Of a stretch of 64,000 nucleotides of DNA, positions 1-64,000 are shown in pieces (positions within the stretch are counted from its first letter, which is position 1; the number at the start of each line of letters is the position of its first letter). A program made the translations under genes and the position numbers. This DNA comes from Cymodocea nodosa (Eukaryota > Streptophyta > Magnoliopsida > Alismatales > Cymodoceaceae): assembly GCA_036874045.1 (NCBI GenBank), contig CM072341.1, positions 8,320,501-8,384,500 on the forward strand. Reading direction: 5' to 3'. A model generated the notes under the pieces. It had not been told where the DNA came from. It ran no database searches and was given only the letters and a program-made list of their open reading frames with translations.

Positions 1-493
1 GTTGAAGATTTAGGATTTTGTTAATATGACTCAATATTTTCTGTTGTGATCAATATGACTCAATTTGCATTAACGAGGTCCTACATTATTTGGATTTTGC
101 TCTAAACAAGGAGGGACTACGTTGGCCTTGCATTAGCAACAAAGCATGCCTGGACCTAAGCAATCTTAGTGTAGGCTATGTGTTAATTCTTGAATATCTT
201 TTGCTATTGTTCTTACTTCATTTGCTTCCCTTTTCATGATATCCAACTTATTTCTTTAGTTATATTTTGATTACAAATCCAACGAAAAAAAGTATGAAAT
301 TCTTATGTATGCCATTTCATATGTGTTATGAATGACTAGTAACTTATTTAAGTTATTCATTCTTATCCATTTTTAATGCATATTGTCATTGAATGAATAA
401 TAACTTATTTAATTTTTATGTTAATGATTGATGTTGTCATTGTCATCCATATTTCAATGATGTGTTTTTCATTTATATCAGTGATTAAGATTA

Positions 494-823
494 GTGATTG
501 AACGATCATTTGGAGTTGTTAAACATCATTTTGCAATCTTACGAGGACATATGCCGTATCCTTATGATACACAAACGAAGATTGTGATGACTTGCTTCCT
601 ATTACATAATTTTATACGTAAAGCTGACAGAGCAGATTTATTAGAAGATCTAGAAGATGAGTTAGCTGAATTTGATCTAGAAAATGAAGAAATTGGAATT
701 ACTGAAGATGAGGTTTCACAGATAGATAGTACATTAGAAATGACACAAGAACGAAGAAAACAAATAGCAGATGAAATGCGTGACAACATGAAGACTACCA
801 TGTGGGATGGACGTGACTTTTAA
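494..823 (+). pseudogene. Harbinger transposase C-terminal exon (ALP1-like, DDE_Tnp_4 family)
   Basis: The last 109 residues of a PIF/Harbinger transposase. They open with IERSFGVVKHHFAILR, the block that carries the final acidic residue (E) of the DDE triad and the following conserved FGxxKxxF motif. FLLHNFIRK and an acidic tail ending in WDGRDF follow. An intron acceptor-like AG sits at about 493-494, so this is probably the last exon. In the family this nuclease cuts and joins the terminal inverted repeats, and it works with a Myb-like partner. The upstream DDE exons are outside the window or lost, so the state of the gene is unknown. No stop interrupts this exon; the stop is TAA at 821-823. 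Confidence 0.8.
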
Positions 824-1105
824 ATTATTTCATATGTAACTTTGTTGAATTGTTATGTTACAATATTTGAATATTTGTATGTTGACAATTTATATTTATG
901 TTGTGAATTTTATTTATATATTGGATGTTAGTTAACAATTTTGAAAAGTAATTATTTATGATATGTTATGTTCAAATAGGTAATACACAATACAACTTTT
1001 GGTCAATTTGTTCAAATTGATATTATTAATAAATATAAATAAGAAGACTTAATATTTTTTCTTAAAATATAAGTTTTCTTTTTCTTTTATTTTTTTTCCT
1101 ATCAA

Positions 1106-1745
1106 ACCATTAGACCAGCTTTGGTGCGATCGGCAAAATTTTCTTCATTTTTATTTTTCTTCGGTTCAACACTCCGACAAACTAAAGTGTTTTTTGTTTT
1201 TTCCTTCGGTCAAACCGAAGTCTGAACTTCAGTCTGACCGAAGTTTTTAAGTTTTTTATTTTTTCCTAGTTAGACTGAATTTTTTCCTTTGGTCCGATCG
1301 AAGTTTTATAGTTTTTTTACTTTTTTTTTGGTCAGACCGAATTTTTTCCTTCGGTCCGACCAAAGTTTTCTAGTTTTTTTACTTGTTTTTCGATCAGACC
1401 AAATTTTTTCCTTCAGTTCGACCGAAGTTTTATAATTTTTTTACTTTTTTTTCAATCAGACCGAAGTTTTTAATTTTTTTTCAGTCAGATCGAATTTTTT
1501 CCTTCGGTCTGACCGAAGTTAAATAATTTTTTTCGATTTGATCAAGCTTTGGTCCGATCAAATTTTTTTTTCTTTTATTTATTTTTTCAGTCTGACTAAC
1601 CAAAACTTTTTTATTTTTTTATATTTTTCTTCAGTCAAACCGAAGCTCATTCTTCGGTCGAACATAAGATTTTCAGTTTTTTATTTTTTTCAGTCAAACT
1701 GAATCTCAACTTCGGTCCAATTGAAGTTTTTGATTTTTTATATTT
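1106..1745. repeat. Palindromic minisatellite, TTCGGTC/GACCGAA type
   Basis: About a dozen degenerate units of 45-65 bp. Each has one or two short palindromes of the form CTTCGGTC-n-GACCGAAG separated by T-rich runs. Many units have C-to-T changes (ttcagtctgac, tttggtcc). Similar arrays occur at 14,998-15,225 and 58,005-58,480. Confidence 0.75.
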
Positions 1746-2124
1746 ATTTTTTTGATTTTAAATTAAAATAAAAAGAAAAAAATTTACAACATTTTCGATA
1801 TTCAATTCATCATTCAAACACATTATTTTATTTATAAATACATTTACTAATTTTCAATTGTTAATTTTTTATATTTATTTTTTAATTTGAAATTAAAATA
1901 AAAATAAAAAAATTTACAACATTTTCGATAATCAATTCATCATTAAAACACATTATTTTATTTATAAATACATTTATTAATTTTCAATTATTAATTTTTT
2001 ATATTTATTTTTTTGATTTTGAATTAAAATAAAAATAAAAAAATTTACAATGTTTTCGATAATCAATTCATCATTCAAACACATTATTTTATTTATAAAT
2101 ACATTTATTAATTTTCAATTGTTA
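1733..2124 (+). repeat. Three-copy 130-bp tandem repeat
   Basis: Three consecutive copies with period about 130 bp. Landmarks tatttattt at 1741, 1872 and 2002 are each followed by attaaaataaaaa, acattttcgat and atcaattcatcatt at the same offsets. Copies are over 90% alike by eye, with no coding potential. Confidence 0.8.
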
Positions 2125-2792
2125 CATCAAGTTCTACGTTTAAACAAGTTTGTATTACATTTATTAATTTTTTAACAACTTTTACTTTAACATTTATTAA
2201 TTTTGTATACATCAACTTTTATGTTTACATTTATTAATGTATATAAGAGAGGTATCATATTCTATTTTCTATTTTTTATTTTCTGTTAGATTTCAACCAT
2301 GCCCGAATTGGCCCACGGGCCAGCCTAGGCCCAACCCGAATCGACCCACAGACTAGTCCAGCCTGGCCGAATAATATATTTACGTTGTGAATTTTATTTA
2401 TGTTAGTTAACAATTTCGAAAAGTAATTGGTTGTGATATCCTATGTTCAAATAGGTAATACACAATACAACTTTTGTTCAATTTGTTTATGATATTATTA
2501 ATAAATAAATATTTTTGTTTTTGAAATTTTTTCTTAAAATGTAAGTATTATGATGTGAAGAAATAGAGTAAATTATAATTAATTATTAGAATTCTTTGAT
2601 TAAAAAAGTATATTTAAATTCTGAACATTCTATCTAGCACAAACCCCACTGTGGGAATCTTAACTTTCCTAAGTTTCTGAGACGTGCACAAATAGCTATT
2701 CATTTCTCAAGAATTTGGACTTTCTAATTCACAGGAATCTGAACTTTCCATTTCCTTCATTTCTGAACTTTCCGACATGCACAAACACCCCC

Positions 2793-3570
2793 TAAGTGGT
2801 TTAATTTTCAGTGGTGTAATCACGTCGCATGTAGTGACGTAAGTATTTACTATCGACTTAGATTACTTTACATTTCACCTTTCGCCCATTTCCATGTTCA
2901 TATTAAAACAAAAATACCAAAAACAACTTATTTGTGTTTGTATTTTGTATTTGAGTGTTGTATTGTTTGTGTTGTATCGTGATTAATGTTATCTTTGTTA
3001 GTGTTGTGATTGTTTTATGTTAGTTTTAGTTTTACAGTTTACTGAAATTGGTTCGTTCAAAAGACTTAAAGATTTTAATGGTTACTGTTTGAATTATCTG
3101 AATGTTAGTATTGCTTAATGATAAATCCAATATTTACTAACTTAAAGAGCTTAATTGATGTTATTTACAATCTATGGAACCGCCCAATGGTTGGCTGAAT
3201 TCCTTTGTAAATAGTAGTATTAAAAAGAAAAGACAGGCTCGTGGAATTAACTTAAGTCCACGAGGTTAGTTTGTTGAGTTACCTATAATTCAACGGAGAG
3301 CTTATTGAATATATAAATTTGATTGTTAATAAACGGGCAGTTCTAAACTCTTAAGCAATTCCCTATGGGATCGACCTATACTTGCACACTGATACAATAG
3401 ACACTATGCACTTGCAGTTAAAGTACAAATTGGAATTAATATCTAAATTGTATTAAAGGTTGTTTGTTTACTTTTAAAAGAAAAAGAATAGGCATAAAGA
3501 TAAATTAACTAAGTAAAAACAGAAGTTAACAAATCCAAGTTTTTCTGGTGCGTTGCTGGAGATCCAAACA
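2793..3570 (+). mobile_element. LTR fragment (Athila-like family), right part
   Basis: Matches the 3' 780 bp of the LTRs at 33841-35736 and 62196-64000: the segment after attgtaa, then a GTTGAGTTA hairpin at 3238-3300, ending in ccaaaca at 3570. After the end, agttttc is followed by a decayed primer-binding site at about 3578-3595, at the same 7-nt spacing as in element A. The left part was displaced by the Harbinger insertion. Confidence 0.7.
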
Positions 3571-3602
3571 AGTTTTCTAGTATTGTGCTAGCCAAGCGAA
3601 CA

Positions 3603-4464
3603 GAGATCATCTTATAATTCTGAATTCGCGATTCTATAGGGAGAGGAGGCAGGATTGTAAGTGATTAAGTTTTCAGTGGTGTAATCGTGTCGCATGTAAT
3701 GATGGAAGTTTTTACTGTCGGTAGAGATTTTTACATTTCACCTTTCATTCATCTTCAGGAATATATCAAAACAAAAATACCAAAAACAACAAATTATCTA
3801 TGTTTACATTTAGTATTAAAGTGTTGTATTGTTTGTTTTGTATCATGATTAATGTTATCATTATCAGTATTGTGAATGTTTTATGTTTGTTTGATTTAGA
3901 AAATAAAAAATAATTTTACAGTTTACTGAAATTGATTTGTTCCAAATACTTAAAGATTTTAATGGTTATTATTTGAAATATCTGAATGTTAGTGTTGCTT
4001 AATGATAAATCTAATATTAACTAACATTAAAGAGCTTAATTGATGTTATTTACAATCTATGGAACCACCCAATGGTTGGCTGAATTCCTCTGTAAATAGT
4101 AGTATTTAATTGGAAAGATAGGCTCGTGGAGTTAACTTAAGTCCACGAGGTTAGTATGTTGAGTTAGCCATAACTCAACGAACTAAGTTTGTTGTATTAA
4201 CTGTAACTCAACGAAGTGCTTACTAAATACATTTATACTCCAATATAAAAATCAGAAAAGTACGCAATTCTTACTCAATCTCTGTGGGATCGACTTATAC
4301 TTGCACACAAATACAATATACACTGTGCACTTGCAGTTAAAATACAAATTGGAATTACTATCTAATTTGTGTGAAAGGTTGTTTGTTTACTTCTAAAAGT
4401 AATTATTGATATAAGCTTAAAAGCAAATTAAACAAGTTTAAGATTTAACTTAACAAACCAAACA
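3603..4464 (+). mobile_element. Second, 5'-truncated LTR fragment
   Basis: Restarts within the LTR at gagatcatctt...attctataggg, so it repeats much of the preceding fragment in the same orientation. It carries the typical tail with hairpins (4118-4215) and cacttgcagttaaaatac. The last 80 bp diverge from other copies and end near aaccaaaca at 4464, fused directly to F-box coding sequence with no primer-binding site. This is the left boundary of rearranged element B. Confidence 0.6.
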
Positions 4465-4465
4465 G

Positions 4466-5125
4466 AGACCAACTGGAAATTGGGATGAAGATCTATGCTT
4501 AAGTGTGTATAATTTTCTAAATAGATCTTGAAATGAAAATACTGTGATATATCTAGGATAGAAAGTATTAATTAACAACATACATGTCATATTTGATGGA
4601 TATATATATCTAGTCATAGATATATCAGTTGCATTTAGATCTAATTTATACATAGTAAGCATAGATAGTTATGATGATGACTTTATAGAAATATTGCCTA
4701 TACCTAATGATATAGTTGAACCACCATCTACAGAACATGATAAAATTCAATTAGGAGTGTGGTACAATGAATATAATGATCCTACTTTATGTTTAATAAG
4801 ATGGTGGGATGAATTGATGAAATTTCAAATATGGATTATGAAAGACCTAAATGAATGGAAGTGGGAAGAGGAATATATTGAAATATATGTAGCAATAGAA
4901 ACAACTACATTATCCTAGAACAAAAGAGGATCCCTTTCTGCATTTCAATTCATTAATGGTAATACACTTGTATTTAGCATTGATAACATATTACAAGTTT
5001 ACATGTTAAAAAGAGAAGCAAATTGCAATAAAATAGAATTAAAAGCAAGAAGAATGATGCGTAAAGGTTTTGCTTGGACTAACACGTTTATTCCATTTGT
5101 CACTACTTTTCAATCATGTTCTTAA
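4466..5125 (+). pseudogene. F-box gene copy B, 3' half only
   Basis: Homologous, in the plus orientation, to the C-terminal 58% of the F-box gene at 8800-9939. It starts in RPTGNWDEDL and ends with STFQSCS and a TAA stop at 5123-5125. Shared landmarks are the stretch around IRWWDELMKFQIWIM (about 4795-4840) and FTNTFIPFV-like sequence near the end. At the position where copy A has a TGA stop, this copy keeps TGG (W), which shows that the stop in A is a mutation. Here another TGG has become TAG at about 4916. The N-terminal F-box half is missing because the LTR fragment joins directly upstream. It is not expected to be functional. Confidence 0.75.
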
Positions 5126-5160
5126 ATTGTGATTTTGTATGTTTTTTTTATGTTGTGTGT

Positions 5161-7013
5161 TGTTTGTGTTTTCCCAACACTACACTAGAAAAACTTGGAT
5201 TTGTTACTTCTATTTTTACTTAGTTAATTTATCTTTATGCCTATTCTTTCTTTTAGAAGTAAACAAACAACCTTTAATACAATTTAGATATTAATTCCAA
5301 TTTGTACTTTAACTACAAGTGCACAGTGTCTATTGTATCAGTGTGCAAGTACAGGTTGATCTCACAAGGAATTGCTGACGAATTTAAGAAATGTTTGATT
5401 GTGAACAATTCAAATTTATATTCAATAAGCACTCTGTTGAGTTACAGTTAACTCAACGGACTAAGTTCGTTGAGTTATGGCTAACTCAACAGACTATCCT
5501 CGTGGACTTAAGTTAACTCCACGAGCCTATCTCTTCTTTATAATACTACTATTTACAAAGGAATTCGGCCAACCATTGGGCGATTCCACAAATTGTAAAT
5601 AACATCAATTAAGCTTTTTAATGCTAGTTAACATTGGATTTATCATTATGCAATACTAACATTCAGATGATTCAAACAGCAACCATTAAAATCTTTAAGT
5701 TGTTTTGTACAAACCAATTTCAGTAAACTGTAAAATTAAAACTAACATAAAACAATCATAAAACTGATACAGATAACATTAATCACGATACAACACAAAC
5801 AATACAACACTCAAATACAATATACAAACAAAGATAAATTGTTTTTGGTATTTTTGTTTTTATGTGATGGGCGAAAGGTGAAATGTAAAGTAATTTCACT
5901 TGATAGTAAATACTTTCGACACTAGTTGCAACGCGATTACACCACTGAAAATTGAACCACGTACAATTCTATCTCCTCTCCCTATAGAATCGCGAGTCCA
6001 GAATTGCAAGATGATCTCCACTTCAGCATACAGGCATCAACCCGAAGCCAAGGCTAAAAGCTTTACGATCTCCTGAAATATGAGTCGGCGCTTGGTGAAA
6101 ATGTCTTCCCTTCCCGCGACGCAATCACTCCTCATAGTGGTTGTCAGACACTGTGTTTAGCTCGAAATCGACCCGACATCAGGCAAGTATCCTCACAGAC
6201 CTTCGATGATTGGTCATTATGATGGTGATACGATGGTTGGTGTGATACTTCGAAGAATCGCCGATACTGTCTACAGAAAGCTCGGTGCTCCTCCTCTGTA
6301 TACACTGGCCATCCATCGATCACCCCTTTTCTTTTTTTCTTCTTTTCTTTTATATTTCTTCAGTGGTAACTGCTTCTACTTGAATGATCGGTTGGATTTC
6401 CTTCCTTCAGATCAACGGCGATGATTTCTTTCTCCCTACGTGATTGAATTCCTATGTGATACGTGCGAACGTGGTTTTTCCTTCCAACTGTCTGTTACTA
6501 CAACCGCTATAGTGGCATATTAGAAAATATATAGTCCGTGGAGTTACAGATAACTCAACGGACTTCCTTCGTTGATTTAACTATAAAACACGTGCAAAAA
6601 TAACAACTAAAGTTTATAACGCTAACCTAACGCGTTGCCTTAGTGTATTTTCATGTAACTCAATGCGTGCAGTTATACTAACTTAACGAGTTATAACGTA
6701 AGTAAATCTACCAGCTCTCAACACGTGTCAGTAGCAGTTTAAACATAAAATAACATTTCGGAGAGTTACAGGTATAACTATCCGATGCTCAGATGCATTT
6801 TTGGATACTTAAGAATTTCACAACCTGCAATTTACCGATAGTTCATAAATGTACTAAATTAACATTAATTCCCCAAAATTAAGCAAATTCTTCAATTAAA
6901 GCATATAATAGTGGAATTATAACATAATGGCTTAATTCTCATATGATAAGCTAAATATTATGCAATTAACTATCATTTAACCGTTAATAATATGCACTTT
7001 TTCATTCTAAACA
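5161..7013 (-). repeat. 3' LTR of element A
   Basis: 1853 bp, nearly the same as 20081-21922, with a few differences per 100 bp by eye. A TATA box reads TATAAAA on the minus strand at 6348-6354, 659 bp inside the LTR start. U3 holds hairpin words at 6535-6810. The R/U5 side holds hairpins at 5443-5522. Confidence 0.9.
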
Positions 7014-7026
7014 CTTCCCCCATACC
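7014..7026 (-). other. Polypurine tract of element A
   Basis: On the minus strand, TATGGGGGAAG immediately precedes the 3' LTR start TGTTTAGAATG. This is where plus-strand DNA synthesis is primed. The same tract abuts the LTRs of B (to 23769) and C (to 28127). Confidence 0.8.
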
Positions 7027-8799
7027 TAAATTTTGCTAATTCCTTAGCAAACTAAGATCTAATTAATTGGTCTTTCAAAAAGTGCTATAATTAATTCTTC
7101 CCCTTTTGTTTTTTTTCTTCTGTTTAGCATAAACATATATTCTGTATGTTTCAGTAATCAACCTGCAAAGATATTTAGAATATATGTAAATTACATACAA
7201 AGTATATCATCTTCATATAGGTGTTAATTATATTATCGTTTGTTCTTCTTTTCATCATCTATAATCCTGAATTTTTCAATAAGTTTTCTAGAAGAAATTT
7301 CAACAACATACGAATCAAAGTACAATCCAATTCAATCTGATTAAGACAAGTAGAATAAAGAATTGTATTTCCATTAAACAACTTCAAAAGTCAATTCCAG
7401 ATTCATATTTCAGCAATTCTAGATAACAGAAAATATACTCAATTCATAAGATATCTGTATTTCACAAAACACTTGTATCTTTTCATAACAGTATATGTTT
7501 TTTTCTTTTTCTTTTTTTTTCTCTTTTTTTTTGTGTACTTTAAAAGTTAATTTGACAAGCTTGAATCATGCAAGAGCTTTCTAATGTACCCATGTAACGA
7601 GCTTTCAGTCAACAATCCCAGATCTGATCAAGATCTTAAGTTGCCAGATTTTCAGAGTCCTTTTGAGGTCAACAATCCTTACATACCTATCGTCTCAAGT
7701 ACAAAAGGCTCGTGATCAAACAAGTCAATAACCTCTCAATATATTTTTTTTTTCTTTTTTTTTCTAAAAATAAATGCACACACAAAATAAAGCATTAATC
7801 ACATACTGTATATGCACGTATTTCATTAATACAGATGCAGTAAAACACCAATCTCATATAATCCTGCTTCTATCATTTACTAAAGATATGAATCCATAAC
7901 AATAAGCTCATACTTTATCTGTAGTTTAATAAGATCTACACATAAATCATTCTACAAGTTCAATCAGTCAAAGTAAATGTATCTTTCATCATATGTGTTT
8001 CATTTAATCTAGAATTCACATCTCAGCTCCTTTAGGACTTTAGATAATTTTTTGATTAAGCATTAAATATTCTGATTTCATTTTAGAATCATGAAACTGT
8101 TAAACTCATGAAATTCAGAAAAATCATAAGATACTATATCTAGATTTACATAAATAATAAATTCTATAGCATCTTCTATAGCCTTGTAAATATAACATTC
8201 AAGCAGTTTATAAAAATTTTACAGTCTCAATTATCGAATAGTTACAGCAAGTTCATAAAAGTTTTCAATTTCCTCAAAACTTTGTAGTACCATTTTAATT
8301 CCTTTAATTAACAAACTTACATGGTTGTTACTTTAATTACCTCCCCCCCATACCTACATTTTGCATTGTCCTCAATGTAAAAGATTTGACAATAAGTACA
8401 GTAATTGTAGCAGGCATGAATAAAGTTTTGTTTGATTTAAAATTCAGGATAAGTAATTGGTTACATACCTTGTTCCATTTGTATCTCTTTCTGCATATTC
8501 CAATTTTTGATTCTGAAAAACTTTTCATTCCTAGATAAACACAGAATATAAAACAAAATAACATTTAACAAATATTAATAAATCAGTGTCTTGTGTGAAA
8601 CCCAAGCTCCTATGCCTTTGGTGGCTCACAAGCAAGCTAGTTGGTTTCCTAGAACAGATACCAACAAACTGGATTGATATTTTGTTTTATTTGTTTTTTG
8701 GTTTTTTTTTTATAAAATGAACATGAAAAACTTCAAAAAAAAAAAAAATTTCTAAAAATAAATGCAGAATACACAACATTAAACACACAAAATCACAGC
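7027..8799 (-). other. Conserved 1.8-kb non-coding block between F-box and polypurine tract
   Basis: No long ORF. The block is collinear with 21923-23769 (B) and 26336-28127 (C), so it travels with the F-box. Conserved landmarks include a motif around gagccaccaaaggc (near 8618), a T/A-rich run after the F-box stop, and an internal polypurine tract. The reason for its conservation is not evident from the sequence. Confidence 0.7.
8341..8365 (-). other. Internal (central-type) polypurine tract of element A
   Basis: On the minus strand, GCAAAATGTAGGTATGGGGG is followed by GGAGGTAATTA, about 1.3 kb upstream of the true PPT, whose context is GCAAAATTTAGGTATGGGGG. The shared 20-nt context suggests one is a copy of the other. 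Corresponding tracts lie at 22409-22437 (B) and 26783-26812 (C). Confidence 0.6.
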
Positions 8800-9939
8800 T
8801 TAAGAACATGATTGAAAAGTAGAAACAAATGGAATAAATGTATCAGTCCAAGCAAACTTTTTAGGCATAGTTCTTCTTGCTATTAATTCTGTTTTAATGT
8901 AGTTCTTGGTCCTTTTTAATTTGTAAACATGCAATATATTATAAATTCCAAATACGAGTGTATTACCATTAATGATATGTAATGCAGAAAGGGATCCTTT
9001 CTGGTTCCAGGGTAATGTAGTAGTTTCTATTTCTACATCTATTTCAATATACTCCTCTTCCCACTTCCATTCATTCATGTCTTCCATAATCCATATTTGA
9101 AATTTCATCAGTTCATCCCACCATCTTATCAGACATAAAGTAGGATCATATTCTTCATTATACCACATTCCTATTTGAATTTTATTAAATTTTTCAGATG
9201 GTGGTTTAGCTATTTCACTCGGTATAGGTAAAATTTCTGTATAATCATCATAACTGTCTATGCTCACTATGTATAAATCAGATCTATATGCTATAGATAT
9301 CTCCGTGACTAAATATATATAACCATCAAGTATGACATGTGTTTGGTTAATTAATGATTTCTGTCCTAGATATATTATAATGTTTTCATTCCAAGATCTG
9401 TTCAGAAAATTATACACACTTAAGCGTAAATCTTCACCTCAATTTCCTGTAGGTCTCCAATAATATAATTTTTCTGGATATGCAGAATTTTTATCAGAAA
9501 ATATTAAAGCTGACCCACAATTTTCAGTTGGCGCTTCAAATATATTAGGTCTTCCTATATTACATTCTTCTCCTGTTATAGGATTTCTTATCAAAATCTC
9601 AGGTAATGATAAACTTGCATACCTTGGTCTCGTCTTATATATGATTAATCCTTCATCTATCCCCATAATATGACTCATTCCTTCTAATGCATTAGTTGGA
9701 ATTCCAGTAGTTTCTTCCATAGCCAGATATTCATGGGTATTTGAACTACGATTAAATGACCTCCATATGAATCCATCTCTAATCTTAGTCATTTTTGCAG
9801 CTTGTAGTCCCTGAAAATATTCTTCTTCAATATAGTCTTTAATTTCCTTTGATACACAACACATCCTGCACAGATCTTTAGCTGACAAGTTACTTAGTAT
9901 TTCCCTTTGTGCATCCAACGGTAATTGCATTAATTCCAT
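8800..9939 (-). pseudogene. F-box gene carried by element A (full length, one internal stop)
   Basis: A 379-codon reading frame. Residues about 5-37 (LPLDAQREILSNL...LCRMCCVSKEIKDYI) form an F-box, the motif that binds SKP1 in SCF ubiquitin ligases. The remainder resembles the substrate-binding C-terminal region of plant F-box proteins of FBA/kelch type, with NPITGEE and several aromatic β-strand-like segments, e.g. IRWWDELMKFQIWIM. A single TGA at about codon 167 (after WRPTGN) splits the frame; the homologous codon in copy B is TGG. There are no introns. It lies in the same direction as gag and pol, 190 bp after the gag-core segment, in the env-like position. The origin is probably a captured host transcript, which is inference. 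The target protein is unknown. Confidence 0.8.
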
Positions 9940-10011
9940 TTGTCGATTCTGTAAAATAAAAACAAAAATTTAGTAAAGACAAAAATTAACATAACTACTA
10001 CACACCCTCAT

Positions 10012-10075
10012 GGAGTTAAGGCATAACTCAACGGACTAGTCCATTGAGTTAAAAATTAACTCTACGATACTATTA
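10012..10075. repeat. Hairpin pair in the gag/F-box spacer
   Basis: Two GTTGAGTTA/TAACTCAAC-type half-sites (gttaaggcataactcaac and attgagttaaaaattaact) lie in the 193-bp gap between the gag-like segment and the F-box start. The same words occur in the LTRs. Confidence 0.6.
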
Positions 10076-10132
10076 ACTTAAAATAAAAAAAATATATATA
10101 TACATACAGATAGTTGCTTCAGATATGCTGCT

Positions 10133-11458
10133 TCATTCAACTGCCCTCCCAGAAGAGGTATCAATTTCATTAACTGTTCTATTGACAAGATTAGGTATAG
10201 CTTGTATTGGCAATCCTCCAGTAGGTCTAACTTCCATTGGTTCCTTCTGTCTAAGTAATATATTTCTATTCTGATTTTGATTTACAGCAATTCCAAATAT
10301 AAATTCTAGACGATTGTTTACTTGTTGGATTATCTTTTCTAATTTCTCTATAATAGCTCCTTGTTCAATTAATACTTCATAACTTATGTTCTTCTCATTT
10401 ATATTTTCTCCTCCCTGGAAATTGTTGTTTCTCCAAGATAAATTTGGGTGATTTCTCCAATTAGGATTATAAGAATTTCCCAAGTTATCTCTCTGGTTTC
10501 TAGCGTAAATAATAAATAATATCTAAGTCATTTATGTTTGTATTCTTTTCTACTAGCTTTTGATTTAATGATAACTCTTCTATTTTCTTTGTTAATTCAT
10601 TTAATTTCACCTCAAGCATAGTATTGGAATCTATTTCATGCATTCCTCTTAGCAATAATCTTTTATCTGCAATAGCTTCAGCTGAATTTTCCCACTATGC
10701 AGTTCTTTTTGCAAAATTTTCTAAATATGCCCATGCTTCTTCACTACATAATTTTAAAAATCCATTTTGACAAGTAGATTCTAATAAAGATTTCGTTGAA
10801 ACATCTATGCCTTCATAAATTATGCCTATTAATTGTGCTTTACTCATTGCATGATGTGGACATTGAGTTAGTAAATCTTTAAATCTTTCAAAATATTTCT
10901 AGAATGATTCACCCTATTTTTGGCTACACATTAATATTTCTTTCTTCTTTTTAATCGTTTGATGTGTTGGATAGTATTTTTCCAGAAAAACAAAGCAAAA
11001 TTCAGTCCATGTAGAAATTGAATCAGGCGATAGAGTATATAACCATCTTTTAGCTGTATCTTTTAAAGCAAAAGGGATATATCTAAGTTTAATAGCATCT
11101 ATACTCATGTTCGGCATTCTCATCATTTGACAAACTTCGTTAAATTCTCTAAGGAAATAATAGGCATCCTCTCTTTCTAATCCATGAAAATGTGGCGATT
11201 AACTAATATAATTAGATTTCAGTTCAAACCTATCTCTCTCAAAGTTTGGCAATCGAATACATGAAGGTTCATCAATTAATTCAGGATACAGAATCTCTCC
11301 TAATGGTTTTTCTACTAGAGCAGTCATCTCTACGTTCTCTTTTAAAGAAAGGTTAGCTACACCCCAAAGAATTTCATTAAAGTTCAGTTCAGAAAATTTT
11401 TCAGTACTCCTCTACAATGAAAATTCCTGGATAGGTGTTCTTACTAATCGTTTAGTGC
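10133..11458 (-). pseudogene. Second gag-like segment (capsid core), downstream of pol
   Basis: Broken frames carry a Retrotrans_gag core: IRLPNFERDRFELKSN, then YIPFALKDTAKRWLYTLSPD and STWTEF..FLEKYYPT (about 10914-11126). A YEGIDVSTKSLLEST-like block follows, then YNPNWRNHPNLSWRNN (about 10430-10480) and a C-terminus, VNEIDTSSGRAVE, at 10133. These are the expected Athila gag landmarks in order, but no CCHC knuckle is visible between them. At least four in-frame stops are present, mostly TAG. Gag should follow the PBS; here it follows integrase and the accessory ORF and precedes the F-box. The gag piece at the normal place (18908-19960) lacks this core, so the two pieces complement each other. 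Confidence 0.7.
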
Positions 11459-11715
11459 TTAGAGAACGAGTCCATGTGCTCATAAATAAATAACAGAAGA
11501 TTAATTACATACCAGTCTGAAGCTTTCCATTCTATAAATATTTGTTGTCGGATGAAGGTTGAATCAATTGCTTCTCCTTCCAGTTCCTCCAACGCTTTCT
11601 CCTTTCTCTTAAAAGTGCTAGTAACTCGTAAATAACATTCTGTTTCATATATATATTGTGCATCCATAAAGTGAATAAATCTCGTTGCAAGAACGTGTCT
11701 TGCAACGTGCATCAT
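11452..11715 (-). CDS. Hypothetical 87-aa ORF upstream of the gag-core segment
   Basis: An open frame of 87 codons with a charged middle (KRKEKALEELEGEAI). No family was recognised. A donor-like sequence, CTG/GTATGTAATT, lies inside it on the minus strand at about 11512. It could be the 5' end of the downstream gag frame, spliced or frameshifted, or chance. Confidence 0.25.
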   Translation of the reverse strand: MMHVARHVLATRFIHFMDAQYIYETECYLRVTSTFKRKEKALEELEGEAIDSTFIRQQIFIEWKASDWYVINLLLFIYEHMDSFSKH

Positions 11716-11779
11716 GGTTCCTGTTTTAAGGGTACGTGTACCACTACTAATTTCAAATTTTGGTAACCGCTAAACCGAC

Positions 11780-12010
11780 GAAGTTTCGTTTGTGGTTAAA
11801 AGAATAACTGTTCTGCTTAATCCACGAACTAACCTCGTTGAGTTACAGATTACTCAATAGAACATAGTCGGTTATTATTGCTAACTCCACGGACTAACTT
11901 AGTTGAGTTACAAATAACTCAACGGAGTGACCTTATATTATATTACTGACCTCGTGGAGTTACGGTTAACTCAACGGAATTACTTCATTGAGTTAACACT
12001 TGGCAACTTC
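11780..12010. repeat. Cluster of GTTGAGTTA/TAACTCAAC palindromes
   Basis: About seven half-sites in both orientations, e.g. gttgagttacaaataactcaac and gtggagttacggttaactcaac, between the accessory ORF and the gag-core segment. The adjoining stretch 12011-12432 is AT-rich and nothing was recognised in it. Confidence 0.65.
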
Positions 12011-12432
12011 TAAGTTTCACTCTCGTAAGTTTTCTATTCTGTTTTTTTTTTTTCTTTGTTTTTCATTCTGCTAACTGTAATAAAGTTAAATCTATGTCAT
12101 TAATGCCTCATTTTGATTAAAATACATTTAAATCTGAACATTATATAAAGATTTAAATTGCAGGTCATTTTATGTTATGCAGAATTTACATTTTACCTTA
12201 TAACATGTAGAAATTTTTAAGCAGTTATCCTGTCATTCAGCAAATTGTAAATCTGTTACATATTCATAAAGTTCCACAAATTACATAATATTCAATAAAT
12301 TCCATTCATTTCACATTCAAATACGTATGAAAATTGCATCTGAAAAATTATATTCATTAATATGAATCAATTACATTACAAGTACATCATACAATTTCAT
12401 ACAATTTTACATAAGTAGACGAACAATACAAT

Positions 12433-14660
12433 TTAATCTTTATGCCTAAGTTCATCTACTTCCTTCTGGAGTTTTTCTAATTGCTGCTCTAATTGATTTA
12501 TCCTCTCTACTACTCTTGTAATTTCTCCAGAAGGTACAGCTAATTTTGCAGCTACAAAATTTCTGTATTCTTTCACTGAAATGGTTCTAGATCTTATCCT
12601 TTTTTATGTCCATTTAGTGAAATCAATACTATCCACCATCAGCAGTGGAATCAAATCTCCATAAAATAATTTCTTCTTCACTACTTTCAGCTTGGAGATA
12701 AAAACTACAGACCAATTTATTTGGATCTTATTTACAACTGCATACGTGGCCCATTTGACAAATTGACTTAATTCTATGTCATGGCCCTATCGTTGATAGA
12801 CATTCTTAATCAGAATGTAAGCTACCATGTGTGCTTTACCATTTAAATGCTTCAATCTATTTAATAATGGCACACCAGGATTGATAGCTAAACAATCCAT
12901 AATTTGCTGCTCAGTCCATTCAACTGCAGTTGTATCTTCCAAAATTTTTGTTCCTTCATTCTTTAAACCAAATATGTTGTGGAGAAGCTCTAGTGTTATC
13001 TGTACATCAGCTTCCTCCACGTTTGAAATTAATCCTCCTTCTCCTTCTCTTAAATTTGCATAGAAACAAGGACTAAATTCTCATATACTGCATGCCCTCT
13101 ATCATGAGATATAAATTGCAGTAGACCTTGGAATTCAAATAGATCTTTGATTTCTTGCATTCCATCCCAATTTACTGGTCCACTATAAATAATATCGTAA
13201 CCCCTTATTTCTTGGTATTTGGTATAAGCTTCCTAACTATAAAAATGTACTTCATTCAAAATTGTTGTTTCAGTCGGGTCAGGAATGTGACTTTTTTGCT
13301 CCAAAGGGGTTTACTCTTGCTCTTCCTCCAGCATAGGCTGCATTTGGACATTCTCTTCAGATTCCTAAATTTTTGCTTTTGCTTCTATCTGTGGTGGTGA
13401 GCCGGCAGAACTCTCCACTCTATCTTGAATTCTTTCCATAATTTGTTGAAGAGTTTCTTGCTCTTTAGTGGAATCTGTGAAATTATTTTTGTCCAAATGG
13501 CTTCTTTCAGCCTCTTCATTTTCTACTATTTCTTCTTCCTCCTAACTACCAATCTGTTCTATTACTGTTCTTTCTAATTCTGTAACAGATTGGGATGGAG
13601 TCATGAGCAATTCAGTTTCTGCCCTAATTTCTGTTTCTTCTTGTACAGGCTGCAAACTAATTTCAGCCTGATTTTTTTCTTTTCTTTGCTCCTCCTGCTC
13701 CTCCTCAAATTCGGATAGCAGGTTAATAAAAATCTGCTCCACAGGCCCTGTAAAAATTGGTACTTCAGATTTAATTTCTTTATAATCAGGCACTTTTTCT
13801 TTTTCTTTCTTTTTTCTGATTAGTTGTGCCTATTCTTCCTCTTCATCTTCTGAAATTAAATCTACAAAAATAGGCTCTGCAGGCTTTCGAACCACAGGTA
13901 CTAGCTCTTCCTGTTTAATTCTTCCAATAATTGCTGGTCTCGAAGGACTAGCTTCAGCTTCTTTTGCAGTATCTCTAACAGCAGTTTTGGCAGTAGCTTC
14001 TTGATGCTGTTCCACTTTAATTTTATATTGGGCTTTCAACTTTTCTGCAACCCTCTTTTTGTACAGTGCATCAAACACCAGGTGTGCTTTAGCCACAGCC
14101 AAATCTTCTGATTCTCCTTGGTTTTTTCCAACTTGAACCAGTTCTGCAAATTCTCTTATTTCTTCTTCAGTCGAAGGCCCCATCATTTCTGCTCGTGCTA
14201 ATGGCTTAAATGGTGGAACTGAAGGCCCAGACTGCTGCTCCTCAGGAACAGGTCTTTAAGTAGTTGGTTCCTCCCGTTCTTCAGTTGCCTCTTCATTTGC
14301 TTTCCTTTCTTGCTCCCAGATCACCTATTTAGCTTGTCTACAAATTCGTCTTTTGAACCAGAGTCGGGACTTACGCTAGATTAATTCTAGGGCAACTTCA
14401 TTACTTGGCCTTATTTGTCTTTCCTTGCTTACAGCTATTTCTGTTGCTATTCTGATTCATGTTTCCATTATTTGAGATATTTGTATATCCATATCTACTA
14501 AATCTCTTCTAAACTTGAAAAGTTCTAATTCTACCTTCTGTAGCTCTTTCTCTCTTGTCATATTTCTGATCTTCTACCGCGTGTGCCACTCTTCTGATTC
14601 CTTCAGAAATTCTGATGTATTAACAACATCTTCCCAGAATTCAGGCGTCATCTTCCTCAT
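12433..14660 (-). pseudogene. Accessory ORF, 'putative plant transposon protein' type
   Basis: A decayed reading frame of about 740 codons starting at ATG 14660 and ending in TAA 12433-12435. The first two thirds are E/K/Q-rich and probably coiled or disordered (E-rich segments near 13542-14186). The last third holds the domain seen in Athila-group accessory proteins: SGPVNWDGMQEIKDLFEF, FYANLREGEGG, HNIFGLKNEG, INPGVPLLNRLKHLNGKAH, VNKIQINW. The same blocks occur at 44590-46005. It lies after integrase, where env-like ORFs of Athila occur. No membrane segment or signal peptide is visible, so I do not call it env. At least eight stops (mostly TAG or TGA) and a frameshift near 13,065 disable it. 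Confidence 0.65.
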
Positions 14661-14829
14661 CGTGGAGTTACACAACAGCACGGAATCACTCTGATTTCTA
14701 TTGTTCTAGATTCTAAATGATTTGTCGGATAATGCCCCCAAAACCCTAGGTTTTAGTTTAAATAAGCACTAAATTTAGGTGGGTAATCGGGTCATTTCCC
14801 GAACCAACTATTACTATTTTATCCGCGGT

Positions 14830-14945
14830 CTTAGCTACAGTACTCCGTTGAGTTACAAGTAACTCAACAGACTAAGCTCGTTGACTAACTCAAGACTTAA
14901 CGGAGTATGCTCGTTGAGTTAAGCGTAACTCAACGGACTCCCCGT
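14830..14945. repeat. GTTGAGTTA/TAACTCAAC palindrome cluster
   Basis: Three near-perfect hairpins in about 115 bp, e.g. ccgttgagttacaagtaact and gttgagttaagcgtaactca. It lies between the accessory ORF and the integrase side of element A. Confidence 0.7.
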
Positions 14946-14997
14946 ACAAGCAAATATAATAATAAAAATATTACAGAGAATAGTTTTTCTATTTTTT

Positions 14998-15225
14998 TTA
15001 CAGGTTTAACCAATACTATGCTTCGGTCAGACCTAAATATTTTTTATTTTTTTATTTTTCTTTTAGTTAAATCGATACTATGTTTCGGTAAAACCAATAT
15101 TTTTTTTGAAAATTAATATACAATTTTTTTCCGGTTGAACCGATACTATGCTTCGATCAGACCAAAATATTTTTTTTAATTTTCTGGTCATACCGATGGA
15201 TCCAGTCGGTTGAACCGCAACTATT
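14998..15225. repeat. TTCGGTC-type palindromic array after integrase
   Basis: About four degenerate units (ggtttaaccaatactatg, cttcggtcagacc, cggttgaaccgatactatgc) separated by T-rich runs. It is of the same type as 1106-1745. An AT dinucleotide run follows at 15236-15272. Confidence 0.65.
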
Positions 15226-15293
15226 TTTATGTTTTATATATATTTTTAATGTTTTATATATATATATATATAAACATAAAAACTGATTTCTTA

Positions 15294-16588
15294 CTAAGTA
15301 AAACTCGAGTAGTCCTCTACTCTAACTTCTTCTATAATTCCAAAGGAGCTTTTTGGTGTTTTCAGAATAGGTTTAAGTCTTTGTCCATTTACTTTAAATA
15401 TATTCTGATTTTTAGGATTTTCAATTTCACTCCATAAGGATAAACATTTCAAACTATGTAAGGTCCTACCCATCTAGATCTTAATTTTCCTAGATGGTTA
15501 TGGAGTCTAGCCATATAAAGATATACTTCTTGTCCTATTTCAAAGTTTTTAGGAATAATTTTTCTATCATGTCAGAATTTAATTTTCTCTTTTTCTCTTA
15601 CAGTCTTTGAATAAGCTTCATTTCTAAATTCTTCTAATTCAATTAGTTGCATTTTCCTATTTTTAGCAGTTTGATTTAAATTAGTGTTCAGAATTTTTAA
15701 TGCCCAATAAGCTTTATGTTCTATTTCAACAGGTAAATGACAACTTTTTCCATATACTAGCCTAAAAGGTGGCATACCTAAGCTCGTTTTATAAGTAGTT
15801 CTATAAGCCCAAAGTGCATCAATCAATTTATTAGCCCAATCTGTTCTAGTAGGATTTACTACTTTTTCCAAGATTAATTTAATTTGTTTGTTTGCACTTT
15901 CTACTTGTCCACTTGTTTGCGGATGATATGATGTTGCAATTTTGTGGTTTATTCCATATTTCTTCATTAAGGCTTCAAAACTTCTATTACAAAAATGAGT
16001 TCCTCTATCACTGATAATAGCTTTAGGTATTCCAAATCTAGCAAATATATTTGTTCTTATAAATTGTATTACCACTTTGTTATCGTTAGTTTTTGTAGGA
16101 ATAGCTTCTATCCATTTAGATACATAATCCACCCCCAACAATATGTAATTAAATTGATTAGATATAGGAAATGGACCCATAAAATCTATTCCCCACACAT
16201 CAACGATTTCAACCTCAACAATAGGATTAAGAGGCATCATATTCCTCTTTGATATTCTTCCTATTTGTTGACATCTTAAACAACTTAAGCAATATTTATG
16301 AGCATCTTTGAATAGTGTTGGCCAATAAAACCCACATTGTAGAATTTTTGCAGCAGTTTTCCCTAAACCAAAATGTCCTCCACAAGCTTGGTCATGACAG
16401 AAAGACAATATGCTCGAATATTCAGTTTCTAGAACACGCCTCCTTAAAACTAGATCAGGACATTTCTTAAATAAGTAAGGGTCTTCCCAATAGTAATATT
16501 TTACTCTTGAGAAAAACAATTTCTTATCCTGTCTATTCCAATCCTTAGGTGTTAAACCAGTAACTAAATAATTAACTATGTCTGCATA
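15294..16588 (-). pseudogene. Integrase domain of element A pol
   Basis: The N-terminal zinc-binding HHCC region is seen in HDQACGGHFGLGKT...CLSCLRCQQIG. The catalytic core follows with DDE residues: D in VWGIDFMGPF, D in ISDRGTHF, and E in SGQVESANKQIK. The C-terminal part contains ARLHNHLGKLRSRWVGPY and ends VNGQRLKPIL...FT with TAG at 15294-15296. In the family this enzyme inserts the cDNA and makes 5-bp duplications, as seen for this element. Disruptions: TGA in place of an expected W at about 16588, at about 15572 (KF-stop-HDRK) and after GPYIV, plus a small deletion near 15425. The open part (15572-16519) is 315 codons. Confidence 0.9.
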
Positions 16589-18184
16589 TCAAAGCATTGT
16601 GTTGATGGTCATTAATTGTTCATCAGGAAAATTATCCTTAATTTCAATATTTGATTTTTCTATTTGTAATCTTGATAAATGATCTGCTACTACATTCTCA
16701 CAACCTTTTTTATCTTTAATTTCTAGATCGAATTCTTGCAATAATAATATCCATCGGATCAATCTAAGTTTAATTTCTTTTTTCTTTATTAGATGTTTTA
16801 GAGCTGAATGATCCGTGTATACTATTACTTTAGCTCCAATCAAATATGATCTAAACTTTTCTAAAGCAAACACAACAGCTAATAATTCTTTTTTAGTAGT
16901 TGTGTAATTAACTTGAGCATCATTTAAGGTTTTGCTTGCATAATGAATCACTCTAGGAGATTTTTCTATTTTCTGTCCTAACACTGCTCCTACAGCAAAA
17001 TCAGAAGCATCGCACATTAATTCAAATGGATGGTTCCAATTAGGTACTTGAATTATAGGAGTTGAAATTAAGCTAGTCTTAAGTCTAAAAAATGCTTCCT
17101 TGCAATTTTTATCAAAGTTAAATGGAACATCTTTTAATAGATTAGTTAAAGGTCTAGCTATCTTGCTAAAGTCTTTAATAAATCTTCTATAAAAACCAGC
17201 ATGTCCTAAAAATGATCTAATATCTTTTACTAATTTAGGTTCTGGTAGATTAGAAATTACTTTTATTTTAGCTTTATCTACTTCCAACCCTTTTTTAGAA
17301 ACAACATGCCCTAAGACTATTCCTTGTTTAACCATGAAGTGACATTTTTCCCAATTTAAAACCAGATTTTTTTCCACACATCGTTTTAATATTTGGTCTA
17401 AATTGCTTAAACACACTTCATATGAGTTGCCATATACAGTAAAATCATCCATAAATATTTCTAAAAATTCATCAGTCATTCCAGTAAATATGCCCTGCAC
17501 ACACCTTTGAAAGGTAGCTGGTGCATTGCATAATCCAAATGGCATTCTTTTAAAAGCATAAGTTCCATTAGGACAAGTGAAAGTTGTTTTCTCTTGATCT
17601 TCTAATGCTACTGGAATTTGATTATACCCTAAATACCCGTTTAGGAAACAAAAATATTCTTGTCCTACTAATCTTTCCAGCATTTGATCTATAAAAGGTA
17701 AGGGAAAATGATCTTTCCTAGTCACAGCATTCAGCTTTCTATAGTCTATACATACTCTCCAGCCTGATTGAATTCTAGTAGATATCAAGTCTTGACTTTC
17801 ATTCCTAATAACTGTTAATCCTGATTTCTTGGGAACTACATGGATTGGACTAACCCACGAGCTATCAGAAATCGGATATATTATATCATTATCTAACCAT
17901 TTAACTATTTCCTTCCTGACTACTTCCTTAAGGTTTGGATTTAATCTCCTCTTAGGAATTCTAATAGGTTTAGCATTCTCTTCTAAATATATGTGGTGAC
18001 AGCATAAAGTTGAACTTAACCCTTTTATATTAGTCACAGTCCATCCTATTGCTTCTTTATAACTTTTTATTACATCTTTTAATTTAGCTATTTGATCCTC
18101 TTTCAAATCTAAAGCAATAATGATTGGACAGGTCCGTTTATCTTCCAGAAATATATATGTTAATTCAGAAGGTAAAGGTTTTAA
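16589..18184 (-). pseudogene. Reverse transcriptase and RNase H of element A pol
   Basis: A 505-codon open stretch (16589-18106) plus its upstream part. The RT palm shows [11 protein letters not shown], then [13 protein letters not shown], then the catalytic FMDDF (usual YxDD in this branch) and [11 protein letters not shown]. RNase H follows with [38 protein letters not shown] (E) and [11 protein letters not shown] (D), ending ADHLSRL. The catalytic residues are intact. Upstream a TAA at about 18183 replaces what is probably a Q or K codon ([14 protein letters not shown]), and downstream a TGA separates it from integrase. The enzyme copies element RNA into cDNA in cytoplasmic particles. Confidence 0.92.
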
Positions 18185-18907
18185 TTATAAATGCTGCCCA
18201 TCAGAAGCTAGAGCTCCTAATTGAACATCATCATTTTTTAAATTAATTTCTTCCTGATCTACTTCTATATTTATGCTTTCACTTTCTTCTAAAGTTTCAG
18301 AATTGATTTGCCTATTTAATTCTTCTTGAATCACATCATCTAACATATCTCCTTCATCCTCTAAAAAGTCTATGGTATATAAGGACATTTCTAACTCCTC
18401 AAACCTTTCTAGTTTGAAAATATTTAATTGAGTATCCTCATTACCATATGCTAACTTCATTACTCCAATTTTACAATTTATAACAGCCCCTGATGTTGCT
18501 AAAAATGGTCTTCCCAAAATTAAAGATGTATCACTATTTTTATGCTTAATTTGTTGGGAATCCAAAATTACAATATCAATAGGATATATAAAATTCTTGA
18601 TTTTAATTAAGACATCCTCTATTTTTCCTCTAGGATATCTTATACTTCTATCAGCTAATTGAATAACCGTACTAGTAGGAGTTAAGCCTTCTAATCCTAA
18701 GGATGCAAATATATCACTTGGCAAAACATTTATACCTGCACCTAAGTCTATTAAGGTTCTTTCTAGAATGGTATTTCCTATGGTGCATGATATAACAAGG
18801 ATTCCAGGATCAGATAACTTTTTAGGAATTTGTGGCAGAAATAGGTAACTACTTTGCTCAGCTAAAAAGACCTTTCTAAGAACTTTTCGCTCTCTTTTCT
18901 TAGTACA
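18185..18907 (-). pseudogene. Aspartic protease domain of element A
   Basis: The frame reads ISCTIGNTILERTLIDLGAG around 18730-18810, where DLGAG is the plant gypsy form of the D(T/S)GA catalytic motif. INVLPSDIFASLGLEGL and the flap/return segment LGRPFLATSGAVINC follow. The protease would cut the Gag-Pol polyprotein. The upstream edge, near FLKD at 18908, has a stop and a probable frameshift. An acidic linker (SETLEESESINIEV) leads to RT. Confidence 0.85.
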
Positions 18908-19960
18908 TCAATCCTTCAGAAATTTAGCACAAGGTGGCATATTCTGCAATAGATCTAACAAAGGAATGTTAACTTGTACTTTTTCAAAAATTTCTCTGAT
19001 TTTTTCTTGTTTTTCAGGAATTGTTTGTTGTAATCTTTCAGGATAGGGTGCTAAAGATTTTGATTTCAAAGACTCTTTTTCTTTCAATTGATTTGTTTGA
19101 TCATTTTTAACTTCAATTGCATATTCAACTTGTTCTTCAGTGATTTCTAGATTTTCAGCTATTACATTTTCATAACCATTTTGATTTTTATTCTTGTCCA
19201 CCTTCATATCATTTTCATTTTGAGTTCTTGGTGGTATATCAGTTCCAGATCTTAATGTTACACATACATCTTCCAGATTTTCGTTACTTTCATGATGTTT
19301 TTGTATATCATTTTCGTGATTATGATCTTCAATTGTTTTTAGTTTTAAAGTGCATTCTTTAAATTCTCTTACATTTGTGTTTTATGTTTGTTGTATATTT
19401 TGCAAGTTGTGCAGGTTTATAACATTATAATTTTCATTGTCCTATTGTAAAACTTGTATTTTCATTGCATTTTTGTCTAATGCTTTTAATTTTGTTTCCA
19501 GATCATTTAATTTCATTGCATTCAATTTTTGATCAATTTTCTTTATGACTTTTTCAGTTTCGTAAATTATATCCTGTTTAGGTTCTGAATATACCTCCTT
19601 ATAGTTTAATTGGTTGACTTCTTGTTGTTGACACACAAAATATTCCAATTTGTCCAGATTTTGCTCTATACTATGCTCCAGTCTGTCATACCTATCCCAA
19701 ACTTCAATGTCTCTCATCATATTACACATTCTATACTGACCATCAGTTGGGTAAACTATAGGATTCTCATACTCGACTTTATTATTTTGAGGATAATTCA
19801 TTTGTTGTTCATGGGATCTATCAATCTGTAAATGTCTCAATTTCAAACAATCAGAAATGTCGTGTCCTTCAGAATTGCAGAATTCACATATGCTAATTAA
19901 AGGTTTCAGAAATCTTTGAGCATAAGCATATGCAATATTCTCAATTACAGAAGAAAACAC
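18908..19960 (-). pseudogene. gag remnant: zinc knuckle and pre-protease region
   Basis: 19442-19960 holds a CCHC knuckle, CEFCNSEGHDISDC (CX2CX4HX4C), followed by a Q/K/E-rich coiled region. 18908-19207 carries the Athila pre-protease landmark APYPERLQ...NIPLLDLLQNMPPCAKFLKD. The capsid core expected before the knuckle is absent: only about 95 bp separate this frame from the PBS. The stretch 19208-19441 continues the region with stops. See the second gag-like segment at 10133-11458 for the missing core. Confidence 0.75.
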
Positions 19961-20005
19961 ACAACTCTAACTATTAAAATGAAACAGCTCTAACAGTTGC
20001 TTATA

Positions 20006-20055
20006 TCTATTCAATTCAATTCAATTCAATTCAAATCAATTCAGTTCAATTCAAT
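20006..20055. repeat. (TCAAT)n simple repeat beside the PBS
   Basis: About nine imperfect copies of tcaat/ttcaa directly downstream of the primer-binding site in element orientation, at the place where gag should start. Confidence 0.8.
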
Positions 20056-20073
20056 TCCCTGGCAACGGTGCCA
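20056..20073 (-). other. Primer-binding site, tRNA-Asp type
   Basis: Minus strand TGGCACCGTTGCCAGGGA. It matches the complement of the plant tRNA-Asp 3' end (TGGCGCCGTTGCCGGGGA, as I recall it) with two differences, both G-to-A. A 7-nt spacer (AGTTTTA) separates it from the LTR end. Confidence 0.85.
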
Positions 20074-20080
20074 TAAAACT

Positions 20081-21922
20081 TGTTTGTGTTTTCCTAGCAC
20101 TACACTAGACAAACTTGGATTTGTTACTTCTATTTTTACTTAGTTAATTTATCTTTATGCCTATTCTTTCTTTTAGAAGTAAACAAACAACCTTTAATAC
20201 AATTTAGATATTAATTCCAATTTGTACTTTAACTGCAAGTGCATAGTGTCTATTGTATCAGTGTGCAAGTACAGGTTGATCCCACAGGGAATTGCTGACG
20301 AATTTAAGAAATGTTTGATTGTGAACAATTCAAATTTATATTCAATAAGCACTCCGTTGAGTTACAGTTAACTCAACGGATTAAGTTCGTTGAGTTATGG
20401 CTAACTCAATAGACTATCCTCGTGGACTTAAATTAACTCCACGAGCCTATCTCTTCTTTATAATATTGCTATTTACAAAGGAATTCGGCCAACCATTGGG
20501 CGATTCCACAGATTGTAAATAACATCAATTAAGCTTTTTAATGCTAGTTAACATTGGATTTATCATTATGCAATACTAACATTCCGATGATTCAAACAGT
20601 AACCATTAAAATCTTTAAGTTTTTTTGTACGAACCAATTTCAGTAAACTGTAAAATTAAAACTAACATAAAACTAATACAGATAACATTAATCACGATAC
20701 AACACAAACAATACAACACTCAAATACAACATACAAACAAAGATAAATTGTTTTTGGTATTTTTGTTTTTATGTGATGGGCGAAAGGTGAAATGTAAAGT
20801 AATTTCACTTGATAGTAAATACTTCTGACACTACTTGCAACGCGATTACACCACTGAAAATTGAACCACGTACAATTCTGTCTCCTCTCCCTATAGAATC
20901 GCGAGTCCAGAATTGCAAGATGATCTCCTCTTCAGCATACAGGCATCAACCCGAAGCCAAGGCTAAAAGCTTTACGATCTCCTAAAATATGAGTCGACGC
21001 TTGATCAAAATGTATTCCCTTCCCACGGCGCGATCACTCCTCACAGTGGTTGTCAGGCACTGTGTTTGGCTCGGAATCGACCCGACATCAGGCAAGTATC
21101 CTCACAGACCTCCGATGATTGGTGATTATGGTGGTGATACGATGGTTGGTGTGATACTTCGGAGAATCGTCGATACTGTCTACAGAAAGCTCGGTGCTCC
21201 TCCTCTATATACACTAGCCATCCATCGATCACCCCTTTTTCTTTATTTCTTCTTTTCTTTTATATTTCTTTAGTGGCAACTGCTTCTGCTTGAATGATCG
21301 ATTGGATTTCCTTCCTTCAGATCAACGGCGATGATTTCTTTCTCCCTATGCGATTGAATTCCTGTGTGATACGTGCGAACGTAGTTTTTCCTTCCAACTA
21401 TCTATTCCTGCAACCGCTACAGTGGCATATTAGAAAATATATAGTCCATGGAGTTACAGATAACTCAACGGACTTCCTTCGTTGATTTAACTATAAAACA
21501 CGTGCAAAAATAACAACTTAAGTTTATAACGCTAACCTAACACGTTGCCTTAGTGTATTTTCATGTAACTCAACGCGTGCATTTATACTAACTTAACGAG
21601 TTATAACGTAAGTAAATCTACCAGCTCTCAATACGTGTCAGCAGCAGTTTAAACATAAAATAACATTTCGGAGAGTTACAGGTATAACTATCCGATGCTT
21701 AGATGCATTTTCAGATACTTAAGAATTTGACAGCTTGCAATTTACCGACAGTTCATAAATGTACTAAATTAACATTAATTCCCCAAAATTAAGCAGATTC
21801 TTCAATTAAAGCATATAACAGTGCAATTATAACATAATGGCTTAATTCTCATATGATAAGCTAAATATTATGCAATTAACCATCATTTAACCGTTAATAA
21901 TATGCACTTTTCATTCTAAACA
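20081..21922 (-). repeat. 5' LTR of element A
   Basis: 1842 bp, TG...CA ends. Read on the minus strand, U3 starts TGTTTAGAATGAAAAAG. Hairpin/G-box words lie at 21443-21720 and the TATA box at 21258-21264, giving a U3 of about 658 bp. The R/U5 portion of about 1.18 kb carries hairpins at 20352-20440. It would drive transcription leftwards. Confidence 0.9.
21258..21264 (-). promoter_or_regulatory. LTR TATA box (element A promoter)
   Basis: Minus strand GAAATATAAAAGAAAAG. The same motif lies at 6348-6354, 34544-34550 and 63191-63197, always about 1.18 kb before the LTR 3' end. In LTR B it is mutated to TACAAAA at 24732. Confidence 0.65.
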
Positions 21923-23769
21923 TGTGTATTTTGCATTTATTTTTGAAAGAAAAAAAAAAACAAAAAGCCAACTTTTAGTTTCTATTTTATTTATTTTTAG
22001 AAAAGAAGAAAACAAACAAAATATCAATCCAGTTTGTTGGTATCTGTTTTGAGAAACCAACTGACTTGCTTGTAAGCCACCAAAGGCATAAGAGTCTAGG
22101 TTCCACACAAGACATTGATTTAACAATTTATGTTTTGTTGTTAAGCTATTATTTTGTTATATATTCTGCTTTTATTTGGGAATGAAAAAGTTTTTCAGAT
22201 TCAAAAGTTGGAAGATATTGAAGGAGATACAAAGAACAAGGTATGTAATTGATTACTTATCCTGAATTTACATTCAAGCATAGTTCGTGGAGTTATTCAT
22301 TAACTCAATGAATTAAGTTTGTCGAGTTAGGTGCTAAGTTAATGGAACATTATTCATGCCTGCTAACACTTTATGTATTTACTATAAATCTTTTACATTG
22401 AGGATAATGCAAAATGTAGGTATAGGGGGAGGTAATTAGATTAAAATCCAAGTAACCTTGTTAATTAGAGGAATTACGATTGTGCTACAAATTTCTATGG
22501 AAACTGAAAATCTTTTATGAATTTGCTGTAACTAACCAAAATTTCTTATAACTATCTGATAATTGAAACTTTGAAATTTTTTTTTTTTTGAGAACTATAA
22601 TTACTTGAATATTATATTTAGAATCTTATATAATATGCTACAAAATTTTACTATTAATACAAATCTGGATATAGTATCTTATGTTTTTGCTGAATTTTAT
22701 GAGTTTAATAGTTTCACGATTTTAAAAAAAAATCAGAATACTTAACTAAAACTCTAGAAATGATCTAAAATTCTGAAAGAGTTGAAATGTTGATTTTTGG
22801 ATTAAATGAAATGCATATGATCAATGATACATTTAATTTGATTGATTAAACTTATAGAATGATTTACATGTAAATCTTATTAAACTACGAAAAAAGTATG
22901 AGCTTATTGATATGGATTTATGTTTTCAGTAAATTATAAAAGTAGGATTATATGAGATTTGTATTTTATTGCATCTATATTAATGAAATACATATATACT
23001 GTGTTGAAAAGAAAAAAAAAGGAAAAAAACAAAAAAACTTTGAGAATTTATTGATTTGTTTGATCACGAGCCTTTTGTATTTAAGTAGATAGGTATGTAA
23101 GGATTGTTGACCTGAAAAATGACTCTTTAAATTTGGCAACCTAAGATCCTAATCAGATTTAGGATTGTTGACTAAAAGTTCGATACTTGGGTACACTACA
23201 AAGCTCTTGTATGAATCAAGCTTTTCAAACTAACTTTTAAAGTAAAAATATGCATATACTATTTTGAAAAGATAAAAGTGTTTTGTGAATACAGATATCT
23301 TTTGAATTGAGTATATTTTCTATTATCTATGATTACTGAAGTATGAATCTAGAATTAGACTTTTGAAGTTGTTTATTTGAGATACAATTCATTATTCTTC
23401 TTGTTTTAATCACATTGAGTTGAATTGTGTTTTGATTCGTATGTAACTGAAATTTATTATAGAAGTCATATTGGGAAATTCAAGATAACAGATGTTTGAA
23501 AAGAAAAAAATGATAATATAATTACCACCTATGAGATGCTAGTATATTTTGTATGTAATTTACATATATTTTAAATATATTTATAGGTTGGAGAGGAGAA
23601 AACAATGTTGAATTAGATTACTGAATTAATACAGAATATCATTATATTAATCTAATCTATGTATTCTTAAGATACAAAATGAAGAATTAGTTCTAGCACT
23701 TTAGAAAGACTAACTAGTTAGACCTTAGTAGTTTGATAAGGGATTAGCAAAAGTTAAGTATGGGGGAAG
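21923..23769 (+). mobile_element. Element B tail: non-coding block, internal and terminal polypurine tracts
   Basis: Continues from 5160 across the insertion of A; TGTGT at 21923-21927 is the duplicated target. Collinear with 26336-28127 and with the minus strand of 7014-8799. The internal polypurine tract is at 22409-22437. The terminal tract, tatgggggaag, ends at 23769 and is followed by the LTR. No ORF was recognised. Confidence 0.8.
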
Positions 23770-25400
23770 TGTTTAGAATGAAAAAGTGCTTAATATTAAT
23801 GGTTAAATAATGGTTAATTGCATAATATTTAGCTTATCATATGAGAATTAAGACATTATGTTATAATTGCACTATTATATACTTTAATGAAAGAATCTAC
23901 ATAATTTCAAGGAATTAGTGTTAATTAAGTAGATTTCTGAACTGTCAATGAGTTACAAGCTTTGAAATTCTTAAGTATCCGAATTGTCTGTTATTTCAAA
24001 GAGTTACATTTCATGTATCAGACAGTTATGTTTTAAACGTTTAAAGAATACTTTATTATTTCCTAGAGTACTCGTGTTGTAACCTTAATTCGTGACTTAA
24101 GTTGTTTTTTGGTAAGTTAAGTGCTAACTATCTAAAATACATCTAAGTATTGGATAGTTAGGTTTACAAGTATCTTAAATATCTTTTTATCATAAAACTT
24201 CTTGAGGACACATTTCGTGATCTAGAAACTTAAGTTATCTTTCGGAATGGTAGGTGCTAACTATTCGAACTACATATAAGTTTCAGACACTTATAGTTGT
24301 AACTATCCGAAATATTTGAACTCATTAAGTTAAAATTATACACATATTGAAATTAAATGCTTTATTATGTCATGTGAGTTGCACATGTTTAACTCGTTAA
24401 GTTAGCATAACTATACGTGTTGGGTTACTTGAATATACATTAAGGTAGCACATTGTATTAGTGTTATAAGCTTATAAGTTATTTCTTTATTGCACATGTT
24501 TTATAAATAAGTCAATGAGGTAAGTTTGTTGAGTTACACTAACTTTACGGACCACTTATTTTCTAACATGCTATTGTAGCAGTTTTAGAAATATGAAATA
24601 CAAAGGAAAACCATAATTGCACGTATCACATAGGAATTAACTCATGGAATGAAGAAAAAATCACCATCATTGACATGAATGAAGGAAATTTAACCAATCA
24701 TTCAAGCAGAAGCAGTTACTATTGAAAGAAATACAAAAGAAGAGAAGAAAGATGAAGAAAAGTGTGTGGGTGGAGGACTACACTAACTACAAGAAGCATT
24801 AGAAGTTCCCTAAAGCTCTATAACACTACCAAAATCATCAACCATTAGAGGTCTATGAGGATACTTTCCAGATGTCAAGTCGATTCCGAGCCAAACACGG
24901 TGACTAACAACCACTGTGAGGAGTGATCGCATCGCAGAAAGGGAAGCCATTTTCACCAAGCATTGACTTATATCTCAAGAGATCGTAAAACTTCTAGCCT
25001 TGGTTTCAAGTTGATGCCAGTATACTAAAGAGGAGACCAACTTACAAGTCTTGGTTTATGATTTTATAGGGAGAGGAGGCAAGATTGTAAGTGATTAAAT
25101 TTTCAATGGTGTAATCGTGTCGCATGTAGAGATAGAAGTTCTTATTGTCGATAGAGATTTTTACATTTCACCTTTCGCTCATCTTTAGGAACATATCAAA
25201 AAAAAAAAACCAAAAACAACTAATTATCTGTGTTTACATTTAGTATTAATGTATTGTATTATTTGTTTTGTATCATGATTAATGTTATCATTGTTAGTAT
25301 TGTGAATGTTTTATGTTTGTTTGATTCAGAAAATAGAAAATAGTTTTATTGTTTATTGAAATTAATTCATCTAGAATATTGTTCAGATTTTTTAGAAGTT
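23770..25400 (+). repeat. 3' LTR of element B (truncated at right)
   Basis: Starts TGTTTAGAATGAAAAAGTGC right after the PPT. U3 is about 960 bp and carries many diverged hairpin words (23,940-24,560). The TATA box is mutated. Homology to other LTRs fades at about 25,370-25,400, losing the R/U5 tail. Confidence 0.8.
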
Positions 25401-26004
25401 TTAAATTTATAAACTGCAAGTGCACGGCGTCCAATGAAATACGTCAGCAAATACGAGTCGAACCACAGGGAAATGGGGATAATCTATGATTCTAATTACA
25501 AGAATATGGCAAGCAAATACTTTCCAAATATAGATTAGACTACAAAAATGGTAAGTCCATAGATTTTTAATTTATCGACCAATCAACAGATTAGACTGAA
25601 AAGTTAATCTCAATCAGATCTGTTAATGTGGACTTCAGATAAAAATTTTCACACTTAAAAATGCACGAATGTTATGACTGAAAATTCAGACATTGAAAAT
25701 GATGCATAAAATTGGAAACTTCTACGTGTTAACAATAGTATCTTAAACATCATGCATGCAGCTTTGATATCTCTGCATTTCATAACAACCTTGGAAAAAA
25801 TGGAGCTTTAATGCCTCAAGTTTAATGCTTGATGCCTTCTAATACCTTTTCATTTATGCTGCACTTTTCATGGCATTCATTGTGGAAAAATGCTTTTTTT
25901 TCACATGAAGAGGATACAAGAAGGGTAAGAGAAGTCCCCTGGGGCGTCAATGTTGTAGACAACTGAGATTTTACATGGTTATGTGAGAATTTGATGAACA
26001 ATTA
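25401..26004. other. Unassigned repeat-like stretch between LTR B and F-box copy C
   Basis: Begins aactgcaagtgcacggcgtcc and continues to gaaccacaggga. This resembles, in inverted orientation, the aactgcaagtgc...cccacaggga part of the LTRs, so it is probably a fragment of a related LTR family. Nothing is recognisable in 25,560-26,000. Confidence 0.4.
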
Positions 26005-26335
26005 ATTGAGATGGTGGGATGAATTGATGAAATTTCAAAAATGGATTATGAAAGACATAAATGAATGGAAGTGGGAAGAGGAATATATTGAAATAGATGT
26101 AGAAATAGAAACTGCTACATTACCTTGGAACCGAAAAGGATCCCTTTCTGCATTTCATTTCATTAATGGTAATACACTTGTATTTAGCATTGATAATATA
26201 TTACAAGTTTACAAATTAAGAAGGAACAAGAATGACATTAAAATAGAATTAATAGCAAGAAAAATTATGCCTAAAAAGTTTACTTGGACTAACACGTTTA
26301 TTCCATTTGTTTCTACTTTTCAATCATGTTCTTAA
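26005..26335 (+). pseudogene. F-box gene copy C, C-terminal quarter
   Basis: 109 open codons matching the end of the F-box protein of element A: RWWDELMKFQKWIMKD at the start, LPWNRKGSLSAFHF in the middle, and TNTFIPFVSTFQSCS plus TAA at the end. About 85-90% of residues agree with A by eye and no stop interrupts it. The 5' three quarters, including the F-box, are missing. Confidence 0.75.
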
Positions 26336-28127
26336 GCTGTGATTTTGTGTGTTTAATGTTGTGTGTCTTCTACATTTATTTTTAGAAAAAAAAAAATGTT
26401 AGTTTTCATTTTATGTTATAAAAGAAAACAAAAACAAAATATCAATCCAATTTGTTGGTATCTGTTCTGGGAAACTAACTAGCTTGCTTGTGAGCCACCA
26501 AAGGCGTAGGAGCCTAGGTTCCACACAAGACACTAATTTATCAATATCTATTAAATGCTATTTTGTTATATATTCTGCTTTTATCTGTGAATGAAAAGTT
26601 TTTTAGAATCAAAAATTGAAATATGTAGAAGGAGATACAAACGAAACAAGGTATGTAACTGATTACTTATCCTGAATTTAGATTTAAACTCATTTGTTGA
26701 GTTAGGTGCTAAATCAACGAAACTGTATTCATGTCTGCTACAATTACCATATTTATTGTCAAATCTTTTACATTGAAGACAATGCAAAATGTAGGTATGG
26801 GGGGGAGGTAATTAAAGTAACAGCTATGTAAGTTTGTTAACTAAAGGAATTAAAATGGTACTGCAAAGTTTTGTGGAAATTGAAAATTATTATGAACTTG
26901 CTGTAACTATCTGATAATTGAGACTGTAAAATTTTTATAAACTGTAACTGCTTGAATGTTATATTTAGAAGGCTATATAATATACTATAGAATTTACTAT
27001 TTATGCAAATCTAGATATAGTATCTTATGTTTTTTTCTGAATTTCATGAGTTTAACAATTTCACGATTTTAAAATGAAATCAGAATGCTTAATGAAAAAA
27101 TTATCTGAAGTCCTGAAGGAGCGAAAATATGAATTCTAGATTAAATGAAACACATATGATTAAAGATACATTTAATTTGACTGATTAAACTTGTAGAATG
27201 ATTTATGTGTAGATCTTATTAAACTATAGAAAAAGTATGAGCTTATTGTTATGGATTCATATTTTCAGTAAATGATAGAAACAGGATTATATGAGATTGG
27301 TGTTTACTGCATCTGTATTAATGAAATATGTACATATACAGTATGTGATTAATGTTTTTGTTGTGATTGCTGAGGGAAAAAAAATAGAAAAAAAAAAAAC
27401 AAACTTTGAGAGTTTATTGACTTGTTTGATCATGGGCCTTTTGTACTTGAGCAGATAGATATGTAAGGATTATTGACCTGAAAAAGGACTCTTGAAATAT
27501 AGCAACCTAAGATCTTGATCAGATCTGGGATTGTTGACTGAAAACTCGCTACATGGGTACATTAGAAAGCTCTTGTATGATTCAAGCTTGTTAAATTAAC
27601 TTTTAAAGTACAAAAATACATATACTGTTCTGAAAAGATACAAGTGTTTTGTGAAATATAGATATCTTATGAATCGAGTATACTTTCTATTATCTAGAAT
27701 TGCTGAAATATGAATCTAGAATTGATTTTTGAAGTTGTTTAATGGAGATACAATTCTTTATTCTACTTGTCTTAATCATATTGAATTGGATTGTACTTTG
27801 ATTCATATGTTGAAATTTCTTCTAGAAATCTTATTGGAAAATTCAGGATGACAGATGATGAAAAGAAGAACAAACGATAATATAATTAACACCTATGTGA
27901 TGATGATATATTTTGTATGTAATTTGCATATATTCTAAGTATATTTGCAAGTTGAAGAGGAGAAAACAATATTATTGAAACATACAGAATATCTATTTAA
28001 TAATACTAGTTCTTATGTTGAAAAAAAAAAAAAAAAGAGGGAAGAATTAATTCTAGCACTTTTAGAAGGACCCATTAATTAGATCTTAGTTTGCTAAGAG
28101 ACTAGTAAAATTTAAGTACAGGGGAAG
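26336..28127 (+). mobile_element. Element C tail: non-coding block with two polypurine tracts
   Basis: Collinear with the tails of A and B. The internal tract tatgggggggaggtaatta lies at 26783-26812. The terminal tract aagtacaggggaag ends at 28127 before the LTR. A-rich runs are at 27377-27400 and 28020-28037. Confidence 0.75.
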
Positions 28128-28338
28128 TGTTTAGAATGAAAAAGTGCATAATATTAATGGTTAAATGATGGTTAATTGCATAATATTTAGCTTATAATAT
28201 GAGAATTAAACCATTATGTTATAATTGCATTGTTATAAGCTTTAATTAAAGAATCTGTTTAATTTTAGGGAATTAATGTTAATTTAGTACATTTCTAAAC
28301 TGTCGGTAAGTTGCAGGCTATGAAATCCTTAGGTATCC

Positions 28339-28710
28339 TATTGTGTAGAAAGATCAAACAAACGTGGAGCATCTAAGGGTGCATGGAGAAGAGATCTGTG
28401 TGGAAGAGACAATTGCGAGTGGAGAATTCGAAGAACAACAAATTTACGTGGTTCCCCAACACGGGTACATCCACAAGTGATCAATCTATCGTGATTCCTT
28501 GCTGTATGGTTGCTGATACAAAGAAGGGGGAGTACAAAATCAAGGGATGGTTTGGCATGGCATCCCTTAGACGTGGATGACCCCTTACATATATAGGGGC
28601 AACGATTGGTGATACCCAAAAGACAAGTTTGCCCTTGTACAAATTATCAAAGAAATACAACCATATTCAATGACACATACATATACTTGATGGAAGACAC
28701 ACGCATCACA
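28339..28710 (-). repeat. 3' LTR of the copia element
   Basis: 372 bp, roughly 95% like 33466-33835 by eye. The outer end starts TATTGTG where the partner has TGTTGTG, a change in the terminal TG. The PPT, GGTGGAGATT on the minus strand, lies at 28711-28724. Confidence 0.88.
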
Positions 28711-28778
28711 AATCTCCACCTTGTCTTTCATCAATCTTCACCACGAACAGATGATGGATCAGCAAGACCCAACTTGGG

Positions 28779-31700
28779 TCAGTAGCAACAATAGACATTG
28801 AGTAAGTCCAAGCAATGCTTGAACTTGCTTTCAACAACGCCCTTTGTAAACATATCAGTCGGATTGTCCTTTGTGTTGACCTTCACAATCTTTATCCTGT
28901 CTTCATTCCTGAGGAAGTGATACTTAACATCAATATGTTTAGTTCTATCATGAAAGACATTATCTTTGGAGAGACAAATAGCGCTAAGACTATCACAAAA
29001 GATATTAGCTTTATCAATGTGCCAACCAAAGTCTCCAAGTAAGCCTTTCAACCAAATCCCTTCCTTTGCAGCTTCTGTCATAGCCACATATTCAGCCTCA
29101 GTTGTGGACAGAGATACTATAGGCTGAAGAGTTGATTTCCAACTCACAATAGAACCTACAAATGTAAAGACATAACTAGATAATGATCTCCTTCCGTCAA
29201 CATCACCTGCATAGTCTAAGTCTGTATAACTAGCCATAGTATAACTCTAATCTGCTGCATACATCAAGCCAACACCTGGAGTTCCTTTCAAATATCTGAA
29301 TATCCTTTTAACTACTTTCCAATGTTCCCTGCCCAGATTGGACATGAACCTACTAACAACACTTAAAGGATATGTCAGATCAGGCCTAGTGCATACCATA
29401 GCATACATAAGACTTCCAACTGCCTGTGCATAAGGAACTCGCTGCATATCAAGCTTTTTAGAATCAGTTTGTGGACACATCGTAGATGACAATTTGACAT
29501 TTCTGTCATAAGGCGTGCTAATGGCTTTGCATGAAGCCATACCAAATCTGCTAAGGATCTTCTCAATATACTTCTGTTGATTCAAAAATAACTTACCAGA
29601 ATTTCTTTCACGCCTAATCTCCATTCCAAGAATTCTGCTAGTTGGACCAAGATCTTTCATATCAAATTCTGATTTTAATGTGTCCTTCAACTCTTGTATC
29701 ACTTCGATATTCTTCGCAGCTATAAGAATATCATCAACATACAATAACAAATAAACATGTGTACTCTTATCAAGAGTTTTAACATATACACATGAATCAT
29801 AATTGCTACGTCTAAAACCAACTTTAACTATAAAGGCATCAAACCTTTTGTACCATTGGCATGGTGACTATTTAAGTCCATACAAGGACTTATTTAATTT
29901 GCACACCCAATCAGATTTACCTTTCACCACAAACCCTGTTGGTTGTTCCATCCAAATATTTTCTTCCAACTCACCATGCAAGAAGGCCGTCTTTACATCT
30001 AGTTGTTCCAATTCTAAATTCTATGCTACAACAATGGATAACAAAATTCTAATAGATGTATGACGTACAATAGGAGCAAATACTTCATTGAAGTCAACTC
30101 CTTCTCGCTGTGAATAACCTTTGACGACTAATTTTGCCTTGTGTTGCACACCTGCATTGCCTTGAGTCTCAATCTTCTTCTTATAGACTCATTTGCAACC
30201 AACAATATTTGTGTTCTTTGGACGTTTCACCAGTTCCCAAGTCCTGTTCTTATGGAGAGATTAAAGTTTTTCCTCCATAGCAGACATCCAAAGACCAACT
30301 TCTGAATCTTTCATTGCAGCTTCATATGTAGGTGGATCAACAGAATCCTCCACCTCAACTGCTACTTGTAAGGCAAAAGCAACCAAACTGTCGTAGCCAT
30401 ATCTAATCGGAGGTCTAATGTCTCTTCTAGGACGATCTTTGTCAATGGTTCTTGGTGGTGGTTGCTCCACCTCTTCCTCCTCAACTTCATTTTCCTAAGT
30501 TTCAGATGAGATTTCTCTAATTTCAACTTGATCAGTGATAGGCGGCTGTTGTGCGTCATCTATCTCCATCTATTCAGGAAGGGTGTGCTCAATTTCTGGT
30601 GTTTCACCTGCTAATTTATCTGTTGCCTGCAAAAGAGAATTCTCATCAAAAGTAACATCACGGTTATATATTACTTTATGAGATTCAATATCATATATCC
30701 TGTATCCCTTTACACCAACACCATAGCCCACAAATATGCCTTTCTTGGCACGTGGTTCTAGCTTGCCATTGTTCACATGATAGTAAGCTGGACACCCGAA
30801 AATTCTGAGCTTTGAATAACTAGCAGATCTTTTCAACTATACCTCAAGAGGTATCTTCCCATCTAAGGCACTAGAAGGGGACCTGTTCACCAAATAGGAA
30901 GTTGTGTTAACAACCTCTACCCAAAACTTCTTATTCAAACCTACATGAGACAACATACAATGTGCCTTTTCTAGGAGTGTTCTGTTCAATCTTTCAGCCA
31001 CTTCATTTTGCTAAGGGGTATACCTGACAATGTTATGCCATGTAATGCCTTCATCTTTACAAAAGTTATCAAATTCTTGAGAATAAAACTAGAGACCATT
31101 ATCAGTTCTAAGATATTTTACCTTTCTGTCTGTTTGGTTTTCTACCTGCTTCTTCCAATGCTTGAAGCAAGAAAAAGCTTCACTTTTGTGTGTCAAAAAG
31201 AAAACCTAGTTCATCCTTGAATGACAATCAATGATAAAAAGAAAATATCTAGAACATGCAATAGAAGGCTGATGTGAAGGCCCCCAACAATCAGCATGAA
31301 TATAATCAAGAACTCCCTTGGAGCTATGCTGACTACGTGCAAATGACACTCTTTTCTGTTTGCCAAAGATACAATGCTTGCACATGTCAATACAAGCAAC
31401 CTTGTGCCCATCAAACTTGCCCAGACTACTTAGTTTTTGCATTCCTTTCTGTCCTAAATGACCCATCCTTGAGTGCTACATGACAGAAAAATCCTGCTGA
31501 CCAGATATAGCTGATGTAGTTGCGCCAACAATTGGAGTGCCCTGCAAAATGTATAAGGGACCAGATTTGGTTCCCTTCATAACAACTAAGGAGCCTTTCT
31601 ATATGCTGATCTTCCCCTCACCACCATATATCTATAACCCTTAGCATCAAGGGCCCTCAGTGAGATCAGACTTTTTCCAAGCATTGGGACGTGCGAAACA

Positions 31701-32713
31701 TCCTCTAGAATTCTAACTGTACCATCATGTAGTTTAAATTTTATAGTGCCCACACCAACTCTAAAACACACATCATCATTGGCCAAAGTCACTTGACCAC
31801 CCTCCACCTGCTCGTAGGTGTCAAAATACTCCCTAGTAGGAGTCATATGATGTGAATCTCCTGAGTCCATAATCCACTGATCATCAGAATAGGCACTACA
31901 ACAAACTGTAAGAGAAAAGTCATCACCTGACATAGAACTGGTTTCTGCCACAGCAGCCTTTCCTTTGTTCATAAGCTTGGGACAATGTGATTTCTAGTGT
32001 CCTTTCTCCTTACAATAATGGCAAGTATCCCTAGAGTACTTGCTCTTCGACTTGCTTCTACTTCTATTCTTCCCTCCACCTTGTCTCTGGTTTCTTCCCT
32101 TGTTCTCTTGCTGCTAAGCTGAGAGGCCAACACCACTTGCCTCGTTTCTACCATACACCATGTGCCTAAGCTCCCTGGAATGAAGGTTGGACCTCACTTC
32201 TTCCAGTGTAATTGAATCTCTTCCAACTACACAAGATTGAACAAAGTTTTCATAACTCAATGAGAGTGAACAAAGCAAGATAAGAGCTGCATCTTCATCT
32301 TCTATGATTACTCCAATATTCTTGAGTTCCATCAGAATAGCATTTAGCTGATCTAAATACTGCTTAAGAGGTACACCTTCTATCATATTTAAAGAGAACA
32401 GTCTCTACTTTAACAACAATTTGTTTGTTAAAGACTTAGTCATATACAATGACTCAAGTTTCTGCCAAAGACCTAACGAGTTAGATTCATCAGCAACTTT
32501 TATTATAACTTCATCAAACAAACACAACAAGATGGTGGAGTGAGCTTTCTCCTCCTGCAATTCAAACTCTAGCGAATTTCTGTTTAGAGTAGTTTCCTTA
32601 TTTAAAGGAGCCCAAATACCTTGTTGCTTTAGAAGTGCTTTCATCTTAATTTGTCATAAGCTAAAGCTATTCTTACCATCAAACTTTTCTATCTTCAACC
32701 CCGAAGTATTCAT
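28779..32713 (-). pseudogene. copia Gag-Pol polyprotein (TNT 1-94-like), about 1310 codons
   Basis: Starts MNTSGLKIEKFDG at 32713. The gag region (UBN2-like) ends in a CCHC knuckle, CHYCKEKGH..SHC, near 32,010. The protease motif is WIMDSGDSHHM. Integrase shows HSRMGHL and CKHCIFGKQKRVSF, DCWGPS, RTDNGL and an E in NEVAERLNRT. RT has YVDDILIA (about 29,740) and GRILGMEI-like sequence. RNase H has DLDYAGDVDGRRS and STTEAEYVA, ending near 28779. At least ten in-frame stops, mostly TAG or TGA at expected Q or W codons, and a frameshift near 31,632 disable it. The length is close to the TNT1 polyprotein. Confidence 0.9.
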
Positions 32714-33048
32714 GTTTTCAAAACAACAAACAACCAGCAATACACATGAGATACAATGTGATTTCAACAAACACAATTCTATGGCAAAGTACACAATAAC
32801 AAGCAATATCTCAACAACAATATGCTACTGAAACTACTGATTTCAATGAAATGCAATCAACCACAAGCCAAGCACACTACTTAGCACAAAACAGTAGCAA
32901 ATACTCACACAAACTAAGCACAAATCCATAATCACAAAATGCCCAAAATCCGACAATTAAAGAGTCACTCGTCTAGAAAACTACTGTGCCCTAGCTAGAC
33001 GCCTCCTGTTGTATCTCTCTGAATACGAAACTTCTGACCATGAAATAT

Positions 33049-33423
33049 TAAAGGAAGGAAGTTCAGGAAGCTTACTACACATCCTCAAAATTTGAGATGC
33101 AATGGAGCACGGACGAGGAAGGTGCACGACTTGACGTCGGAGTGTGCAGACTAGCGTCGACAACGACGGTAGTTGCGGCAATGGGGGATATCCTTGCGGA
33201 AATGGCTTGAACCTTGATCAATCTCTTCAAAATTTTAAAGGAAGGAATTTCAAGAAGCTTACTACACATCCTCAAAATTTGAGATGCAGCGGAGCATGGA
33301 CGAGGAAGGTGCACGACTTGGCATCGGAGTGTGTAGACTAGCACTGGCAACGACAGCAGTTACAACAATGGAGAGATCCCTTGCGAAAATGGTTTGAACC
33401 TTGATCAATCTCTTCGAAACTTC
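33049..33423. repeat. 188-bp tandem duplication in the copia leader
   Basis: Two copies (33049-33237 and 33238-33423) starting aaaggaagg and sharing cttactacacatcctcaaaa, gtgcacgacttg and ccttgatcaatctcttc. They lie between the PBS and the gag start. 32714-33048 shows nothing further. Confidence 0.75.
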
Positions 33424-33450
33424 AGATGCAAACCCGGAGATGTCCAACCT

Positions 33451-33463
33451 GGCTCTGATACCA
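33451..33463 (-). other. Primer-binding site of the copia element (initiator tRNA-Met)
   Basis: Minus strand TGGTATCAGAGCC, two nucleotides after the LTR end, is the classic plant copia PBS. Confidence 0.9.
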
Positions 33464-33465
33464 AT

Positions 33466-33835
33466 TGTTGTGCAGAAAGATCAAACAAACGTGGAGCATC
33501 TAGGGGTGGCGTGGAGAAGAGATCTGTGTGGAAGAGATGATTGCGAGTGGAGAATTCGAAGAACAACAAATTTACGTGGTTCCCCAACACAGGTATGTCC
33601 ACGGGTGATCAATATCATGACTCCTTGCTGTATGGTTGCTGGTACAAAGAGGGAGAGAACAAAATCAAGGGATGGTTTGGCATGGCATTCCTTGAACGTG
33701 GATGACCCCTTACATATATAGGGGCAACGGTTGGCGATACCCAAAAGACAAGTTTGCCCCTGTACAAATTATCAAAGAAATACAACCATATTCAATGACA
33801 CATACATATACTTGATGGAAGACACACGCATCACA
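33466..33835 (-). repeat. 5' LTR of the copia element
   Basis: 370 bp, ends TG/CA (TGTTGTGCAG...GCATCACA in plus reading), followed by the duplicated target TATCC. Confidence 0.9.
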
Positions 33836-35743
33836 TATCCAAATTTTCTAATATTTCGGACAGTTATGTTTAACATACCAAACATGTATCGGATAGTTAT
33901 GTTTAAATTACCGAACAATTATGTTTTAAAAGAATATTTTATTATTTCCTGAAATACACGTGTCGAAACCATAATGCATGACTTAAGTGAACTTTCGGTG
34001 AGTTATCTATAACTATCCGAAATTATAGTTGGACATCAGATAGTTATATGTGTAACTCTCCGAAATCTCCTTTTATTTATAAAATAGTTGTGAACACGTG
34101 TCATGTTCTGGGAAAGTGACTTAAGTGGATTTTCGCTGAGTTATCTCTAACTATCAGATGCATTTCGGATAGTTAGACCTGTAACTCTCTGAAATGTTTC
34201 TTTTATTATTAAACTGCTGCTGACACGTGTCGAGATCTAGTAGATTTACTTAAGTTATATATTGGTGAGTTATCTATAATTATCCGAAATACATCTAGGC
34301 ATCGGATAGTTAAATTTATGCACGTGTTTTATAGTTAAATCAATGAAACAAGTCCGTTGAGTTATCTGTAACCCTATGGACTATTTATTTTCTAATATGC
34401 CACTATAGCGGTTGCAGAAATAAGACAGTTGGAAGGAAAAACCACGATCGCACGTATCGCGCAAAGAGAAGAAATCATCGTCGTTGATATGAATGAAGGA
34501 AATCCAACCGACCATTCAAGTAGAAGAGTTACCACTGAAGAAATATAAAAGAAAAGAAGAAAAAGAAGTAAAGGGTGTGTGATCGATGGGTGTGGCCAAT
34601 GTGTGCAGAGGAGGATCAGCGTCGACAATTCTCTGAAGTACCACACCAACCATCATCACCACCACTATAATCACCAACCATCGGAGGTCTGTGAGAATAC
34701 TTTCCTGATGTCGGGTCGATTTCGAGCCAAACATAGTGCCTGACAACCACTATGAGGAGTGATCGCGTCGCGGGAAGGAAAGTCATTTTCACCAAGCGCC
34801 GACTCATATCTCAGGAGATCGTAAAGCTTCTAGCCTTGGTTTCAAGTTGATGCCTATATGCTGAAGAGGAGATCATTTTGCAATTCTAGACTCGCGATTC
34901 TATAGGGAGAGGAGACAGAATTGTAAGTGGTTTAATTTTCAATGGTGTAATCGTGTCGCATGTAGTAATGGAAGTATTTATTGTTGATTGAGATTACTTT
35001 ACATTTCAACTTTCGCTCATTTCCATGTTCATATTAAAACAAAAATACCAAAAACAATTTATTTGTGTTTGTATTTTGTATTTGAGTGTTGTGTTGTTTG
35101 TGTTGTATCGTGATTAATGTTATCTTTGTCAATGTTGTGATTGTTTTATATTTGTTTTAGTTTTACAGTTTACTGAAATTAGTTTGTTCAAAAGACTTAA
35201 AGATTTTAATGGTTACTATTTGAATTATCTGAATGGTAGTATGCTTAATGATAAATCCAGTGTTTACTAACATTAAAGAGCTTAATTGATGTTATTTACA
35301 ATTTGTGGAACCGCCCAATGGTTGGCCGAATTCCTTTGTAAATAGTAGTATTAAACTAGAAAGATAAGCTCGTGGAGTTAACTTAAGTCCACGAGGTTAG
35401 TCCGTTGAGTTAGCCATAACTCAACGAACATTGTCCGTTGAGTTAATTGTAATTCAACGGAGAGCTTATTGAATATATAAATTTAATTGTTCAAAACGGA
35501 ACAGTTCTCAATTCTTAAGCAATTCCCTGTGGGATTGACCTGTACTTGCACACTAATACAGTAAATACTATGCACTTGCAGTTAAAATACAAATTGGAAT
35601 TAAAATCTAATTTGTGTGAAAGGTTGTTTGTTTACTTCTAAAAAAAAAAGGGAATAGGCATAAAGATAAATTAACTAAGTAAAAACAGAAGTTAACAAAT
35701 CCAAGTTTTTCTAGTGCGTTGCTAGAGATCCAAACAAGTTTTC

Positions 35744-35761
35744 TGGTGTCGTGTTAGGTAA
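35744..35761 (+). other. Decayed tRNA-Asp-type primer-binding site after LTR C
   Basis: TGGTGTCGTGTTAGGTAA, after the same 7-nt spacer (AGTTTTC) as in element A. TGGTGTCG differs from TGGCGCCG by two C-to-T changes. Confidence 0.5.
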
Positions 35762-35768
35762 CTAAACA

Positions 35769-36360
35769 AGATCCAAGCTGAAGAGAGGTGGTGGAATGAC
35801 TGGCATCCCTCCTCTAGGATGTGGAATGAAGGCTTTCACATTAGAGATGATTTGTGGAATGAAGATGATGAGATCCGAGCTGAAGAGAGGTGGTGGAATG
35901 ACTGGCATTCTCCTTCCTTGCTTCAAGATGTGGAGCTCCAATAGGGGTGACGGCTGGTGGTGTTGGAGGTGGAAAACAAAAAGAGCCCAAGAGAGGAGCC
36001 CTAGACGTGCATCACTCTCTTTTATTAAGAGAGTTTCCAAGTTTGGAGATCTATCTTTGATTCAACAATTATGATTAAATCCCACTTATTTTCTTTCTCC
36101 AATCTTCAATTTCCATGATCTTCTATTGAATTATAGACTTTTCATAACAATAAATACATCAAAGTATCAAGTCATCCATAAAATTCATAAATGATGCATG
36201 TTTGAAATAATTTCCTACTTTTAACTGTATAAAATGGGGATTGGTTCTTATTGGTTAAATAATGAAATAAATGTATAATATGACTTTAATAAATCTCATG
36301 TAAATCTATTTAACCAATAAGATCCTATAAAAATATGCAACATTTTAATCCAAACAAATA
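35769..36360 (+). other. Internal leader remnant with a 103-bp duplication
   Basis: Two copies, at 35769 and 35872, of gatccaagctgaagagaggt...tggaatgactggcat. A 92-codon ORF here consists mostly of the duplication and has no recognised domain. The remainder to 36360 is AT-rich and unassigned. Confidence 0.45.
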
Positions 36361-36830
36361 CTCAAGAAATCTTAATGGTTAATGTTTGAAATATTTGAAT
36401 GTTAATGTTGCTTAATGACAAATCTTAGATTAACTAACATTAAAAAACTTAATTGATGTTATTTACATTCTGTGGAATCACCTAATGGATAGTCAGATTC
36501 CTTTATGAATAATAGTATTTAACTAAAGAGGTAGACTCATGGAGTTAACTTAAGTCCACAAAGTTAGTCTGTTGAGTTAACCATAACTCCACAAACTAAG
36601 TTCGTTGAGTTAACTGTAACTCAACGAAGTGCTTAACTGAACACATATAAACTTCAATATAAAAATCAAAATAGTATACAATTCTTACTTAATCTCTGTA
36701 GATCGACTTGTACTTGCACACAAATACAATATACACTATGCACTTGTAGTTAAGAATAAATTAGATTTAATATCTAATTTATGAAAATTATTTGTTTACT
36801 TTTAGTAGAACTTATAAATATACATTTAAA
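36361..36830 (+). repeat. LTR fragment (R/U5 part) of the same family
   Basis: Matches the LTR from ...aatcttaatggttaatg to cacttgtagttaag, with hairpins at 36536-36625. It is more diverged than the other copies. Confidence 0.65.
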
Positions 36831-36834
36831 AGTA

Positions 36835-38082
36835 ATTGAACAGCAACATATTAGGTTAGTATTATAAACTTAAAGTTATTATTATTGCACATGATAAATA
36901 CTTTATTATTTAAGACATTTATTTACTAGTTTGATAAGTTATCTAAGGATTTTTGAATACTTGCAAGCTTAACCATTCGAAACTCAAACTCATTTCAGAT
37001 AGTTAGCATCAAACCTTCCGAAAGATAACTTAAGTCATGTTTCTAGGTCACGACACGTGTCTCACTAGTTTTTATGGTAAAAAGGTATTTCAGATACTTT
37101 GAAAACTTAACTATCTAATACTTAAACACTTTTCAGTGAGTTAGCATCTAACTTTCTAAAAGATAGGTTAAGCTGGTTCGTTGAGTTAATTGTAATACCA
37201 CGAAGTTAGTTCGTTGAGTTAGCATAACACCACAGACTTAGTTCGTTGAGTTAACTATAATACTTGTGACGTGAATTGGTACATGATGAACTCGTTAAGT
37301 TAGATACGTTAAGTTATAAATCTACTTGTTTTACTTGTTTAGTTAACATTAACACAATGACTTATTATTACATTCGATGAAGAGTTGTTTTTGGACGAGA
37401 AAGTTTATTTTGTAGGAAACTTTTCAGAGATCTAGGGTTGATGATTAAAGAAAATTCGAGAGGAAAACATTGATCAAAACATGTGTATTTCAATGAAGGA
37501 AAAAGAGAAAATGTGAAGGGTGGAAAACTGATTGTAGTTAAACGTGGAAGATATGCACGAAATGAAAATACAGTATAAAAAACGTAGAATTTTCGTTGAT
37601 TAATCATCCCTACACACCAAATGAAATATATTTTCAAGGATCAAAACACCTCTTAAGGGAAACGCTCTCAAATAGAAGAAAATTTGGTGAAGAAGAGAAA
37701 GTCAGATATATGTCACTAAAGAATTGAAGAATCAAAAGAAAACAAATTTGGTGAAGTAGAGAAACTCAAATATTAGTCACTGAAGATTTACATAAGAAGA
37801 AGAAGACAAAGAAAATCTCAATAGGGAGAAATGTTTTAAATTCTGTAAATTAGTTTTCTTTATTTGTAGTTATGAAATTGATTAGATGAAATATGGTATC
37901 ATTATATAATTATATTTACAATTTCTGAGGAGAATTGAATTGTATATTGTAATTGAAACTTAAATAAAATGATTTGATTAAAATAGTGTCTCGACTTATT
38001 TTTAATTTTGAAGTTTCAATTATAATTGAAAATGTTGAAAAACACAATTCACCCTCCTCTTGTATAGCCATTTGATCCTACA
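36835..38082 (+). repeat. LTR-like repeat, inverted partner of 58542-60055
   Basis: Ends ttcaccctcctcttgtatag...tcctaca at 38082. Its reverse complement begins TGTAGGATC..., an LTR-like start followed by the GAGGAGGGTGAAT word common in plant LTRs. About 1.25 kb is homologous in reverse to 58542-60055, including hairpin words at 36,960-37,330. Confidence 0.55.
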
Positions 38083-38239
38083 GGTATACTAAATATAGAT
38101 GAACAACCGTCAATAAATTAATGAAAATGTGTTCCACATGAAAAACCTATATGAACAATCCAACATGATTCGTCATTGAGTAGCATACTAACCTTGGGAA
38201 GATGTGTTGCATAGATAGGACCTTCTTGCACGTTGCACA

Positions 38240-38515
38240 AATAGCATTGAATGCATGGCGTGAGATGAGCAGGTGTTCCTCCTTGCATGTGGCATGGAGA
38301 TGAGTGGGCGTTCCTCGCACATAGAGTGGAGATAAGTAGGTGTTTCTCACGTGGCGTGGAGATGAGCAAGTGTTCCTCTTTGCACATAGAGTGGAGATGC
38401 AAGTGTTCCCCCTACGTGGCATGGAGATGTAGGTGTTCCTCCTCACACATGGAGTGAAGATGCAGGTGATCCTTATGTGCTGTGAAGATGTGGGTGTTCC
38501 CTGTGTCAAGGTTTT
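38240..38515. repeat. Degenerate minisatellite, unit about 35-50 bp
   Basis: Six to seven units built from gtgttcctcctcgcacatgg plus agtggagatgagcagg variants. ORFs on the minus strand here (38118-38509) are products of the repeat. Confidence 0.65.
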
Positions 38516-38519
38516 CGTA

Positions 38520-38668
38520 TTGGGGTTTTCAAACCTTTCAGACCATTTTGGTTTGAAAGTGTTATCTATTTATATATTGGAAAATTAGAAAAATTTCTCA
38601 ACTTTTCAAGATGGCACAAACACTAGAATGTTGAAAATAAATTCCCAACATTCTAGGTGGCATAAATA
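38520..38668. mobile_element. Harbinger-type MITE fragment
   Basis: Shares cctttcagaccattttggtt..., atggcacaaacactagaatg and cattctaggtggcataaata with the right part of the MITE at 42951-43422. Confidence 0.5.
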
Positions 38669-40700
38669 CCTTCTTATATTTTTACTAATGTTTTATTATT
38701 TTTTGTAACTTTCTTTTTCATTATTTTTTTTGTAACTTTTCGACACTTTTTTTTTTGTTACTCTTCATTATTTTTTAAGTACACAAATAGACCTTAAATT
38801 AAATTTCAATTTAGTGCTCCAAATGAACTTCACTACAACATTCATTCATGATACGCACATAAGATAGATTTTAAAGGTTACCTGATATTACAAGTTTAAC
38901 ATAAGCATCCAATTGCCCAATAACTCATTATTGTTATCACCAACAATTTAATAACAAGGGGGCTTCGCTATCAATGACCACTTAAATTCCATACCTACCC
39001 TAGAATTTTGGGATGGTGGAGCAATTTCTTTTCTTGCACTCAGCCGCATCTAATCATGTAGCAGCACATGGCAGATTATCACCAATCAAACTACAACCTC
39101 ACAGAGTCAAAGTTCCTTAAAGAACTTATGATATCTTATTTAATCTCATAGAATTTAAAAGTTGGCATTTCCTTCGAAAAGCATATTTTTCATTTCAAAA
39201 TTAGACGAGTAAATATTTCTTGAAAAAATTAGATAAGTAAATAAAAGAAAATTGGATGGATATTACTAGTACATAACAATAGATACAGAATTCAAATAAA
39301 TATTTGTTTTCAAAAAGACCACATTAGTTACATCTATGTATATTTTAATATTGATCGAGCGAAAAAAGATATTTAAATTGCATTTGCAAACAAAATATGT
39401 TAATTATATTTGCTACTTAGCAATAGAAGTCACATAAAAAAAAAGGCAATAGAAATCATGTCTGACATTTTCCACTCAGCTTAGGTAACAAGAGAAGCTC
39501 AAAAAATAGATAGGTGAATGGAGCAAATGAATCAATTTTCAATAGAGTGGTTACTGCCTCTATCGTTAGGGGGATTTTGAAATTGCAGAGACTTGGTTCG
39601 ATCAAGCTGTTGAGTATTGGATAAATAGTTGTGTTCTTAGTATCAAACGGTTATCATCTACTGTGGTTACCTGGTTAAGCATTTCTTATCTTTGACTATG
39701 AAAGATTTGTGATCTTAATTGAAAATGATTATATCCATGTTAATTTAATTCAATCTTCTAATAAATCATGCGTCAATAGGCAAATCTCAAGGAATGGTTA
39801 ATCTTCTAATCAATAATGCACCAATAGGTATAGAATATCTTTATGTAACAAAAGCCCTAGACTTGCCCTAAAAACATACTTGACAATGCATCATTTTAGT
39901 GATAATGGAAATCCATTAAATCTTAGAGGAGATACCCCAAAGAAGGGTTCTACCTAATGTTTTCCTCGATCCCAATTCAAATGTTAGATCAAATAATTGT
40001 TACCAAATATCTGATTGTCTTTTCTTAACATCCAGTATCAAATTGATTATGATGTTATTTTGGGGTTTTTATATTAGTGGGAAGAGACTCCAATAAACCA
40101 CTTACAATATAATAATGTACAGGCACTTTCGACAACTTTAATTATATAAGGTAATTACGTCTAACACACAAAAATGCCATAACAATTACGTCAATCCACA
40201 GTAATAAATTTTCAAAGCTTATCATCCAAGATGAAAGACCAATGGAGAAACCACGGAATAAGAGTAACGTGCAGAAATCTGATGAGTTCAAGAGTTTATT
40301 AATAAAGTTGATTAACTTTTTCTCACAACAATGTCGACTAGATAGCTATAGAATGAGGGTAATAAGTAAAAATTTAACAAGTTTGAGAGTTTTATTGACG
40401 ATGTTGATCGATCCTTTTTTTTTTTTGTCTGAAGGTATTTTAGAAATTTCATAATTATATCATTTAGTACGAAGTTTGATTATCAAACATGGTTCTCAAA
40501 TTTCACGAAGAAGCATGATGTTGAAAATGTAGTTTGACATGCATGAAATGGAGAGATATGTTTCAAAAACAAACTGTAAAAATAATAAGAAGAAAGAAAA
40601 TGATCTTTGAAAACGTTATTTCAAAAGTAAAAATCACAGGCACTTATAAATATATAATTGACAAATGATAAGGAAGGAGCATGCAAAAAAAAAACTAAAA
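38669..40700. other. Intergenic stretch with nothing recognised
   Basis: AT-rich, with T and A runs, no convincing ORF and no terminal repeats. A weak duplication lies around 40265-40430 (gagttcaagagtttattaat versus agtttgagagttttattgac). Confidence 0.5.
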
Positions 40701-40749
40701 TGAAAGTTACGTAAAAAGAAGAAAGAGATATTTTTAGATTTTAGCTAAC

Positions 40750-40958
40750 GTGTCCAAAGCAGAAAACAGTGGGGGCTCATATCGAAATCAATGGATGGAG
40801 ATAGGGAAACGACGAAACACAGACGCATCCGCAGCGCCCTCACTTAGCTCACCTTAACAGAATAAAACACCAATCCACCTCTCCGACCTGCCGCCAGGAC
40901 GACCAGAACGAGCGTAAAGCCCTAGAATTCGTGGTTCCGTACTTCTACCCCGTACGAA
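40750..40958 (+). promoter_or_regulatory. Proximal promoter and 5' leader of the SLH-like gene
   Basis: GC content rises sharply here from the AT-rich flank. The segment contains C-rich stretches (gccctcacttagctcacc, ccacctctccgacctgccgc) typical of plant 5' leaders. No clear TATA box was found and the transcription start is not determined. Confidence 0.4.
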
Positions 40959-43900
40959 ATGGAGGCCCTGGCGTCACCGACGTGCCCCACCTCCTTCCAG
41001 CTGCAGTGGGGCCTCCGGTGCCGGCAACCGTCCCCTCGGCTGGTCCGGGTTCGCTCTTGCGCCCACGGGCGTCGCAGCTGGAGTGGTGTAGTACGGTCTG
41101 CCGGTTCCGAGGGGTCGGCAGAGGACTCGTTTTCTGGGTGGTTTCGGGAGGATTCTGATGGGAATAACGGGAAGAAAGATTATGGAGGTGAGAGGGTTTC
41201 TTTCGGCTGTTTACGTTTTTTCCTTTTCGAAGGTTTATTATTACAGTACGTAGGAAATATTTTTCTTATTTTTGTGAGGGGCGGGAGTTTCATTGCTTGA
41301 GATGTATAGCCCGAGGCTTTTAATCTAGAATTGACAAGAGGTCGGGTACATCAAGTTTTGAACGGAATTACGAGGAAATGAAGCTTCTTTTTCTTTGTGG
41401 AGGGCAAACTAGCGCATGGCAGATTTCACTGATAATGGAAATCTAAAAAGGGTAACAATTTGAACAAACGTAAAGCAGCTGATAATAGCTGTGGTCTTGC
41501 ACAATAAAGCGTTTTATTGGCTCTTATCAAGTCACGCCCTTATTATTTCGGAAGAATTACAAACGATGATATGAAAATAATGCACCTCCGTCTTATTATG
41601 GATTCCAACACTCACTTCCCATTCCTAGAAAACAGGCAATTGTTTCCTACTGGGAAAAATTTTATTTTATACTTTCCATTTCACTATACAACTATGTGAA
41701 GGTGAAAGATTATATTAGGATTAATCCTCTAATAACAAGAGGTTACATATGTATAGAGTGTATTAGTATCTTAATACTGAGTGGATATCCAATAAGTCAG
41801 ATCCTAACAAGACTCTAATAAATAAAACAGCATAATACTGCTCTTCAAATTGAAACATACATATCTATCATGCCTAGCTTGGTATGTATAGTTTCAAAAG
41901 TCCTTACACTTCTTGTTTGTGAAGATATCAACCACTGGATCTGAGGATTGGGTGTAAGTGTACAAATGATATCTCTCATCATTGTATCCTACATGTAATG
42001 GTAGCCAACTTCTATATGATTTGTATGCTTATGGAAAGTGAGACTGTTGGTGATGAATATAGCATTGGTTGTTGCAAATTTTGAAGATTTGTTATCAGTT
42101 GTTTGGGTCTTTCACAAGTCTTACTAGTGAAATTCATTGGTGGGTAGTGAAGTGTTGTTGGCATATCTCATTGGTGAAACTTGATGGCCCTATTATTTGA
42201 CAAAATTTGTTGGTCTACTTCTACCAATTGATGAACCAAGTGACCTATTCACTTGTATGGTTGCTAACATACTTGGTTGGTTGGTTGATTGGCAAGTGAC
42301 TTGGACTAATGAAATTTCTATTTTACCTTTAGAAGGGAAAATCTTCTTAGAATTGTCAATTTACCCTTATGGATAGAATTGGTGGGCATGCCTCCTTGGA
42401 TGCCACAAATGCACCTCCTTGGTTGCCACATGTGCAACTCCTTAGGTGCCACATGTAGACCTTCTTGGGTTACCATGTGTGCCTTCTTGCCACTTGAACC
42501 ATAATCAAATTTCTCACTATGGATCATTTTACCCCTTTCACATAGGAGAAAGACTATAGAATTAGATAGTTTTACAAGATGAGGGTGAATTATGATTTTT
42601 AAAACAAAAAACAGAATATGCAGTAGAAATTAATTCAAAAAAACAAGACACCTGATTTTCAATATCAAATCTTTATTTATTTTCAATACTAAAGATTTAT
42701 AGAGTTTATGCTTATAAAATTTGACTCGATAGCACTAACAATTCACTCACAAATTCCTTACACTATCTGAACCTTTGATTTCAGCTTTCAGCTTCAACTT
42801 CTTCAACAGCCTTCTATTGATTCTTACTTGGTGTGAAGACATATTCAACATATCAACACACATCTATTTATAGCCTAATTATCAATCACATACAATTGAT
42901 AATAGAACAACTTGTTTACAGTTTGTAGTGAATAATGTGATTTACATTTAGGGGAGGTTTGTGCTACGCAAAAAGTTAGAAAAGTTAGGAAATAGAAAGT
43001 CAAAAAAGTTAAGAATCAAAAAGTTGGAAAGTAAAATTTGATGATGTTTGTGCAACCAATGGAAAGTTAGGAAAATTATATAGTTCTTGAACTTTTAATA
43101 TTATATATTAAATAATTAGCCAAGTTTATAATATAATAATAAAATAATATTATTATAATTAAATAATATAATAATAAAATAAAATAATATAATATAATCA
43201 TGTTTATAATATAATATAATCACATTGAAGGATTTTTTCTTTACGTTAGAGTTTCCTGACTTTCAGACCATTTTTAATCTAAAAGTTGGGAAATGCTATC
43301 TATTTATATCTTGGAAAGTTAGAAAAAATTCTTAACTTTCCAAGATGGCACAAACACTAGAATGTTGGGAATTTATTCTCAACTTTCCAATTCCCAACAT
43401 TCTAGGTGGCATAAACACCCCTTTAAAATTTTGTATAACATGATTTCTGCAACAACCTCCTAAATTTAATCTTTAGTCTCACATTTATTCTCATGTTCTA
43501 TCTTTCAAATTATTCACTTTCTATCTTGATTTTCTATCGTAATCTTTTATGTAGTTGTCTTGAAAAATATCTAAAATACAATTTGTAGAACACAGTTAAT
43601 TAAATATAGATAAATGACATTTTAACGAATATAGTGGATTTATAGATGTGTTGATTGACTTTTTCAACATTTAATACTTTGTCGAGTTATTAATAATTTA
43701 TATGCAAAACTCGTTGGGTTAATGTTAACTCTATGACTTTTTAAGAGTTCTCACATAAACCGTTAAGTCTCTCATGTGCACATATATTATCTTTTAACAC
43801 TCTCATGTGAATATAAGTTACTCACTTTTTTCTCATAAGTCTATGAGTTTTTAAGTATAAGTCTACAAGTTTTTAAACTTAACTCAATGACTTTTATCAC

Positions 43901-46900
43901 ACACCTTGCATATGTCTTATTTAAACATGAAACTAATGATCATCTTGATTTTTTCTAAAAATTTCTATAAGAGTTGCAAAAATCTTTTGGCCGATTTCTA
44001 CACCAATTCTCTCAATAGTTTGAATTATTTCTTGATTTGGTTTAGATGATCCTTGTTGATTTTGTAAAGGAATATCATAATTTTGAAATTTTCTTAAATC
44101 TTTGACAGAAAATGATTTGGATCTCAGTTTCTTTTGAGGCCAATTAGATAGATCAATTTGATGTAAAACTAATCTGTAAATTGCATCTCTATAGAATAAT
44201 TTACTTTGTAAATTAAATATATGATGCAAAAATACATTATACCAGTTAATTTGTATTCTGTTTATCACTGCAAATGTTGCATACAGACAACACTTGTTGA
44301 CTTCAACATCATGTCTTATTCTTTGAAATAAATTTGTATGTAACACTTTTACAATAAAACAGGTATGACCATTCAGATCATTCATATACCTTAATTTAGA
44401 TCTGTGCCTTGGATATTTTGATAACTATTGTATATCCCAGCTTAGACTATTCAATTCTACTCATTTGAATATTTTGAAACCTTCATTTTCCAGACCTAGC
44501 ATTTCATCCATTCCTATATTGATAATTATATCTTCTTCAGCCACTCTCAAATTAATATAAAATGCAGACATGACTAAACCTTTTGATGCTTTTAGTGCTG
44601 AAGAATTTTCATTTGATTTTGATATTGACTTGTTAGATACATTTGAGACATTTATGCAAGATCAGATGAAGAATTTTCAATCTCAAGTAGTGACAGTGAT
44701 AAAGATGAACTTATAGTAACTATTTACAGAGGTGAACAAAATTATTTAATACCTTATTGTTTGAGTATGCTTTACTAGTTATATCAGTTTAGATTTATAT
44801 GCTGTTATATTGTTGAAATTTATGAAATTCAACAAAGGAATGGTGTACAATATATTGAGTATTATCCTTAAAATTTTGAAAAGATGGAATAGGAATCAGA
44901 AACTAATAATCTTTGGAAAAATGTCATCCATTATGAAGCATTTAAACGATGATATTCCATCTATTGTACAAGAATAGATTACAGAGGATGTATAGCTTGA
45001 GCACTCTACATTTACTCATGTTGAAAAGGAAAGTGAAATAGTTAATGTGGACATTGATACACTGGTAGATTTTCCAGAAGTAAATAAAATGATTTTTGAA
45101 GAAATAAATGAGAAGATGAGGAATAAAATTCCTAATCTTGATCAAACTATAGATGATAGAAATTTATTATTCTTTAGAGATCGGGACAACATTATCAAAT
45201 TTAGAAATTATAGTCACAATGAAATTTTATTTTCTAGGCCAGTTAAATTTGATGAAATGAATGATATAAAGGAGTTGTTTAAATTTCAAGGTCTATTGAA
45301 ATTCATTCTTAGTCAGTCAAGGTATTACAACTTACCAAAAGTTGTAAATACATTTTATGCTCATTTGGCATTGACTGAAAAAGATATAATTATCAATATA
45401 AGAATGAATGACATAGTTTTAACTCCTAAATTTATTTATGAAGTGTTGGGTCTAAAACATGAAGGTTTCAAAGTATCCCAACAAGCGGGATTGAATAGTC
45501 TAGGTTGAGATATATAATAATTATCAAAAAATTCAAGATACAAATCTGAATTAAGGTATGTGAATGATTTGAATGGTCGTGTCCATTTTATTGCAAAAAT
45601 GTTTCATGCAAATTTATTTTAAAGAATAGGACATGATGTTGAATTTAACAAGTGTTGTTTGTATACAATGTTTGCAGTGATAAATAGAATATAGATTAAC
45701 TGGTATTTTGCTTTATATATTTAATTTACATAGCAAATTATTTTATAAAGATGCAATTTATAGATTAGTTTTATGTCAGATTGATCTATCTAATTGACCT
45801 CAAAAGAAACTGAGATCTAGATCATTTTCTACCAAAGATTTAAGGAAATTTCAAAGTTATGATATTTCTTTATAGAATTAACAACAAAGATCATCTAAAC
45901 CAAATCAAGAAATAATTCAAACTATTGAGAGAATTTGTGTAGAAATCAGCCAAAGGATTTCTGAAACCCTTATTGAAATTTTTAGGAAAAATCAAGATGA
46001 TCATTAGTTTCATCTCCTTGGCACTTGGTTGTAAGTCACACATGCCCTAGCCCCATCTTCTCTCCTATATTGTGACTCTATCAACATGACAAAGATGGGT
46101 TGAGAAGAATGTAAAGTGTGCTTCACCTACTTGGCCATCACAAGTTCCACTCCTTTGCTTCATGGATGGCTGATGCTTCACAATGAACCTCTAGTTATCC
46201 TTGGAGAGTTCATATGCTTGCCTCCTTTGATGATAATGTCTACCTTTGACTCACAAATAGGGGCTCCTAAATATCACTTGTCACATGTCCAAAGTACATC
46301 TTAATTCATCAATAAATTGGATGGTAATAGCAAACTTGATATGGCATTGTTTGGTGACTTGTTGGTTGACTTCTTACATGATTCACCACTTCTTGAATGG
46401 TGAATGTGAACAATTCCTCCATGTGGCTCTCCTCTCCTTCTTGACCCAACAAAGTGAGAGAGGGATCAATGATTGAAACTCCTAATTGTTCCGATTGATC
46501 CTCCACTCTTTGGGCTATGGCCACATGTTTCCCTTTGTCCTTGGACTTGGGTTTACCTTTGAGTTCCAAATGTAGAGTCCAACACTTGTCCTTACCATGA
46601 CCATTCACCTTGCAATGCTCACAATATAAAGTGGCTTTAGAGGAGGAAGAAGACTTACCATTCTTCTTCTTCTTCTTCTTCTTTTGAGAGGATGCTTGCT
46701 TGAATGTAAGGGGAGACTCTTTCTTGACCTTAGATGGCTTGGAAGTAAAGTTCTTCAACTCAATAGTCATAGCTCTTGTGGATACCATGGAGATGGTCCT
46801 TGCCTTAAAAAGGACAAGCTCCCTTTGGATACGAGTGTAATTCCATAATGTACTTTTGCATATCCTCCTCATTGTTGATTGAAACTCTAAGAGTGATGGA

Positions 46901-49900
46901 TAAACACCCAAATTCTGTGGTGTACTCTTGCATTGTTGGCCCTCTTTGCTGGTGAAGTGAATACCACTTATTCCAACATCCTTGGAGATATCCTATAGGA
47001 TAAAATTCCTCTTGGAGCATTTGTTTTAAGCTTCTCCATGAGAATTTTGTCACCTCCTGGTGAGCCAAATAACTATTCTACCAAGCCAAGGCATAGTGGG
47101 TGAAGACATCTTCTCTCCTTAAGCACTCATGTCTATGGCCAAATGGGACCTCTATTCAACTTAATTTGGATGAAAGCTTCACTTGTGGCTGATCTCATGG
47201 ATATTGTACCACCATACACTTTTGGATCTACACTCTAATACCAAAATAATCCATAACTTAATCCTCTTCAAGAGTTCAAGTACCCAAGAGGTAGAGAAGA
47301 CTTGGACTTAGGGTTTAGTGTTGGAGATGTAGGAGTGCACTTTCCTAAAGGGAAGTGAGGAATGATGTAAAAGAGGAAAAAGGGGTATACACACTCAACC
47401 ACTCCTCTCCTTGAAGAACACATGGGAACATAGATTTGGCAAGAAAAGAAAATAACTCTCTTGATTACCTAAGAAGAATTACAAAAGATTCACACAATTG
47501 ACTAGAACTAGACACCTTGCATGTCCAACTATAAAAATGGCACTTAATTTATAATGCCCAAGCACCATAGGTTGGTCCTTAGACTTACAAGGCCACTCAC
47601 ACCCACTAAAACATGTTCCTAACAATCCCAAGTGGTGGAACCCTTTCCCTTTAAGTTTAGGTGAGTGGAGCTAACATAGTCTTAAGATTGTGACACCCAA
47701 AATATCATCTATCTTTTTAGATGAATATCTTTGGAATGCCACATCAAGTGGAGCTCCTCTTGTGCTTTTGGCCTTTTTGTTTGAGGCTTCTTGTTTGAGC
47801 TCCTCTTGTACTCACATGTTATATTTCAACCATGTTTGAGCTGTTAATTGGATGAAGGTGCAGTTAACGAGTCTGTTGGGATACCTTGGAAAAAGGTGCA
47901 TTATTTTCCATGAATACATGTTTTGATTTCACTAGAAACTTCATAGACCATTAGCTTATCTCTTGAGGTTTTCATATATATATATGGGACATCACATGGC
48001 CCCTCCATTTGATGGTTTAAATTCAAATTCTTCCAATGGCCAAGATTTGTCATTAGACGACCAGTCTATGATGGGAGCTTGATTCTTTTGTGTTGAATAA
48101 CCTAGTTCGATTGCTAAATGTCTAAACTATCACAACAAACACTTGAACTTTCAAAGTGGACATTAAAATCCATTTGTCAAATTTTGCATGACTAAGCCTT
48201 GTTGCCAGATGGTCGAATTTGTTTGTCAAGTGCCTAAACCTATTCTTTGGGTGGTCAAACTTGTCACAAGTGTTTGAAGGCTTGCCATCGATTGTTGGGG
48301 TCCTCCATAGGTCTTGCTAGCAAGTAGTGAAGTGTCACTAGCAAAACTTGATGGCCTTGTTAGTTGGTGAAATTTGTTAGCTAGCTTTTAGAGTCAACTA
48401 TCAGTTGACAAACCAAGTGACCTATTCACTTGTGCAGTTGTTGGCCTAGTTGGTTGGTTGATTGGCAAGCAACTTGGACTTGTGAAATTTTTGTTTTACA
48501 CTTAGGGTGGAAAATCTTCTTAGGATTATTAATTTACCAAGTTACCCTTATGAATAGAATTGGTGAGTGTGCTTCCTTGGATGCCACATATGCACCTCCC
48601 TTCTTGGGTGCTATGTGTTCAACTTGGGTTATTATCTGTGTTTTCTTCTTTCCACTTGAACCATAGTGAGATTTCTCACAATGGATCAAAGTGGATCCAT
48701 CAAATCCATAAGCTAATCAAGTATTCAATGTGTATGAAAAAGAAAAACTATCACTAGCCACTAAATGTCTTGAAAATTTCTGAAATTTCCTAAATGTGTG
48801 TGTGTGTGTTTTTTTTTATTGGTGATCCTCTTTGGACACTTAAATAATTTGGTGAATACCAAAAGTATACATGAAGGTGATGATAAGTGAGCCTTATGGG
48901 TATTCAAATAGCTTGGTATATATTAAGAGTATCCATTAAAGTGAAAGTTTGCAATAGTAGACATTCCTAAGTATTTAGAATAACACTCTCTTTAAAATAG
49001 TCCTCAGATACCTATACACTTTGTCTTGCAGACACTTTCAACTAGTCAAGGATACCTTAAGTAGTTGCATTCACTAACTTGATTGAGAGTACTAATAGAA
49101 GTAAAACTCGCAATGTTGGCAAGTGAGTTAGATAGATGCACACACCTATTGTTTGCCTACGTTTAAGTAGAACTACCATTATTGTCTATGAGTACTGTAT
49201 GAGAATTTCTTAGATGATCAACCATCCTGATATTGCTCCTACCCAAACACACTTAACTCTAGAGTTCTTATAGGAGTGGGTGTTTGATAGTAGGTGTAAA
49301 TGCAACTTTTTGAATGTGTTGAGTTGAGTGTACTATACAGTAGGATAAGACCTCTGGTGGGCCTTGAACATTCTGAAGTTTCTGGAGGCAGAGAAAACAG
49401 GTGGAGAAGGCTGACTCCAGACTCAGTTCTTTAGAGTTTTCGGCAGTCCCAGCTTAGTACATCAGCTGGTCAGATGTGGAGAACCATCAGTTGGTCACCG
49501 TGGCAGAAAAAGTTTGGTTCAGTCCTAGGATGGTGGCAGAAGAACAGTTGCCTCCGAAAAAGGGGTGGAAGGCTAGGTTGTAGTTTTGGAAATGGTTAGA
49601 CCAGCCCTTGAAACTGTTGGGCGACCCTGGAGGGGGAGAAATCAAGGCTGACAAAGGCTTTAGTGGTGATGGAAGTGGCTGGTGACCTTGGCAAACAGTA
49701 TACCTGGTGTTGGTGGCAATGAGAGGAGCAGTAGATGAGTTTCTCAGTGGTAGCTGCAGGTCCCACTGGCAGTGGAAGGAGTGGCCAGCAGTGACAGTGG
49801 GTTTTGATGATAGAGAAGGGGCTGGATAGTGGGGTTTCAAGTAGAGGGTAGTTACCTATCCTCCGACACTATTTGGAAGATGATTAGGGCACCAAAGTTA

Positions 49901-52900
49901 GGTTTTTCCTGAATACACAACACCTCTTTATATACAGAGGTTTACAAAGAGCATGAGTACAAAAATACCCATAGAAATAGGAATACATAATATCTAACAT
50001 ATTCATTTAACCATCTTAACCACCATTTTTCACTTAAAATGCCATTTATATCTGTTTTACAAAAAAACCTATTTTTAAAGCATTTTTTCACCATTTTTAT
50101 AAAAACGAAATGGTTTGGTTTAAAACTGTTTAAATGGCATTTAAATGCTATTTTTTCTTTTTTTTAAACAATGCCAATACTCTAATACATGAAGTCTAAC
50201 AAGCTAAATAAAACTTGCTTCATATGAACAAGTAATTCCATCTCAGTAATGCTCCTGATCGTTGTTTCATTTTTTTACAACAAATATCATAATGTCAACT
50301 TTTTTTAGTGGTGACCAACGAAGAAAATGGGTTACAGAGTTGAAAAGCTTAAAATGATAATTGAGAAAGGAAAGCTAAAAAACTATTTCAAATGGATGCC
50401 CTTTTTACAACAATGTTATTTCTTACATTTTTATCTGTCCTAGAAACCATGAAAAGAACAAAATGGAAGATATGTTATAATCCAAATTGGAATTTTATAT
50501 CCAAGCAACCCCTTCTACCAATATGCTGACAGTCAGGTTGCAGTGAAGGGTAGCCTGCAACCATCATGAACCAAGAGTAGGCTTATGCCTACGTACAGAA
50601 ATAAACCTCAAAATTCAAGTTTGTGTGGACTTGAGCTTGGCTTGGATGGCCAGGTGGGCTATCCCAGCTGATCCGAGAAAAGGGTGTTGATTATGGGTAT
50701 GATAGTGGAATGATTTCTTCTAGTATTTATATGGTTGTCAATATTTTTGTTTTCTTGGGGAACTAATAACATTTTTATGCTAGTTTTTTTCAGGGTTTGT
50801 TGGTGTAGGACTTGCTGGAATATTTTTAGCTGCTGGTGTTATGTTTGCATCACTATCTTTCAGTGGTAAACGACCAACTGGTATGAATATACTCTACAAA
50901 CGTGTGATATTGGACTATTTGTGTTGGGCTTATCTTAATAATGTTGATTTATATGGTGGTTGTGCAATATTCCCACGTTAATGTGGATTCCTCCGATACA
51001 AAGAGTTTAGGAATTGTTCATACAATAAGTAGATTGAAATATTAGTTTTTTTACAGAAATTTGTCATACACAGGGGTCAAGCAGCAGATGGAGCCTTTGA
51101 CCTCACAAGAAGAACAATTGTTGTCCACTGATTATCAAAATGAGAATGGTGGAACTTTTGAAGAAAAGGGTGATGTGATACCTTCTAATGGGGTCACTAA
51201 GGGCATCACATCAGGTGTACATGAAGATCACATTTCATCCTTGAGAACTGCTGAATCTGCTGCATCTGACAGTAAATTTGATGATTGCACGCCTGAGTTC
51301 TTATCAGTACTAGAAAATGAAATTCCTACCAATGTTTCTGATAACATTTCAAACAAAGATTTGGTTCCTGACGCAAATTCTTCTCTCTGTTGTACACCTG
51401 GGTCTAATAAAAGTGAATCACTTGTACTAGGCTTGGAAGATGCCTATGATATTAAAGATCATGGTAGTAACATGACTTCTAGTAATGAGGGTATTGGAGT
51501 TGAAAAACATGAGTATTCCAGTGACATGAACTCTACGGACTTGCTTTCAAATGGTTCCAACTTGGCAAATCTCAACACCAGCCTTCAAGAGGAACATGTC
51601 CTTCCATCTGAAAAGGGTTACTATAAGAGCTCTGCTGAGGTTGGTGGCCCACTTACAAATGAGCCATTGGACTTTAATAGCTCCTTAAATTTAGATGCAA
51701 ATACAACTGTAGATACTCAGACTGGTACAAAGGATACATCTGAGGTGAAGGAATATTTTCCACAAGTTCAGGGTGTAGAGTTTGAAGCAAATACAACTGT
51801 AGATACTCAGAATGGTAAAAAGGATACGTCTGAGGTGAAGGAATATTTTCCACAAGTTCAGGGTGTAGAGTTTGGTGAAAAGCTTCAACCCCTAAATGAA
51901 GAGCATCAATCTGAGAATAATGTAAGTGGAAATATACCTTCTGGAACAAACTCTATATCAACTTTACAACCGAAGGAAGAACTTGTGGTCAAAGGAACCT
52001 TTTCTTCAGCTTTAGAGCAAAGTTCTCTAGGTGAAAATCAGTTTCATGAACCACCCTCACATTCAGCATTAATAAGTCAGTACAGTGATGAAACCCAGTT
52101 GTACAAGCATGTTGAGACCAGTGGAGATCAGTCATCCAAATCAGTACCACATAATAATTATTTTTCACATGCTGGCATACCTGCTCCATCTATAGTTTGT
52201 ACAGCTCTACAGGTCCCTCTAGGAAAAGTTTTGGTTCCTGCAGTGGTTGATCAAGTACAAACTCAAGCATTCACTGCACTGCAAGTGCTGAAGGTGCTTA
52301 TTACTTTAATTTGGCTGTTTTTTTAAAACACTACATTATGTATGTTTTGTGTGTCTTAAATACGTGTATTTGTAGTTATTTAGTATTGAAAGTCCTTGGT
52401 GATTCTTGTTTGTAATTAATGCATAATAAGTGTTCTCTTTCTATGGCATTGGCCATGAATTCAGATCGTGCATTGCTTTGAATTGGTACTACACTTTTAT
52501 TGCATATTTGGTGGTTACTCAATAGTTAATAGGAACTAAAAAATTATGTAACTTATATTGGGAAGATACTTGATATATATTTGGTGTATTTACTAATTTT
52601 TATGCCTTAAGATTTGGGGGGCAACAAAAGGAATTATATAGAGAACAATATTCCTTATCGCTCAAAAAAAATTATTGTTTCTCCATTGCAGTATACTAAT
52701 TGTGAGAATAGTTATCAATGTGAGTCACCTTGTTGCCTTAGGTTACTTGACTAGGGCAGGTGCGAGTGTTTACCTCGACAAGTCTCCAAGTAGTTGGATT
52801 CAATCATGCTATCATCTTAGTGCACCTTGATCTCCTCATTACTTAAATCACCCTAATCACTTTATTGAAATGTGATACTTTTAGTGATGATTCTTTGATC

Positions 52901-55900
52901 ATTTGGTATTTTATTTTCATTATTTTATACTTCTTTTTTTCCTATTTTGGTTACTTAACTTCATTTTCTTCATCCTTTTCTTCTTCTGTTGTACATTTTG
53001 TCTTATTCTTCATCTTTTCATTTTGTTTAGCTCTTGACTATATTTTCTTCTTGTCTTTTTTGTCTTTATCTTTTTTTAATCTTTCATACATAATTATATG
53101 TTTCTCCTAAATACTTAAATTTTTCTATTTTTATCTCCCTTCCATTTACATGCAAAAGAAATTATATATACCGCCAAAAATCTTTTTCGTGTATTATAAA
53201 TTTTTAAATATTCAATATTTCTAAGATGACTAGAAGAAGACATCTATATGGAACATCTATATGGAAAGTTTGTTGACATCAATATTTTACTTTACATATT
53301 ATGAATTTTATAGTTTGATTGTATTATGTTTTTTTTATAATTTGTAAGTATATATTATGGGTTTTATAAGTGTATTAAAGACAAGGATGATAGAGCTGAG
53401 TAAAAGAAAGTGAAATAAAAGATAAATGATGTAAATATTTTAATCAATTTTTGATGAATTTACCATAGAAAATTTTTATATGCAAAATTTCGATAGTAGT
53501 ATAAAGGATATAAACCATAATTATTTTAGAAGAATTAGTAATTTAGAGGTAGAAGAAGCATATGAATGATGTATTTTTCACTAATGGGAAGGTGGGTACA
53601 TTATATAGTAGATTAAGGACACCCTAGGATAAATTAAAATATCCATTAACCTACTAATATACTAATACAGTAACTTAAGAACTCAAATAAATGCACATAC
53701 CTCTAACAGATAAAAATAGAAAATAATCAGTACTTAGAAATAGTATCACTAACATCAAATGCATCTTTTATTAATGCTGAATCTTGATCGAAGGATTTGT
53801 ATTAGCCATTGCATCATTTTACATAAAATGTGGTCGATACATCAGAAACTGTATACCATATAAATCTGGTTTACTGGTTCTTAAATGCCGGTAGATGTAC
53901 TAGGTATATTTTTAAAATTGTTCATCATACATTCTTTGATTGTAATTGGAAGGCTACAGCTGATATCTGCATTATCGATTCGCAGTTGTACTATATTTGT
54001 TATTTTTCTGTTATCATTGTAGTTCTGAAAGGGATTTTAACAACTTGGTCTGAAAAATAAAATTTTCCTTTTGTGATAGGTTATTGAAGGTGATGTGGTA
54101 CCAAGTGATATTTGTACTCGCCGTGAGTATGCTCGGTGGTTGGTTTCTACAAGCGGTGTTCTTTCAAGGCAAGGTCTTTCTCATGTTTTTATTTTCAAGC
54201 CTTTTATTGTATTGGCTTACGATGGCCTAGCGTTAAGAAGATTTTTCTCATTTTTCAATATTTCAATAATTCAGAAGGCATAAGGACCATTAATCAATTG
54301 TTTCCTGCACAGAAACACATCATTAAAAGTATACCCTGCGATGTACATAGAGAATGTGACAGAACTGGCATTTGATGATGTAACTCCTGAAGATCCTGAT
54401 TTCCCAAATATTCAAGGTGTGAGAATACTTTTCCTTGCTGATCCAACACCCAGAACCTGCGTAGTAATTTTATTTTTTCCCTTATGTACACTATAATTCT
54501 ACTTTGCATCCAGGTTTGGCAGAAGCAGGTCTAATTTCAAGCAAACTTTCACGCTCGGATGTGGATGATGTTAAAGGGGAAGAGTTGGGTACCATGCTCT
54601 TCTTCCCAGAGAGGTATTTTTCTAAATCTCATTTAATTTATATTTATTTCTTCTAGTGATATATAGCATATTACACTATCACAGGCCCTTATCACGCCAA
54701 GATCTTGTTAGCTGGAAGATGGCTCTAGAGAGAAGACAACTTGCAGAAGTTGACAAAAAGGTTTTTATAAATTGCACACACTCTCCTGTTTGAGTTTACA
54801 CTGTTACTAACACCATGATTCAATTGGCACTCCGATCAGGCATTCCATCAAAGTTCCGGTTACATAGATATTGATAAAATCAATCCAGATGCATGGCCTG
54901 CTATTGTAGCTGATTTAAATTCTGGTGAAAGTGGCATAATATCGCTTGCTTTTGGTATAGGTCCCATCCTATTTGCCAATGTGTTCATCAGACCCTTTTG
55001 TACCATGATGATTCATTGCCGATTGCTCTGTTATAGGTTATACCAGACTATTTCAACCTGAAAAACCTGTCACCAAAGCCCAAGCTGCTGTTGCACTTTC
55101 AATTGGTGATGCATCTGAAGTTGTTGGCGAGGAGCTCACACGTATTGAAGCAGAATCAATGGCAGAAACTGCTGTGGCAGCTCACACTGCTCTAGTTGCC
55201 GAGGTGGAGAAGGAGCTTAATGCAAGCTTTGAGAAGGAGCTTTCTATTGAAAGGGAAAAGATTGATGCTATAGAGAAGTTGGCTGAGGAAGCAAAATCTG
55301 AACTGAAAAAGTTGAGAAAGGAAAGGGATGAAGAAAATAGTTCTCTGATTAAAGAGCGTGCAGCTGTTGAATCTGAAATGGAAGTTCTTTCTCGGTTAAG
55401 GAATGACGTGGAAGAACAGCTGGAACATCTAATCGGCAATAAGACAGAGATAGCTTTTGAGAGAGAGCGTGTTAATAAGCTCCGCATGGAGGCCGAAAAG
55501 GAGAACCAGGTCATTGTCCAATTGCAATATGAGCTGGAAGTCGAGAGGAAAGCACTTGCCATGGCCAGGTACTGTGTGCATGTGGGTTGTTTCCTTCATA
55601 TAAGTTTTGTACACTTAGGCATTTTTATGCTATACTATTTATGCATGTATTTCTACTTGGCAAATTATGCCCATATCAGCTTCTAACTTGCTTTAGTCAA
55701 CAGAACTTGGGCAGAAAATGAAGCAAGGAGGGCAAGAGAGCAGGCTAGAGCTCTGGAGGAAGCCCGTGAGCGGTGGGAGAGACATGGTATTAAAGTTATT
55801 GTAGACGAAGAGCTTCAGGAGACTGCTTCCGATGGAGTCGCTTTTCTGGGTGCTGGAGAGCAGGCATCATCCAAATTAGTAGCCACTAGTCCTGAAACTT

Positions 55901-56262
55901 TTGTTGAAAGGCTGCGATCTAGATCACATAATTTAGTGGAGGAATTTAAAGTCAGGGCCGAGAACTTGGTGGAGAAACTGAAACTACTATCTGCAAAAGT
56001 GAGAGGCAAATCTGCTGTTGTGATCCAGCAAATAATCCAGAAAGTCCTTGCAGTGGTCACGGCAATGAAGCAGCGGTTTTCCGATGCTTCTGGGAAGGTT
56101 ACCGAAACCTACTCCATTCTAGCTTCGAGGACAAGTAAATCAATGCAGGAAACCCGGGATGGTGCCTCTGCATTCGGTTCAGGCGTAAGAGACGCCGCAA
56201 GAAGGGCCGCGGATGACTGCAAGGAAGGCATGGAGAAAATCACCCATAAGTTCAAGGCTTAG
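40959..56262 (+). CDS. Plastid SLH/coiled-coil protein, At5g23890/At5g52410-like (10 exons)
   Basis: Exons by splice signals: 40959-41187, 50794-50880, 51074-52293, 54080-54168, 54313-54416, 54514-54613, 54685-54760, 54840-54954, 55037-55568, 55704-56262; 3111 nt in one frame, 1036 residues. Residues 1-75 are S/R-rich, like a chloroplast transit peptide. About 78-98 (FVGVGLAGIFLAAGVMFASL) is a membrane segment. About 105-510 is an acidic, S/T/N-rich linker. About 510-700 resembles S-layer homology repeats (LAFDDVTPEDPDFPNIQGLAEAGLI; VTKAQAAVALSIG). About 715-885 is a long E/K/R coiled coil. The C-terminus has amphipathic helices and ends KITHKFKA. The family is plant plastid-associated and of unclear function. 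The ATG at 40959 was chosen because a transit-like peptide follows. Intron 1 is 9.6 kb and full of transposons; intron 4 is GC-AG. No stops, so probably functional. Confidence 0.88.
41696..41965 (-). mobile_element. Possible copia 3'-end remnant in intron 1
   Basis: On the minus strand 41,900-41,960 reads SSDPVVDIFTNKKCKDF, reminiscent of the DIFTK motif at the end of copia RNase H. LTR-like sequence with ttattagaggattaatccta follows. Evidence is short. Confidence 0.35.
42050..42540. repeat. Diverged direct repeat, copy 1 (partner 48285-48700)
   Basis: Shares with 48285-48700 the words aaccaagtgacctattcact, ttggttggttgattggcaag, gaaaatcttcttag and ccttggatgccaca in the same order and orientation. 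The pair flanks the gag remnant and may be the LTRs or outer ends of one old element in intron 1. Confidence 0.55.
42951..43422. mobile_element. Harbinger (Tourist-like) MITE in intron 1
   Basis: Imperfect terminal inverted repeats: GGGGAGGTTTGTGC at left and GGCATAAACACCCC at right (reverse GGGGTGTTTATGCC). TTA precedes the left end and TTTA follows the right end. No coding. The ends resemble the Harbinger end at 2779-2792. Confidence 0.65.
43925..44577 (-). pseudogene. Accessory-ORF copy, left arm of an inverted repeat
   Basis: On the minus strand: FYINLRVAEEDIIINI, MLGLENEGF, LRYMNDLNGH, VINRIQINWYNV, HQIDLSNWPQKKLRS and a tail ending IEIFRKNQDDH. 150 codons are open (43933-44385); upstream there are two stops. 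Homologous to 12433-14660, and in reverse to 45355-46005. Confidence 0.65.
44590..46005 (+). pseudogene. Accessory ORF ('putative plant transposon protein'), near full length but broken
   Basis: Starts MTKPFDAFSAEEFSFDFDID at 44590, an acidic region, and continues through an open stretch at 45047-45508: FSRPVKFDEMNDIKELFKFQ, FYAHLALTEKDIIINI, YEVLGLKHEGF. The last 500 bp (LRYVNDLNG..., NWYFALYI, DLRKFQ, IEIFRKNQDDH) contain about six stops and a frameshift. The domain order is the same as at 12433-14660. The parent element is not visible, since no LTR or PBS is close by. The 3' 650 bp is mirrored at 43925-44577. Confidence 0.65.
46309..47160 (-). pseudogene. gag remnant of a separate LTR retrotransposon, in intron 1
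   Basis: Two overlapping frames. 46805-47068 gives a Retrotrans_gag core (SWRSLKQMLQEEFYPIGYLQ, MQEYTTEFGCLSITL). 46309-46911 has a K-rich stretch and a knuckle, CEHCKVNGHGKDKCWTLHLE. A frameshift lies near 46,850 and a stop near 47,075. Only about 70 bp separate it from a PBS-like site, so the 5' end of gag is missing. No pol follows: 46,010-46,300 is unassigned. Confidence 0.65.
47232..47243 (-). other. Probable tRNA-Met primer-binding site of the intron-1 gag element
   Basis: Minus strand TGGTATTAGAGT, close to TGGTATCAGAGC. It lies upstream of gag in the correct orientation. An LTR would start near 47,246; its far end was not determined. Confidence 0.5.
48285..48700. repeat. Diverged direct repeat, copy 2 (partner 42050-42540)
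   Basis: See copy 1; about 75-80% alike by eye. ORFs here do not match a known family. Confidence 0.55.
48795..48818. repeat. (GT)n-T(n) microsatellite in intron 1
   Basis: Seven GT units followed by a T run. From 48,820 to 50,790 the intron is unassigned apart from a GC-richer patch at 49,370-49,860 that ends in possible LTR-like sequence (cacctctttatatacagagg). Confidence 0.7.
51697..51876 (+). repeat. In-frame 90-bp tandem duplication in exon 3
   Basis: Encodes ANTTVDTQ(T/N)G(T/K)KDTSEV... twice, 30 residues each, differing at about three residues. Confidence 0.9.
54169..54312 (+). other. GC-AG intron (intron 4) of the SLH-like gene
   Basis: Exon 4 ends ...CTTTCAAG followed by gcaagg; the acceptor is cctgcacag. 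Only this choice joins LSR to NTSLKVYPAMYIEN in frame. Using the nearby GT (54173) leads to a stop. Confidence 0.75.
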
Positions 56263-56470
56263 GAAATTGAGTCATCGTCTCGTCGCATCCCATCTCTTAG
56301 CATTTATCTTGCGGTTCGTGGTGCACTTGAAAGGTGTAGCTACCCTCTTCCAATTGTACGATGCCTCTGAGAGAGAGAGGTTACGGAAAAACGAATAATT
56401 GGGATATGTCATAAATGATGTCCCAAAGTGCAGTGTGATTCGAGACATAATTTTCTAAATAAATCATGTT
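56263..56470 (+). other. 3' UTR with likely poly(A) signal
   Basis: aaataaa at about 56457-56463, 195 bp after the stop. Beyond it 56,480-57,900 has no recognised gene; ORFs at 56473-57253 lack known domains. Confidence 0.5.
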
Positions 56471-57900
56471 TCTCAAAGTTTGAGTTTGTACGTTATGATC
56501 ATTAGGTTGAAATGTTCGTCTTTACAGGTATCATTGGATTGTCTGAATTTCACATGCTTGAAGCAGCAGCATCTGTGAAACGTTTGCATTCTCCTGCTGC
56601 TTGTAGTTGTCTTTTCTTGCCGAGTAATGTGAAGCCAGCCCATTCCTCGGGGAAGTGCTTTGTGATTTTGCTTTCTTTCTGACCTCGACAGCTTTAGCAG
56701 AGTTTTCAAAACTTGGATTCTAATTCTTCTAAACAAACAATTTTTCAGTAGATGTTTTAGGCTTCTAGCACTGTTACAATGTGAAAAAAAGAAAAAAAAA
56801 AGTAGTTCTAGCAACTTAGTACTAGTAAGTGAAGCTACTTCTATCATAATTCCTCTTAGAGCTACTATAATTCTTGTAAGAATTACCACAATTCATCATA
56901 TTTAAATTATTAAGTTAATTTAGGTGCATTTGTTTTTAGAGCTGAGCTTTATTTTAGAGTTGTGGAACTCCATTGTAGTGGCATTAAAATTTGGAACTGA
57001 AGAAAGCATGATATTTGTTTGTATTGACACTTCTCCTGTGATACAATTCATTCTTCAAATGATTTGTCAGGGAGTTAAGTGCATGTATGCTTACACGGGT
57101 GTAGCTAAAGTTGTACACTTCTCTTGTAATCGATGTTTGTAGGACGTGAGGATCCACAGTGGTGGAGGTATGAGGTACTGCAAGCAAGATGGTTATTAGA
57201 AGACTGTAAGCAGGAGAGCTACGTGTCACTCCAGCTTCATTACAGATGTCCATGATCCAAAAACTCCATCAAATAACAAAAAAGTATCAGTAAGCAGAAG
57301 GAAGGAAAAAAGAAGACAAATGCATCTTTCTCTTGCGAACATTGTAATTCTCAAAAAAATGCGTAAAAAGTACAATATGCCGCTCTTTTATGACTGCTAG
57401 GTGTGAAAGTGATTTCGTGAGTATTAAAATTTTTTAATTATTTGTATCTGTAAAAGCTTTCTATTTTTTTCATCATTTTCTTTTAACGTAAAAAACAATC
57501 GTTATCCTTGATTTTCACCCCTCTTGTCTCTTCACACATTTATGTTGATTAATAATATTATTATTATATATATGTATTTATATTTATTTAAATCGATCAA
57601 ATCGAAAGTGTCTCCATTGAGTCTATAAAATATTTTATGATTATTTTGATTCAATCGAGATTATATTATTATTTTTATTATAATTATATCTATATGATTT
57701 TAAGAGATTAGTTTAACCTTGTTTTCTCTCGATTTAATCAATAAAGTAGAAATCCTATATATTTTATTTTTAAAAGAAACAAATTCTATTGAACTGATCA
57801 TGTTTTGGTTCAAATTGATAATTACATATATAACATTCATTTTGTTTAATTGGTTTGACTGAAAATTTTTTAGTTAAATTAAAATTTTCATATAGTTTTC

Positions 57901-58000
57901 ATTTTAATTATTATTTTTTCATTGTTTACATGTATGATTCTTTCTTTTTTATTTTAATTATTATTTTTTCATTGTTTACATGTATGCTTCTTTCTTTTTT
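57901..58000. repeat. Two-copy 50-bp tandem repeat
   Basis: attttaattattattttttc...tttctttttt at 57901-57950 and 57951-58000, with one visible difference (gattc/gcttc). Confidence 0.85.
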
Positions 58001-58004
58001 ATTT

Positions 58005-58480
58005 CTTTGATTTGATCGATCAAAGTTTTTTATTTTTTCCTTTGATCTGACTAAAGCTCAATTTCGATTAGACTAAAGATTTTTAATTTTTTAATTTTTT
58101 CTTTTAGTTTGATCGAAGTTCAACTTTGATCCAATAAAAGTTTTTTATTTTCTTATTTTTTCCTTCAGTCTGATCGAAGTTCAACTTCAGTCTAATTGAA
58201 GTTTTTTATTTTTTACTTCAGTCTAATCGAAGCTCAACTTTAGTCAAACCAACTTTTTTAACTTTTTCCTTTGGTCTGATCAAAACTTAACTTTGGTCCA
58301 ACCCAAGTTTTTTATTTTTTTATTTTTTCCTTCGGTCTAACTGAAAGCTCAACTTCAATCTAACCAAAGTTTTTTAATTTTTTCCTTCTATCTAACTGAA
58401 ACTCAACTTTAGTCCAACTGAAGTTTTTTATTTTTTACTTCGATCTAATAGAAGCTCAACATTGATTCGATAGAAATTAT
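58005..58480. repeat. TTCGGTC/GACCGAA-type palindromic array
   Basis: About nine units of 45-60 bp, e.g. ccttcggtctaactgaaagc, tcaacttcggtc-like and T-rich spacers; strongly C-to-T decayed. Same type as 1106-1745, and it abuts an LTR-like repeat. Confidence 0.7.
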
Positions 58481-58541
58481 TTATTTATTTTATTAAATAG
58501 CTATGATTAATATTATTAAAATTATTTAATTCTTTCCTATT

Positions 58542-60055
58542 TATAAGATTGAATGACTACACAAGAAGGGGGTGAATTTTGTTTTTCAAAATATTTGACT
58601 ATAATTAAAACTTCAAAATTAAAAACAAGTCAAGACACTGTTTTAATCAAATCATTTTATTCAAGGTTTTAATTACAATATATAATTCAATTCTCCTTAG
58701 AAATTGTAGATGCAATTATATAACGATACCATATTTCATCTAATCAATTTCATAACTACAAATAGAAAAAACTAATTTACGAAATTTAAAACATTTCTCC
58801 TTGTTTGAGATTTTTCTTCTTCTTCTTCTGTAATTCTTTAATGACAAATATTTGACTTTCTTTGTTTCACTGAATTTACTTTTTTCTGATACTTCATATC
58901 TTTAGTGACATAAATCTGACTTTCTCTACTTCACTGAATTTTATTCCATCTAAGAGCTTTTCCCCGAAGAAGTGTTTTTGATCTCTGAAAATATATTTCT
59001 TTTGGTGTGTAGGGATAATTGATCAACGAGAATTCTATGCCTTTTATATTGTATATTCACTTCATGCATATCCTTCACGTTCAATCACTATCAGTTTTCC
59101 ACTCTTCACATCTTCTCATTTTCTTTCATCGAAATACACATGTTTTGTCCCACGCTTTCCTTTTGAATTTTCTCTAATCATTAATCTTGGATATTTGAAA
59201 AATTTCCTGCAAAATAAACTTTCTCGTCCAAAATTCTTCATCAAGTGTAATAACAAGTCGTTGTATTAATGTTAATTAAACGAGTAAAACAAGTATATTT
59301 ATAACTTAACGTATCTAACTCAACAAGTTCTCACGTGCTAAATCATGTACAAGTACTGTAGCTAACTCAACGAACTAAGTCTGTGGTGTTATGCTAATTT
59401 AACGAACCAGCTTTATAGTGTTATAATTAACTCAACGAACCAACTCTGTTGTGTTACTAATAACTCAATGAATCAGTAATAAACAAATGTTTTTACAATG
59501 AGGTATATACCACGTGCAATAAAATAACTTTAAGTTTATAACGTTAACCTAACGTGTTGCCTTAGTGTTCAATATAGCAACTCAACGTATGTAGTTATGT
59601 TAACTTAACGAGTTAAACATGTGCAACTTATGTGATACAATATAATATTCGTAAACTTTAATTTCACCACGTGTACAATACTAACTTAATGAGTTCGTCT
59701 CTTCCTTTTGCTCTTTTACTCACTAACCTTACGAGTTCTCATGTGACCAATTTTAACATTTAAGCCTATAACTCAACGAGTTTTCATGTAACTTTTATAC
59801 AAATAACACACTAATTTAACGAGTTGTCTTAACGTATACTGTACATGATACAAGAAATATAACTTTAAAACATATCATGCTTTATAATAAAAACACACGT
59901 TAACTTAATGTTTAGTTAAATGAAAATTTAGTATAACGTAACGACTAGTTATTTAACTTAGTATAATTTTAGATCCATTACAGACAAGTATTTATATTAG
60001 TAAACTTTTTCTATATTAATTGATGTTCTTAATTTACATTCACAAACAATAGTAA
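58542..60055 (-). repeat. LTR-like repeat, inverted partner of 36835-38082
   Basis: Left end tataagattgaatgactaca followed by caagaagggggtgaat. About 1.5 kb, containing GTTGAGTTA-type half-sites in both senses (59,280-59,830). No internal region with coding domains adjoins it. Confidence 0.55.
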
Positions 60056-60067
60056 TTGAGTAAATAT

Positions 60068-61887
60068 TGTTAGGATCGGTAGTCTCACCAAGGGGGGGTG
60101 AATGGTAAAAGTGTGTAGTTTTTAAAATTCTTTCAATGTTGAATCTAATGATTCAACAGAAATGTAATGAGATGAAATTAAACGAATGCAAATCAGAGAG
60201 AAAAGAAACACACAACAAATTTTTAAGTGGTTCACCAACTTGGCTAATCCACCCCCAAGATTCACTTGGGCTTCACTAAGTGTTTCAACACTTACACACT
60301 TGCTTTCAGGTCAAAGCAAGAACCAACTACACAGAAGTTTTTAGGTATAAACTTCAGTAAATCAACCTCTAGAGTTTTCAGGTCGAAACTCAAACCAACA
60401 CTGAATGTAGTTTTCAGGTTGAAGCCACGAACCAACAGCTTGAATCTTTCAATCAGATTTTTGGTGCACAGAGCTATTTCTACAGTAGATCTTTAGAATA
60501 TTCTTCACTGTTTGCAGACTTGAGTGTAATTGCAATTGGAGTGTAGCTCACTATATGTGGTATATCCATTATCTCTGTATTTTCCTTTTTTAAACTCCTC
60601 ATATTTATACCAAAGGTATAACGATCATATTTCTCTGTCAACAGATGTATTCTATTGTACTTGATTAGACACCAGTCAAATACGGTAAGTTACCGTTCAG
60701 AAAGTTATTTCAAGATGTCTTACCAATTTTCCTAACATTTTGGATAGTTAGCTGTGTAACTCTTCGAAGAAAATCTGTAACTCACCGAAAGATCACTTAA
60801 ACCTTTCTGCTAGGTAGGATTCCAGAATATTTACTGCGAGCTGTCATTTAGTCGGATACTTATAATTGTAACTCACCGGACAATTATATAACTGTCGGAT
60901 AGTTGGCTACAGTAACCCTCTGTTAACTTTCCGATTGCTTCAATTCAGCACGTGCATAAAAGACTGACTTAAGTTTCAAATTGTTATCCCTGTAACTCAC
61001 CGAAACGCTTCAGGATTTCGGATAGTTATCTTTCTAACTCTCCGAAAACTTATTTGAGCTTCTCTCTAGAATTCTACACGTGGGAAATTCGATGACTTAA
61101 GTTTCAGATGATTATCCCTGTAACTCACCGAAACGCTTTAGGATTTCAGATAGTTATCCTTCTAACTCTCCGAAAACTTATTTAAGCTTCTTTCTGGAAT
61201 TCTGCACGTGGGAAATTCAATGACTTAAGTTTCGGATAATTAAACTATAACTTACCGAAACTCTCTTTGAAATTTTAGATAGTTATCTAACCCTCCGATT
61301 TTCCCTTTTAAGCTTTCAACTACCGGCTTCTCCATTTTGCACGTGCGTAATAAAATGACTTAAATTCTGGAAAGTTATACCTGTAACTTACCGAAAAACT
61401 CGAATAGTTATCTAACTCTCCAAAAAGAAAACTCAGATAGTTATCTAACTCTTCGACAAGTCCTTTAAGCTTTCGTTCTGTATTTCTGCACGTGATTTAT
61501 TGAATGACTTAAGTTTCGGATAGTTAGCCTTTCTAACTTTCCGATTTTCCTTTTTCTTTCGGATAGTAAACTCCTTAACTCTCCGATCATTCAACCAACT
61601 TAACTGTCCGATTATTTAACTCTTCGAAGGCTTTGAAAAATTCGGATAGTTATCATTCTAACTGTCCAATAGTCTTGCAGCTGTTTTACTCTTCAGATAC
61701 TTGTACCTATAACTGTTCGATTTTCCTATAGCTTTAAGGCAGTATCTTCTAGAACTTCCTCCATCTGTTCGTTTGTTTGGAATTTGTTCTATTTGCCTTC
61801 TGATCTAATGCTACTCTGACTTAACTGTGAAATACAATATGTTTCCTCACATAGGTTTTGCATTATCAAAATACTTGGGTTCTAACA
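60068..61887 (-). repeat. LTR of another retrotransposon family (1.82 kb)
   Basis: Plus-strand ends TGTTAGGATC...GGTTCTAACA form a TGTTAG/CTAACA inverted terminus. A polypurine tract (AAAGGGGGAGAT on the minus strand) adjoins its right end, so this is a minus-strand 3' LTR. A gggggggtgaatgg word near its left end is common in plant LTRs. Hairpin words fill 60,720-61,740. The superfamily is not certain, possibly copia of SIRE type. Confidence 0.65.
60720..61740. repeat. Hairpin/G-box array inside the LTR 60068-61887
   Basis: The same words as at 62400-63030, seven or more units: cggatagttatc, taactctccgaaa, taactcaccgaaa, gcacgtg, tgacttaagt. The LTR ends differ completely from that family. 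Confidence 0.7.
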
Positions 61888-62195
61888 ATCTCCCCCTTTT
61901 GATAATGACAAAAAAACCTTTACATTTATTTACATGTATTTCACTCCCTAGTGTATTTCTATACATTCAGTCACATAGAGAACCAAATAAATAGGAATTA
62001 ATCAAGACTATACTAACGTGGAGGGATTCCTCCCCCTGACTTTGTGTTGTCTTCTCCCCCTATCTATGTGCTGAGTATTTCTTCATCTCTTTTAATAATT
62101 CTCTTTAAGTTCTTGCTGGAAATACTATAAGGGACATATACTTTACTAATTTCCAAAATCTTCTCCCCCTTTTTGTCATTATATAAAAAGGTGAG
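61888..62195 (-). mobile_element. Internal 3' remnant of the preceding element, with several polypurine tracts
   Basis: Four C-runs of the form tctccccct (about 61,889, 62,030, 62,052, 62,161), which are GGGGGAGA tracts on the minus strand. No ORF. It is cut off by the LTR starting at 62196. Confidence 0.5.
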
Positions 62196-64000
62196 TGTTT
62201 AGAATGAAAAAGTGCATATTATTAATGGTTAAATGATGGTTAATTGCATAATATTTAGCTTATCATATGAGAATTAAGTCATTATGTTATAATTGTACTG
62301 TTATATGCTTTAATTAAAGAATCTACTTAATTTGGGGGAATTAATGTTAATTTAGTACATTTTTGAACTGTCGGTAAGTTGCAGGCTGTGAAATTCTTAA
62401 GTATCCGAATTTTCTGATATTTCGGACAGTTATGTTTAATATACCGAACATATTCGGACAGTTATGTTTAACAGAACGAACATGTATCAGATAGTTATGT
62501 TTAAATTACCGAATAGTTATGTTTTGAGAGAATATTTTATTATTTTCTGAAGTACACATGTCGAAACCATAATGAATGACTTAAGTGAACTTTCGGTGAG
62601 TTATCTATAACTATCCGAAATTGCAGCTGGGCATCGGATAGTTATCCCTGTAACTCTCCAAAATCTCTTTTTATTTATAAAATAGTTGAGGACACGTGTC
62701 ATGTTCTGAGAAAGTGACTTAAGTGGATTTTCGGTGAGTTATCTCTAACTATCCGAAATGCATCTAAGCATCGGATAGTTAGCTTTGTAACTCTTCGAAA
62801 TGTTATTTTATGATTAAACTGCTGCTGACACATGTCAAGATCTGGTAGATTTACTTCAGTTATATATTGGTGAGTTATCTGTAACTATCCGAAATGCATT
62901 TGAGCATCAGATAGTTAAGTTTATAAGTATCCGAAATGCACTTGAGCATCGGATAGTTATATTTATGCATGTGTTTTATAGTTAAATCAATGAAGAAAGT
63001 CCATTGAGTTATCTGTAACTCCACGGACTATATATTTTCTAATATGCCACTGTAGCAGTTGTAGGATCAGACGGTTGGAAGAGAAAAACCACGTTTGCAC
63101 GTATCGCGTAGGGAAAGAAATCATCGTCGTTGATACGAATGAAGGAAATCCAACCGACCATTCAAGCAAAAGTAGTTACTACTGAAGAAATATAAAAGAA
63201 AAGAAAAAAGAAGAAGAAGTGTGTGATCGATGGGTGGACAGTGTGTGTAGAAGAGGATGAGCGTCACAATTCTCTGAAGTTCCACACCAACCATCATCAT
63301 CACCACCATAATCACCAACCATCGGAGGTCTGTGAGGATACTTGCCTAATGTCAGGTCGATTCTGAGTTAAACACAGTGCCTAACAACCACTGTGAGGAG
63401 TGATTGTGTCAAGGGAAGGGAAGCCATTTTCACCAAGCGTCGACTCATATTTCAGGAGATCGTAAAGATTTTAGCCTTGGCTTCGGGTTGATGCCTGTAT
63501 GTTGAAGAGGAGATCATCTTGCAATTCTGGACTCGCGATTCTATAGGGAGAGGAGACAGAATTGTAAGTGGTTTAATTTTCAGTGGTGTAATCGCATTGC
63601 AAGTAGTGTCGGAAGTATTTACTATCAAGTGAGATTACTTTACATTTCACCTTTCACCCATTTCCATGTTCATATTAAAACAAAAATACCAAAAATAATT
63701 TATCTATGTTTGTATGTTGTATTGTTTGTGTTGTATCGTGATTAATGTTATCTTCGTTAGTGTTGTGATTGTTTTATGTTTATTTTAGTTTTACAGTTTA
63801 CTGAAATCAGTTCGTTCAAAAGACTTAAAGATTTTAATGGTTACTGTTTGAATTATCTGAATGTTAGTATTGTTTAATGATAAATCTAATGTTAACTAGC
63901 ATTAAAGAGCTTAATTGATGTTATTTACAATCTGTGGAATCGCCCAATGGTTGGCCGAATTCCTTTGTAAATAGCAGTATTAAAAAGAAAAGACACGCTC
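62196..64000 (+). repeat. LTR of the element A/B/C family, running off the window
   Basis: Starts TGTTTAGAATGAAAAAGTGC and is collinear with LTR C to the window end. TATA at 63191-63197, U3 about 995 bp, the longest here. No PPT precedes it, so it is a 5' or solo LTR. Confidence 0.85.
62400..63030 (+). promoter_or_regulatory. U3 hairpin/G-box tandem array
   Basis: Three to four units of about 130 bp. Each has an ACACGTGTC-like word, GACTTAAGT, an imperfect palindrome TTTCGGTGAGTTA.../...TAACTATCCGAAAT, and a second CATCGGATAGTTA.../...TAACTCTCCGAAAT. It lies just upstream of the LTR TATA box. Confidence 0.65.

What the first reader, a model, noticed from the sequence alone, without database searches (positions are those of the whole stretch)
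8800..9939. An F-box gene multiplied as cargo of an LTR-retrotransposon family
Seen: a 379-codon F-box reading frame (one stop) lies inside element A, between gag/pol and the polypurine tract, in the same direction. Two shorter copies (4466-5125, 26005-26335) lie in other family members, each followed by the same 1.8-kb block, polypurine tract and LTR. Known: F-box proteins give target specificity to SCF ubiquitin ligases. Inference: the element captured a host F-box transcript and spread it; it could once have acted on a host defence or silencing protein.
Basis: partly seen in the sequence, partly recalled or inferred. Interest (0 to 1): 0.85.

Follow-up and report, generated by a model that had tools for sequence, protein, structure and literature searches.

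The report
Retrotransposon family carrying an F-box gene
A very common jumping element in this plant genome carries an F-box gene (the kind that helps mark proteins for destruction), which selection appears to have kept usable and which the element seems to switch on by splicing out its capsid gene.

Summary
The window F-box lies on the minus strand in a 16.8-kb Ty3/gypsy element with tRNA-Asp-type primer site, env-like region and 5-bp target duplication. Four more complete F-box-bearing elements share the layout, each with its own target duplication. Genome-wide, 802 26-base sites match the 5' edge of this F-box subfamily, reversed controls 0; at least three more subfamilies exist. Purifying selection is supported, moderately: omega for fixed A-B differences is 0.31 (0.20-0.52) against 0.72 and 1.41 out of frame, D-E 0.29 against 0.65. 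A within-subfamily frequency test was inconclusive, and subfamily B seems to have inherited a stop. The capsid gene lies 3' of pol and env-like, in an intron between a donor before its ATG and an acceptor before the F-box ATG; precisely spliced, gag-less copies were reverse-transcribed, 191 sites. Best reading: a spliced accessory gene that recruits SCF ligase against an unknown protein. Capture from the host and the target are unproven. One F-box-carrying copia element is in print for flax.

The parts
5156..5160 (.). target-site duplication TGTGT, left (pair 21923-21927)
5161..7013 (-). 3' LTR of element A
7014..7026 (-). polypurine tract
7030..8790 (-). 1.8-kb block without long ORF between F-box and PPT, shared by the family
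8800..9939 (-). F-box reading frame, 379 codons, TGA at codon 167 (9441-9439)
9949..10107 (-). short intron (159 nt): donor 2 just after gag, acceptor just before the F-box ATG
   Evidence: spliced junction in L026; coordinates
9949..11512 (-). long intron (1564 nt) holding the gag frame: donor 1 before the gag ATG, same acceptor
   Evidence: spliced junction in L013, L022, L027 and 191 genome sites; coordinates
10133..11483 (-). gag capsid frame (Retrotrans_gag in a sister copy), broken in this copy; lies 3' of pol
12400..14660 (-). env-like region (weak PF20167 match in a sister copy), broken in this copy
15572..16519 (-). integrase
16589..18106 (-). reverse transcriptase and RNase H
18185..18724 (-). 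protease-region ORF (assigned by position; no protease match in Pfam)
19442..19960 (-). 5' ORF with CCHC zinc knuckle (motif read by eye), no capsid match
20056..20073 (-). primer binding site, tRNA-Asp type
20081..21922 (-). 5' LTR of element A
21923..21927 (.). target-site duplication TGTGT, right
4465..5125 (+). F-box copy of subfamily B (3' part), in the element into which A inserted
21928..23769 (+). block and PPT of the interrupted B element, LTR from 23770
26009..26335 (+). F-box copy C (3' part), followed by its block to about 28120, PPT and partial LTR

Best explanation
Shown: this is a Ty3/gypsy family (Athila-type by inference) of about 16.8 kb with the order LTR, primer site, zinc knuckle-protease region-RT-integrase, env-like, gag capsid, F-box, 1.8-kb block, PPT, LTR. 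The F-box frame occurs in hundreds of copies, is open in many, and shows moderate signs of purifying selection between subfamilies. A 3' splice site stands directly before its ATG. DNA copies exist in which a donor just before the gag ATG, or one just after gag, is joined exactly to that acceptor, so such spliced RNAs existed and were reverse-transcribed. Inferred: the F-box protein is an accessory protein made from spliced RNA, as retroviral accessory genes are; it binds SKP1 and directs SCF ubiquitin ligase to a protein that limits the element. A host silencing or defence factor is the leading guess. Gag-less spliced copies would be non-autonomous and rely on Gag from unspliced ones.
For: Layout: of 20 loci fetched by F-box match, an LTR follows F-box and block in 18; 4 further complete elements have the order of A, with TSDs in 5 of 5. 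Numbers: 611 unspliced plus 191 spliced 5' edges, controls 0; subfamilies B 40 and D 136 places in capped lists. Selection: A-B fixed differences omega 0.31 (0.20-0.52) against 0.72 and 1.41 out of frame; D-E 0.29 (0.21-0.41) against 0.65 and 0.65; A-E 0.41 against 0.64 and 0.80; excess of third-position changes p 0.0004 (D-E), 0.002 (A-E), 0.001 (A-B fixed). No stop among variants shared by two or more A copies. Splicing: exact GT-AG junctions from two donors to one acceptor; the three long-intron copies of the sample sit in different clades; an acceptor-like tract is kept in subfamily E.
Against: No RNA, protein or binding data. The within-A frequency test does not show selection: shared variants give 0.50 in frame, 0.66 and 0.52 out of frame, and 0.51-0.73 in block and LTR; gag in its own frame shows no constraint by this test. 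Some pairs are uninformative: A-D 0.50 against 0.65 and 0.63; A with the window B copy 0.44 against 0.41 and 1.02; B-C 1.03. Out-of-frame omega is about 0.65 in the D-E comparison, so 1 is not the right yardstick. Five of 6 subfamily B copies share TAG at codon 161: at least one subfamily seems to have spread with a truncated F-box. Codons 59, 97, 126, 167, 183, 193, 311, 313 and 364 also hold stops in more than one copy. In D only 24 of 136 listed matches have no stop (my count). No known substrate-binding domain; folds unusable. Target and defence role are inference.
Confidence: 0.57

Rival explanations
1. The F-box protein is a conserved gene of the element but acts on the element's own proteins or on cell-cycle or nuclear-entry machinery (for example setting Gag or env-like protein levels), not on host defence.
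For: The F-box is spliced from the same module as gag, so a regulatory link to Gag is natural. No evidence singles out a defence target.
Against: Nothing direct. Several known viral F-box or F-box-like proteins act on host factors (abstract starts listed).
Confidence: 0.25
2. Passive cargo: a captured F-box gene that hitchhikes without use.
For: Within subfamily A no selection is detectable; subfamily B spread with a shared stop; most listed D copies carry stops; capture of host genes by plant LTR elements is common (passages).
Against: Between-subfamily omega below the out-of-frame controls, third-position excess, a frame of 379 codons open in 15 of 21 aligned A copies (chosen partly for long open frames), and a conserved splice acceptor.
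Confidence: 0.1
3. The gag-less junctions are ordinary template-switch deletions, not splicing.
For: The family does carry deletions with other borders: L009, two in L018, and L020.
Against: The F-box junctions fall exactly on GT and AG, from two donors to one acceptor, at 191 sites for the main one; intron-bearing copies have a polypyrimidine tract and a branch-like motif.
Confidence: 0.05
4. The F-box did not come from a host transcript but from another virus or element, or arose long ago in this lineage.
For: No relative scored among 1309 and 3224 candidates of a protein set that contains plants (the pol control scored 7982). Subfamilies are old, dS up to about 0.5-0.6.
Against: F-box genes are a large, fast-evolving plant family (recalled), so a donor can be unrecognisable; the host's own F-box genes were not compared.
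Confidence: 0.2

Closest known systems
[quoted passage not shown]
   Same: An F-box gene inside an LTR retrotransposon, reported in print.
   Different: Reported as one particular element, of the copia superfamily; the passages give no family-wide copies, selection or splicing. Here: gypsy type, hundreds of copies, several subfamilies, a dedicated splice acceptor.
Athila/Calypso-type env-like Ty3/gypsy elements (Diaspora paper, PMC1142308, passages read)
   Same: PBS for tRNA-Asp, long elements, large families; relatives have an env-like region after pol.
   Different: Diaspora has gag-pol as one ORF with gag first and no env-like; here the capsid is 3' of pol and env-like, followed by an F-box gene.
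Additional sense ORFs in plant LTR retrotransposons (review PMC7264820, part 1 of 3 and term search)
   Same: Conserved extra ORF between pol and the 3' LTR; splicing reported for Bagy2 env-like.
BARE1/BARE2 (PMC3735527, abstract read)
   Same: Splicing decides which protein is made; a subfamily unable to make Gag is packaged in the other's particles.
   Different: BARE splicing favours Gag; here splicing removes gag before the F-box. Trans-mobilisation here is inferred.
Polerovirus P0 and other F-box-like viral suppressors (listing and abstract starts)
   Same: A mobile parasite of plants encodes an F-box or F-box-like protein.
   Different: Homology not tested; some P0 proteins can target AGO1, while the target here is unknown.
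Captured genes: maize Bs1, sorghum and rice LTR elements (PMC7264820, PMC13317346, passages), LTR-gene of the F-box family in Thlaspi (PMC8764390, passages)
   Same: Non-element gene carried or copied by an LTR element.
   Different: Here one gene is part of the element across several subfamilies and hundreds of copies.

Membership tests
LTR retrotransposon, Ty3/gypsy | LTR pair, PBS, short TSD | tested here: met
   5 of 5 elements; PPT printed for A and C13 only
LTR retrotransposon, Ty3/gypsy | RT-RNase H before integrase | tested here: met
LTR retrotransposon, Ty3/gypsy | gag at the 5' end before pol | tested here: not met
   capsid match only 3' of env-like in A; none in the 5' parts of 4 other elements
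Athila lineage | tRNA-Asp primer site | tested here: met
   sequence; trait of Diaspora and Calypso from passages
Athila lineage | env-like ORF after pol | tested here: inconclusive
   PF20167 at 0.0032, below its cutoff; link of that model to Athila is recalled
Athila lineage | RT groups with Athila in a tree | not tested
   no lineage references used; the 120 best hits shown are 47-69% identical
F-box proteins | F-box domain above the curated cutoff | tested here: met
   PF00646 38.7 bits against 20.5
F-box proteins | known substrate-binding domain | tested here: inconclusive
   no Pfam match beyond F-box models; folds at mean pLDDT 39
F-box proteins | binds SKP1 in an SCF ligase | not testable with these tools
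   needs experiment
Captured host gene (transduction) | identifiable host donor gene | tested here: inconclusive
   no relative; host genome hits are filled by element copies
BARE2-like Gag-less parasite | gag lost but element inserted | tested here: met
   C13 spliced element with both LTRs and TSD
BARE2-like Gag-less parasite | mobilised by Gag of a partner | not testable with these tools
   inference only

The most novel reading that the evidence does not exclude
A plant retroelement lineage with a retrovirus-like genome plan of its own: capsid gene moved behind pol and env-like, placed in an intron, and alternative splicing that trades Gag for an F-box protein which hijacks SCF ubiquitin ligase to remove a host restriction or silencing factor. 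It would be a transposon counter-defence gene working as P0 does in poleroviruses, and the same splice would give rise to gag-less parasites of the family.
Probability: 0.33. Interest if true: 0.93.

Novelty: new variant of a known kind. Interest (0 to 1): 0.78.

Why it matters
Plant LTR elements often carry extra ORFs of unknown function, and captured genes are usually seen as rare passengers. Here an extra ORF has a named domain, signs of selection, its own splice site and hundreds of natural variants, so 'what does an extra retrotransposon gene do to its host' becomes directly testable. If the F-box protein removes a silencing factor, it would be a transposon counterpart of viral silencing suppressors. 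The displaced capsid gene departs from the usual gag-first order, and the splice offers a clear route by which gag-less copies arise.

Tried and rejected
Rejected: F-box confined to one nested locus; a chimera made by nesting inside element A (same order and own TSDs in 4 other elements). Withdrawn on checking: I had first read the within-A frequency test (Fisher tests) as evidence of selection on F-box and gag. The gag frame taken was the wrong one, and with non-coding controls side by side the test shows selection on neither; only the lack of shared stops remains. Led nowhere: relatives in a very large protein set, solved structures, single-sequence folds of the two window ORFs, mean pLDDT about 39, so no fold search was made. 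Not reached: genome counts for the short-intron junction, the intact donor 1 and an integrase control, because the genome search stayed busy (last tries); so the share of family members without F-box is unknown; a full-length fold; a search for the host donor gene. Limits: loci were found by F-box match and picked from the best hits, partly for long open frames, so they lean to young, open copies; the 802 count is of 26-base sites with up to 2 mismatches, of which only the sampled loci were inspected; lists A, B and D were judged disjoint from identity levels, not by script.

Full report
1. What is in the window. The F-box frame lies at 9939->8800 on the minus strand, the strand of gag and pol, and is split by a TGA at codon 167. 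PF00646 matches at 9.8e-10. The enclosing element A spans 5161-21922, with LTRs of 1853 and 1842 bp (95.2% identical; K2P 0.043), a tRNA-Asp-type primer site at 20073-20056, a PPT at 7026-7014 and a TGTGT duplication on both sides. Order in the direction of transcription: LTR, PBS, zinc-knuckle ORF, protease region, RT-RNase H, integrase, spacer, env-like region, 'mid' spacer, gag capsid, F-box, 1.8-kb block, PPT, LTR. Element A sits inside an older, opposite-strand member (B), between that member's F-box (4465-5125) and its block (from 21928); a third F-box piece is at 26009-26335.

2. It is a family trait. A protein search of the host genome (374.6 Mb, 28 contigs) listed 150 matches at E below 1e-100 and 92-100% identity, a capped list out of 5198 loose candidates. 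I fetched 10-kb stretches around 20 of them, picked from the best hits and partly for long open frames; since they were found by F-box match, the telling count is what lies around it. An LTR follows F-box and block in 18; L018 and L027 show block but no LTR match in the remaining 2.7 kb. For four I fetched the upstream part: all four have the order of A, and no capsid match near the 5' LTR. All five complete elements, A included, are flanked by 5-bp duplications (in C18 the LTR end is mutated and the duplication was read by eye), so each is an independent insertion of an element with its F-box. K2P between LTRs is 0.032-0.043, about 1.2-1.7 My at 1.3e-8 per site and year or 2.3-3.1 My at 7e-9 (rates recalled). 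How many family members lack the F-box was not measured.

3. Subfamilies and numbers. Pattern counts with up to 2 mismatches give 611 sites with the unspliced 5' edge and 191 with the long-intron-spliced edge; reversed-pattern controls give 0. Subfamily B (query 4466-5125) lists 40 places at 92-100% (capped); subfamily D (query from L034) lists 136 at 86-100% (capped), 24 of them without a stop in the matched stretch by my count. Subfamily E (L022 tail and L033) is 76-78% identical to A. In D, gag precedes and block and LTR follow the F-box; in E, block and LTR-related sequence follow it.

4. Selection: moderate support. Between subfamilies (Nei-Gojobori, with the two other frames as control): D-E 0.29 (0.21-0.41) against 0.65 and 0.65; A(L011)-E 0.41 (0.30-0.59) against 0.64 and 0.80; C-E 0.25 against 0.54 and 1.14; B-E 0.37 against 0.55 and 1.01. 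Differences fixed between 21 A and 6 B copies: 0.31 (0.20-0.52) against 0.72 and 1.41. Third codon positions carry an excess of changes: p 0.0004 (D-E), 0.002 (A-E), 0.016 (A-D), 0.024 (C-E), 0.001 (A-B fixed; 41, 23 and 57 by position); in the other six pairs p is 0.057 to 0.79. Not informative: A-D 0.50 against 0.65 and 0.63; A with the window B copy 0.44 against 0.41 and 1.02; A-C 0.48 against 0.60 and 0.65; B-D 0.47 against 0.70 and 0.55; C-D 0.38 against 0.75 and 0.45; B-C 1.03 against 0.77 and 0.55. Within A the frequency test fails its controls: shared variants 0.50 in frame, 0.66 and 0.52 out of frame, 0.51-0.73 in block and LTR. What remains there is that no shared variant is a stop (0 of 68; 0 of 71, with 12 stops among 162 singletons), and that 15 of 21 aligned A copies have no stop or gap in 379 codons, in a sample picked partly for open frames. 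Against: 5 of 6 B copies share TAG at codon 161 (the window B copy starts at that codon), so B probably spread with a truncated F-box.

5. Splicing. Directly before the F-box ATG stands a plant-like 3' splice site, polypyrimidine tract then TTTTACAG. In 3 of 20 loci (L013, L022, L027) the exon ending CTTCAGACTG is joined exactly to AATCGAC before the F-box start; in the intron-bearing copies that exon is followed by GTATGT. In a fourth (L026) a second donor, just after gag, is joined to the same acceptor. In window coordinates the introns are 11512-9949 (1564 nt, holding the gag frame) and 10107-9949 (159 nt). Donor 1 reads GTATGT in 17 of 17 intron-bearing copies; the acceptor AG is kept in 13 of 16 and lost in L010, L012 and L028; donor 2 has lost its GT in L012. 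L009, with another junction, and deletions in L018 (two) and L020 lack GT-AG borders and look like template switching. In a tree of env-like, mid, F-box and block columns, L013, L022 and L027 fall in different clades (supports of the separating nodes 0.875 to 1.0), so the splice was copied back more than once unless recombination moved it. One long-intron-spliced copy (L030/L013) and the short-intron copy (L032/L026) are complete elements with TSDs. An acceptor-like tract stands at the same place in subfamily E: the window version TTTGTTTTTATTTTACAG reads TTTGTTTTTGTTTTTCAG there.

6. Gag position. The capsid ORF (Retrotrans_gag, 2.6e-9, in sister copy L011) begins about 30 bases into the long intron and ends before donor 2. 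Of 7 copies tried for an open gag from that ATG, one (L028) is open for 447 codons, three stop early and three lack the exact start motif. The 5' ORF starts with the zinc knuckle instead. Selection on gag is not shown. A more distant family at C3 (L035/L042) also has RT, integrase, then capsid and a PPT-like tract, without F-box match, so the order may predate the F-box (one copy only).

7. How it probably works. A full-length RNA serves as genome. Splicing to the F-box acceptor removes gag and would make an F-box message; retaining the intron keeps gag. How ribosomes reach gag or F-box, far from the 5' LTR, is unknown; further splicing or an internal promoter is likely. The F-box motif is recognisable in A, B, D and E, so SKP1 binding is expected. 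The C-terminal part would choose the target; its fold is unknown. A host silencing or defence factor is my leading guess, by analogy with viral F-box proteins (abstract starts).

8. Known or new. [quoted passage not shown] so an F-box inside an LTR element is not new in itself. Searches of an open-access library (5.39 million papers; subscription papers mostly missing; only 15 of 18, 44 and 19 were listed) showed me no paper on a family-wide, spliced or selected F-box gene in an LTR element; I read titles and abstract starts, and passages only where said. Two reviews searched by term contain 'F-box' 0 times. One search on displaced gag listed none. The parts (env-like elements, extra ORFs, splicing control, gag-less parasites, an F-box cargo) are known kinds; the combination with several subfamilies, a dedicated splice acceptor and a displaced, intron-borne gag is a new variant.

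The frequency test was withdrawn, the flax precedent added, and the two loci without LTR corrected. Confidence in the best reading went from 0.60 to 0.57, passive cargo from 0.06 to 0.10, the novel case from 0.35 to 0.33, interest from 0.80 to 0.78.

Noticed in passing
L035 and L042 (host C3:14530400-14539399, minus): A second, distant Athila-like family with the order RT, integrase, capsid, PPT-like tract and no F-box match; gag-after-pol may be a wider trait.
   Followed up: partly
window 4465-5125 and L036-L041: Subfamily B copies share TAG at codon 161 in 5 of 6, suggesting spread with a truncated F-box.
   Followed up: partly
window 28779-31972, minus: A Ty1/copia-like element (RT and RNase H pieces, judged by eye) abuts F-box copy C.
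   Followed up: no
window 45113-45475: A distant relative (36% aa) of the env-like ORF away from element A.
   Followed up: no
window 1183-2124 and 58023-58494: Short tandem-like internal repeats.
   Followed up: no
LTR, spacer and mid regions of element A (about 14850-14940, 11850-11990, 5430-5530): A recurring motif of the type GTTGAGTTA/TAACTCAACGGA in LTR, post-integrase spacer and the stretch before gag; possibly regulatory.
   Followed up: no
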